Assembly: GCA_964036295.1 (NCBI GenBank)
Contig: OZ038469.1
Span: forward strand, 7,084,067-7,148,066
DNA from: Plumapathes pennacea
Lineage: Eukaryota; Cnidaria; Anthozoa; Antipatharia; Myriopathidae
Direction: 5' to 3'
DNA length: 64,000 nucleotides
The translations under genes and the position numbers were made by a program. Position 1 is the stretch's first letter. Every line of letters starts with the position of its first letter. Below the pieces are notes generated by a model, which ran no database searches, had not been told where the DNA came from, and worked only from the letters and a program-made list of their open reading frames with translations. Shown piece after piece: positions 1 to 64,000 of the stretch.

Positions 1-13
1 CAAGCGCACGTCC

Positions 14-45
14 GTGCGCGCGCGCGCGCGCGCGTGCGTGCGTGC
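14..45. repeat. Alternating purine-pyrimidine (CG/TG) tract
   Basis: About 32 nt of strict purine-pyrimidine alternation, mostly CG, is the kind of sequence that can adopt Z-DNA. It recurs once per unit. Long forms are near 7258, 8630, 10001, 12734, 15466, 18197, 20930, 28042, 36511, 51004 and 52375. Forms 10 bp shorter are near 11371, 14102, 16836, 19567, 29412 and 59622. The form near 43758 appears 2 bp shorter than the long type. In complete copies it lies between GACAAGCGC and its reverse complement GCGCTTGTC (for example 7244-7252 and 7293-7301). Confidence 0.85.
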
Positions 46-203
46 AAGCGCTTGTCACTTATAATTGCAGAAAAGATCTCGATCTGTGTGATTTTTTGTT
101 CTTTTGTTGTTTAAAAAAACAACCCTACACATCTTTTTTCGTACACTGCAAAATTTGAACTCTTCAGGCCGCAAACTGACGGAGTACCGGGCGGTTTTGT
201 GTG

Positions 204-221
204 AGAAAAATGAAAAAGGAA
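204..221 (-). terminator. Pol III terminator of 5S copy 1
   Basis: Read on the minus strand, the 5S gene is followed after four bases by five T residues (213-217) and then a second run of five (206-210). Pol III stops at such T runs. The same flank follows the other 5S copies. Confidence 0.8.
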
Positions 222-243
222 GCCTACGACACGGGGTATTCCC

Positions 244-278
<35 letters not shown>

Positions 279-339
279 CCGGGCTTAACTTCGGTGATCG
301 GACGAGAACCGGTGTTTTCCCGGTGGTATGGTCGTAGGC
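222..339 (-). rRNA. 5S rRNA, copy 1
   Basis: The reverse complement is a full 118-nt 5S rRNA. The two ends pair (GCCTACGAC with GTCGTAGGC, helix I). The internal Pol III promoter elements are visible as AAGTTAAGCCCG (box A region) and GGATGGGTGACCG (box C). 5S RNA is a structural RNA of the large ribosomal subunit. The gene is divergent from the U2 gene that follows, so their 5' ends share a 186-nt spacer. Confidence 0.97.
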
Positions 340-470
340 GAGAGTATTGGCGTCAAATTTAGCATGTTATGGCGACTGTCGATTAACGAGAGGAGGCCTG
401 GGACTAAGTGTCTTGCCTCCACATACATGGGGACTTGTGGTGGCCGCGAGGAACTGGGGGAAAACGAATA

Positions 471-483
471 CCACATGTAGGGA
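471..483 (+). promoter_or_regulatory. Candidate U2 PSE-like element
   Basis: CCACATGTAGGGA lies at about -55 to -43 of the U2 start, where animal snRNA genes carry their proximal sequence element. A loosely similar stretch (CCCATAAGGAAG, 846-857) sits at -60 to -49 of U1. The match is weak and made by eye. Confidence 0.3.
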
Positions 484-525
484 GATTTTGTGGCGGACGG
501 CCACCCTAAGAAACTAGAAGTCGGT

Positions 526-713
526 ATCGCTTCTCGGCCTTATGGCTAAGATCAAGTGTAGTATCTGTTCTTATCAGCTTAATATCTGATACGCTGCTCA
601 TTGAGTGGCTCAAATATTAAACTGATTTTTGGAACTGGGCTGTGGAATAGAGGCTTGCCTCGTCCCAGCCACGGGTTGTCTCGGTATAGCACTACCTCCG
701 AGTACGGCCCACT
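526..713 (+). ncRNA. U2 snRNA, copy 1
   Basis: This is a 188-nt U2 spliceosomal RNA. It starts ATCGCTTCTCGGCC and has the branch-point recognition sequence GTAGTA at nt 33-38, the conserved TATCTGTTCTTATCAG stretch and a Sm site (ATTTTTGG). The 3' stem-loops III/IV follow. U2 pairs with the intron branch site in the spliceosome. The 3' end is set by comparison with human U2 length and may be off by a few nt. AATAAAAGCAAAGAGA at 731-746 is a candidate 3'-end processing box. Confidence 0.96.
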
Positions 714-905
714 CCCCTCCGGGGGAACCCAATAAAAGCAAAGAGAACATTGAGATAAAGGCCTGGGCCCCTAGTGCGTCGGTTCTGGCACACTTTAGCA
801 TGCAAGGCGGCATAGAATGGACGCTTGAAAGGGTGGAAGGGTCGTCCCATAAGGAAGGAAGCGGATGTGCGGTCGGCTCAGTTGTTTTGTGGACAAAACA
901 ACTTC
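714..905 (+). promoter_or_regulatory. U2-U1 spacer with U1 upstream region
   Basis: This 192-nt spacer holds the presumed U2 3' box and the U1 promoter. TTTAGCATG occurs here (794-802) and also upstream of U2 (358-366), making it a candidate shared upstream element. Weak open frames crossing this spacer show no protein-like features and are not called. Confidence 0.5.
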
Positions 906-924
906 ATACTTACCTGACGCGGGA
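906..924 (+). pseudogene. U1 snRNA 5' fragment (nt 1-19), split by LINE copy A
   Basis: U1 nt 1-19, including the 5'-splice-site pairing sequence ACTTACCTG, stay next to the U1 promoter. The LINE begins at nt 20. The remainder of U1 is at 6782-6943. Confidence 0.95.
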
Positions 925-1330
925 CTATCGTTTTGGCGCGGGTTCAAGTCGCTGGAGTTACATCCAAGTTCATTCAAGCAAAGGATTTTGTAAGCCCTTC
1001 TTCTTTTTTCTTTTCTCTTTCCTTCTCTTGTTTGTTTTTTTGCGGCCACCCTCCTGGGGACTCCATGCTCAGTGCCTAGCACTGTAACCCAGGGTAACCG
1101 CTTTTCCTCTAATTTCTCGTATTCAACGCTCAACGGATTTATGCTCCGAATATTCGTAGCGGGAACCTCCATATTCCTGTAGAATATTCGGTAACGTTGA
1201 CTTGAATACCTAGCTCGCTCGGGTTCTTCCGACGAGTCCTTCTTGCTTCCCGAAAGTCTTTCGGGATTTTTCGTCGCCAAGTTTGGCTCAATCGTCAGCG
1301 TTTTTCGCCATATTCTGCAAATTTTGCAAA

Positions 1331-2623
1331 ATGGCGCTTCGACGTTTGCGTACCCTTACGGCTCACGTACCTTCTCCACTCGGTATGGTTGACCGAAAGG
1401 TTTTTTTGGATGCTCTTCTAAAGAGCACACCTAAAGAAGCAGTAAAGTGTGTGCAAGACATGCACGGGTATTTTCGAGTCACTTTCATCTCGGAAGAGAC
1501 AAAAGATCTCTTTGCTTCTAATGGTATGACGGTGAAAGGGGTTTCAATCCCTTTACAAGAGGCCGATGAGGCCACTCTAGTTCGTCTCTATGGGGTACCT
1601 TTCGAGGTTCCCGAAGGAAACATCCGAGCCGTCCTAGGAAAATTTGGAAATGTCCTCTCCCACCAAATGGAGATGGATAAGAAATCTGGGATCCTGACAG
1701 GGACGCGCTTGATACGGATCCGACTCACCCAGCCTATCCCAGATAGGCTTTACGTCTTGAGATATAGGTTCCAAGTATGGTACTCGGGTCAACCGAAAAT
1801 CTGCCGGGTATGCCAAGTCCAGGGTCATGTGGCCGCACGCTGCCCTAACAAGGGCCTATGCCGAGTCTGCCGCCAACCGGGACACACAGCAAAGAACTGT
1901 CCTGAGGCAAACACCCTTGTCAGCCAAAATCCCTGGCATACTCGCCTAAGGTCCAATGCTGCATCTACCAATGTTGCAGATTCTGAAAGGATTGCTGAGC
2001 CTCCCAATGTGGAGGCAGTAGCTGATCAGCCTGTTGATGAAGGCGCTACTGAAACAACACCAGAACCAAGTGCTGAAGTCGCAGAAACAGCTACTGAGGG
2101 TGGTGATAATGAAGTTGAAATAACTGATGTAGGGGATAGTCCGGAAGCTGTTAATCCTTCTGGAGCTGAATTGATTATCCCCGAGCTTGTGGCTGATGAG
2201 GGTGAGAGAGCTGGTGACTCCGTCAATGTTGAGTCTCCGCATGTTGACGCCGATGCAGTAGAACATCGTGCCACTTACATGGAAGAAGTAATTGATGAAG
2301 GGGTTAGCCCGGAAGCTGTAAGCTGCTCTGGTGCTGAGTTGATTACTCCTGTTATTGAGGGTGAGAGTGTTGGTGACTCCCCCTCGTCCGAGTCTCCGCT
2401 TGTTGATGCCGATGGCTTTATTGTTGTAAGACATCGGGCCACTCGCATACGTGAAGCACGAGATCTAAAACTCAGAGCACAAGCTGCCTCTGAAATCTTT
2501 TCTCGTTCTCGCCCGTCACGCTCTTCGTCTTGTTCACGTGTCCAATTCAGTTCCTCGTGTCGCTCCCGTTCCAACTCTCCCGCTGCGAGAGAAAAAACTA
2601 AAAACTCTAATGGAGGGTCATAA
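1331..2623 (+). CDS. LINE ORF1 protein, U1 family, copy A
   Basis: A 430-residue nucleic-acid-binding protein, presumed to coat the element RNA. Residues about 35-150 look like one or two RRM-like folds (for example LVRLYGVPFEVPEGNIR). Two CCHC zinc knuckles follow: C158-C161-H166-C171 and C177-C180-H185-C190. The acidic middle contains an imperfect duplication (about 270-315 and 326-371, both SPEAV...SGAEL...VDAD...HRAT). The C-terminus (391-416) is rich in Arg-Ser. The ATG at 1331 is chosen because it is the first in frame; upstream codons contain only a TTG, and copy D has a 1-nt deletion just upstream that leaves this ATG untouched. The stop overlaps the ATG of the candidate bridging ORF. 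Confidence 0.9.
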   Translation: MALRRLRTLTAHVPSPLGMVDRKVFLDALLKSTPKEAVKCVQDMHGYFRVTFISEETKDLFASNGMTVKGVSIPLQEADEATLVRLYGVPFEVPEGNIRAVLGKFGNVLSHQMEMDKKSGILTGTRLIRIRLTQPIPDRLYVLRYRFQVWYSGQPKICRVCQVQGHVAARCPNKGLCRVCRQPGHTAKNCPEANTLVSQNPWHTRLRSNAASTNVADSERIAEPPNVEAVADQPVDEGATETTPEPSAEVAETATEGGDNEVEITDVGDSPEAVNPSGAELIIPELVADEGERAGDSVNVESPHVDADAVEHRATYMEEVIDEGVSPEAVSCSGAELITPVIEGESVGDSPSSESPLVDADGFIVVRHRATRIREARDLKLRAQAASEIFSRSRPSRSSSCSRVQFSSSCRSRSNSPAAREKTKNSNGGS

Positions 2624-3077
2624 CTTTTTCATTACTATTACGTTTAAAACCTTAGTTCATGTACAATGGGCAATGTCCCATTTAAGAGTAAAGTGGGCAA
2701 ACCCCCACTCAAAGTTTAGCCGGGTACAGTGGACAAAGTTCCACTTTGTATATAAATTTATAACACAACGGATAATATCTCACTCAAATATAAAGTGGGC
2801 ACATCCAAACATAAGGGTACAGTGGGCAAACCCCCACTTTAGGTATATACTAATTCAGTGGGCAAACCCCCGCTCTAGGTATATATTAATTCAGTGGGCA
2901 ATGACTCACTTCAAGTATAATTTAATGGTACAGTGGGCAAACCCCCACTTGGGATACATAATAGCGCAGGTGGAAAAGTTCCACTTTCAGTTTTATTTAA
3001 AAGTACTGCTCAATCTTGAACAGCGGGATATGTACTCCTCATACACTCTATATCATGGCGTCGCTACTTTCTGTTAA
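2610..3077 (+). CDS. Candidate bridging ORF over the hairpin array, copy A
   Basis: A 155-codon frame starts with ATG 14 nt before the end of ORF1 and ends 23 nt inside ORF2. It runs through the hairpin array, whose 36-nt period gives a degenerate 12-residue repeat around QWANPH. No homology is recognised. It may be only a by-product of a period divisible by three. Of three base differences seen among copies in this stretch, two are synonymous and one is Ile to Val in this frame, which is suggestive but too few to prove coding. Confidence 0.3.
   Translation: MEGHNFFITITFKTLVHVQWAMSHLRVKWANPHSKFSRVQWTKFHFVYKFITQRIISHSNIKWAHPNIRVQWANPHFRYILIQWANPRSRYILIQWAMTHFKYNLMVQWANPHLGYIIAQVEKFHFQFYLKVLLNLEQRDMYSSYTLYHGVATFC
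2665..2985 (+). repeat. Array of short hairpins between ORF1 and ORF2, copy A
   Basis: Eight stem-loops, nearly all with a 6-bp stem and 6-nt loop, start at 2665, 2692, 2728, 2821, 2857, 2893, 2932 and 2969, mostly 36-39 nt apart. The common form is AGTGGG-CAAACC-CCCACT. Variants keep pairing: AATGGG/CCCATT, AGTGGA/TCCACT, and wobble forms AGTGGG/CCCGCT and AGTGGG/CTCACT. A degenerate unit lies near 2779-2799. The role is unknown; RNP binding, packaging or translation control are possible. Confidence 0.85.
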
Positions 3078-6000
3078 CATCAATGGTCTGAGAGACCCCA
3101 CTAAAAGAGCGGCTTTTATACGCTGGTTAAGACAGTCTGATCCTGATCTGGTTTGTGTCCAAGAGACGCACTCCATCTCAGATGTTGAGATACGCTCATG
3201 GTTTTCTTCCTCGGGTTATCTCTTTTCTGCCTCTCATGGGTCAAGTAAATCATCTGGCGTTTGCATTCTTCATAAATCTCCTTATAAATTAGTTGATGTA
3301 ACAAGAGACGACTCTGGGCGTTTTCTTCTTTGTAGATTCGATTACGCTGGCAAGTTCTTTCAACTTGCCAACATTTATGCGCCAAATCGTAATCCTGCTC
3401 GCGATGACTTCTTCGAAGACATCTCGGCCTGCCTTGATGCTTCTACCCCAATCATTCTAGCTGGGGACTTCAATGCTGTTTTTAATCCTGATGTTGACAG
3501 AAGAGGGGGCTCACCCTCCGCCTCTAGGGAGAGTACCACTACCCTCTCTGACCTATTCGAGCTTTGTGGTTGCTCTGACATCTGGAGATACTTACACCCT
3601 CAATCAAGAAAGTTCTCCTGGACCAAATCAGACGGCTCGATTGCTTCCCGTGTTGACTTAATCGGTTGCCCGTTTGATTGGGTCCCAAGCGCTCAGTCCT
3701 GTGATTTCATTGTTTGCCCTTATTCAGATCATTGTGCCTCCCTTTTTACCTTTTGTCTTCCGGAATCCATGCCTCGGGGTCCGGGATATTGGAAACTGAA
3801 TGCTTCTGTTCTTGAAGAATCTGACTATGTCGACTCTGTTACGTCCTTTTGGATCCTCTGGCAGGGTAGAAAGTCCTCTTACTCGTCTTTACTTAACTGG
3901 TGGGACTCTGGCAAACTAAAAATCAAGAATCTCACACTAGACTACTGCAAAAGAAAGGCTGAGGTCTCAAAGCAAGATCGCTCTCGCCTTACTGACAAAG
4001 CCTCTGAGTACAAGTCCCAGATAGACGGGGGTAACCTATCAGTGTTGCCAGATTACAAAAGCATACTGGAGTCTTTAAAATCTCTTGATGCTGAGGAAAT
4101 AAAAGGAGCCCAAGTTCGCTCCCGCATTAAATGGGCCGAAGAAGGCGAGACCTCCTCCGCTTTCTTTTGTCGGTTGGAGAAAAGACATGCTAACAACAGA
4201 TGGTTTTCAGCTGTCCGCAACGTAGATGGCTCATATACTTCGGACTTATCCGGGATTATGAATGCCTGGTCCTCTTTTTATCGCGATCTATTTTCCGCGG
4301 CTCCAGTCATCCCGTCTGCTCAAGATGAGATGCTCGACAAATTAGAAACTCGCCTGTCCGATTCAGAAGCAGCTAGCTGTGAAGGCCTTCTCACGACGGC
4401 TGAAGTCATGGAAGCCTTAAAGGGCATGAGCCACAACAAATCCCCTGGTTTAGACGGCCTAACTCCCGAATTTTACCTAAAATTTTGGGCGTGTCTCGGC
4501 CAAGACCTTGTCGATGTCATCAACCATGGGTACGCCACTGGGTCTCTTACTCTATCTCAACGTAGAGGTCTCATCTCCCTCCTCTTTAAGAAGGGAGATC
4601 GTTTCGACATGGCTAATTGGAGACCAATCACCCTCCTGTGCTCTGATTATAAAATAGCTTCCCGATGTATTGCTGGTCGGTTACTCAAAGTGATCTCCTC
4701 CGTGGTTGCCCCTGACCAAACTTGCGGTGTGCCTGGACGGTACATAGGAGAGAATGTTGCATTACTCCGCGACGTTGTTTCCTTTGCTTCCGAAAACAAT
4801 GTCCAGGTGGCTATCCTATCATTGGATCAGAAAAAAGCCTTTGACCGAGTTGATTGGTCTTTCTTGTTTAAGACCCTGCGCGCGATGGGCTTCGGTCCGT
4901 CTTTCCTTGCCTGGGTTAAACTCTTTTACACTAACCCTCAAAGCGCCGTATTAGTAAACGGTTACACCTCCGATTTTTTTACCCTCACTCGCGGCGTCCG
5001 ACAAGGTTGCCCTCTGTCTCCTCTCTTATACGTACTTGTTGCTGAAGTTCTAGCATGCAACATCCGTGCTGACACCCGTATCAAAGGGATCACTCTTCCC
5101 AGCCATCATAATGTCTCTGTCCTGTCCCAATATGCTGATGATACTTCAGTTATTGTAGGGTCAGACGAATCCATCCTAGCCACTTTCGAAGTTTACGCTA
5201 AATATGAGGATGCTTCGGGCGCCAAACTCAACCTTGAAAAGTGTAAAGGGTTGTGGCTTGGCTCCTGGTCCGGCCGAACCACAAAGCCCGTCGATCTGGA
5301 CTGGACCTCCGAAAAACTGAAAACTCTTGGGGTCTTCGTTGGTCCAGGTAATCTGGACCACGCTAATTGGGATCCCCGTTTGGAGGCCATAGACAATGTC
5401 TTCAACTCCTGGCGCCAACGTGCACTTTCTTTGCAGGGCAAGACGGTGGTAATCAACACCCTCGCCCTCTCCAAGTTGTGGTACGTTGCCTCCCTCATCT
5501 CTGTACCTTCCTGGGTGACCACCCATGTTAAACGATCCTTGTTTAATTTTTTCTGGAGTGGGAAGCGTGACCTAGTTGCCAGAAAGGTAGTCAACCTTCC
5601 CAAAACATTAGGAGGCTTTAACGTGGTTGATGTGGAGATGAAGATTGCTGGTCTACATGCCATGTGGATCAAGCGCTTTTTCTCGTCCTCTCACCATTGG
5701 CGGTCTTTCCTTCTCTATTGGATGCCCGACTTTGAGCAGTTTCTCCTCTCTCCAACTGTTGTCCCGGATTCTCTGCCATCCTTCTACCAAAGCGTCCTGT
5801 CCTCATGGATTGCCTTGGATGGTGGCTCCTTGCCCGGGTCGGTTTCACCGTGCATTTCTTGCCATTCTGGGGACCAGTCGATCCCTCTTGCAAACTTATC
5901 TTCCAAGATTGGTTACTCGATCCTACTAGAGCGTAACCCTCCACTCCCTAACTGTGTTACGCACTTTCAACCACACTTTGGTGACCTGTACTGGTCTGGC

Positions 6001-6555
6001 ACCTGGCCACAGGTACACTCCTTCCCTATGGATCGAGTTGTTCTAGACCTTGCCTGGAAGTCCGCTCATGGCGTTCTCTACACTGCACAACGCTTAATCT
6101 CTTTCGGCTATAATTACGACCCGAATTGCTTTTGCAAAGCCCCTCTAGAAACATTAGAGCATCTTTTTTTCTACTGTCCATTGGCGCAAAGCGGCATTGA
6201 CTGGATACAGTACCAACTACTGTCTGCCGTTCCCGTTGCGCCAAACATCTTGTGCCGTCACGTTCTCTTTGGTTTCAATCCAGACGAACTCTTAGCTGTA
6301 CCACCTGTATTCATATATTTGTTGCACTTATTGAAGTACTTTGTGTGGCTTGCCCGTAACGATTTTCGTTTCCGTAATGTATCTCCGTCGGCAGTTCACC
6401 TGGTACAGTCCATCAAGGCACGCCTGCAGTTCAATCTTAGCGTATTTTCCCGACGATTTAAATCCAACACTGCCAAGAGGCGTTTTGTTCGTCTGTGGGG
6501 GGGTCGTGGGCGATTTGCCAGCATTGCCAACGACTCCATTGTTGTTCATGTCTAA
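3055..6555 (+). CDS. LINE ORF2 protein (APE endonuclease-reverse transcriptase), U1 family, copy A
   Basis: A 1,166-residue enzyme that would nick U1 DNA and prime reverse transcription there. The APE-type endonuclease spans about 1-235: N8-N10 in SVNING, E37 in QETHS, NIYAPN, D138/N140 in GDFN, D201, and SDH at 224-226. The RT core covers about 455-770: NWRPI (521-525), motif A with D591 in SLDQKKAFD, motif B RQGCPLSP (649-656), and YADD at 693-696. A C-terminal Cys-His motif is C1025-C1027-H1036-C1041. The ATG at 3055 has A at -3 and G at +4; codons upstream in frame offer only a TTG. All catalytic residues expected of the family are present. Confidence 0.95.
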   Translation: MASLLSVNINGLRDPTKRAAFIRWLRQSDPDLVCVQETHSISDVEIRSWFSSSGYLFSASHGSSKSSGVCILHKSPYKLVDVTRDDSGRFLLCRFDYAGKFFQLANIYAPNRNPARDDFFEDISACLDASTPIILAGDFNAVFNPDVDRRGGSPSASRESTTTLSDLFELCGCSDIWRYLHPQSRKFSWTKSDGSIASRVDLIGCPFDWVPSAQSCDFIVCPYSDHCASLFTFCLPESMPRGPGYWKLNASVLEESDYVDSVTSFWILWQGRKSSYSSLLNWWDSGKLKIKNLTLDYCKRKAEVSKQDRSRLTDKASEYKSQIDGGNLSVLPDYKSILESLKSLDAEEIKGAQVRSRIKWAEEGETSSAFFCRLEKRHANNRWFSAVRNVDGSYTSDLSGIMNAWSSFYRDLFSAAPVIPSAQDEMLDKLETRLSDSEAASCEGLLTTAEVMEALKGMSHNKSPGLDGLTPEFYLKFWACLGQDLVDVINHGYATGSLTLSQRRGLISLLFKKGDRFDMANWRPITLLCSDYKIASRCIAGRLLKVISSVVAPDQTCGVPGRYIGENVALLRDVVSFASENNVQVAILSLDQKKAFDRVDWSFLFKTLRAMGFGPSFLAWVKLFYTNPQSAVLVNGYTSDFFTLTRGVRQGCPLSPLLYVLVAEVLACNIRADTRIKGITLPSHHNVSVLSQYADDTSVIVGSDESILATFEVYAKYEDASGAKLNLEKCKGLWLGSWSGRTTKPVDLDWTSEKLKTLGVFVGPGNLDHANWDPRLEAIDNVFNSWRQRALSLQGKTVVINTLALSKLWYVASLISVPSWVTTHVKRSLFNFFWSGKRDLVARKVVNLPKTLGGFNVVDVEMKIAGLHAMWIKRFFSSSHHWRSFLLYWMPDFEQFLLSPTVVPDSLPSFYQSVLSSWIALDGGSLPGSVSPCISCHSGDQSIPLANLSSKIGYSILLERNPPLPNCVTHFQPHFGDLYWSGTWPQVHSFPMDRVVLDLAWKSAHGVLYTAQRLISFGYNYDPNCFCKAPLETLEHLFFYCPLAQSGIDWIQYQLLSAVPVAPNILCRHVLFGFNPDELLAVPPVFIYLLHLLKYFVWLARNDFRFRNVSPSAVHLVQSIKARLQFNLSVFSRRFKSNTAKRRFVRLWGGRGRFASIANDSIVVHV

Positions 6556-6781
6556 AATATAAAAGAAAATAAAAGAATTTATCGTCAATTAAGATCGTAT
6601 ATATATTGTCCTTGTGATCTGTATTGTATGTCCGTACGTGTAGAATGTTATATGTGGGTTTGGCCAGGTTCGATTCCTGGAGTTCACTTTTTCTGTAGCT
6701 GGTGCTACCCATGTGCCCTGTCCTGCACACTATGCTGAGAACTGCACACCCCTTCTCACTAGTGACTAAAACATAAAAAAA
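6556..6781 (+). other. 3'UTR and A tail of U1-family LINE, copy A
   Basis: The UTR starts A/T-rich, then holds the tRNA-like segment, a 5-bp hairpin (GTAGC-TGGT-GCTAC, 6695-6708) and a terminal run of about seven A before U1 nt 3. The last 50 nt are the same in copies A-C but differ in D. Confidence 0.85.
6614..6687 (+). other. tRNA-like segment in LINE 3'UTR, copy A
   Basis: A perfect T-arm (CCAGG, loop TTCGATT, CCTGG; 6664-6680) includes a canonical Pol III B box. The next seven bases (AGTTCAC) pair at six of seven positions with GTGATCT at 6614-6620, giving a 74-nt tRNA-sized unit. The D and anticodon arms do not fold convincingly, so it is tRNA-like or tRNA-derived rather than a working tRNA gene. 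Confidence 0.6.
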
Positions 6782-6868
6782 ACTTACCTGACGCGGGAGG
6801 TACTGTGATCATGGAGGCAGTCCTCTCAGGGTGAGGCCCTTTCATTGCACTTGGACTGGGTTGACCCC

Positions 6869-6900
<32 letters not shown>

Positions 6901-6943
6901 TATAATTTCTGGTAGTGGGGACCTGCGTTCGCGCTCGTCCCCT
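6782..6943 (+). pseudogene. U1 snRNA nt 3-164 downstream of LINE copy A
   Basis: Because of the long target duplication the U1 body is nearly whole here, lacking only nt 1-2. Its promoter has been moved 5.9 kb upstream, so it is presumed silent. Confidence 0.92.
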
Positions 6944-7466
6944 TCCAAAAGAAGTAAAGAAGAAATTAAGAAAAAAAGACGGTGACTAGCATGTCGTGTT
7001 TGATTTTGTCTTGCAGCAGAAACGTTGAAGAAGAAGAAAGGCAAGTGGGGACTAAAAACAAACCATATGTTCATTCACGTGCTCATGTTCACTGTCAATC
7101 GTCTGGTACGTGTGACAATTTTTATTTCTCCCGTTCTGGCGCCTCTTGGTACTTTTTGAACGACTTGTTGGGCTCGAAGTTTAGGTGTTAATGGAACGTT
7201 TTATGTTCATTGTTGACAGTGGAATGTGCAAATTCGTCACAAGGACAAGCGCACGTCCGTGCGCGCGCGCGCGCGCGCGTGCGTGCGTGCAAGCGCTTGT
7301 CACTTATAATTGCAGAAAAGATCTCGATCTGTGTGATTTTTTGTTCTTTTGTTGTTTAAAAAAACAACCCTACACATCTTTTTTCGTACACTGCAAAATT
7401 TGAACTCTTCAGGCCGCAAACTGACGGAGTACCGGGCGGTTTTGTGTGAGAAAAATGAAAAAGGAA
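6944..7466. repeat. U1-5S spacer (complete example)
   Basis: It starts with a purine-rich run (AAAAGAAGTAAAGAAG) that is a candidate U1 3' box, similar to the AAAAGCAAAGAGA after U2. The CG tract in its 9-bp inverted repeat (7244-7301) and the 5S terminator flank follow. I see no gene. This copy has a private T at 7225 (GGAATG instead of GGAACG). Confidence 0.8.
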
Positions 7467-7488
7467 GCCTACGACACGGGGTATTCCC

Positions 7489-20257: not shown

Positions 20258-20449
20258 CCCCTCCGGGGGAACCCAATAAAAGCAAAGAGAACATTGAGAT
20301 AAAGGCCTGGGCCCCTAGTGCGTCGGTTCTGGCACACTTTAGCATGCAAGGCGGCATAGAATGGACGCTTGAAAGGGTGGAAGGGTCGTCCCATAAGGAA
20401 GGAAGCGGATGTGCGGTCGGCTCAGTTGTTTTGTGGACAAAACAACTTC

Positions 20450-20538
20450 ATACTTACCTGACGCGGGAGGTACTGTGATCATGGAGGCAGTCCTCTCAGG
20501 GTGAGGCCCTTTCATTGCACTTGGACTGGGTTGACCCC

Positions 20539-20570
<32 letters not shown>

Positions 20571-20613
20571 TATAATTTCTGGTAGTGGGGACCTGCGTTC
20601 GCGCTCGTCCCCT
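20450..20613 (+). ncRNA. U1 snRNA, copy 11
   Basis: Intact; followed by a long CG tract. Confidence 0.95.
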
Positions 20614-21136
20614 TCCAAAAGAAGTAAAGAAGAAATTAAGAAAAAAAGACGGTGACTAGCATGTCGTGTTTGATTTTGTCTTGCAGCAGAAACGTTGAAG
20701 AAGAAGAAAGGCAAGTGGGGACTAAAAACAAACCATATGTTCATTCACGTGCTCATGTTCACTGTCAATCGTCTGGTACGTGTGACAATTTTTATTTCTC
20801 CCGTTCTGGCGCCTCTTGGTACTTTTTGAACGACTTGTTGGGCTCGAAGTTTAGGTGTTAATGGAACGTTTTATGTTCATTGTTGACAGTGGAACGTGCA
20901 AATTCGTCACAAGGACAAGCGCACGTCCGTGCGCGCGCGCGCGCGCGCGTGCGTGCGTGCAAGCGCTTGTCACTTATAATTGCAGAAAAGATCTCGATCT
21001 GTGTGATTTTTTGTTCTTTTGTTGTTTAAAAAAACAACCCTACACATCTTTTTTCGTACACTGCAAAATTTGAACTCTTCAGGCCGCAAACTGACGGAGT
21101 ACCGGGCGGTTTTGTGTGAGAAAAATGAAAAAGGAA

Positions 21137-21158
21137 GCCTACGACACGGGGTATTCCC

Positions 21159-21193
<35 letters not shown>

Positions 21194-21254
21194 CCGGGCT
21201 TAACTTCGGTGATCGGACGAGAACCGGTGTTTTCCCGGTGGTATGGTCGTAGGC
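21137..21254 (-). rRNA. 5S rRNA, copy 12
   Basis: Full length; its divergent U2 neighbour is split by a LINE. Confidence 0.96.
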
Positions 21255-21440
21255 GAGAGTATTGGCGTCAAATTTAGCATGTTATGGCGACTGTCGATTA
21301 ACGAGAGGAGGCCTGGGACTAAGTGTCTTGCCTCCACATACATGGGGACTTGTGGTGGCCGCGAGGAACTGGGGGAAAACGAATACCACATGTAGGGAGA
21401 TTTTGTGGCGGACGGCCACCCTAAGAAACTAGAAGTCGGT

Positions 21441-21472
21441 ATCGCTTCTCGGCCTTATGGCTAAGATCAAGT
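21441..21472 (+). pseudogene. U2 snRNA 5' fragment (nt 1-32), split by LINE U2-1
   Basis: U2 sequence stops at ATCAAGT, at the edge of the branch-point recognition sequence. The rest is at 27218-27370. Between 2 and 4 nt of nt 32-35 are missing at the junction. Confidence 0.95.
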
Positions 21473-21608
21473 TTTCTTAGTTTGTCGTAAGTTTCGAGAT
21501 AGCTCCTTGGTTTCTGATCGCCCGTTCGTTCCTTTTAGTGTCTTGGATATATAGCCGTTTTAGCTCCAAGATACAATTTTAGTTTTTATTTTTCGCGTCT
21601 CCAACTCA

Positions 21609-22799
21609 ATGTCTGGCGGATTCACGCCACGCCGGACCGTACGGCTCTTCCCTGACGGCGAGGATGTCGACGTTTTGGAAATCGCCCATGCTCTGACAGA
21701 GCAGAAGGAGAGCATTCAAGGCATCCAGCCCCGCTTTGGAGGGAAATGCTATGACGTGACCTTCAAAGATAACATAAGCGCCGAAACAGCGGCTTCAACT
21801 GGCCTAGACATCGCTGGCCGCCATTTTGACCTCAAGGTAGTAGGCCGAAAGAACCTTGACGTGTCAGTGTTTGTCTCGTGCGAGTTCCCCGACGCATACC
21901 TGATCGAAGCCCTGAAGCAATACGGGGAGTTCAACCTCAACATACGACATCTGTATCTGAAGGAACCTGGGTTTACCCATATAGAAAACGGTATAAGGGT
22001 CATCACCTTTACCAAGATGACGAAATCTCTCCCGCCCATGCTAGTCTATCGCAACACGCCACTGAGCTTTAGATACACTGGCCAACCCAAGGTGTGTTTC
22101 AAGTGTGGCTCGGCTGAACATTTAATCAGGGAATGCCCGAAGAAAAACAAGCGCCAAGTCCCGGTGGAAACCGCCGACGAAGCAGTTCCTGCGTCTGAGG
22201 AGGAAACCGGGAACGTTACACAGCGCGAGGAAACCGCGGACAACTCGTCCTCACACGAAATGGATGAGGACGAGCGGAAAGGAACCAAACGAGCGCGCTC
22301 GTCTGACAACGAACCAGCAGCGAAGCACAGCACCCCAGCGGCCACTTCACAAGACACTCCAGAACTTTTCACTCCTGCACCTTCGGAAACTCCAACAACA
22401 TCTAACACAGCATCTAACACGGCATCTAACACAGAATCTACCAGCTCACAACCCACAACTGAACCTCCCTTTCAACCCGTCACCTCTGGGCCCACCTACA
22501 AGAAATTCATCGAGGCGCTCAAGAACCGTGGAAAAAACCGTTCTCAGCTCGTCAAGGTGATCGACGGGGGCGTTTTTTACCGGGCTCAAGGACTTTGGCT
22601 CCAGTACCAATATGGGGACTTCGCCGACAGCTCCCGGGCCGCTCAACAAGGCTACTCAGACAGATGTTTGGAGGAGTGGCGGCGCGTACACGGGCAACTT
22701 CGCCAGGACGCCTTCGCCGAGATGTTGACACTGTACCAAGAGCTAAGAGACAAATTTGTTTTATTCCCGTCGAAACCCTCTAAAGTTTCCCAATCTTAA
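21609..22799 (+). CDS. LINE ORF1 protein, U2 family, copy U2-1
   Basis: A 396-residue RNA-binding protein. Residues about 10-160 resemble RRM-like folds and end in LSFRYTGQPKVCFKC. A single CCHC knuckle is C163-C166-H171-C176, against two in the U1 family. A low-complexity acidic and Ser/Thr-rich linker follows, with a small tandem repeat (TASN units, about 262-273). The C-terminal 95 residues (YKKFIEALKNRG... to the end) look like a folded Trp/Tyr-rich domain of unknown role. The ATG at 21609 is the first in frame after the U2 junction. The stop is 5 nt before the ORF2 ATG. Confidence 0.9.
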   Translation: MSGGFTPRRTVRLFPDGEDVDVLEIAHALTEQKESIQGIQPRFGGKCYDVTFKDNISAETAASTGLDIAGRHFDLKVVGRKNLDVSVFVSCEFPDAYLIEALKQYGEFNLNIRHLYLKEPGFTHIENGIRVITFTKMTKSLPPMLVYRNTPLSFRYTGQPKVCFKCGSAEHLIRECPKKNKRQVPVETADEAVPASEEETGNVTQREETADNSSSHEMDEDERKGTKRARSSDNEPAAKHSTPAATSQDTPELFTPAPSETPTTSNTASNTASNTESTSSQPTTEPPFQPVTSGPTYKKFIEALKNRGKNRSQLVKVIDGGVFYRAQGLWLQYQYGDFADSSRAAQQGYSDRCLEEWRRVHGQLRQDAFAEMLTLYQELRDKFVLFPSKPSKVSQS

Positions 22800-22804
22800 T
22801 CATC

Positions 22805-25800
22805 ATGTATCCTTTCACCGTATTTGTAGTCCTAATGGCTTTATCTATATGTTCGCTCAATGTAAATGGTATTCAGGAAAGGTCGAAGCGGAGTAAAGTA
22901 TTTGCTTCGCTTCGAGCTAAGAATTGCGACATCTATCTTCTGCAGGAGACGCATGTACAGAGCGTGTCCGAGGGAGAACAGTGGGAGAGAGAATGGGGCG
23001 GGCGAGCAATCTTCTCGCCCGGCTCAAACCGCTCAGCCGGCGTGGGTTTACTCATTGCCCCACGGTCACAGCTAAAAGTCGCCAGCCACCGAACGGATAA
23101 ACAAGGGCGCCTAATTTCGGCCAAAATTCAATCTCTTGCATCACCCAATTCGGATTTCCAAATCCTCAACGTCTACGCGCCGAACATAGTGTCTGCCCGC
23201 AGGGAATTTTTTGACACCTTTTGGCAACACATTTTCCCAAATGTGCCGCTCGTGCTGGGTGGCGACTTTAATTGTGTACCTGATGTGCACAGAGATAAGT
23301 TTGGCGGTGATGACACCTTTGGGGACAAAGGCATCACTGAGCTAAATTCCTTCACAGCGGCCAATTCTCTGATTGATATTTATCGTTCTAAATTCCCAAA
23401 CACCTCTGTGTACACTTGGGTTAATGGACCCCGTACCGTCGGCTGTCGGCTTGATCGTTTCTACGTGCCGCAGTCATGGAAAATGCAAGTTTCCGAAGTG
23501 ACTGTAAAACCTTTCGCTTATTCGGACCACTCGTTGGTACGGATGACGTTCACCGTGGGGCATTCAAAGTCCCGCGGGAGGGGCGTCTGGAAATTCAACA
23601 CGTCTCTTCTAAAGTCAGAATCGTTCTGCGAAGAGACTCTGAATTTCCTAAAGCACTGGCGGACACAGAGAGCGTCCTATACAGACCCCAGAGTCTGGTG
23701 GGACGCGGGGAAATTGTTTATCAAACAGATAGCAATTGACCACAGTGTCCGCCGTGCGAAAGACCGGAGATCCAAAGTGGCCGCCCTGGAGACCGAGTAT
23801 CAAGATATTTTAAGTAAAGTCGATTCAAGCGACAGCGCTCAGCGTGCTCGATTGCTGGAGATCAAGGAGTCCCTTCAGGCAATGGAGGATGAGCGCATAG
23901 AGGGAATAAAAATTCGGAGCAAAGAAAATTGGCTTGAATTTGGCGAAAAACCCACCAAGTATTTCTTTCAATTGGAGAACAAAACGCAAACAAAACATGC
24001 CATTAACGCCCTGCGGGTTGGCACGGTCACTGTCACGACCGATAAAGAAATACTTGCCGAAGCTTTGAATTTTTATAAGGCCCTCTATACGGAAGAACCT
24101 GTTGACGAGGCCTGTCAGAACTGGCTCCTCGGTCAGTTAGATAAAACCTTGGCATGCAAAGACCAAGCAAAATGCGAAGGCGAACTAACGCTCTCTGAGT
24201 GTTATGACGCTCTCAACTCAATGGAGTCTGGCAAATCTCCCGGTCCGGATGGTTTGCCTGCTGAGTTCTACTTAAGATTCTGGGGTCACCTAGGGCCAGA
24301 TCTTGTCAACACGCTGAATTATAGCTACGACAAAGGCGAGCTCTCAGTAACACAGCGCCGAGCGGTACTCCGACTTTTGTTTAAGAAGGACGACCCGGAG
24401 CTGCTGAAAAATTGGCGACCAATCTCTTTGCTAAACGTGGACTACAAGATCGCCACAAAATGTTTAGCGAACAGATTACGCACAGTTATCCGGCATGTGG
24501 TCTCTGAAGATCAAACATGCGGGATACCTGACCGCAGTATTCACGAAAATCTTTTTCTGATTCGCGATGCGATTAATTACGTGCAGGAGAAAAACCTTCC
24601 CCTGGCACTTATTAGTTTAGATCAGGAAAAGGCTTTTGACAGAGTCAACCGCCGCTTCCTCGGCAGGATCTTAGAAAAAATGAATTTCGGTCCGAGCTTC
24701 CGGCGCTGGATTGAAGTCATTTACGCAGGCACGCAATCGGCTATTGTAAACAATGGCTGGCTGTCCGATTATTTCACGCTCACCAGAGGGGTGCGACAGG
24801 GTTGTCCCCTGTCGCCTCTTCTGTACTGTTTAGTGGCTGAAACTTTAGGCCAAGCAATCAGGAACGATAAATTTATCGAGGGAATTCAAATCCCAGGGTC
24901 ATCTGGCAAGGAGAGTCGCATCTCCCAATATGCCGATGACGGAACCCTGCTGCTCCGGAATAACTTTTCAGTTGACCGAGCTTTCGGTATAATTGAATCG
25001 TTTGAACGGGGTTCAGGCTCCAAACTGAATCCTGATAAGACTGAGGGGATCTGGGTAGGCTCTAAAGCCGGTCAGTCCACAGGTCCGCAGTCCAACAAAA
25101 TGTCTTGGCGTTCAGACAAGATTAAAGTCCTTGGCCTGTTTTTCGGTAACGGAAAACTTGACAGGGCAAATTGGTCTGATCGCGTGAAGAAACTGGAAAA
25201 GCGCCTGAACTGTTGGAAATCGCGCACTCTTTCCCTCAAGGGAAAGGCAATGATTGTCAATACTTTGGGCGCTTCTGGCCTTTGGTACACAGCCACGGTT
25301 TTGCCGATGCCCAACTGGGTTCACACGCAAGTCTATCAGTTAATCTGGGACTTCCTGTGGTCAGGTAAAACTGAACTCGTGAAGCGTGAAACCTGTACAC
25401 TGCCCTGTGATCAGGGCGGCTTACAGGTCATAAATCCTGCGGAGAAAGCGAAGGCTCTAAAGCTGCGCTGGTTTCCTTGCCTGGGAAATCCAGCATACAC
25501 CGCCAAATGGGCGTATTTCGGACGTTACTGGCTCGGTTTGCCGATCGGTAAATTGTTGCCGGATTGGGGATTCCTCCGGGATAACTCCCGACCGAAATAC
25601 GCGGGTGATAATCGACCCAGAATCTACAAGAAGCTTCTAACTGACATCGACAGAGTCAAGTCTGACTTGCCTCAGCTGCAGGACTACCGAGTGAAAACTT
25701 TTTATCTCCTGCTTGTTCGGTCTCCGGGCCGATTAGCTTGTGAGTCCACGTGGACTTCGGAGCTCGGGCTTCGACTCACGTGGACGGATCTCTGGCCCCG

Positions 25801-26338
25801 TATCTACGGTGGTTTGAATCACAACAAAGAATGCGATGTAGCGTGGAAGATCGCTCACGGAGTCCTTCCAACAAAGGCATATTTACACACCTGGAAACGA
25901 CTTCGGTTGAGTGAACGCTGCTCGCGCTGTAAGGCGCGGGAAACGATCTCTCACATCTTCCTCGACTGCGCTCAGGCGCCTTCTGTGTGGGGATGGTTGT
26001 CGCAATTTACTTCTAAAGTCACTGCCATTAAATTAGAGCCAGCTACTGTCCTGCTCGGCCACGGCTTATCCTGGACGAAGCAGGACAAACACAAATCGCT
26101 ATTATTTTTATATTTAATTAAGGTCACTCTCAATGCCCTTTGGCAGGCCCGGAATTTATCTATTTTTGAACGCAAACAACTCTCACACACCGAACTCACA
26201 ACGCAAATCACTCAAACGGTTCGTTTTCGAATCAAATCAGCATACAAACACAACACAACCGACCACTTTACCCAATCCTGGGCAATAAATAACGCGCTCT
26301 GCTCTATCACGCAGGGCAAGCTAGCTTTTCACATTTAA
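22805..26338 (+). CDS. LINE ORF2 protein (APE endonuclease-reverse transcriptase), U2 family, copy U2-1
   Basis: A 1,177-residue enzyme. APE endonuclease motifs: N19/N21 in SLNVNG, E48 in QETH, NVYAPN, D154/N156 in GDFN, D217 in LDRF and SDH at 240-242. RT motifs: NWRPIS (536-541), D606 in SLDQEKAFD, RQGCPLSP (664-671) and YADD at 709-712. The C-terminal zinc-like motif is C1039-C1042-H1050-C1055. The ATG at 22805 lies 5 nt after the ORF1 stop (TAATCATCATG) in another frame, which suggests coupled termination-reinitiation as reported for SART1. An ATG ten codons later (22835) is the alternative start. Confidence 0.95.
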   Translation: MYPFTVFVVLMALSICSLNVNGIQERSKRSKVFASLRAKNCDIYLLQETHVQSVSEGEQWEREWGGRAIFSPGSNRSAGVGLLIAPRSQLKVASHRTDKQGRLISAKIQSLASPNSDFQILNVYAPNIVSARREFFDTFWQHIFPNVPLVLGGDFNCVPDVHRDKFGGDDTFGDKGITELNSFTAANSLIDIYRSKFPNTSVYTWVNGPRTVGCRLDRFYVPQSWKMQVSEVTVKPFAYSDHSLVRMTFTVGHSKSRGRGVWKFNTSLLKSESFCEETLNFLKHWRTQRASYTDPRVWWDAGKLFIKQIAIDHSVRRAKDRRSKVAALETEYQDILSKVDSSDSAQRARLLEIKESLQAMEDERIEGIKIRSKENWLEFGEKPTKYFFQLENKTQTKHAINALRVGTVTVTTDKEILAEALNFYKALYTEEPVDEACQNWLLGQLDKTLACKDQAKCEGELTLSECYDALNSMESGKSPGPDGLPAEFYLRFWGHLGPDLVNTLNYSYDKGELSVTQRRAVLRLLFKKDDPELLKNWRPISLLNVDYKIATKCLANRLRTVIRHVVSEDQTCGIPDRSIHENLFLIRDAINYVQEKNLPLALISLDQEKAFDRVNRRFLGRILEKMNFGPSFRRWIEVIYAGTQSAIVNNGWLSDYFTLTRGVRQGCPLSPLLYCLVAETLGQAIRNDKFIEGIQIPGSSGKESRISQYADDGTLLLRNNFSVDRAFGIIESFERGSGSKLNPDKTEGIWVGSKAGQSTGPQSNKMSWRSDKIKVLGLFFGNGKLDRANWSDRVKKLEKRLNCWKSRTLSLKGKAMIVNTLGASGLWYTATVLPMPNWVHTQVYQLIWDFLWSGKTELVKRETCTLPCDQGGLQVINPAEKAKALKLRWFPCLGNPAYTAKWAYFGRYWLGLPIGKLLPDWGFLRDNSRPKYAGDNRPRIYKKLLTDIDRVKSDLPQLQDYRVKTFYLLLVRSPGRLACESTWTSELGLRLTWTDLWPRIYGGLNHNKECDVAWKIAHGVLPTKAYLHTWKRLRLSERCSRCKARETISHIFLDCAQAPSVWGWLSQFTSKVTAIKLEPATVLLGHGLSWTKQDKHKSLLFLYLIKVTLNALWQARNLSIFERKQLSHTELTTQITQTVRFRIKSAYKHNTTDHFTQSWAINNALCSITQGKLAFHI

Positions 26339-26495
26339 TGTGCAGAGTCACGCTCGCGTGATTCGTTCCTAATTAGTTTCTAATTGTTTTTGAGGACAGT
26401 CACCCTGTGACTGCCCCGTTGCTGTAAACACGGTACTTTTAAGTACCTGCTAAACGGCTCAAGTGCCGATAATTTTTGATCCCTTGATTTTTCCA
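26339..26495 (+). other. Hairpin cluster at the start of the U2-1 3'UTR
   Basis: Short perfect stems follow closely: TCACG-CTCG-CGTGA (26348-26361), CAGTCAC-CCT-GTGACTG (26397-26413), GGTACTT-TT-AAGTACC (26432-26447) inside CCGTT/AACGG (26416-26420, 26453-26457), or alternatively CGGC-TCAAGT-GCCG (26455-26468). The function is unknown. Confidence 0.6.
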
Positions 26496-26729
26496 AAGTT
26501 AAGCCCGTTCCGGCGGGGACAATTTCTGGATGGGTGACCGTCAGGGAATGCCTTGATCGAGTTTCCTTTTTCATTTTTAGCATTTTCAATCAGCTATATC
26601 TCACTCGTTATTAATCTCCAATCCATAATTTTTGTTACATGATTTAGTCTACCGCATAGAGTCAACCTTTCGTCCATAACTAAACTTATGCAGGTCTGGG
26701 CGTGCCTGTAGTACCGGGCTCTATGCGGC
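26496..26729 (+). repeat. 5S rRNA-derived 3'UTR module, first copy (U2-1)
   Basis: A 234-nt module. It opens with the 3' half of 5S rRNA: AAGTTAAGCCCG (26496-26507), GGATGGGTGACCG (26528-26540), GGGAAT. It then continues into TTCCTTTTTCATTTTT, identical for 16 nt to the 3' flank of the host 5S genes here. It ends in a 10-bp stem (CCGCATAGAG 26652-26661 with CTCTATGCGG 26719-26728) whose loop holds GGGCGTGCCTGTAGTACC. Both Pol III 5S promoter boxes are present on the element's sense strand. Confidence 0.8.
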
Positions 26730-26756
26730 TTATGACCCTTATAATTCATAATTCCC

Positions 26757-26990
26757 AAGTTAAGCCCGTTCCGGCGGGGACAGTTTTAGGATGGGTGACC
26801 GTCAGGGAATACCTTGACCGAGTTTCCTTTTTCCTTTTTAACATTTTCAATCAGTTAGATCTCACTTGTTATTAATCTACACTCAATAATTTTTGTTACA
26901 TGATTTAGTATACCGCATAGAGTCACCCTTTCGTCCATTAAAAGACTTATGCAGGTCTGGGCGTGCCTGTAGTACTGGGCTCTATGCGGC
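26757..26990 (+). repeat. 5S rRNA-derived 3'UTR module, second copy (U2-1)
   Basis: A tandem copy with a 261-nt period. The 5S boxes (26757-26768, 26789-26801), T runs (26828-26832, 26835-26839) and terminal stem (26913-26922 with 26980-26989) are all kept, although intervening bases differ from the first copy. Confidence 0.8.
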
Positions 26991-27179
26991 AGAATTACCA
27001 TAATTCACTCTAGGTAGAAAAAGAAAAATAGCACATAAATATCATTATAAGAGGGAATACCCCTCGCATATACAACAAAAACATATCAAACTCTCAAAAT
27101 AGTAACTTGCATGTCAGTCGGCCTCAGATGTCTGTCTGTCTGCTGACTCAAAGTTATGTAAATAAAAATAAATAAACGG

Positions 27180-27193
27180 GGAGCTTCGGCTCC
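27180..27193 (+). other. UUCG-capped hairpin near the 3' end of U2-1
   Basis: GGAGC-TTCG-GCTCC is a very stable tetraloop hairpin 24 nt before the junction. LINE reverse transcriptases often recognise a 3'-terminal stem-loop, so this is a candidate recognition site. Confidence 0.55.
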
Positions 27194-27217
27194 TTCAGTT
27201 TTAAAAACAAAAAAAAA

Positions 27218-27370
27218 GTATCTGTTCTTATCAGCTTAATATCTGATACGCTGCTCATTGAGTGGCTCAAATATTAAACTGATTTTTGGAACTGGGCTGT
27301 GGAATAGAGGCTTGCCTCGTCCCAGCCACGGGTTGTCTCGGTATAGCACTACCTCCGAGTACGGCCCACT
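27218..27370 (+). pseudogene. U2 snRNA 3' fragment (nt 36-188) downstream of U2-1
   Basis: It resumes at GTATCTG and keeps the Sm site and 3' stem-loops, but has no promoter or 5' stem-loop. Confidence 0.95.
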
Positions 27371-27562
27371 CCCCTCCGGGGGAACCCAATAAAAGCAAAG
27401 AGAACATTGAGATAAAGGCCTGGGCCCCTAGTGCGTCGGTTCTGGCACACTTTAGCATGCAAGGCGGCATAGAATGGACGCTTGAAAGGGTGGAAGGGTC
27501 GTCCCATAAGGAAGGAAGCGGATGTGCGGTCGGCTCAGTTGTTTTGTGGACAAAACAACTTC

Positions 27563-27651
27563 ATACTTACCTGACGCGGGAGGTACTGTGATCATGGAGG
27601 CAGTCCTCTCAGGGTGAGGCCCTTTCATTGCACTTGGACTGGGTTGACCCC

Positions 27652-27683
<32 letters not shown>

Positions 27684-27726
27684 TATAATTTCTGGTAGTG
27701 GGGACCTGCGTTCGCGCTCGTCCCCT
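27563..27726 (+). ncRNA. U1 snRNA, copy 12
   Basis: Intact, in the unit whose U2 is split. Confidence 0.95.
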
Positions 27727-28249
27727 TCCAAAAGAAGTAAAGAAGAAATTAAGAAAAAAAGACGGTGACTAGCATGTCGTGTTTGATTTTGTCTTGCAGC
27801 AGAAACGTTGAAGAAGAAGAAAGGCAAGTGGGGACTAAAAACAAACCATATGTTCATTCACGTGCTCATGTTCACTGTCAATCGTCTGGTACGTGTGACA
27901 ATTTTTATTTCTCCCGTTCTGGCGCCTCTTGGTACTTTTTGAACGACTTGTTGGGCTCGAAGTTTAGGTGTTAATGGAACGTTTTATGTTCATTGTTGAC
28001 AGTGGAACGTGCAAATTCGTCACAAGGACAAGCGCACGTCCGTGCGCGCGCGCGCGCGCGCGTGCGTGCGTGCAAGCGCTTGTCACTTATAATTGCAGAA
28101 AAGATCTCGATCTGTGTGATTTTTTGTTCTTTTGTTGTTTAAAAAAACAACCCTACACATCTTTTTTCGTACACTGCAAAATTTGAACTCTTCAGGCCGC
28201 AAACTGACGGAGTACCGGGCGGTTTTGTGTGAGAAAAATGAAAAAGGAA

Positions 28250-28271
28250 GCCTACGACACGGGGTATTCCC

Positions 28272-28306
<35 letters not shown>

Positions 28307-28367
28307 CCGGGCTTAACTTCGGTGATCGGACGAGAACCGGTGTTTTCCCGGTGGTATGGTCGTAGGC
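28250..28367 (-). rRNA. 5S rRNA, copy 13
   Basis: Full length; start of the single intact unit between the two U2 insertions. Confidence 0.96.
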
Positions 28368-28553
28368 GAGAGTATTGGCGTCAAATTTAGCATGTTATGG
28401 CGACTGTCGATTAACGAGAGGAGGCCTGGGACTAAGTGTCTTGCCTCCACATACATGGGGACTTGTGGTGGCCGCGAGGAACTGGGGGAAAACGAATACC
28501 ACATGTAGGGAGATTTTGTGGCGGACGGCCACCCTAAGAAACTAGAAGTCGGT

Positions 28554-28741
28554 ATCGCTTCTCGGCCTTATGGCTAAGATCAAGTGTAGTATCTGTTCTT
28601 ATCAGCTTAATATCTGATACGCTGCTCATTGAGTGGCTCAAATATTAAACTGATTTTTGGAACTGGGCTGTGGAATAGAGGCTTGCCTCGTCCCAGCCAC
28701 GGGTTGTCTCGGTATAGCACTACCTCCGAGTACGGCCCACT
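28554..28741 (+). ncRNA. U2 snRNA, copy 13
   Basis: Intact. Confidence 0.95.
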
Positions 28742-28933
28742 CCCCTCCGGGGGAACCCAATAAAAGCAAAGAGAACATTGAGATAAAGGCCTGGGCCCCT
28801 AGTGCGTCGGTTCTGGCACACTTTAGCATGCAAGGCGGCATAGAATGGACGCTTGAAAGGGTGGAAGGGTCGTCCCATAAGGAAGGAAGCGGATGTGCGG
28901 TCGGCTCAGTTGTTTTGTGGACAAAACAACTTC

Positions 28934-29022
28934 ATACTTACCTGACGCGGGAGGTACTGTGATCATGGAGGCAGTCCTCTCAGGGTGAGGCCCTTTCATT
29001 GCACTTGGACTGGGTTGACCCC

Positions 29023-29054
<32 letters not shown>

Positions 29055-29097
29055 TATAATTTCTGGTAGTGGGGACCTGCGTTCGCGCTCGTCCCCT
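28934..29097 (+). ncRNA. U1 snRNA, copy 13
   Basis: Intact; followed by a short CG tract. Confidence 0.95.
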
Positions 29098-29610
29098 TCC
29101 AAAAGAAGTAAAGAAGAAATTAAGAAAAAAAGACGGTGACTAGCATGTCGTGTTTGATTTTGTCTTGCAGCAGAAACGTTGAAGAAGAAGAAAGGCAAGT
29201 GGGGACTAAAAACAAACCATATGTTCATTCACGTGCTCATGTTCACTGTCAATCGTCTGGTACGTGTGACAATTTTTATTTCTCCCGTTCTGGCGCCTCT
29301 TGGTACTTTTTGAACGACTTGTTGGGCTCGAAGTTTAGGTGTTAATGGAACGTTTTATGTTCATTGTTGACAGTGGAACGTGCAAATTCGTCACAAGGAC
29401 AAGCGCACGTCCGTGCGCGCGCGTGCGTGCGTGCAAGCGCTTGTCACTTATAATTGCAGAAAAGATCTCGATCTGTGTGATTTTTTGTTCTTTTGTTGTT
29501 TAAAAAAACAACCCTACACATCTTTTTTCGTACACTGCAAAATTTGAACTCTTCAGGCCGCAAACTGACGGAGTACCGGGCGGTTTTGTGTGAGAAAAAT
29601 GAAAAAGGAA

Positions 29611-29632
29611 GCCTACGACACGGGGTATTCCC

Positions 29633-29667
<35 letters not shown>

Positions 29668-29728
29668 CCGGGCTTAACTTCGGTGATCGGACGAGAACCG
29701 GTGTTTTCCCGGTGGTATGGTCGTAGGC
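29611..29728 (-). rRNA. 5S rRNA, copy 14
   Basis: Full length; lies 8,474 bp after copy 12, the same offset that separates the two U2 LINEs. Confidence 0.96.
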
Positions 29729-29914
29729 GAGAGTATTGGCGTCAAATTTAGCATGTTATGGCGACTGTCGATTAACGAGAGGAGGCCTGGGACTAAGTGT
29801 CTTGCCTCCACATACATGGGGACTTGTGGTGGCCGCGAGGAACTGGGGGAAAACGAATACCACATGTAGGGAGATTTTGTGGCGGACGGCCACCCTAAGA
29901 AACTAGAAGTCGGT

Positions 29915-29946
29915 ATCGCTTCTCGGCCTTATGGCTAAGATCAAGT
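29915..29946 (+). pseudogene. U2 snRNA 5' fragment (nt 1-32), split by LINE U2-2
   Basis: Same junction as at 21472. Confidence 0.95.
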
Positions 29947-30082
29947 TTTCTTAGTTTGTCGTAAGTTTCGAGATAGCTCCTTGGTTTCTGATCGCCCGTT
30001 CGTTCCTTTTAGTGTCTTGGATATATAGCCGTTTTAGCTCCAAGATACAATTTTAGTTTTTATTTTTCGCGTCTCCAACTCA

Positions 30083-31273
30083 ATGTCTGGCGGATTCACG
30101 CCACGCCGGACCGTACGGCTCTTCCCTGACGGCGAGGATGTCGACGTTTTGGAAATCGCCCATGCTCTGACAGAGCAGAAGGAGAGCATTCAAGGCATCC
30201 AGCCCCGCTTTGGAGGGAAATGCTATGACGTGACCTTCAAAGATAACATAAGCGCCGAAACAGCGGCTTCAACTGGCCTAGACATCGCTGGCCGCCATTT
30301 TGACCTCAAGGTAGTAGGTCGAAAGAACCTTGACGTGTCAGTGTTTGTCTCGTGCGAGTTCCCCGACGCATACCTGATCGAAGCCCTGAAGCAATACGGG
30401 GAGTTCAACCTCAACATACGACATCTGTATCTGAAGGAACCTGGGTTTACCCATATAGAAAACGGTATAAGGGTCATCACCTTTACCAAGATGACGAAAT
30501 CTCTCCCGCCCATGCTAGTCTATCGCAACACGCCACTGAGCTTTAGATACACTGGCCAACCCAAGGTGTGTTTCAAGTGTGGCTCGGCTGAACATTTAAT
30601 CAGGGAATGCCCGAAGAAAAACAAGCGCCAAGTCCCGGTGGAAACCGCCGACGAAGCAGTTCCTGCGTCTGAGGAGGAAACCGGGAACGTTACACAGCGC
30701 GAGGAAACCGCGGACAACTCGTCCTCACACGAAATGGATGAGGACGAGCGGAAAGGAACCAAACGAGCGCGCTCGTCTGACAACGAACCAGCAGCGAAGC
30801 ACAGCACCCCAGCGGCCACTTCACAAGACACTCCAGAACTTTTCACTCCTGCACCTTCGGAAACTCCAACAACATCTAACACAGCATCTAACACGGCATC
30901 TAACACAGAATCTACCAGCTCACAACCCACAACTGAACCTCCCTTTCAACCCGTCACCTCTGGGCCCACCTACAAGAAATTCATCGAGGCGCTCAAGAAC
31001 CGTGGAAAAAACCGTTCTCAGCTCGTCAAGGTGATCGACGGGGGCGTTTTTTACCGGGCTCAAGGACTTTGGCTCCAGTACCAATATGGGGACTTCGCCG
31101 ACAGCTCCCGGGCCGCTCAACAAGGCTACTCAGACAGATGTTTGGAGGAGTGGCGGCGCGTACACGGGCAACTTCGCCAGGACGCCTTCGCCGAGATGTT
31201 GACACTGTACCAAGAGCTAAGAGACAAATTTGTTTTATTCCCGTCGAAACCCTCTAAAGTTTCCCAATCTTAA
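30083..31273 (+). CDS. LINE ORF1 protein, U2 family, copy U2-2
   Basis: Identical in protein sequence to the U2-1 ORF1; one silent change was noticed (GGC to GGT near 30319). Confidence 0.9.
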   Translation: MSGGFTPRRTVRLFPDGEDVDVLEIAHALTEQKESIQGIQPRFGGKCYDVTFKDNISAETAASTGLDIAGRHFDLKVVGRKNLDVSVFVSCEFPDAYLIEALKQYGEFNLNIRHLYLKEPGFTHIENGIRVITFTKMTKSLPPMLVYRNTPLSFRYTGQPKVCFKCGSAEHLIRECPKKNKRQVPVETADEAVPASEEETGNVTQREETADNSSSHEMDEDERKGTKRARSSDNEPAAKHSTPAATSQDTPELFTPAPSETPTTSNTASNTASNTESTSSQPTTEPPFQPVTSGPTYKKFIEALKNRGKNRSQLVKVIDGGVFYRAQGLWLQYQYGDFADSSRAAQQGYSDRCLEEWRRVHGQLRQDAFAEMLTLYQELRDKFVLFPSKPSKVSQS

Positions 31274-31278
31274 TCATC

Positions 31279-34200
31279 ATGTATCCTTTCACCGTATTTG
31301 TAGTCCTAATGGCTTTATCTATATGTTCGCTCAATGTAAATGGTATTCAGGAAAGGTCGAAGCGGAGTAAAGTATTTGCTTCGCTTCGAGCTAAGAATTG
31401 CGACATCTATCTTCTGCAGGAGACGCATGTACAGAGCGTGTCCGAGGGAGAACAGTGGGAGAGAGAATGGGGCGGGCGAGCAATCTTCTCGCCCGGCTCA
31501 AACCGCTCAGCCGGCGTGGGTTTACTCATTGCCCCACGGTCACAGCTAAAAGTCGCCAGCCACCGAACGGATAAACAAGGGCGCCTAATTTCGGCCAAAA
31601 TTCAATCTCTTGCATCACCCAATTCGGATTTCCAAATCCTCAACGTCTACGCGCCGAACATAGTGTCTGCCCGCAGGGAATTTTTTGACACCTTTTGGCA
31701 ACACATTTTCCCAAATGTGCCGCTCGTGCTGGGTGGCGACTTTAATTGTGTACCTGATGTGCACAGAGATAAGTTTGGCGGTGATGACACCTTTGGGGAC
31801 AAAGGCATCACTGAGCTAAATTCCTTCACAGCGGCCAATTCTCTGATTGATATTTATCGTTCTAAATTCCCAAACACCTCTGTGTACACTTGGGTTAATG
31901 GACCCCGTACCGTCGGCTGTCGGCTTGATCGTTTCTACGTGCCGCAGTCATGGAAAATGCAAGTTTCCGAAGTGACTGTAAAACCTTTCGCTTATTCGGA
32001 CCACTCGTTGGTACGGATGACGTTCACCGTGGGGCATTCAAAGTCCCGCGGGAGGGGCGTCTGGAAACTCAACACGTCTCTTCTAAAGTCAGAATCGTTC
32101 TGCGAAGAGACTCTGAATTTCCTAAAGCACTGGCGGACACAGAGAGCGTCCTATACAGACCCCAGAGTCTGGTGGGACGCGGGGAAATTGTTTATCAAAC
32201 AGATAGCAATTGACCACAGTGTCCGCCGTGCGAAAGACCGGAGATCCAAAGTGGCCGCCCTGGAGACCGAGTATCAAGATATTTTAAGTAAAGTCGATTC
32301 AAGCGACAGCGCTCAGCGTGCTCGATTGCTGGAGATCAAGGAGTCCCTTCAGGCAATGGAGGATGAGCGCATAGAGGGAATAAAAATTCGGAGCAAAGAA
32401 AATTGGCTTGAATTTGGCGAAAAACCCACCAAGTATTTCTTTCAATTGGAGAACAAAACGCAAACAAAACATGCCATTAACGCCCCGCGGGTTGGCACGG
32501 TCACTGTCACGACCGATAAAGAAATACTTGCCGAAGCTTTGAATTTTTATAAGGCCCTCTATACGGAAGAACCTGTTGACGAGGCCTGTCAGAACTGGCT
32601 CCTCGGTCAGTTAGATAAAACCTTGGCATGCAAAGACCAAGCAAAATGCGAAGGCGAACTAACGCTCTCTGAGTGTTATGACGCTCTCAACTCGATGGAG
32701 TCTGGCAAATCTCCCGGTCCGGATGGTTTGCCTGCTGAGTTCTACTTAAGATTCTGGGGTCACCTAGGGCCAGATCTTGTCAACACGCTGAATTATAGCT
32801 ACGACAAAGGCGAGCTCTCAGTAACACAGCGCCGAGCGGTACTCCGACTTTTGTTTAAGAAGGACGACCCGGAGCTGCTGAAAAATTGGCGACCAATCTC
32901 TTTGCTAAACGTGGACTACAAGATCGCCACAAAATGTTTAGCGAACAGATTACGCACAGTTATCCGGCATGTGGTCTCTGAAGATCAAACATGCGGGATA
33001 CCTGACCGCAGTATTCACGAAAATCTTTTTCTGATTCGCGATGCGATTAATTACGTGCAGGAGAAAAACCTTCCCCTGGCACTTATTAGTTTAGATCAGG
33101 AAAAGGCTTTTGACAGAGTCAACCGCCGCTTCCTCGGCAGGATCTTAGAAAAAATGAATTTCGGTCCGAGCTTCCGGCGCTGGATTGAAGTCATTTACGC
33201 AGGCACGCAATCGGCTATTGTAAACAATGGCTGGCTGTCCGATTATTTCACGCTCACCAGAGGGGTGCGACAGGGTTGTCCCCTGTCGCCTCTTCTGTAC
33301 TGTTTAGTGGCTGAAACTTTAGGCCAAGCAATCAGGAACGATAAAGTTATCGAGGGAATTCAAATCCCAGGGTCATCTGGCAAGGAGAGTCGCATCTCCC
33401 AATATGCCGATGACGGAACCCTGCTGCTCCGGAATAACTTTTCAGTTGACCGAGCTTTCGGTATAATTGAATCGTTTGAACGGGGTTCAGGCTCCAAACT
33501 GAATCCTGATAAGACTGAGGGGATCTGGGTAGGCTCTAAAGCCGGTCAGTCCACAGGTCCGCAGTCCAACAAAATGTCTTGGCGTTCAGACAAGATTAAA
33601 GTCCTTGGCCTGTTTTTCGGTAACGGAAAACTTGACAGGGCAAATTGGTCTGATCGCGTGAAGAAACTGGAAAAGCGCCTGAACTGTTGGAAATCGCGCA
33701 CTCTTTCCCTCAAGGGAAAGGCAATGATTGTCAATACTTTGGGCGCTTCTGGCCTTTGGTACACAGCCACGGTTTTGCCGATGCCCAACTGGGTTCACAC
33801 GCAAGTCTATCAGTTAATCTGGGACTTCCTGTGGTCAGGTAAAACTGAACTCGTGAAGCGTGAAACCTGTACACTGCCCTGTGATCAGGGCGGCTTACAG
33901 GTCATAAATCCTGCGGAGAAAGCGAAGGCTCTAAAGCTGCGCTGGTTTCCTTGCCTGGGAAATCCAGCATACACCGCCAAATGGGCGTATTTCGGACGTT
34001 ACTGGCTCGGTTTGCCGATCGGTAAATTGTTGCCGGATTGGGGATTCCTCCGGGATAACTCCCGACCGAAATACGCGGGTGATAATCGACCCAGAATCTA
34101 CAAGAAGCTTCTAACTGACATCGACAGAGTCAAGTCTGACTTGCCTCAGCTGCAGGACTACCGAGTGAAAACTTTTTATCTCCTGCTTGTTCGGTCTCCG

Positions 34201-34812
34201 GGCCGATTAGCTTGTGAGTCCACGTGGACTTCGGAGCTCGGGCTTCGACTCACGTGGACGGATCTCTGGCCCCGTATCTACGGTGGTTTGAATCACAACA
34301 AAGAATGCGATGTAGCGTGGAAGATCGCTCACGGAGTCCTTCCAACAAAGGCATATTTACACACCTGGAAACGACTTCGGTTGAGTGAACGCTGCTCGCG
34401 CTGTAAGGCGCGGGAAACGATCTCTCACATCTTCCTCGACTGCGCTCAGGCGCCTTCTGTGTGGGGATGGTTGTCGCAATTTACTTCTAAAGTCACTGCC
34501 ATTAAATTAGAGCCAGCTACTGTCCTGCTCGGCCACGGCTTATCCTGGACGAAGCAGGACAAACACAAATCGCTATTATTTTTATATTTAATTAAGGTCA
34601 CTCTCAATGCCCTTTGGCAGGCCCGGAATTTATCTATTTTTGAACGCAAACAACTCTCACACACCGAACTCACAACGCAAATCACTCAAACGGTTCGTTT
34701 TCGAATCAAATCAGCATACAAACACAACACAACCGACCACTTTACCCAATCCTGGGCAATAAATAACGCGCTCTGCTCTATCACGCAGGGCAAGCTAGCT
34801 TTTCACATTTAA
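31279..34812 (+). CDS. LINE ORF2 protein, U2 family, copy U2-2
   Basis: Differs from the U2-1 protein at three residues: F264L, L403P and F690V. None touches a catalytic motif. L403P lies in the linker before the RT domain and could affect folding. Confidence 0.95.
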   Translation: MYPFTVFVVLMALSICSLNVNGIQERSKRSKVFASLRAKNCDIYLLQETHVQSVSEGEQWEREWGGRAIFSPGSNRSAGVGLLIAPRSQLKVASHRTDKQGRLISAKIQSLASPNSDFQILNVYAPNIVSARREFFDTFWQHIFPNVPLVLGGDFNCVPDVHRDKFGGDDTFGDKGITELNSFTAANSLIDIYRSKFPNTSVYTWVNGPRTVGCRLDRFYVPQSWKMQVSEVTVKPFAYSDHSLVRMTFTVGHSKSRGRGVWKLNTSLLKSESFCEETLNFLKHWRTQRASYTDPRVWWDAGKLFIKQIAIDHSVRRAKDRRSKVAALETEYQDILSKVDSSDSAQRARLLEIKESLQAMEDERIEGIKIRSKENWLEFGEKPTKYFFQLENKTQTKHAINAPRVGTVTVTTDKEILAEALNFYKALYTEEPVDEACQNWLLGQLDKTLACKDQAKCEGELTLSECYDALNSMESGKSPGPDGLPAEFYLRFWGHLGPDLVNTLNYSYDKGELSVTQRRAVLRLLFKKDDPELLKNWRPISLLNVDYKIATKCLANRLRTVIRHVVSEDQTCGIPDRSIHENLFLIRDAINYVQEKNLPLALISLDQEKAFDRVNRRFLGRILEKMNFGPSFRRWIEVIYAGTQSAIVNNGWLSDYFTLTRGVRQGCPLSPLLYCLVAETLGQAIRNDKVIEGIQIPGSSGKESRISQYADDGTLLLRNNFSVDRAFGIIESFERGSGSKLNPDKTEGIWVGSKAGQSTGPQSNKMSWRSDKIKVLGLFFGNGKLDRANWSDRVKKLEKRLNCWKSRTLSLKGKAMIVNTLGASGLWYTATVLPMPNWVHTQVYQLIWDFLWSGKTELVKRETCTLPCDQGGLQVINPAEKAKALKLRWFPCLGNPAYTAKWAYFGRYWLGLPIGKLLPDWGFLRDNSRPKYAGDNRPRIYKKLLTDIDRVKSDLPQLQDYRVKTFYLLLVRSPGRLACESTWTSELGLRLTWTDLWPRIYGGLNHNKECDVAWKIAHGVLPTKAYLHTWKRLRLSERCSRCKARETISHIFLDCAQAPSVWGWLSQFTSKVTAIKLEPATVLLGHGLSWTKQDKHKSLLFLYLIKVTLNALWQARNLSIFERKQLSHTELTTQITQTVRFRIKSAYKHNTTDHFTQSWAINNALCSITQGKLAFHI

Positions 34813-34969
34813 TGTGCAGAGTCACGCTCGCGTGATTCGTTCCTAATTAGTTTCTAATTGTTTTTGAGGACAGTCACCCTGTGACTGCCCCGTTGCTGTA
34901 AACACGGTACTTTTAAGTACCTGCTAAACGGCTCAAGTGCCGATAATTTTTGATCCCTTGATTTTTCCA
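34813..34969 (+). other. Hairpin cluster at the start of the U2-2 3'UTR
   Basis: Same stems as at 26339-26495, with no base change noticed. Confidence 0.6.
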
Positions 34970-35203
34970 AAGTTAAGCCCGTTCCGGCGGGGACAATTTC
35001 TGGATGGGTGACCGTCAGGGAATGCCTTGATCGAGTTTCCTTTTTCATTTTTAGCATTTTCAATCAGCTATATCTCACTCGTTATTAATCTCCAATCCAT
35101 AATTTTTGTTACATGATTTAGTCTACCGCATAGAGTCAACCTTTCGTCCATAACTAAACTTATGCAGGTCTGGGCGTGCCTGTAGTACCGGGCTCTATGC
35201 GGC
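34970..35203 (+). repeat. 5S rRNA-derived 3'UTR module, first copy (U2-2)
   Basis: No difference noticed from the module at 26496-26729. Confidence 0.8.
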
Positions 35204-35230
35204 TTATGACCCTTATAATTCATAATTCCC

Positions 35231-35464
35231 AAGTTAAGCCCGTTCCGGCGGGGACAGTTTTAGGATGGGTGACCGTCAGGGAATACCTTGACCGAGTTTC
35301 CTTTTTCCTTTTTAACATTTTCAATCAGTTAGATCTCACTTGTTATTAATCTACACTCAATAATTTTTGTTACATGATTTAGTATACCGCATAGAGTCAC
35401 CCTTTCGTCCATTAAAAGACTTATGCAGGTCTGGGCGTGCCTGTAGTACTGGGCTCTATGCGGC
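35231..35464 (+). repeat. 5S rRNA-derived 3'UTR module, second copy (U2-2)
   Basis: No difference noticed from the module at 26757-26990; divergence between the elements begins right after it. Confidence 0.8.
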
Positions 35465-35652
35465 AAAATTACCATAATTCACTCTAGTAGAAAAAGAAAA
35501 ATAGCACATAAATATCATTATAAGAGGGAATACCCCTCGCATAAACAACAAAAACATATCAAAATCTCAAAATAGTAACTAGCATGTCGGTCGGCCTCAG
35601 ATGTCTGTCTGTCTGCTGACTCAAAGTTATGTGAATAAAAATAAATAAACGG

Positions 35653-35666
35653 GGAGCTTCGGCTCC
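35653..35666 (+). other. UUCG-capped hairpin near the 3' end of U2-2
   Basis: Stem and loop are unchanged although the surrounding 200 nt vary between the two copies. Confidence 0.55.
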
Positions 35667-35689
35667 TTCAGTTTTAAAAACAAAAAAAA

Positions 35690-35842
35690 GTATCTGTTCT
35701 TATCAGCTTAATATCTGATACGCTGCTCATTGAGTGGCTCAAATATTAAACTGATTTTTGGAACTGGGCTGTGGAATAGAGGCTTGCCTCGTCCCAGCCA
35801 CGGGTTGTCTCGGTATAGCACTACCTCCGAGTACGGCCCACT
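35690..35842 (+). pseudogene. U2 snRNA 3' fragment (nt 36-188) downstream of U2-2
   Basis: Same junction as at 27218. Confidence 0.95.
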
Positions 35843-36034
35843 CCCCTCCGGGGGAACCCAATAAAAGCAAAGAGAACATTGAGATAAAGGCCTGGGCCCC
35901 TAGTGCGTCGGTTCTGGCACACTTTAGCATGCAAGGCGGCATAGAATGGACGCTTGAAAGGGTGGAAGGGTCGTCCCATAAGGAAGGAAGCGGATGTGCG
36001 GTCGGCTCAGTTGTTTTGTGGACAAAACAACTTC

Positions 36035-36123
36035 ATACTTACCTGACGCGGGAGGTACTGTGATCATGGAGGCAGTCCTCTCAGGGTGAGGCCCTTTCAT
36101 TGCACTTGGACTGGGTTGACCCC

Positions 36124-36155
<32 letters not shown>

Positions 36156-36198
36156 TATAATTTCTGGTAGTGGGGACCTGCGTTCGCGCTCGTCCCCT
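36035..36198 (+). ncRNA. U1 snRNA, copy 14
   Basis: Intact. The spacer after it has one A fewer in the run near 36612, a variant shared with unit 19. Confidence 0.95.
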
Positions 36199-36720
36199 TC
36201 CAAAAGAAGTAAAGAAGAAATTAAGAAAAAAAGACGGTGACTAGCATGTCGTGTTTGATTTTGTCTTGCAGCAGAAACGTTGAAGAAGAAGAAAGGCAAG
36301 TGGGGACTAAAAACAAACCATATGTTCATTCACGTGCTCATGTTCACTGTCAATCGTCTGGTACGTGTGACAATTTTTATTTCTCCCGTTCTGGCGCCTC
36401 TTGGTACTTTTTGAACGACTTGTTGGGCTCGAAGTTTAGGTGTTAATGGAACGTTTTATGTTCATTGTTGACAGTGGAACGTGCAAATTCGTCACAAGGA
36501 CAAGCGCACGTCCGTGCGCGCGCGCGCGCGCGCGTGCGTGCGTGCAAGCGCTTGTCACTTATAATTGCAGAAAAGATCTCGATCTGTGTGATTTTTTGTT
36601 CTTTTGTTGTTTAAAAAACAACCCTACACATCTTTTTTCGTACACTGCAAAATTTGAACTCTTCAGGCCGCAAACTGACGGAGTACCGGGCGGTTTTGTG
36701 TGAGAAAAATGAAAAAGGAA

Positions 36721-36742
36721 GCCTACGACACGGGGTATTCCC

Positions 36743-36777
<35 letters not shown>

Positions 36778-36838
36778 CCGGGCTTAACTTCGGTGATCGG
36801 ACGAGAACCGGTGTTTTCCCGGTGGTATGGTCGTAGGC
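36721..36838 (-). rRNA. 5S rRNA, copy 15
   Basis: Full length. Confidence 0.96.
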
Positions 36839-37024
36839 GAGAGTATTGGCGTCAAATTTAGCATGTTATGGCGACTGTCGATTAACGAGAGGAGGCCTGG
36901 GACTAAGTGTCTTGCCTCCACATACATGGGGACTTGTGGTGGCCGCGAGGAACTGGGGGAAAACGAATACCACATGTAGGGAGATTTTGTGGCGGACGGC
37001 CACCCTAAGAAACTAGAAGTCGGT

Positions 37025-37212
37025 ATCGCTTCTCGGCCTTATGGCTAAGATCAAGTGTAGTATCTGTTCTTATCAGCTTAATATCTGATACGCTGCTCAT
37101 TGAGTGGCTCAAATATTAAACTGATTTTTGGAACTGGGCTGTGGAATAGAGGCTTGCCTCGTCCCAGCCACGGGTTGTCTCGGTATAGCACTACCTCCGA
37201 GTACGGCCCACT
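37025..37212 (+). ncRNA. U2 snRNA, copy 15
   Basis: Intact, in a unit whose U1 is split. Confidence 0.95.
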
Positions 37213-37404
37213 CCCCTCCGGGGGAACCCAATAAAAGCAAAGAGAACATTGAGATAAAGGCCTGGGCCCCTAGTGCGTCGGTTCTGGCACACTTTAGCAT
37301 GCAAGGCGGCATAGAATGGACGCTTGAAAGGGTGGAAGGGTCGTCCCATAAGGAAGGAAGCGGATGTGCGGTCGGCTCAGTTGTTTTGTGGACAAAACAA
37401 CTTC

Positions 37405-37423
37405 ATACTTACCTGACGCGGGA
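37405..37423 (+). pseudogene. U1 snRNA 5' fragment (nt 1-19), split by LINE copy B
   Basis: Same junction as at 924. Confidence 0.95.
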
Positions 37424-37829
37424 CTATCGTTTTGGCGCGGGTTCAAGTCGCTGGAGTTACATCCAAGTTCATTCAAGCAAAGGATTTTGTAAGCCCTTCT
37501 TCTTTTTTCTTTTCTCTTTCCTTCTCTTGTTTGTTTTTTTGCGGCCACCCTCCTGGGGACTCCATGCTCAGTGCCTAGCACTGTAACCCAGGGTAACCGC
37601 TTTTCCTCTAATTTCTCGTATTCAACGCTCAACGGATTTATGCTCCGAATATTCGTAGCGGGAACCTCCATATTCCTGTAGAATATTCGGTAACGTTGAC
37701 TTGAATACCTAGCTCGCTCGGGTTCTTCCGACGAGTCCTTCTTGCTTCCCGAAAGTCTTTCGGGATTTTTCGTCGCCAAGTTTGGCTCAATCGTCAGCGT
37801 TTTTCGCCATATTCTGCAAATTTTGCAAA

Positions 37830-39122
37830 ATGGCGCTTCGACGTTTGCGTACCCTTACGGCTCACGTACCTTCTCCACTCGGTATGGTTGACCGAAAGGT
37901 TTTTTTGGATGCTCTTCTAAAGAGCACACCTAAAGAAGCAGTAAAGTGTGTGCAAGACATGCACGGGTATTTTCGAGTCACTTTCATCTCGGAAGAGACA
38001 AAAGATCTCTTTGCTTCTAATGGTATGACGGTGAAAGGGGTTTCAATCCCTTTACAAGAGGCCGATGAGGCCACTCTAGTTCGTCTCTATGGGGTACCTT
38101 TCGAGGTTCCCGAAGGAAACATCCGAGCCGTCCTAGGAAAATTTGGAAATGTCCTCTCCCACCAAATGGAGATGGATAAGAAATCTGGGATCCTGACAGG
38201 GACGCGCTTGATACGGATCCGACTCACCCAGCCTATCCCAGATAGGCTTTACGTCTTGAGATATAGGTTCCAAGTATGGTACTCGGGTCAACCGAAAATC
38301 TGCCGGGTATGCCAAGTCCAGGGTCATGTGGCCGCACGCTGCCCTAACAAGGGCCTATGCCGAGTCTGCCGCCAACCGGGACACACAGCAAAGAACTGTC
38401 CTGAGGCAAACACCCTTGTCAGCCAAAATCCCTGGCATACTCGCCTAAGGTCCAATGCTGCATCTACCAATGTTGCAGATTCTGAAAGGATTGCTGAGCC
38501 TCCCAATGTGGAGGCAGTAGCTGATCAGCCTGTTGATGAAGGCGCTACTGAAACAACACCAGAACCAAGTGCTGAAGTCGCAGAAACAGCTACTGAGGGT
38601 GGTGATAATGAAGTTGAAATAACTGATGTAGGGGATAGTCCGGAAGCTGTTAATCCTTCTGGAGCTGAATTGATTATCCCCGAGCTTGTGGCTGATGAGG
38701 GTGAGAGAGCTGGTGACTCCGTCAATGTTGAGTCTCCGCATGTTGACGCCGATGCAGTAGAACATCGTGCCACTTACATGGAAGAAGTAATTGATGAAGG
38801 GGTTAGCCCGGAAGCTGTAAGCTGCTCTGGTGCTGAGTTGATTACTCCTGTTATTGAGGGTGAGAGTGTTGGTGACTCCCCCTCGTCCGAGTCTCCGCTT
38901 GTTGATGCCGATGGCTTTATTGTTGTAAGACATCGGGCCACTCGCATACGTGAAGCACGAGATCTAAAACTCAGAGCACAAGCTGCCTCTGAAATCTTTT
39001 CTCGTTCTCGCCCGTCACGCTCTTCGTCTTGTTCACGTGTCCAATTCAGTTCCTCGTGTCGCTCCCGTTCCAACTCTCCCGCTGCGAGAGAAAAAACTAA
39101 AAACTCTAATGGAGGGTCATAA
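37830..39122 (+). CDS. LINE ORF1 protein, U1 family, copy B
   Basis: Protein identical to copy A ORF1. Confidence 0.9.
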   Translation: MALRRLRTLTAHVPSPLGMVDRKVFLDALLKSTPKEAVKCVQDMHGYFRVTFISEETKDLFASNGMTVKGVSIPLQEADEATLVRLYGVPFEVPEGNIRAVLGKFGNVLSHQMEMDKKSGILTGTRLIRIRLTQPIPDRLYVLRYRFQVWYSGQPKICRVCQVQGHVAARCPNKGLCRVCRQPGHTAKNCPEANTLVSQNPWHTRLRSNAASTNVADSERIAEPPNVEAVADQPVDEGATETTPEPSAEVAETATEGGDNEVEITDVGDSPEAVNPSGAELIIPELVADEGERAGDSVNVESPHVDADAVEHRATYMEEVIDEGVSPEAVSCSGAELITPVIEGESVGDSPSSESPLVDADGFIVVRHRATRIREARDLKLRAQAASEIFSRSRPSRSSSCSRVQFSSSCRSRSNSPAAREKTKNSNGGS

Positions 39123-39576
39123 CTTTTTCATTACTATTACGTTTAAAACCTTAGTTCATGTACAATGGGCAATGTCCCATTTAAGAGTAAAGTGGGCAAA
39201 CCCCCACTCAAAGTTTAGCCGGGTACAGTGGACAAAGTTCCACTTTGTATATAAATTTATAACACAACGGATAATATCTCACTCAAATATAAAGTGGGCA
39301 CATCCAAACATAAGGGTACAGTGGGCAAACCCCCACTTTAGGTATATACTAATTCAGTGGGCAAACCCCCGCTCTAGGTATATATTAATTCAGTGGGCAA
39401 TGACTCACTTCAAGTATAATTTAATGGTACAGTGGGCAAACCCCCACTTGGGATACATAATAGCGCAGGTGGAAAAGTTCCACTTTCAGTTTTATTTAAA
39501 AGTACTGCTCAATCTTGAACAGCGGGATATGTACTCCTCATACACTCTATATCATGGCGTCGCTACTTTCTGTTAA
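39109..39576 (+). CDS. Candidate bridging ORF, copy B
   Basis: Open and identical to that of copy A. Confidence 0.3.
   Translation: MEGHNFFITITFKTLVHVQWAMSHLRVKWANPHSKFSRVQWTKFHFVYKFITQRIISHSNIKWAHPNIRVQWANPHFRYILIQWANPRSRYILIQWAMTHFKYNLMVQWANPHLGYIIAQVEKFHFQFYLKVLLNLEQRDMYSSYTLYHGVATFC
39164..39484 (+). repeat. Inter-ORF hairpin array, copy B
   Basis: Same eight hairpins as in copy A. Confidence 0.85.
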
Positions 39577-42500
39577 CATCAATGGTCTGAGAGACCCCAC
39601 TAAAAGAGCGGCTTTTATACGCTGGTTAAGACAGTCTGATCCTGATCTGGTTTGTGTCCAAGAGACGCACTCCATCTCAGATGTTGAGATACGCTCATGG
39701 TTTTCTTCCTCGGGTTATCTCTTTTCTGCCTCTCATGGGTCAAGTAAATCATCTGGCGTTTGCATTCTTCATAAATCTCCTTATAAATTAGTTGATGTAA
39801 CAAGAGACGACTCTGGGCGTTTTCTTCTTTGTAGATTCGATTACGCTGGCAAGTTCTTTCAACTTGCCAACATTTATGCGCCAAATCGTAATCCTGCTCG
39901 CGATGACTTCTTCGAAGACATCTCGGCCTGCCTTGATGCTTCTACCCCAATCATTCTAGCTGGGGACTTCAATGCTGTTTTTAATCCTGATGTTGACAGA
40001 AGAGGGGGCTCACCCTCCGCCTCTAGGGAGAGTACCACTACCCTCTCTGACCTATTCGAGCTTTGTGGTTGCTCTGACATCTGGAGATACTTACACCCTC
40101 AATCAAGAAAGTTCTCCTGGACCAAATCAGACGGCTCGATTGCTTCCCGTGTTGACTTAATCGGTTGCCCGTTTGATTGGGTCCCAAGCGCTCAGTCCTG
40201 TGATTTCATTGTTTGCCCTTATTCAGATCATTGTGCCTCCCTTTTTACCTTTTGTCTTCCGGAATCCATGCCTCGGGGTCCGGGATATTGGAAACTGAAT
40301 GCTTCTGTTCTTGAAGAATCTGACTATGTCGACTCTGTTACGTCCTTTTGGATCCTCTGGCAGGGTAGAAAGTCCTCTTACTCGTCTTTACTTAACTGGT
40401 GGGACTCTGGCAAACTAAAAATCAAGAATCTCACACTAGACTACTGCAAAAGAAAGGCTGAGGTCTCAAAGCAAGATCGCTCTCGCCTTACTGACAAAGC
40501 CTCTGAGTACAAGTCCCAGATAGACGGGGGTAACCTATCAGTGTTGCCAGATTACAAAAGCATACTGGAGTCTTTAAAATCTCTTGATGCTGAGGAAATA
40601 AAAGGAGCCCAAGTTCGCTCCCGCATTAAATGGGCCGAAGAAGGCGAGACCTCCTCCGCTTTCTTTTGTCGGTTGGAGAAAAGACATGCTAAGAACAGAT
40701 GGTTTTCAGCTGTCCGCAACGTAGATGGCTCATATACTTCGGACTTATCCGGGATTATGAATGCCTGGTCCTCTTTTTATCGCGATCTATTTTCCGCGGC
40801 TCCAGTCATCCCGTCTGCTCAAGATGAGATGCTCGACAAATTAGAAACTCGCCTGTCCGATTCAGAAGCAGCTAGCTGTGAAGGCCTTCTCACGACGGCT
40901 GAAGTCATGGAAGCCTTAAAGGGCATGAGCCACAACAAATCCCCTGGTTTAGACGGCCTAACTCCCGAATTTTACCTAAAATTTTGGGCGTGTCTCGGCC
41001 AAGACCTTGTCGATGTCATCAACCATGGGTACGCCACTGGGTCTCTTACTCTATCTCAACGTAGAGGTCTCATCTCCCTCCTCTTTAAGAAGGGAGATCG
41101 TTTCGACATGGCTAATTGGAGACCAATCACCCTCCTGTGCTCTGATTATAAAATAGCTTCCCGATGTATTGCTGGTCGGTTACTCAAAGTGATCTCCTCC
41201 GTGGTTGCCCCTGACCAAACTTGCGGTGTGCCTGGACGGTACATAGGAGAGAATGTTGCATTACTCCGCGACGTTGTTTCCTTTGCTTCCGAAAACAATG
41301 TCCAGGTGGCTATCCTATCATTGGATCAGAAAAAAGCCTTTGACCGAGTTGATTGGTCTTTCTTGTTTAAGACCCTGCGCGCGATGGGCTTCGGTCCGTC
41401 TTTCCTTGCCTGGGTTAAACTCTTTTACACTAACCCTCAAAGCGCCGTATTAGTAAACGGTTACACCTCCGATTTTTTTACCCTCACTCGCGGCGTCCGA
41501 CAAGGTTGCCCTCTGTCTCCTCTCTTATACGTACTTGTTGCTGAAGTTCTAGCATGCAACATCCGTGCTGACACCCGTATCAAAGGGATCACTCTTCCCA
41601 GCCATCATAATGTCTCTGTCCTGTCCCAATATGCTGATGATACTTCAGTTATTGTAGGGTCAGACGAATCCATCCTAGCCACTTTCGAAGTTTACGCTAA
41701 ATATGAGGATGCTTCGGGCGCCAAACTCAACCTTGAAAAGTGTAAAGGGTTGTGGCTTGGCTCCTGGTCCGGCCGAACCACAAAGCCCGTCGATCTGGAC
41801 TGGACCTCCGAAAAACTGAAAACTCTTGGGGTCTTCGTTGGTCCAGGTAATCTGGACCACGCTAATTGGGATCCCCGTTTGGAGGCCATAGACAATGTCT
41901 TCAACTCCTGGCGCCAACGTGCACTTTCTTTGCAGGGCAAGACGGTGGTAATCAACACCCTCGCCCTCTCCAAGTTGTGGTACGTTGCCTCCCTCATCTC
42001 TGTACCTTCCTGGGTGACCACCCATGTTAAACGATCCTTGTTTAATTTTTTCTGGAGTGGGAAGCGTGACCTAGTTGCCAGAAAGGTAGTCAACCTTCCC
42101 AAAACATTAGGAGGCTTTAACGTGGTTGATGTGGAGATGAAGATTGCTGGTCTACATGCCATGTGGATCAAGCGCTTTTTCTCGTCCTCTCACCATTGGC
42201 GGTCTTTCCTTCTCTATTGGATGCCCGACTTTGAGCAGTTTCTCCTCTCTCCAACTGTTGTCCCGGATTCTCTGCCATCCTTCTACCAAAGCGTCCTGTC
42301 CTCATGGATTGCCTTGGATGGTGGCTCCTTGCCCGGGTCGGTTTCACCGTGCATTTCTTGCCATTCTGGGGACCAGTCGATCCCTCTTGCAAACTTATCT
42401 TCCAAGATTGGTTACTCGATCCTACTAGAGCGTAACCCTCCACTCCCTAACTGTGTTACGCACTTTCAACCACACTTTGGTGACCTGTACTGGTCTGGCA

Positions 42501-43054
42501 CCTGGCCACAGGTACACTCCTTCCCTATGGATCGAGTTGTTCTAGACCTTGCCTGGAAGTCCGCTCATGGCGTTCTCTACACTGCACAACGCTTAATCTC
42601 TTTCGGCTATAATTACGACCCGAATTGCTTTTGCAAAGCCCCTCTAGAAACATTAGAGCATCTTTTTTTCTACTGTCCATTGGCGCAAAGCGGCATTGAC
42701 TGGATACAGTACCAACTACTGTCTGCCGTTCCCGTTGCGCCAAACATCTTGTGCCGTCACGTTCTCTTTGGTTTCAATCCAGACGAACTCTTAGCTGTAC
42801 CACCTGTATTCATATATTTGTTGCACTTATTGAAGTACTTTGTGTGGCTTGCCCGTAACGATTTTCGTTTCCGTAATGTATCTCCGTCGGCAGTTCACCT
42901 GGTACAGTCCATCAAGGCACGCCTGCAGTTCAATCTTAGCGTATTTTCCCGACGATTTAAATCCAACACTGCCAAGAGGCGTTTTGTTCGTCTGTGGGGG
43001 GGTCGTGGGCGATTTGCCAGCATTGCCAACGACTCCATTGTTGTTCATGTCTAA
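39554..43054 (+). CDS. LINE ORF2 protein, U1 family, copy B
   Basis: One change from copy A, N380K, in the linker between endonuclease and RT. Catalytic residues are intact. Confidence 0.95.
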   Translation: MASLLSVNINGLRDPTKRAAFIRWLRQSDPDLVCVQETHSISDVEIRSWFSSSGYLFSASHGSSKSSGVCILHKSPYKLVDVTRDDSGRFLLCRFDYAGKFFQLANIYAPNRNPARDDFFEDISACLDASTPIILAGDFNAVFNPDVDRRGGSPSASRESTTTLSDLFELCGCSDIWRYLHPQSRKFSWTKSDGSIASRVDLIGCPFDWVPSAQSCDFIVCPYSDHCASLFTFCLPESMPRGPGYWKLNASVLEESDYVDSVTSFWILWQGRKSSYSSLLNWWDSGKLKIKNLTLDYCKRKAEVSKQDRSRLTDKASEYKSQIDGGNLSVLPDYKSILESLKSLDAEEIKGAQVRSRIKWAEEGETSSAFFCRLEKRHAKNRWFSAVRNVDGSYTSDLSGIMNAWSSFYRDLFSAAPVIPSAQDEMLDKLETRLSDSEAASCEGLLTTAEVMEALKGMSHNKSPGLDGLTPEFYLKFWACLGQDLVDVINHGYATGSLTLSQRRGLISLLFKKGDRFDMANWRPITLLCSDYKIASRCIAGRLLKVISSVVAPDQTCGVPGRYIGENVALLRDVVSFASENNVQVAILSLDQKKAFDRVDWSFLFKTLRAMGFGPSFLAWVKLFYTNPQSAVLVNGYTSDFFTLTRGVRQGCPLSPLLYVLVAEVLACNIRADTRIKGITLPSHHNVSVLSQYADDTSVIVGSDESILATFEVYAKYEDASGAKLNLEKCKGLWLGSWSGRTTKPVDLDWTSEKLKTLGVFVGPGNLDHANWDPRLEAIDNVFNSWRQRALSLQGKTVVINTLALSKLWYVASLISVPSWVTTHVKRSLFNFFWSGKRDLVARKVVNLPKTLGGFNVVDVEMKIAGLHAMWIKRFFSSSHHWRSFLLYWMPDFEQFLLSPTVVPDSLPSFYQSVLSSWIALDGGSLPGSVSPCISCHSGDQSIPLANLSSKIGYSILLERNPPLPNCVTHFQPHFGDLYWSGTWPQVHSFPMDRVVLDLAWKSAHGVLYTAQRLISFGYNYDPNCFCKAPLETLEHLFFYCPLAQSGIDWIQYQLLSAVPVAPNILCRHVLFGFNPDELLAVPPVFIYLLHLLKYFVWLARNDFRFRNVSPSAVHLVQSIKARLQFNLSVFSRRFKSNTAKRRFVRLWGGRGRFASIANDSIVVHV

Positions 43055-43112
43055 AATATAAAAGAAAATAAAAGAATTTATCGTCAATTAAGATCGTATA
43101 TATATTGTCCTT

Positions 43113-43186
43113 GTGATCTGTATTGTATGTCCGTACGTGTAGAATGTTATATGTGGGTTTGGCCAGGTTCGATTCCTGGAGTTCAC
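43113..43186 (+). other. tRNA-like segment in 3'UTR, copy B
   Basis: Same T-arm and acceptor-like pairing as copy A. Confidence 0.6.
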
Positions 43187-43280
43187 TTTTTCTGTAGCTG
43201 GTGCTACCCATGTGCCCTGTCCTGCACACTATGCTGAGAACTGCACACCCCTTCTCACTAGTGACTAAAACATAAAAAAA

Positions 43281-43367
43281 ACTTACCTGACGCGGGAGGT
43301 ACTGTGATCATGGAGGCAGTCCTCTCAGGGTGAGGCCCTTTCATTGCACTTGGACTGGGTTGACCCC

Positions 43368-43399
<32 letters not shown>

Positions 43400-43442
43400 T
43401 ATAATTTCTGGTAGTGGGGACCTGCGTTCGCGCTCGTCCCCT
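43281..43442 (+). pseudogene. U1 snRNA nt 3-164 downstream of copy B
   Basis: Nearly whole U1 body without promoter. Confidence 0.92.
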
Positions 43443-43963
43443 TCCAAAAGAAGTAAAGAAGAAATTAAGAAAAAAAGACGGTGACTAGCATGTCGTGTTT
43501 GATTTTGTCTTGCAGCAGAAACGTTGAAGAAGAAGAAAGGCAAGTGGGGACTAAAAACAAACCATATGTTCATTCACGTGCTCATGTTCACTGTCAATCG
43601 TCTGGTACGTGTGACAATTTTTATTTCTCCCGTTCTGGCGCCTCTTGGTACTTTTTGAACGACTTGTTGGGCTCGAAGTTTAGGTGTTAATGGAACGTTT
43701 TATGTTCATTGTTGACAGTGGAACGTGCAAATTCGTCACAAGGACAAGCGCACGTCCGTGCGCGCGCGCGCGCGCGTGCGTGCGTGCAAGCGCTTGTCAC
43801 TTATAATTGCAGAAAAGATCTCGATCTGTGTGATTTTTTGTTCTTTTGTTGTTTAAAAAAACAACCCTACACATCTTTTTTCGTACACTGCAAAATTTGA
43901 ACTCTTCAGGCCGCAAACTGACGGAGTACCGGGCGGTTTTGTGTGAGAAAAATGAAAAAGGAA

Positions 43964-43985
43964 GCCTACGACACGGGGTATTCCC

Positions 43986-44020
<35 letters not shown>

Positions 44021-44081
44021 CCGGGCTTAACTTCGGTGATCGGACGAGAACCGGTGTTTTCCCGGTGGTATGGTCGTAGGC
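43964..44081 (-). rRNA. 5S rRNA, copy 16
   Basis: Full length; the CG tract before it is 2 bp shorter than the long type. Confidence 0.96.
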
Positions 44082-44267
44082 GAGAGTATTGGCGTCAAAT
44101 TTAGCATGTTATGGCGACTGTCGATTAACGAGAGGAGGCCTGGGACTAAGTGTCTTGCCTCCACATACATGGGGACTTGTGGTGGCCGCGAGGAACTGGG
44201 GGAAAACGAATACCACATGTAGGGAGATTTTGTGGCGGACGGCCACCCTAAGAAACTAGAAGTCGGT

Positions 44268-44455
44268 ATCGCTTCTCGGCCTTATGGCTAAGATCAAGTG
44301 TAGTATCTGTTCTTATCAGCTTAATATCTGATACGCTGCTCATTGAGTGGCTCAAATATTAAACTGATTTTTGGAACTGGGCTGTGGAATAGAGGCTTGC
44401 CTCGTCCCAGCCACGGGTTGTCTCGGTATAGCACTACCTCCGAGTACGGCCCACT
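44268..44455 (+). ncRNA. U2 snRNA, copy 16
   Basis: Intact. Confidence 0.95.
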
Positions 44456-44647
44456 CCCCTCCGGGGGAACCCAATAAAAGCAAAGAGAACATTGAGATAA
44501 AGGCCTGGGCCCCTAGTGCGTCGGTTCTGGCACACTTTAGCATGCAAGGCGGCATAGAATGGACGCTTGAAAGGGTGGAAGGGTCGTCCCATAAGGAAGG
44601 AAGCGGATGTGCGGTCGGCTCAGTTGTTTTGTGGACAAAACAACTTC

Positions 44648-44666
44648 ATACTTACCTGACGCGGGA
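44648..44666 (+). pseudogene. U1 snRNA 5' fragment (nt 1-19), split by LINE copy C
   Basis: Same junction as at 924. Confidence 0.95.
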
Positions 44667-45072
44667 CTATCGTTTTGGCGCGGGTTCAAGTCGCTGGAGT
44701 TACATCCAAGTTCATTCAAGCAAAGGATTTTGTAAGCCCTTCTTCTTTTTTCTTTTCTCTTTCCTTCTCTTGTTTGTTTTTTTGCGGCCACCCTCCTGGG
44801 GACTCCATGCTCAGTGCCTAGCACTGTAACCCAGGGTAACCGCTTTTCCTCTAATTTCTCGTATTCAACGCTCAACGGATTTATGCTCCGAATATTCGTA
44901 GCGGGAACCTCCATATTCCTGTAGAATATTCGGTAACGTTGACTTGAATACCTAGCTCGCTCGGGTTCTTCCGACGAGTCCTTCTTGCTTCCCGAAAGTC
45001 TTTCGGGATTTTTCGTCGCCAAGTTTGGCTCAATCGTCAGCGTTTTTCGCCATATTCTGCAAATTTTGCAAA

Positions 45073-46365
45073 ATGGCGCTTCGACGTTTGCGTACCCTTA
45101 CGGCTCACGTACCTTCTCCACTCGGTATGGTTGACCGAAAGGTTTTTTTGGATGCTCTTCTAAAGAGCACACCTAAAGAAGCAGTAAAGTGTGTGCAAGA
45201 CATGCACGGGTATTTTCGAGTCACTTTCATCTCGGAAGAGACAAAAGATCTCTTTGCTTCTAATGGTATGACGGTGAAAGGGGTTTCAATCCCTTTACAA
45301 GAGGCCGATGAGGCCACTCTAGTTCGTCTCTATGGGGTACCTTTCGAGGTTCCCGAAGGAAACATCCGAGGCGTCCTAGGAAAATTTGGAAATGTCCTCT
45401 CCCACCAAATGGAGATGGATAAGAAATCTGGGATCCTGACAGGGACGCGCTTGATACGGATCCGACTCACCCAGCCTATCCCAGATAGGCTTTACGTCTT
45501 GAGATATAGGTTCCAAGTATGGTACTCGGGTCAACCGAAAATCTGCCGGGTATGCCAAGTCCAGGGTCATGTGGCCGCACGCTGCCCTAACAAGGGCCTA
45601 TGCCGAGTCTGCCGCCAACCGGGACACACAGCAAAGAACTGTCCTGAGGCAAACACCCTTGTCAGCCAAAATCCCTGGCATACTCGCCTAAGGTCCAATG
45701 CTGCATCTACCAATGTTGCAGATTCTGAAAGGATTGCTGAGCCTCCCAATGTGGAGGCAGTAGCTGATCAGCCTGTTGATGAAGGCGCTACTGAAACAAC
45801 ACCAGAACCAAGTGCTGAAGTCGCAGAAACAGCTACTGAGGGTGGTGATAATGAAGTTGAAATAACTGATGTAGGGGATAGTCCGGAAGTTGTTAATCCT
45901 TCTGGAGCTGAATTGATTATCCCCGAGCTTGTGGCTGATGAGGGTGAGAGAGCTGGTGACTCCGTCAATGTTGAGTCTCCGCATGTTGACGCCGATGCAG
46001 TAGAACATCGTGCCACTTACATGGAAGAAGTAATTGATGAAGGGGTTAGCCCGGAAGCTGTAAGCTGCTCTGGTGCTGAGTTGATTACTCCTGTTAATGA
46101 GGGCGAGAGTGTTGGTGACTCCCCCTCGTCCGAGTCTCCGCTTGTTGATGCCGATGGCTTTATTGTTGTAAGACATCGGGCCACTCGCATACGTGAAGCA
46201 CGAGATCTAAAACTCAGAGCACAAGCTGCCTCTGAAATCTTTTCTCGTTCTCGCCCGTCACGCTCTTCGTCTTGTTCACGTGTCCAATTCAGTTCCTCGT
46301 GTCGCTCCCGTTCCAACTCTCCCGCTGCGAGAGAAAAAACTAAAAACTCTAATGGAGGGTCATAA
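45073..46365 (+). CDS. LINE ORF1 protein, U1 family, copy C
   Basis: Shares A273V and I342N with copy D and has a private A100G. Both zinc knuckles are intact. Confidence 0.9.
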   Translation: MALRRLRTLTAHVPSPLGMVDRKVFLDALLKSTPKEAVKCVQDMHGYFRVTFISEETKDLFASNGMTVKGVSIPLQEADEATLVRLYGVPFEVPEGNIRGVLGKFGNVLSHQMEMDKKSGILTGTRLIRIRLTQPIPDRLYVLRYRFQVWYSGQPKICRVCQVQGHVAARCPNKGLCRVCRQPGHTAKNCPEANTLVSQNPWHTRLRSNAASTNVADSERIAEPPNVEAVADQPVDEGATETTPEPSAEVAETATEGGDNEVEITDVGDSPEVVNPSGAELIIPELVADEGERAGDSVNVESPHVDADAVEHRATYMEEVIDEGVSPEAVSCSGAELITPVNEGESVGDSPSSESPLVDADGFIVVRHRATRIREARDLKLRAQAASEIFSRSRPSRSSSCSRVQFSSSCRSRSNSPAAREKTKNSNGGS

Positions 46366-46819
46366 CTTTTTCATTACTATTACGTTTAAAACCTTAGTTC
46401 ATGTACAATGGGCAATGTCCCATTTAAGAGTAAAGTGGGCAAACCCCCACTCAAAGTTCAGCCGGGTACAGTGGACAAAGTTCCACTTTGTATATAAATT
46501 TATAACACAACGGATAATATCTCACTCAAATATAAAGTGGGCACATCCAAACATAAGGGTACAGTGGGCAAACCCCCACTTTAGGTATATACTAATTCAG
46601 TGGGCAAACCCCCGCTCTAGGTATATATTAATTCAGTGGGCAATGACTCACTTCAAGTATAATTTAATGGTACAGTGGGCAAACCCCCACTTGGGATACA
46701 TAATAGCGCAGGTGGAAAAGTTCCACTTTCAGTTTTATTTAAAAGTACTGCTCAATCTTGAACAGCGGGATATGTACTCCTCATACACTCTATATCATGG
46801 CGTCGCTACTTTCTGTTAA
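46352..46819 (+). CDS. Candidate bridging ORF, copy C
   Basis: Open; one synonymous difference from copies A and B (TTT to TTC). Confidence 0.3.
   Translation: MEGHNFFITITFKTLVHVQWAMSHLRVKWANPHSKFSRVQWTKFHFVYKFITQRIISHSNIKWAHPNIRVQWANPHFRYILIQWANPRSRYILIQWAMTHFKYNLMVQWANPHLGYIIAQVEKFHFQFYLKVLLNLEQRDMYSSYTLYHGVATFC
46407..46727 (+). repeat. Inter-ORF hairpin array, copy C
   Basis: All eight stems unchanged; the one base difference from copy A falls between hairpins. Confidence 0.85.
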
Positions 46820-49800
46820 CATCAATGGTCTGAGAGACCCCACTAAAAGAGCGGCTTTTATACGCTGGTTAAGACAGTCTGATCCTGATCTGGTTTGTGT
46901 CCAAGAGACGCACTCCATCTCAGATGTTGAGATACGCTCATGGTTTTCTTCCTCGGGTTATCTCTTTTCTGCCTCTCATGGGTCAAGTAAATCATCTGGC
47001 GTTTGCATTCTTCATAAATCTCCTTATAAATTAGTTGATGTAACAAGAGACGACTCTGGGCGTTTTCTTCTTTGTAGATTCGATTACGCTGGCAAGTTCT
47101 TTCAACTTGCCAACATTTATGCGCCAAATCGTAATCCTGCTCGCGATGACTTCTTCGAAGACATCTCGGCCTGCCTTGATGCTTCTACCCCAATCATTCT
47201 AGCTGGGGACTTCAATGCTGTTTTTAATCCTGATGTTGACAGAAGAGGGGGCTCACCCTCCGCCTCTAGGGAGAGTACCACTACCCTCTCTGACCTATTC
47301 GAGCTTTGTGGTTGCTCTGACATCTGGAGATACTTACACCCTCAATCAAGAAAGTTCTCCTGGACCAAATCAGACGGCTCGATTGCTTCCCGTGTTGACT
47401 TAATCGGTTGCCCGTTTGATTGGGTCCCAAGCGCTCAGTCTTGTGATTTCATTGTTTGCCCTTATTCAGATCATTGTGCCTCCCTTTTTACCTTTTGTCT
47501 TCCGGAATCCATGCCTCGGGGTCCGGGATATTGGAAACTGAATGCTTCTGTTCTTGAAGAATCTGACTATGTCGACTCTGTTACGTCCTTTTGGATCCTC
47601 TGGCAGGGTAGAAAGTCCTCTTACTCGTCTTTACTTAACTGGTGGGACTCTGGCAAACTAAAAATCAAGAATCTCACACTAGACTACTGCAAAAGAAAGG
47701 CTGAGGTCCCAAAGCAAGATCGCTCTCGCCTTACTGACAAAGCCTCTGAGTACAAGTCCCAGATAGACGGGGGTAACCTATCAGTGTTGCCAGATTACAA
47801 AAGCATACTGGAGTCTTTAAAATCTCTTGATGCTGAGGAAATAAAAGGAGCCCAAGTTCGCTCCCGCATTAAATGGGCCGAAGAAGGCGAGACCTCCTCC
47901 GCTTTCTTTTGTCGGTTGGAGAAAAGACATGCTAACAACAGATGGTTTTCAGCTGTCCGCAACGTAGATGGCTCATATACTTCGGACTTATCCGGGATTA
48001 TGAATGCCTGGTCCTCTTTTTATCGCGATCTATTTTCCGCGGCTCCAGTCATCCCGTCTGCTCAAGATGAGATGCTCGACAAATTAGAAACTCGCCTGTC
48101 CGATTCAGAAGCAGCTAGCTGTGAAGGCCTTCTCACGACGGCTGAAGTCATGGAAGCCTTAAAAGGCATGAGCCACAACAAATCCCCTGGTTTAGACGGC
48201 CTAACTCCCGAATTTTACCTAAAATTTTGGGCGTGTCTCGGCCAAGACCTTGTCGATGTCATCAACCATGGGTACGCCACTGGGTCTCTTACTCTATCTC
48301 AACGTAGAGGTCTCATCTCCCTCCTCTTTAAGAAGGGAGATCGTTTCGACATGGCTAATTGGAGACCAATCACCCTCCTGTGCTCTGATTATAAAATAGC
48401 TTCCCGATGTATTGCTGGTCGGTTACTCAAAGTGATCTCCTCCGTGGTTGCCCCTGACCAAACTTGCGGTGTGCCTGGACGGTACATAGGAGAGAATGTT
48501 GCATTACTCCGCGACGTTGTTTCCTTTGCTTCTGAAAACAATGTCCAGGTGGCTATCCTATCATTGGATCAGAAAAAAGCCTTTGACCGAGTTGATTGGT
48601 CTTTCTTGTTTAAGACCCTGCGCGCGATGGGCTTCGGTCCGTCTTTCCTTGCCTGGGTTAAACTCTTTTACACTAACCCTCAAAGCGCCGTATTAGTAAA
48701 CGGTTACACCTCCGATTTTTTTACCCTCACTCGCGGCGTCCGACAAGGTTGCCCTCTGTCTCCTCTCTTATACGTACTTGTTGCTGAAGTTCTAGCATGC
48801 AACATCCGTGCTGACACCCGTATCAAAGGGATCACTCTTCCCAGCCATCATAATGTCTCTGTCCTGTCCCAATATGCTGATGATACTTCAGTTATTGTAG
48901 GGTCAGACGAATCCATCCTAGCCACTTTCGAAGTTTACGCTAAATATGAGGATGCTTCGGGCGCCAAACTCAACCTTGAAAAGTGTAAAGGGTTGTGGCT
49001 TGGCTCCTGGTTCGGCCGAACCACAAAGCCCGTCGATCTGGACTGGACCTCCGAAAAACTGAAAACTCTTGGGGTCTTCGTTGGTCCAGGTAATCTGGAC
49101 CACGCTAATTGGGATCCCCGTTTGGAGGCCATAGACAATGTCTTCAACTCCTGGCGCCAACGTGCACTTTCTTTGCAGGGCAAGACGGTGGTAATCAACA
49201 CCCTCGCCCTCTCCAAGTTGTGGTACGTTGCCTCCCTCATCTCTGTACCTTCCTGGGTGACCACCCATGTTAAACGATCCTTGTTTAATTTTTTCTGGAG
49301 TGGGAAGCGTGACCTAGTTGCCAGAAAGGTAGTCAACCTTCCCAAAACATTAGGAGGCTTTAACGTGGTTGATGTGGAGATGAAGATTGCTGGTCTACAT
49401 GCCATGTGGATCAAGCGCTTTTTCTCGTCCTCTCACCATTGGCGGTCTTTCCTTCTCTATTGGATGCCCGACTTTGAGCAGTTTCTCCTCTCTCCAACTG
49501 TTGTCCCGGATTCTCTGCCATCCTTCTACCAAAGCGTCCTGTCCTCATGGATTGCCTTGGATGGTGGCTCCTTGCCCGGGTCGGTTTCTCCGTGCATTTC
49601 TTGCCATTCTGGGGACCAGTCGATCCCTCTTGCAAACTTATCTTCCAAGATTGGTTACTCGATCCTGCTAGAGCGTAACCCTCCACTCCCTAACTGTGTT
49701 ACGCACTTTCAACCACACTTTGGTGACCTGTACTGGTCTGGCACCTGGCCACAGGTACACTCCTTCCCTATGGATCGAGTTGTTCTAGACCTTGCCTGGA

Positions 49801-50297
49801 AGTCCGCTCATGGCGTTCTCTACACTGCACAACGCTTAATCTCTTTCGGCTATAATTACGACCCGAATTGCTTTTGCAAAGCCCCTCTAGAAACATTAGA
49901 GCATCTTTTTTTCTACTGTCCATTGGCGCAAAGCGGCATTGACTGGATACAGTACCAACTACTGTCTGCCGTTCCCGTTGCGCCAAACATCTTGTGCCGT
50001 CACGTTCTCTTTGGTTTCAATCCAGACGAACTCTTAGCTGTACCACCTGTATTCATATATTTGTTGCACTTATTGAAGTACTTTGTGTGGCTTGCCCGTA
50101 ACGATTTTCGTTTCCGTAATGTATCTCCGTCGGCAGTTCACCTGGTACAGTCCATCAAGGCACGCCTGCAGTTCAATCTCAGCGTATTTTCCCGACGATT
50201 TAAATCCATCGCTGCCAAGAGGCGTTTTGTTCGTCTGTGGGGGGGTCGTGGGCGATTTGCCAGCATTGCCAACGACTCCATTGTTGTTCATGTCTAA
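46797..50297 (+). CDS. LINE ORF2 protein, U1 family, copy C
   Basis: Relative to copy A: S305P (private), and S739F, N1138I and T1139A (shared with D). RT and endonuclease motifs are unchanged. Confidence 0.95.
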   Translation: MASLLSVNINGLRDPTKRAAFIRWLRQSDPDLVCVQETHSISDVEIRSWFSSSGYLFSASHGSSKSSGVCILHKSPYKLVDVTRDDSGRFLLCRFDYAGKFFQLANIYAPNRNPARDDFFEDISACLDASTPIILAGDFNAVFNPDVDRRGGSPSASRESTTTLSDLFELCGCSDIWRYLHPQSRKFSWTKSDGSIASRVDLIGCPFDWVPSAQSCDFIVCPYSDHCASLFTFCLPESMPRGPGYWKLNASVLEESDYVDSVTSFWILWQGRKSSYSSLLNWWDSGKLKIKNLTLDYCKRKAEVPKQDRSRLTDKASEYKSQIDGGNLSVLPDYKSILESLKSLDAEEIKGAQVRSRIKWAEEGETSSAFFCRLEKRHANNRWFSAVRNVDGSYTSDLSGIMNAWSSFYRDLFSAAPVIPSAQDEMLDKLETRLSDSEAASCEGLLTTAEVMEALKGMSHNKSPGLDGLTPEFYLKFWACLGQDLVDVINHGYATGSLTLSQRRGLISLLFKKGDRFDMANWRPITLLCSDYKIASRCIAGRLLKVISSVVAPDQTCGVPGRYIGENVALLRDVVSFASENNVQVAILSLDQKKAFDRVDWSFLFKTLRAMGFGPSFLAWVKLFYTNPQSAVLVNGYTSDFFTLTRGVRQGCPLSPLLYVLVAEVLACNIRADTRIKGITLPSHHNVSVLSQYADDTSVIVGSDESILATFEVYAKYEDASGAKLNLEKCKGLWLGSWFGRTTKPVDLDWTSEKLKTLGVFVGPGNLDHANWDPRLEAIDNVFNSWRQRALSLQGKTVVINTLALSKLWYVASLISVPSWVTTHVKRSLFNFFWSGKRDLVARKVVNLPKTLGGFNVVDVEMKIAGLHAMWIKRFFSSSHHWRSFLLYWMPDFEQFLLSPTVVPDSLPSFYQSVLSSWIALDGGSLPGSVSPCISCHSGDQSIPLANLSSKIGYSILLERNPPLPNCVTHFQPHFGDLYWSGTWPQVHSFPMDRVVLDLAWKSAHGVLYTAQRLISFGYNYDPNCFCKAPLETLEHLFFYCPLAQSGIDWIQYQLLSAVPVAPNILCRHVLFGFNPDELLAVPPVFIYLLHLLKYFVWLARNDFRFRNVSPSAVHLVQSIKARLQFNLSVFSRRFKSIAAKRRFVRLWGGRGRFASIANDSIVVHV

Positions 50298-50355
50298 AAT
50301 ATAAAAGAAAATAAAAGAATTTATCGTCAATTAAGATCGTATATATATTGTCCTT

Positions 50356-50429
50356 GTGATCTGTATTGTATGTCCGTACGTGTAGAATGTTATATGTGGG
50401 TTTGGCCAGGTTCGATTCCTGGAGTTCAC
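50356..50429 (+). other. tRNA-like segment in 3'UTR, copy C
   Basis: Same as copy A. Confidence 0.6.
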
Positions 50430-50525
50430 TTTTTCTGTAGCTGGTGCTACCCATGTGCCCTGTCCTGCACACTATGCTGAGAACTGCACACCCCTTCTCA
50501 CTAGTGACTAAAACATAAAAAAAAA

Positions 50526-50612
50526 ACTTACCTGACGCGGGAGGTACTGTGATCATGGAGGCAGTCCTCTCAGGGTGAGGCCCTTTCATTGCACTTGGAC
50601 TGGGTTGACCCC

Positions 50613-50644
<32 letters not shown>

Positions 50645-50687
50645 TATAATTTCTGGTAGTGGGGACCTGCGTTCGCGCTCGTCCCCT
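50526..50687 (+). pseudogene. U1 snRNA nt 3-164 downstream of copy C
   Basis: Nearly whole U1 body without promoter. Confidence 0.92.
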
Positions 50688-51210
50688 TCCAAAAGAAGTA
50701 AAGAAGAAATTAAGAAAAAAAGACGGTGACTAGCATGTCGTGTTTGATTTTGTCTTGCAGCAGAAACGTTGAAGAAGAAGAAAGGCAAGTGGGGACTAAA
50801 AACAAACCATATGTTCATTCACGTGCTCATGTTCACTGTCAATCGTCTGGTACGTGTGACAATTTTTATTTCTCCCGTTCTGGCGCCTCTTGGTACTTTT
50901 TGAACGACTTGTTGGGCTCGAAGTTTAGGTGTTAATGGAACGTTTTATGTTCATTGTTGACAGTGGAACGTGCAAATTCGTCACAAGGACAAGCGCACGT
51001 CCGTGCGCGCGCGCGCGCGCGCGTGCGTGCGTGCAAGCGCTTGTCACTTATAATTGCAGAAAAGATCTCGATCTGTGTGATTTTTTGTTCTTTTGTTGTT
51101 TAAAAAAACAACCCTACACATCTTTTTTCGTACACTGCAAAATTTGAACTCTTCAGGCCGCAAACTGACGGAGTACCGGGCGGTTTTGTGTGAGAAAAAT
51201 GAAAAAGGAA

Positions 51211-51232
51211 GCCTACGACACGGGGTATTCCC

Positions 51233-51267
<35 letters not shown>

Positions 51268-51328
51268 CCGGGCTTAACTTCGGTGATCGGACGAGAACCG
51301 GTGTTTTCCCGGTGGTATGGTCGTAGGC
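51211..51328 (-). rRNA. 5S rRNA, copy 17
   Basis: Full length. Confidence 0.96.
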
Positions 51329-51514
51329 GAGAGTATTGGCGTCAAATTTAGCATGTTATGGCGACTGTCGATTAACGAGAGGAGGCCTGGGACTAAGTGT
51401 CTTGCCTCCACATACATGGGGACTTGTGGTGGCCGCGAGGAACTGGGGGAAAACGAATACCACATGTAGGGAGATTTTGTGGCGGACGGCCACCCTAAGA
51501 AACTAGAAGTCGGT

Positions 51515-51702
51515 ATCGCTTCTCGGCCTTATGGCTAAGATCAAGTGTAGTATCTGTTCTTATCAGCTTAATATCTGATACGCTGCTCATTGAGTGGCTC
51601 AAATATTAAACTGATTTTTGGAACTGGGCTGTGGAATAGAGGCTTGCCTCGTCCCAGCCACGGGTTGTCTCGGTATAGCACTACCTCCGAGTACGGCCCA
51701 CT
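51515..51702 (+). ncRNA. U2 snRNA, copy 17
   Basis: Intact. Confidence 0.95.
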
Positions 51703-51894
51703 CCCCTCCGGGGGAACCCAATAAAAGCAAAGAGAACATTGAGATAAAGGCCTGGGCCCCTAGTGCGTCGGTTCTGGCACACTTTAGCATGCAAGGCGGC
51801 ATAGAATGGACGCTTGAAAGGGTGGAAGGGTCGTCCCATAAGGAAGGAAGCGGATGTGCGGTCGGCTCAGTTGTTTTGTGGACAAAACAACTTC

Positions 51895-51983
51895 ATACTT
51901 ACCTGACGCGGGAGGTACTGTGATCATGGAGGCAGTCCTCTCAGGGTGAGGCCCTTTCATTGCACTTGGACTGGGTTGACCCC

Positions 51984-52015
<32 letters not shown>

Positions 52016-52058
52016 TATAATTTCTGGTAGTGGGGACCTGCGTTCGCGCTCGTCCCCT
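51895..52058 (+). ncRNA. U1 snRNA, copy 17
   Basis: Intact; the only intact U1 between insertions B-C and D. Confidence 0.95.
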
Positions 52059-52581
52059 TCCAAAAGAAGTAAAGAAGAAATTAAGAAAAAAAGACGGTGA
52101 CTAGCATGTCGTGTTTGATTTTGTCTTGCAGCAGAAACGTTGAAGAAGAAGAAAGGCAAGTGGGGACTAAAAACAAACCATATGTTCATTCACGTGCTCA
52201 TGTTCACTGTCAATCGTCTGGTACGTGTGACAATTTTTATTTCTCCCGTTCTGGCGCCTCTTGGTACTTTTTGAACGACTTGTTGGGCTCGAAGTTTAGG
52301 TGTTAATGGAACGTTTTATGTTCATTGTTGACAGTGGAACGTGCAAATTCGTCACAAGGACAAGCGCACGTCCGTGCGCGCGCGCGCGCGCGCGTGCGTG
52401 CGTGCAAGCGCTTGTCACTTATAATTGCAGAAAAGATCTCGATCTGTGTGATTTTTTGTTCTTTTGTTGTTTAAAAAAACAACCCTACACATCTTTTTTC
52501 GTACACTGCAAAATTTGAACTCTTCAGGCCGCAAACTGACGGAGTACCGGGCGGTTTTGTGTGAGAAAAATGAAAAAGGAA

Positions 52582-52603
52582 GCCTACGACACGGGGTATT
52601 CCC

Positions 52604-52638
<35 letters not shown>

Positions 52639-52699
52639 CCGGGCTTAACTTCGGTGATCGGACGAGAACCGGTGTTTTCCCGGTGGTATGGTCGTAGGC
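52582..52699 (-). rRNA. 5S rRNA, copy 18
   Basis: Full length. Confidence 0.96.
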
Positions 52700-52885
52700 G
52701 AGAGTATTGGCGTCAAATTTAGCATGTTATGGCGACTGTCGATTAACGAGAGGAGGCCTGGGACTAAGTGTCTTGCCTCCACATACATGGGGACTTGTGG
52801 TGGCCGCGAGGAACTGGGGGAAAACGAATACCACATGTAGGGAGATTTTGTGGCGGACGGCCACCCTAAGAAACTAGAAGTCGGT

Positions 52886-53073
52886 ATCGCTTCTCGGCCT
52901 TATGGCTAAGATCAAGTGTAGTATCTGTTCTTATCAGCTTAATATCTGATACGCTGCTCATTGAGTGGCTCAAATATTAAACTGATTTTTGGAACTGGGC
53001 TGTGGAATAGAGGCTTGCCTCGTCCCAGCCACGGGTTGTCTCGGTATAGCACTACCTCCGAGTACGGCCCACT
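52886..53073 (+). ncRNA. U2 snRNA, copy 18
   Basis: Intact. Confidence 0.95.
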
Positions 53074-53265
53074 CCCCTCCGGGGGAACCCAATAAAAGCA
53101 AAGAGAACATTGAGATAAAGGCCTGGGCCCCTAGTGCGTCGGTTCTGGCACACTTTAGCATGCAAGGCGGCATAGAATGGACGCTTGAAAGGGTGGAAGG
53201 GTCGTCCCATAAGGAAGGAAGCGGATGTGCGGTCGGCTCAGTTGTTTTGTGGACAAAACAACTTC

Positions 53266-53284
53266 ATACTTACCTGACGCGGGA
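53266..53284 (+). pseudogene. U1 snRNA 5' fragment (nt 1-19), split by LINE copy D
   Basis: Same junction as at 924. Confidence 0.95.
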
Positions 53285-53689
53285 CTATCGTTTTGGCGCG
53301 GGTTCAAGTCGCTGGAGTTACATCCAAGTTCATTCAAGCAAAGGATTTTGTAAGCCCTTCTTCTTTTTTCTTTTCTCTTTCCTTCTCTTGTTTGTTTTTT
53401 TGCGGCCACCCTCCTGGGGACTCCATGCTCAGTGCCTAGCACTGTAACCCAGGGTAACCGCTTTTCCTCTAATTTCTCGTATTCAACGCTCAACGGATTT
53501 ATGCTCCGAATATTCGTAGCGGGAACCTCCATATTCCTGTAGAATATTCGGTAACGTTGACTTGAATACCTAGCTCGCTCGGGTTCTTCCGACGAGTCCT
53601 TCTTGCTTCCCGAAAGTCTTTCGGGATTTTTCGTCGCCAAGTTTGGCTCAATCGTCAGCGTTTTTCGCCATATTCTGCAATTTTGCAAA

Positions 53690-54982
53690 ATGGCGCTTCG
53701 ACGTTTGCGTACCCTTACGGCTCACGTACCTTCTCCACTCGGTATGGTTGACCGAAAGGTTTTTTTGGATGCTCTTCTAAAGAGCACACCTAAAGAAGCA
53801 GTAAAGTGTGTGCAAGACATGCACGGGTATTTTCGAGTCACTTTCATCTCGGAAGAGACAAAAGATCTCTTTGCTTCTAATGGTATGACGGTGAAAGGGG
53901 TTTCAATCCCTTTACAAGAGGCCGATGAGGCCACTCTAGTTCGTCTCTATGGGGTACCTTTCGAGGTTCCCGAAGGAAACATCCGAGCCGTCCTAGGAAA
54001 ATTTGGAAATGTCCTCTCCCACCAAATGGAGATGGATAAGAAATCTGGGATCCTGACAGGGACGCGCTTGATACGGATCCGACTCACCCAGCCTATCCCA
54101 GATAGGCTTTACGTCTTGAGATATAGGTTCCAAGTATGGTACTCGGGTCAACCGAAAATCTGCCGGGTATGCCAAGTCCAGGGTCATGTGGCCGCACGCT
54201 GCCCTAACAAGGGCCTATGCCGAGCCTGCCGCCAACCGGGACACACAGCAAAGAACTGTCCTGAGGCAAACACCCTTGTCAGCCAAAATCCCTGGCATAC
54301 TCGCCTAAGGTCCAATGCTGCATCTACCAATGTTGCAGATTCTGAAAGGATTGCTGAGCCTCCCAATGTGGAGGCAGTAGCTGATCAGCCTGTTGATGAA
54401 GGCGCTACTGAAACAACACCAGAACCAAGTGCTGAAGTCGCAGAAACAGCTACTGAGGGTGGTGATAATGAAGTTGAAATAACTGATGTAGGGGATAGTC
54501 CGGAAGTTGTTAATCCTTCTGGAGCTGAATTGATTATCCCCGAGCTTGTGGCTGATGAGGGTGAGAGAGCTGGTGACTCCGTCAATGTTGAGTCTCCGCA
54601 TGTTGACGCCGATGCAGTAGAACATCGTGCCACTTACATGGAAGAAGTAATTGATGAAGGGGTTAGCCCGGAAGCTGTAAGCTGCTCTGGTGCTGAGTTG
54701 ATTACTCCTGTTAATGAGGGCGAGAGTGTTGGTGACTCCCCCTCGTCCGAGTCTCCGCTTGTTGATGCCGATGGCTTTATTGTTGTAAGACATCGGGCCA
54801 CTCGCATACGTGAAGCACGAGATCTAAAACTCAGAGCACAAGCTGCCTCTGAAATCTTTTCTCGTTCTCGCCCGTCACGCTCTTCGTCTTGTTCACGTGT
54901 CCAATTCAGTTCCTCGTGTCGCTCCCGTTCCAACTCTCCCGCTGCGAGAGAAAAAACTAAAAACTCTAATGGAGGGTCATAA
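53690..54982 (+). CDS. LINE ORF1 protein, U1 family, copy D
   Basis: Carries A273V and I342N as in C, plus V179A inside the second zinc knuckle at a non-ligand position. The upstream deletion changes the frame before this ATG but not the protein, supporting the ATG as the true start. Confidence 0.9.
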   Translation: MALRRLRTLTAHVPSPLGMVDRKVFLDALLKSTPKEAVKCVQDMHGYFRVTFISEETKDLFASNGMTVKGVSIPLQEADEATLVRLYGVPFEVPEGNIRAVLGKFGNVLSHQMEMDKKSGILTGTRLIRIRLTQPIPDRLYVLRYRFQVWYSGQPKICRVCQVQGHVAARCPNKGLCRACRQPGHTAKNCPEANTLVSQNPWHTRLRSNAASTNVADSERIAEPPNVEAVADQPVDEGATETTPEPSAEVAETATEGGDNEVEITDVGDSPEVVNPSGAELIIPELVADEGERAGDSVNVESPHVDADAVEHRATYMEEVIDEGVSPEAVSCSGAELITPVNEGESVGDSPSSESPLVDADGFIVVRHRATRIREARDLKLRAQAASEIFSRSRPSRSSSCSRVQFSSSCRSRSNSPAAREKTKNSNGGS

Positions 54983-55436
54983 CTTTTTCATTACTATTAC
55001 GTTTAAAACCTTAGTTCATGTACAATGGGCAATGTCCCATTTAAGAGTAAAGTGGGCAAACCCCCACTCAAAGTTCAGCCGGGTACAGTGGACAAAGTTC
55101 CACTTTGTATATAAATTTATAACGCAACGGATAGTATCTCACTCAAATATAAAGTGGGCACATCCAAACATAAGGGTACAGTGGGCAAACCCCCACTTTA
55201 GGTATATACTAATTCAGTGGGCAAACCCCCGCTCTAGGTATATATTAATTCAGTGGGCAATGACTCACTTCAAGTATAATTTAATGGTACAGTGGGCAAA
55301 CCCCCACTTGGGATACATAATAGCGCAGGTGGAAAAGTTCCACTTTCAGTTTTATTTAAAAGTACTGCTCAATCTTGAACAGCGGGATATGTACTCCTCA
55401 TACACTCTATATCATGGCGTCGCTACTTTCTGTTAA
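54969..55436 (+). CDS. Candidate bridging ORF, copy D
   Basis: Open; has the TTT to TTC change of C, a synonymous ACA to ACG, and one Ile to Val change. Confidence 0.3.
   Translation: MEGHNFFITITFKTLVHVQWAMSHLRVKWANPHSKFSRVQWTKFHFVYKFITQRIVSHSNIKWAHPNIRVQWANPHFRYILIQWANPRSRYILIQWAMTHFKYNLMVQWANPHLGYIIAQVEKFHFQFYLKVLLNLEQRDMYSSYTLYHGVATFC
55024..55344 (+). repeat. Inter-ORF hairpin array, copy D
   Basis: All eight clear stems unchanged; the three base differences from copy A lie outside them. Confidence 0.85.
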
Positions 55437-58400
55437 CATCAATGGTCTGAGAGACCCCACTAAAAGAGCGGCTTTTATACGCTGGTTAAGACAGTCTGAT
55501 CCTGATCTGGTTTGTGTCCAAGAGACGCACTCCATCTCAGATGTTGAGATACGCTCATGGTTTTCTTCCTCGGGTTATCTCTTTTCTGCCTCTCATGGGT
55601 CAAGTAAATCATCTGGCGTTTGCATTCTTCATAAATCTCCTTATAAATTAGTTGATGTAACAAGAGACGACTCTGGGCGTTTTCTTCTTTGTAGATTCGA
55701 TTACGCTGGCAAGTTCTTTCAACTTGCCAACATTTATGCGCCAAATCGTAATCCTGCTCGCGATGACTTCTTCGAAGACATCTCGGCCTGCCTTGATGCT
55801 TCTACCCCAATCATTCTAGCTGGGGACTTCAATGCTGTTTTTAATCCTGATGTTGACAGAAGAGGGGGCTCACCCTCCGCCTCTAGGGAGAGTACCACTA
55901 CCCTCTCTGACCTATTCGAGCTTTGTGGTTGCTCTGACATCTGGAGATACTTACACCCTCAATCAAGAAAGTTCTCCTGGACCAAATCAGACGGCTCGAT
56001 TGCTTCCCGTGTTGACTTAATCGGTTGCCCGTTTGATTGGGTCCCAAGCGCTCAGTCTTGTGATTTCATTGTTTGCCCTTATTCAGATCATTGTGCCTCC
56101 CTTTTTACCTTTTGTCTTCCGGAATCCATGCCTCGGGGTCCGGGATATTGGAAACTGAATGCTTCTGTTCTTGAAGAATCTGACTATGTCGACTCTGTTA
56201 CGTCCTTTTGGATCCTCTGGCAGGGTAGAAAGTCCTCTTACTCGTCTTTACTTAACTGGTGGGACTCTGGCAAACTAAAAATCAAGAATCTCACACTAGA
56301 CTACTGCAAAAGAAAGGCTGAGGTCTCAAAGCAAGATCGCTCTCGCCTTACTGACAAAGCCTCTGAGTACAAGTCCCAGATAGACGGGGGTAACCTATCA
56401 GTGTTGCCAGATTACAAAAGCATACTGGAGTCTTTAAAATCTCTTGATGCTGAGGAAATAAAAGGAGCCCAAGTTCGCTCCCGCATTAAATGGGCCGAAG
56501 AAGGCGAGACCTCCTCCGCTTTCTTTTGTCGGTTGGAGAAAAGACATGCTAACAACAGATGGTTTTCAGCTGTCCGCAACGTAGATGGCTCATATACTTC
56601 GGACTTATCCGGGATTATGAATGCCTGGTCCTCTTTTTATCGCGATCTATTTTCCGCGGCTCCAGTCATCCCGTCTGCTCAAGATGAGATGCTCGACAAA
56701 TTAGAAACTCGCCTGTCCGATTCAGAAGCAGCTAGCTGTGAAGGCCTTCTCACGACGGCTGAAGTCATGGAAGCCTTAAAAGGCATGAGCCACAACAAAT
56801 CCCCTGGTTTAGACGGCCTAACTCCCGAATTTTACCTAAAATTTTGGGCGTGTCTCGGCCAAGACCTTGTCGATGTCATCAACCATGGGTACGCCACTGG
56901 GTCTCTTACTCTATCTCAACGTAGAGGTCTCATCTCCCTCCTCTTTAAGAAGGGAGATCGTTTCGACATGGCTAATTGGAGACCAATCACCCTCCTGTGC
57001 TCTGATTATAAAATAGCTTCCCGATGTATTGCTGGTCGGTTACTCAAAGTGATCTCCTCCGTGGTTGCCCCTGACCAAACTTGCGGTGTGCCTGGACGGT
57101 ACATAGGAGAGAATGTTGCATTACTCCGCGACGTTGTTTCCTTTGCTTCTGAAAACAATGTCCAGGTGGCTATCCTATCATTGGATCAGAAAAAAGCCTT
57201 TGACCGAGTTGATTGGTCTTTCTTGTTTAAGACCCTGCGCGCGATGGGCTTCGGTCCGTCTTTCCTTGCCTGGGTTAAACTCTTTTACACTAACCCTCAA
57301 AGCGCCGTATTAGTAAACGGTTACACCTCCGATTTTTTTACCCTCACTCGCGGCGTCCGACAAGGTTGCCCTCTGTCTCCTCTCTTATACGTACTTGTTG
57401 CTGAAGTTCTAGCATGCAACATCCGTGCTGACACCCGTATCAAAGGGATCACTCTTCCCAGCCATCATAATGTCTCTGTCCTGTCCCAATATGCTGATGA
57501 TACTTCAGTTATTGTAGGGTCAGACGAATCCATCCTAGCCACTTTCGAAGTTTACGCTAAATATGAGGATGCTTCGGGCGCCAAACTCAACCTTGAAAAG
57601 TGTAAAGGGTTGTGGCTTGGCTCCTGGTTCGGCCGAACCACAAAGCCCGTCGATCTGGACTGGACCTCCGAAAAACTGAAAACTCTTGGGGTCTTCGTTG
57701 GTCCAGGTAATCTGGACCACGCTAATTGGGATCCCCGTTTGGAGGCCATAGACAATGTCTTCAACTCCTGGCGCCAACGTGCACTTTCTTTGCAGGGCAA
57801 GACGGTGGTAATCAACACCCTCGCCCTCTCCAAGTTGTGGTACGTTGCCTCCCTCATCTCTGTACCTTCCTGGGTGACCACCCATGTTAAACGATCCTTG
57901 TTTAATTTTTTCTGGAGTGGGAAGCGTGACCTAGTTGCCAGAAAGGTAGTCAACCTTCCCAAAACATTAGGAGGCTTTAACGTGGTTGATGTGGAGATGA
58001 AGATTGCTGGTCTACATGCCATGTGGATCAAGCGCTTTTTCTCGTCCTCTCACCATTGGCGGTCTTTCCTTCTCTATTGGATGCCCGACTTTGAGCAGTT
58101 TCTCCTCTCTCCAACTGTTGTCCCGGATTCTCTGCCATCCTTCTACCAAAGCGTCCTGTCCTCATGGATTGCCTTGGATGGTGGCTCCTTGCCCGGGTCG
58201 GTTTCTCCGTGCATTTCTTGCCATTCTGGGGACCAGTCGATCCCTCTTGCAAACTTATCTTCCAAGATTGGTTACTCGATCCTGCTAGAGCGTAACCCTC
58301 CACTCCCTAACTGTGTTACGCACTTTCAACCACACTTTGGTGACCTGTACTGGTCTGGCACCTGGCCACAGGTACACTCCTTCCCTATGGATCGAGTTGT

Positions 58401-58914
58401 TCTAGACCTTGCCTGGAAGTCCGCTCATGGCGTTCTCTACACTGCACAACGCTTAATCTCTTTCGGCTATAATTACGACCCGAATTGCTTTTGCAAAGCC
58501 CCTCTAGAAACATTAGAGCATCTTTTTTTCTACTGTCCATTGGCGCAAAGCGGCATTGACTGGATACAGTACCAACTACTGTCTGCCGTTCCCGTTGCGC
58601 CAAACATCTTGTGCCGTCACGTTCTCTTTGGTTTCAATCCAGACGAACTCTTAGCTGTACCACCTGTATTCATATATTTGTTGCACTTATTGAAGTACTT
58701 TGTGTGGCTTGCCCGTAACGATTTTCGTTTCCGTAATGTATCTCCGTCGGCAGTTCACCTGGTACAGTCCATCAAGGCACGCCTGCAGTTCAATCTCAGC
58801 GTATTTTCCCGACGATTTAAATCCATCGCTGCCAAGAGGCGTTTTGTTCGTCTGTGGGGGGGTCGTGGGCGATTTGCCAGCATTGCCAACGACTCCATTG
58901 TTGTTCATGTCTAA
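55414..58914 (+). CDS. LINE ORF2 protein, U1 family, copy D
   Basis: Shares S739F, N1138I and T1139A with copy C and keeps S305 as in A and B. All catalytic motifs are intact. Confidence 0.95.
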   Translation: MASLLSVNINGLRDPTKRAAFIRWLRQSDPDLVCVQETHSISDVEIRSWFSSSGYLFSASHGSSKSSGVCILHKSPYKLVDVTRDDSGRFLLCRFDYAGKFFQLANIYAPNRNPARDDFFEDISACLDASTPIILAGDFNAVFNPDVDRRGGSPSASRESTTTLSDLFELCGCSDIWRYLHPQSRKFSWTKSDGSIASRVDLIGCPFDWVPSAQSCDFIVCPYSDHCASLFTFCLPESMPRGPGYWKLNASVLEESDYVDSVTSFWILWQGRKSSYSSLLNWWDSGKLKIKNLTLDYCKRKAEVSKQDRSRLTDKASEYKSQIDGGNLSVLPDYKSILESLKSLDAEEIKGAQVRSRIKWAEEGETSSAFFCRLEKRHANNRWFSAVRNVDGSYTSDLSGIMNAWSSFYRDLFSAAPVIPSAQDEMLDKLETRLSDSEAASCEGLLTTAEVMEALKGMSHNKSPGLDGLTPEFYLKFWACLGQDLVDVINHGYATGSLTLSQRRGLISLLFKKGDRFDMANWRPITLLCSDYKIASRCIAGRLLKVISSVVAPDQTCGVPGRYIGENVALLRDVVSFASENNVQVAILSLDQKKAFDRVDWSFLFKTLRAMGFGPSFLAWVKLFYTNPQSAVLVNGYTSDFFTLTRGVRQGCPLSPLLYVLVAEVLACNIRADTRIKGITLPSHHNVSVLSQYADDTSVIVGSDESILATFEVYAKYEDASGAKLNLEKCKGLWLGSWFGRTTKPVDLDWTSEKLKTLGVFVGPGNLDHANWDPRLEAIDNVFNSWRQRALSLQGKTVVINTLALSKLWYVASLISVPSWVTTHVKRSLFNFFWSGKRDLVARKVVNLPKTLGGFNVVDVEMKIAGLHAMWIKRFFSSSHHWRSFLLYWMPDFEQFLLSPTVVPDSLPSFYQSVLSSWIALDGGSLPGSVSPCISCHSGDQSIPLANLSSKIGYSILLERNPPLPNCVTHFQPHFGDLYWSGTWPQVHSFPMDRVVLDLAWKSAHGVLYTAQRLISFGYNYDPNCFCKAPLETLEHLFFYCPLAQSGIDWIQYQLLSAVPVAPNILCRHVLFGFNPDELLAVPPVFIYLLHLLKYFVWLARNDFRFRNVSPSAVHLVQSIKARLQFNLSVFSRRFKSIAAKRRFVRLWGGRGRFASIANDSIVVHV

Positions 58915-58972
58915 AATATAAAAGAAAATAAAAGAATTTATCGTCAATTAAGATCGTATATATATTGTCCTT

Positions 58973-59046
58973 GTGATCTGTATTGTATGTCCGTACGTGT
59001 AGAATGTTATATGTGGGTTTGGCCAGGTTCGATTCCTGGAGTTCAC
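58973..59046 (+). other. tRNA-like segment in 3'UTR, copy D
   Basis: Still identical to the other copies, so the divergent tail starts downstream of it. Confidence 0.6.
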
Positions 59047-59143
59047 TTTTTCTGTAGCTGGTGCTACCCATGTGCCCTGTCCTGCACACTATTGCTCCCA
59101 TATTGCACACCCCGTGGGACTAGCGCCTTAAAATATAAAAAAA

Positions 59144-59305
59144 ACTTACCTGACGCGGGAGGTACTGTGATCATGGAGGCAGTCCTCTCAGGGTGAGGCC
59201 CTTTCATTGCACTTGGACTGGGTTGACCCCTGCGATTACCTCAAATGTGGGTAACTCGAGCGTATAATTTCTGGTAGTGGGGACCTGCGTTCGCGCTCGT
59301 CCCCT
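59144..59305 (+). pseudogene. U1 snRNA nt 3-164 downstream of copy D
   Basis: Carries a C to T change at 59241 (GATTACCTC) not seen in other U1 copies, consistent with lack of function or with array-edge decay. Confidence 0.92.
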
Positions 59306-59817
59306 TCCAAAAGAAGTAAAGAAGAAATTAAGAAAAAAAGACGGTGACTAGCATGTCGTGTTTGATTTTGTCTTGCAGCAGAAACGTTGAAGAAGAAGAA
59401 AGGCAAGTGGGGACTAAAAACAAACCATATGTTCATTCACGTGCTCATGTTCACTGTCAATCGTCTGGTACGTGTGACAATTTTTATTTCTCCCATTCTG
59501 GCACCTCTTGGTACTTTTTGAACGACTTGTTGGGCTCGAAGTTTAGGTGTTAATGGAACGTTTTATGTTCATTGTTGACAGTGGAACGTGCAAATTTGTC
59601 ACAAGGACAAGCGCACGTCCGTGCGCGCGCGTGCGTGCGTGCAAGCGCTTGTCACTTATAATTGCAGAAAAGATCTCGATCTGTGTGATTTTTTGTTCTT
59701 TTGTTGTTTAAAAAACAACCCTACACATCTTTTTTCGTACACTGCAAAATTTGAACTCTTCAGGCCGCAAACTGACGGAGTACCGGGCGATTTTGTGTGA
59801 GAAAAATGAAAAAGGAA

Positions 59818-59839
59818 GCCTACGACACGAGGTATTCCC

Positions 59840-59874
<35 letters not shown>

Positions 59875-59935
59875 CCGGGCTTAACTTCGGTGATCGGACG
59901 AGAACCGGTGTTTTCCCGGTGGTATGGTCGTAGGC
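59818..59935 (-). rRNA. 5S rRNA, copy 19 (array edge, one substitution)
   Basis: Full length but with A at 59830 where the other copies have G, which weakens a base pair near the 3' end of the RNA. The flanking spacers also carry several private changes. Confidence 0.9.
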
Positions 59936-60121
59936 GAGAGTATTGGCGTCAAATTTAGCATGTTATGGCGACTCTCGATTAACGAGAGGAGGCCTGGGAC
60001 TAAGTGTCTTGCCTCCACATACATGGGGACTTGTGGTGGCCGTGAGGAACTGGGGGAAAACGATTACCACATGTAGGGAGATTTTGTGGCGGACGGCCAC
60101 CCTAAGAAACTAGAAGTCGGT

Positions 60122-60309
60122 ATCGCTTCTCGGCCTTATGGCTAAGATCAAGTGTAGTATCTGTTCTTATCAGCTTAATATCTGATACGCTGCTCATTGA
60201 GTGGCTCAAATATTAAACTGATTTTTGGAACTGGGCTGTGGAATAGAGGCTTGCCTCGTCCCAGCCACGGGTTGTCTCGGTATAGCACTACCTCCGAGTA
60301 CGGCCCACT
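60122..60309 (+). ncRNA. U2 snRNA, copy 19
   Basis: RNA sequence is intact; three or more changes lie in the upstream 5S-U2 spacer (for example near 59975, 60043 and 60064). Confidence 0.92.
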
Positions 60310-60501
60310 CCCCTCCGGGGGAACCCAATAAAAGCAAAGAGAACATTGAGATAAAGGCCTGGGCCCCTAGTGCGTCGGTTCTGGCACACTTTAGCATGCA
60401 AGGCGGCATAGAATGGACGCTTGAAAGGGTGGAAGGGTCGTCCCATAAGGAAGGAAGCGGATGTGCGGTCGGCTCAGTTGTTTTGTGGACAAAACAACTT
60501 C

Positions 60502-60590
60502 ATACTTACCTGACGCGGGAGGTACTGTGATCATGGAGGCAGTCCTCTCAGGGTGAGGCCCTTTCATTGCACTTGGACTGGGTTGACCCC

Positions 60591-60622
<32 letters not shown>

Positions 60623-60665
60623 TATAATTTCTGGTAGTGGGGACCTGCGTTCGCGCTCGTCCCCT
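60502..60665 (+). ncRNA. U1 snRNA, copy 19 (last of the array)
   Basis: RNA sequence is intact. Array-like spacer continues only to 60913. Confidence 0.93.
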
Positions 60666-60913
60666 TCCAAAAGAAGTAAAGAAGAAATTAAGAAAAAAAG
60701 ACGGTGACTAGCATGTCGTGTTTGATTTTGTCTTGCAGCAGAAACGTTGAAGAAGAAGAAAGGCAAGTGGGGACTAAAAACAAACCATATGTTCATTCAC
60801 GTGCTCATGTTCACTGTCAATCGTCTGGTACGTGTGACAATTTTTATTTCTCCCATTCTGGCGCCTCTTGGTACTTTTTGAACGACTTGTTGGGCTCGAA
60901 GTTTAGGTGTTAA

Positions 60914-62070
60914 GTGTCATTGTCAGTAAGAACCGGGCAGGACCCACGGACGGGGGTCGGCCGATCTCCTTCAAACTTTCATCGCTTGTTCTCTATCCCA
61001 TAAGATTGCAATAGGTGAGATCCGTTCCAAAATAGAATTGTTCACTTCTAATTTCAACCACCCCCTTAGTTTTAGCGCTATTTTGGTGTGCAAAAAGGTC
61101 AAATTTTGGGAAATTGAAAGGCACAAATTTCCGTACTTCACCCTAGTTCACTTAAACTGCACAAATATTTCCGTAATTTTGTGTGTTTCTGCAGCTTAAA
61201 TTTGCAATATCAACAAATCTAGATGAAACGGCTCGCGTTGGCGTCATCTCGAAGATCTCTAATTTATGATTTATGCAATTAAATACGATTTTGGCCATTT
61301 TTTGAGCCGATTTTCTCTAAAGTGCGGCAGTTTATAGACATACTAAGCCATCTGTGATAAGTCCGTATATAGCTCTTCAGGAATGTTGAAACTCTTATTT
61401 GGCAGATTTAAATCCTGTCGTGTGAGATTTCATGTAAGTTTGACATAATTAGCATAATGCAAAATTTCCCGGGAAAATGCTGCGTTTGGCTTGTAGCTTA
61501 TAATTGCCTTTAGGAAAATATCAAATTAACAAAACTGGTGCCTTGGCCGGTGTACTGGGTCTAGATTATTAGGTCTGTATCTGTTAAGCCGAATGAACAA
61601 ATATATCGATTGTCTCCACCGGAAAGGAGTTAAAATGTACAGTGTTACTCTATGTTGCGTGACGGCACGAGCTCAGCTCCGAGCTTACATGTTTTTGTTT
61701 TTTTGTTTTGTTTGTTTTTTTTCCCTGTTTTTATGAAGTGCGTGTTTTCGGGTATAATCCTGAAGTTTTGACGACGCTGGATATTCTTAGTCTTCCTGCT
61801 GTTGTAATTGATCGACCTTTGCGTGAGTGTTTATATGCAAATTATATGCGATTGCGACTTTCGGTCGAAATTAGTCAAGATTTCGACAAATAAACGCGCT
61901 TTTTAACTGGTTTATCTTTGTCTGACACCCCTGGGTAGTTTTCAAAATCATTCTAGCACATTGCCGCTCGATATCTGACCTGTTTAGAGAGTATCCTTAT
62001 CTTTTCTGACCAGAGGACAACAATGCTTTACAGCATGTCAATCATATGTCATTCATTGTTTTGAGTGCAG
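60914..62070. other. Unique DNA beyond the array; no supported gene
   Basis: Mostly A/T-rich sequence with a T-rich run near 61690-61730. A 61-codon frame at 61708-61893 has no recognisable features and is not called. No second array unit, tRNA or LINE fragment is seen. Confidence 0.6.
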
Positions 62071-62103
62071 TTTATTGCACAAGAAGCTGTGTTACAGGCA
62101 AAC

Positions 62104-62531
62104 ATGAATGAACGTATGTCCTGCTCCTTCAGTTCTCATGGTTCTGCGTGTTGTTTAGATGGTATAGGGTCCACGATAATACCCTTACTCGCGTGTAATC
62201 ATGACATGAAGTCGCATCTTGTCACCCTTGGTGTGAGCTCTTTGCGGCAGCGGGTGTCGACGAGGGGAGATGTTGAAACAGTCAGTGAGGTTGATTTGAT
62301 TTTGAATCGAGCTAGGACTTTCGTGGTGACCGAGGAAACAAAAACTGCCATGACGATATGCCCGACACAGGAAAAAATTAACTTCGGATTGGGCAGGAAG
62401 AAAGAGCAAGACTTGCTCATATCCGACCCATCAAGGGCCGCGGAAAAGCATGAAGAACGTGCGCCGAGTAAATGCCGTCATGTCGGCAGAAATCTTCGAA
62501 ATGCATCAAGCCCCAGTTCCCATAGGCTCAG
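62104..62531 (+). CDS. Candidate exon of a cnidarian multi-copy gene (upstream exon)
   Basis: An open frame from the ATG at 62104 ends at a possible splice donor (CAG/GTTGGT at 62531/62532). It contains scattered Cys and His (for example SACCLDG, TICPTQEK, KCRHVGR). No domain is recognised. Joined across a GT-AG intron 62532-62979, the split codon AG+C restores the frame of the downstream exon, which is the main support. An acceptor-like TGCAG at 62066-62070 allows the exon to begin at 62071 instead, making it internal. Confidence 0.4.
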
Positions 62532-62979
62532 GTTGGTATTTTGATTGAAGTAAATTGACTCTTGTTTGATTAGTCCCATGTGGTAAATCAGTGGCAACAA
62601 TTTACAACTTCCTGTCGCGACCTGAAATTGCCATTTTGATGTACGGATTCAGGACGTTAGGTTTCTAACTGATCAAATATGGTTTATTTTATTTTATCTT
62701 CATTGTCTCCTTAATTGTTAAAGAGTTCTTGCTCACTGGGGCTGATAGGTCCCTAGACTGTTCATTTATTACTGATCTATTCTCACTGGTGCCATCACGC
62801 ATGAACACAAAAGTATCGGGCGCGCGTGTGTGCCAGCGGGTCTCCAATACTTTTGAGGGAGTTCACGATGCAACCTGTATAGCGTGGCGTATAAATTGAC
62901 CCGCCCTGCTCAGGATATTCGTCTTTTCGTAAAACCGCCGCCAAACGCCATGAGCGGCGTCCCACCCTTCTCCCCGCAG

Positions 62980-64000
62980 CGATGACCTTTACCGCACAGG
63001 TGCACTTCAGCTGTCCCGCTCTTTCTCGCCTCCGGGCTCGCCTTTTGCGTGGGATGACGTTTCAGACACTCAGCACCGGTTTTATATCAGGAAAGCCAAG
63101 GAGACCATAGCTGCCTCTTTGTCCGTCATCACTCCAGGCCAAGAAGAGCAAGTGTGGGCAGCGCTACAATCTGAACCACTTTTTGACGCGGATAAAAATA
63201 ATCAAGGAAAGCGTAAGCGTTTTGACCCCTGTTCTGGTTTAGTCGACGCTTTGATAAAGGCTTATCAGCAAGCTGATCACTGGCGAACAAAACGTCAAAT
63301 ACTTTCCCTCTTTGCGGACCTTGAGGAAATGATCCCAGGTCTCTCCAAGTGGCGTATTGACCAAGCCCGCCAGCATGCAACAGAAGCTGGTAAAGGCCAG
63401 CCAGTGCCCAAAATCCCTCGCTACCGCACAAAAATTGAGTACGAGAAAGTAGATCACTTTATTCAGTACATCGCAAGACCCAAATTTGTCCAGGATGTAG
63501 CCTTTGGAACAAAAACACTCAAGCTTGACTCGGGAGAAAAGATTGTCATACCAGCAGTGATAAGGACTGTCATCCCTTCTCGCATCATAACTCAATATTT
63601 GGCCTATTGTAAAGATCAGCGGTTCGAGCCTGCAAGTGAGCGTTCCCTTTATCGGATGATTGAAGTTTGTTCAGCCTCTATGCAGAGATCCCTCCAAGGT
63701 CTTGATAACACCACTGCAGAAGGAGCTGAAGCATTTGACGAGATCTCATCTGTGTTGGAGACGTTCGCAGGTCAGGGCATCGACGTGACGGGCCTTCAAA
63801 AACAGCTAAAGAGTGGAAAACGGTATTTGAAAACTGATTTCAAGACACACGTTGGGCGAGAGGAACAGTGCGGTGACCACTGCAGTGTTCACGCACTAAG
63901 TGATGTGCATGCCACAGAGTTCACTGGAGAATGTAACCATCAACACAAATACGAATGTGAGTGCTGTGAAAGTCTAGAGAGGGTGCTGGAGGATATCGCA
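62980..64000 (+). CDS. Partial exon, uncharacterised multi-copy cnidarian protein (runs off window)
   Basis: An open frame of 340 codons (first full codon 62981) without a stop, after a good splice acceptor (CCTTCTCCCCGCAG). It encodes DDLYRTGALQLSRSFSPPG near the start, IPGLSKWRIDQARQHATEAG in the middle and EPASERSLYRMIEVCSASMQ further on. It ends in a Cys/His-rich cluster (QCGDHCSVHALSD through ECECCESL) likely to bind zinc. From memory this resembles a large unnamed family in corals and anemones, possibly transposon-borne; not checked. An in-frame stop at 62951-62953 and no early ATG argue that it starts by splicing. A TATAAATT near 62891 lies in the predicted intron. Confidence 0.6.

Follow-up and report, generated by a model that had tools for sequence, protein, structure and literature searches.

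APE-type LINEs of one clade occupy a single site in the U1 snRNA genes of Plumapathes pennacea and share their end modules

Results

The window analysed here, a 64-kb stretch of the Plumapathes pennacea genome (C8:7084067-7148066), is made up for the most part of a tandem array of 5S genes on the minus strand and U2 and U1 snRNA genes on the plus strand, as annotated with Rfam. The array contributes 19 U1, 19 U2 and 19 5S matches; 17 of the 19 U2 matches have the full score, and the two lower-scoring ones lie to the right of an insertion. Units free of LINEs measure 1371 or 1361 bp and are nearly identical, with 22 variable alignment columns among 18 units. Between 8837 and 21136, the LINE-free units alternate between the two lengths and form a two-unit higher-order repeat. 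The array ends near 60.9 kb of the window, and beyond it lies an open frame of at least 349 aa (62954-64000) with no Pfam match above the cut-off. Among the matches listed, the snRNA array also reaches far to the left of the window (C8:6837016-6892260), with a strand switch near 6.879 Mb. Excerpts of published reports describe linked 5S, U1 and U2 genes in the coral Acropora pruinosa (PMC8167085), 5S-U2 linkage in Favites (PMC9005458), and linkage of 5S and snRNA genes outside cnidarians too (PMC8167085, PMC9005458). Six LINEs, all on the plus strand, interrupt the array in the window: copies A-D in U1, and copies E and F in U2. The exact sequence of U1 nt 1-19 is present 19 times and is followed by the LINE start CTATCG in four of the 19.

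The U1 LINE is about 5.86 kb long, and its copies lie at 925-6781 (A), 37424-43280 (B), 44667-50525 (C) and 53285-59143 (D). The numbers of mismatches between them are 1 for A/B, 15 for A/C, 31 for A/D and 20 for C/D; the A/C changes show a weak excess of synonymous ones (7 of 14, p=0.03). In copy A, a 5' end module (925-1110) is followed by ORF1 (1331-2623, 430 aa), which has two CCHC zinc knuckles, an inter-ORF spacer (2624-3054), ORF2 (3055-6555, 1166 aa counted from the first ATG) and a 3' tail module closing with poly(A) (6655-6781). Both ORFs are open in all four copies, as the first-pass annotation of this DNA had stated. The 431-nt spacer has a fold z of -2.68, with 2 of 100 shuffles equally good. 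It contains a 36-bp tandem repeat and a series of similar short hairpins, e.g. GTGGGCAAACCCCCAC.

ORF2 encodes an APE-type endonuclease (PF03372), a reverse transcriptase (PF00078) and a C-terminal zinc motif (zf-RVT) according to Pfam. An EEP/APE domain followed by RVT_1 in ORF2, together with the poly(A) and the target site duplication, characterizes the element as an APE-type LINE. Among solved structures, the best relative of ORF2 is human L1 ORF2p (4.6e-84), with R2 far weaker (1.2e-19), and the endonuclease is best matched by L1 endonuclease constructs. Judged by this closest solved-structure relative, the elements at the U1 site (U1a) are assignable to the L1/Tx1 superfamily. Endonuclease positions kept across the U1a, U1b and U2 families compared include N26, E55, Y126, D156, N158, D219, D243 and H244, which we take to be the APE catalytic set. 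A search of viral contigs for relatives of the U1 LINE gave none; in phages, two records matched, both at an annotated exodeoxyribonuclease III. An R2-like self-cleaving ribozyme at the 5' end was considered and rejected, as no Rfam family, ribozymes included, was found in 890-1340 at E up to 2. At 21440-21620, the U2 remnant was the sole Rfam match in the ribozyme search.

The U1 LINEs have U1 nt 1-19 on their left and nt 3-164 on their right, so that nt 3-19 is duplicated. At copy A, these flanks occupy 906-924, with the duplicated stretch at 908-924, and 6782-6943, with its second copy at 6782-6798. The right junction reads as poly(A) followed by CTTACC, and since the A of nt 3 is indistinguishable from the poly(A), the duplication measures 16-17 bp. 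Four full-length copies with junctions at U1 nt 19 and nt 3 and a duplication of this length had been claimed in the first-pass annotation, and this was confirmed for A-D. The same pair of junctions was found in all 11 insertions seen from both sides (A-D, L005-L010 and S7211); S7211 is an internally deleted copy that keeps both ends and has one base change at the right junction. Three further right junctions lie at U1 nt 3 with their left sides out of view, and one further left junction (7267898) has a U1a-type 5' end with its other side out of view. In the genome search, which included the window, 14 right junctions were found at U1 nt 3, each of them on C8, and 5 of these 14 carry base changes inside nt 3-19.

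We then asked how far this site specificity holds in one genome, that of the window itself (290 Mb in 24 contigs). Using ORF2 of copy A as the query, 44 places were obtained from the best 39 of 1174 candidates scored. Relatives with at least 48% identity make up 18 of the 44 places, and among the matches listed all 18 lie at 7.087-7.378 Mb of C8. With the 3' UTR of the U1 LINE as a DNA query, all 19 candidates matched: each of the 14 tail copies on C8 is followed by U1 from nt 3, and the other five, four on C2 and one on C9, are not beside U1. Three of the four C2 places have flanks in common and probably go back to a single event. The sequence read upstream of the off-site tails (1.8-2.7 kb for three of the five, a few hundred bases for two) contains no ORF2. 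The C9 place and one C2 place have in common a body of about 1 kb that is unlike the U1 LINEs except in the tail region. Four loci on C9 and C2 (L031, L035, L054 and L055), with the U1a tail at non-U1 sites and no ORF2 similarity in the sequence read, are possible non-autonomous hitchhikers. The junction search covered 101 of its 217 matches. Two junction-like matches with two mismatches each (C2 and C3) had no LINE tail within 80 bases on either side and were absent from the tail search, and were read as chance. Flanks of the clade fragments L025, C8:7372328 and C8:7377075 lie outside the view, and these were excluded from the junction counts. As an internal control, seven copies of two dispersed families (L019-L022 with L026; L028 and L029) had seven different 3' flanks, and no U1 match was found in L019-L022 or L026-L030.

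Given the 14 C8 tails at U1 nt 3 and the five off-site tails without ORF2, ORF2-bearing members lie only in U1 wherever their flanks were in view, and the tail has travelled on other elements. The check proposed with the first-pass annotation, to list 3'-end flanks genome-wide, thus places all C8 tails at U1 nt 3 in this one genome, and its claim of insertion into U1 alone holds for the ORF2-bearing members with flanks seen, but not for the tail, since 5 of 19 copies are off U1. We propose U1a as a U1-specific group on the basis of flanks seen at U1 nt 3/19 in the 11 two-sided insertions and the 14 right junctions.

In ORF2, the lineages at the U1 site share 53-61% identity with copy A. A reverse transcriptase tree was calculated from 350 columns and 23 of the 26 loci given, with L019 and L027 dropped for orientation and L052 for coverage; the near-identical copies L002, L004, L012-L014, L020 and L021 had been left out of the input. 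In this tree, U1a members form one clade with 100/100 support, separate from the families in U2 and at the second U1 site and from the dispersed ones, and L025 falls inside the clade on a long branch. Three different LINEs of the group (L005, L006 and L008) stand in a triple tandem whose spacers are exactly U1 nt 3-19 (C8:7298850-7317870).

Common junctions could also result from common descent, if one or a few insertions had been multiplied with the array by unequal crossing-over and conversion. The single base between A and B and the near identity of the array units agree with such copying, and in the window alone A and C have 15 mismatches in 5858 positions of the body versus 1 in 1371 of the flank (Fisher p=0.34), a difference that is not significant and still compatible with it. 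Yet the junctions are common to lineages with strongly diverged ORF2, three different LINEs follow one another with nothing but the duplicated U1 stretch between them, and D sits in an edge unit that is shorter and has variants of its own. We regard descent from one or a few insertions as very improbable, and the diverged bodies at one site rule out array copying as the main cause. Because several diverged ORF2 lineages and the three-element tandem share one site, U1 occupancy is the outcome of repeated site-specific insertion and not of one insertion multiplied with the array; between the two explanations that had first been considered, targeting and array copying, the former is upheld. A and B, with one mismatch between them, may still have arisen by duplication of a single unit.

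Other LINE families in the array use other sites. Copies E (21473-27216) and F (29947-35688) belong to a different family with 36% ORF2 identity to the U1 LINE; E has U2 nt 1-32 on its left and U2 from nt 35/36 on its right, and F occupies the same site. Their ORF2 begins 5 nt past the ORF1 stop, unlike in the U1 LINE with its spacer. At least two LINE families are present in U2, the E-type (left nt 32, right nt 35/36) and the L016-type (left nt 33, right nt 38/39). S7210, a 642-bp deleted copy of the L016-type, joins U2 at nt 38/39 on its right, and the L016-lineage member L018 does so at nt 37, with its left side out of view. In U1 there is a second site: at L015 and L017 (C8:7167200-7180941), the left flank is U1 nt 1-33 and the right flank nt 26-164, the duplication is 8 bp long, and a clear poly(A) is lacking. 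These two are 95-100% identical to each other in all 250-bp windows but one, where L017 has a gap, and their ORF2 identity to copy A is about 36%.

These families bear on an alternative in which location or RNA, and not the enzyme, selects the target. A LINE RNA made from the U1 promoter, starting with U1 nt 1-19 or reading into U1, could pair or be tethered near U1 genes, with a loose endonuclease cutting there. Insertion does leave the U1 upstream region and nt 1-19 ahead of the LINE and nt 3-164 behind it, and such targeting would easily explain why endonucleases only 49-67% identical share one site. But the junctions are the same in every two-sided case, and other LINE families of the array cut U1 elsewhere (nt 26/33) or cut U2, pointing to the enzyme. 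The target specificity of the Tx1L endonuclease is the subject of a published study. We consider targeting by location or RNA unlikely and retain site-specific insertion by the element's own endonuclease.

Comparison of A with L006, L008/L009 and L007/L010 in 250-bp windows gave 39-66% identity in the body, 74-90% in the first window and 81-91% in the last. The 5' module of U1a LINEs, about 190 nt, has many invariant positions; paired changes on both sides occur in only 2 of 46 predicted pairs, and the fold z of the first 200 nt of the U1 LINE is -1.24. The tail module of copy A contains a T-arm-like hairpin (6664-6680) and a terminal hairpin (6736-6758). The T-arm-like hairpin is present in 17 of the 18 copies examined, L007 being without it, and its second pair is CG, GC, AT or GT, with two misfits. 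A tRNA origin of the tail was nevertheless rejected: ARAGORN found no tRNA in the window and Rfam no match in 6556-6782 at E up to 1. The terminal hairpin occurs in two types. In 14 sequences with arms aligned by hand, which include related copies so that the events are not independent, 79 of 84 cells are paired and 5 of 6 pairs have changed on both sides; B, identical to A there, and the four C2 tails, which are without the hairpin, were omitted from this count. When the arms are swapped between the two types, 2 of 6 pairs are left. The tail folds are moderate, with z of -1.93 for A and -2.75 for D, and in D the minimum-energy fold of a longer tail recruits upstream bases, the hairpin being one of two readings.

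Such common ends might reflect purifying selection on RNA signals alone, in a clade that has always lived in U1 and without any exchange between lineages. RNA signals are expected at the ends, and the tail hairpins carry paired changes. Copy D, on the other hand, has a C-like body that belongs to the A lineage, which is about 54% identical to L006 in ORF2, but in the last 45 bp ahead of the poly(A) it agrees with L006 at 44 of 45 positions, compared with 32 identical, 11 mismatched and 4 gap positions against A. Copy D shows tail exchange between lineages directly, and since its tail fits L006 and not its own-lineage copy A, exchange has happened at least once. A and L009 also have almost the same 5' end and L007 differs there, although L007 is closer to L009 in ORF2 (RT 74% vs 65%, a grouping with tree support of only 49/72). 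Selection alone is therefore doubtful as an account of the common ends, and we favour exchange, by which recombination would also lie behind the common 5' ends. The observation is thus larger than first described, comprising a clade of LINEs at the U1 site, a second U1 site, and end modules that are shared and were swapped at least once.

Discussion

Taken together, U1a is very probably a clade of APE-type, L1-superfamily LINEs that inserts at one site in U1 snRNA genes by target-primed reverse transcription, with the tail as a probable handle for ORF2 and with lineages exchanging their end modules. In the proposed mechanism, the ORF2 endonuclease would nick the bottom strand at 5'-CAGGTAAGT/AT-3', between U1 nt 3 and 2, and the freed 3' end would prime the copying of the poly(A)-ended LINE RNA. 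A subsequent cut of the top strand after U1 nt 19 would give the 17-bp duplication. Lying 19 nt behind the U1 start, a U1a element could make use of the U1 promoter. The shared 3' tail, with its T-arm-like hairpin and covarying terminal hairpin, is probably the part recognised by ORF2. Since the lineages converge on a single site, end modules may be traded there between their RNAs or DNA copies. The presumed nick is right behind GTAAGT, which we take to be the consensus 5' splice site, and this adjacency raises the question of how such an enzyme spares introns.

A broader proposal, to which we give an even chance, is that U1a constitutes an end-sharing consortium. Reverse transcriptase lineages 39-47% diverged from A in protein would use one 17-bp site and exchange 5' and 3' modules by template switching or conversion, so that target, tail and protein evolve separately; the arms of the terminal hairpin would change while its loop stays mostly fixed, and a distant LINE family would occupy the second U1 site. 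From co-resident families that share and swap ends, one could learn by natural experiment which parts of the RNA an APE-type LINE requires.

Tx1L and other target-specific LINEs of the Tx1 clade have two ORFs, a CCHC ORF1, an L1-like ORF2 with APE, and site specificity. By this description, they resemble U1a in layout and site specificity and differ in target. No U1-targeting LINE was found in the open-licence literature among the matches listed, which is in line with the first-pass annotation, to which no described U1-specific family was known. In the excerpted text of one source, targeting of snRNA genes is reported only for Keno, Utopia, Dada-U1 and Dada-U6 (PMC4640811). Keno is described there as a U2-targeting LINE with an apurinic-like endonuclease, found in frogs, fish, lancelet and hydra, and is like U1a in that it is a LINE with an APE-type endonuclease and inhabits a multicopy snRNA gene (PMC4640811). 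Its description sets it apart by the U2 target, as U1a inserts at U1 nt 3/19 with a 17-bp duplication and its right junctions on C8 are in U1 in 14 of 14 cases. Utopia, according to the same excerpts, likewise targets an snRNA gene and has several families within one array (Phytophthora), but it uses a restriction-like endonuclease and U2 (PMC4640811); in U1a, an APE-type domain was found instead, and the target is U1. Dada-U1 of zebrafish also inserts at one site inside U1 snRNA genes, yet it is described as a DNA transposon of the DDE kind, without a reverse transcriptase, for which a duplication of 6 bp (GCGAAT/GCGAAC) has been proposed (PMC3706591, PMC8869645). U1a has an ORF2 with reverse transcriptase and a 16-17 bp duplication in place of DDE and 6-7 bp. 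Mutsu, in an excerpt of one of these reports, is a LINE in a small RNA gene as U1a is, but its target is the 5S rRNA genes of zebrafish (PMC3706591).

The present elements add U1 as a LINE target, at two positions, and site-specific LINEs are of interest as gene-insertion tools. For Utopia/Keno, the right flank on U2 is given in the excerpted text as nt 39 for oomycete Utopia (PMC4640811), and the right junctions of L016 and S7210 (U2 nt 38/39) and of L018 (nt 37) lie at or near that flank. In the U2 LINE, the 3' UTR contains a tandem pair of 239-bp repeats (91%; 26491-26990 in copy E), noted for copy E and the loci L011-L014, L023 and L024. Within them, a stretch of 89 bp resembles the 5S rRNA gene at about 79% and scores 18.2 bits in Rfam, under the family cut-off.
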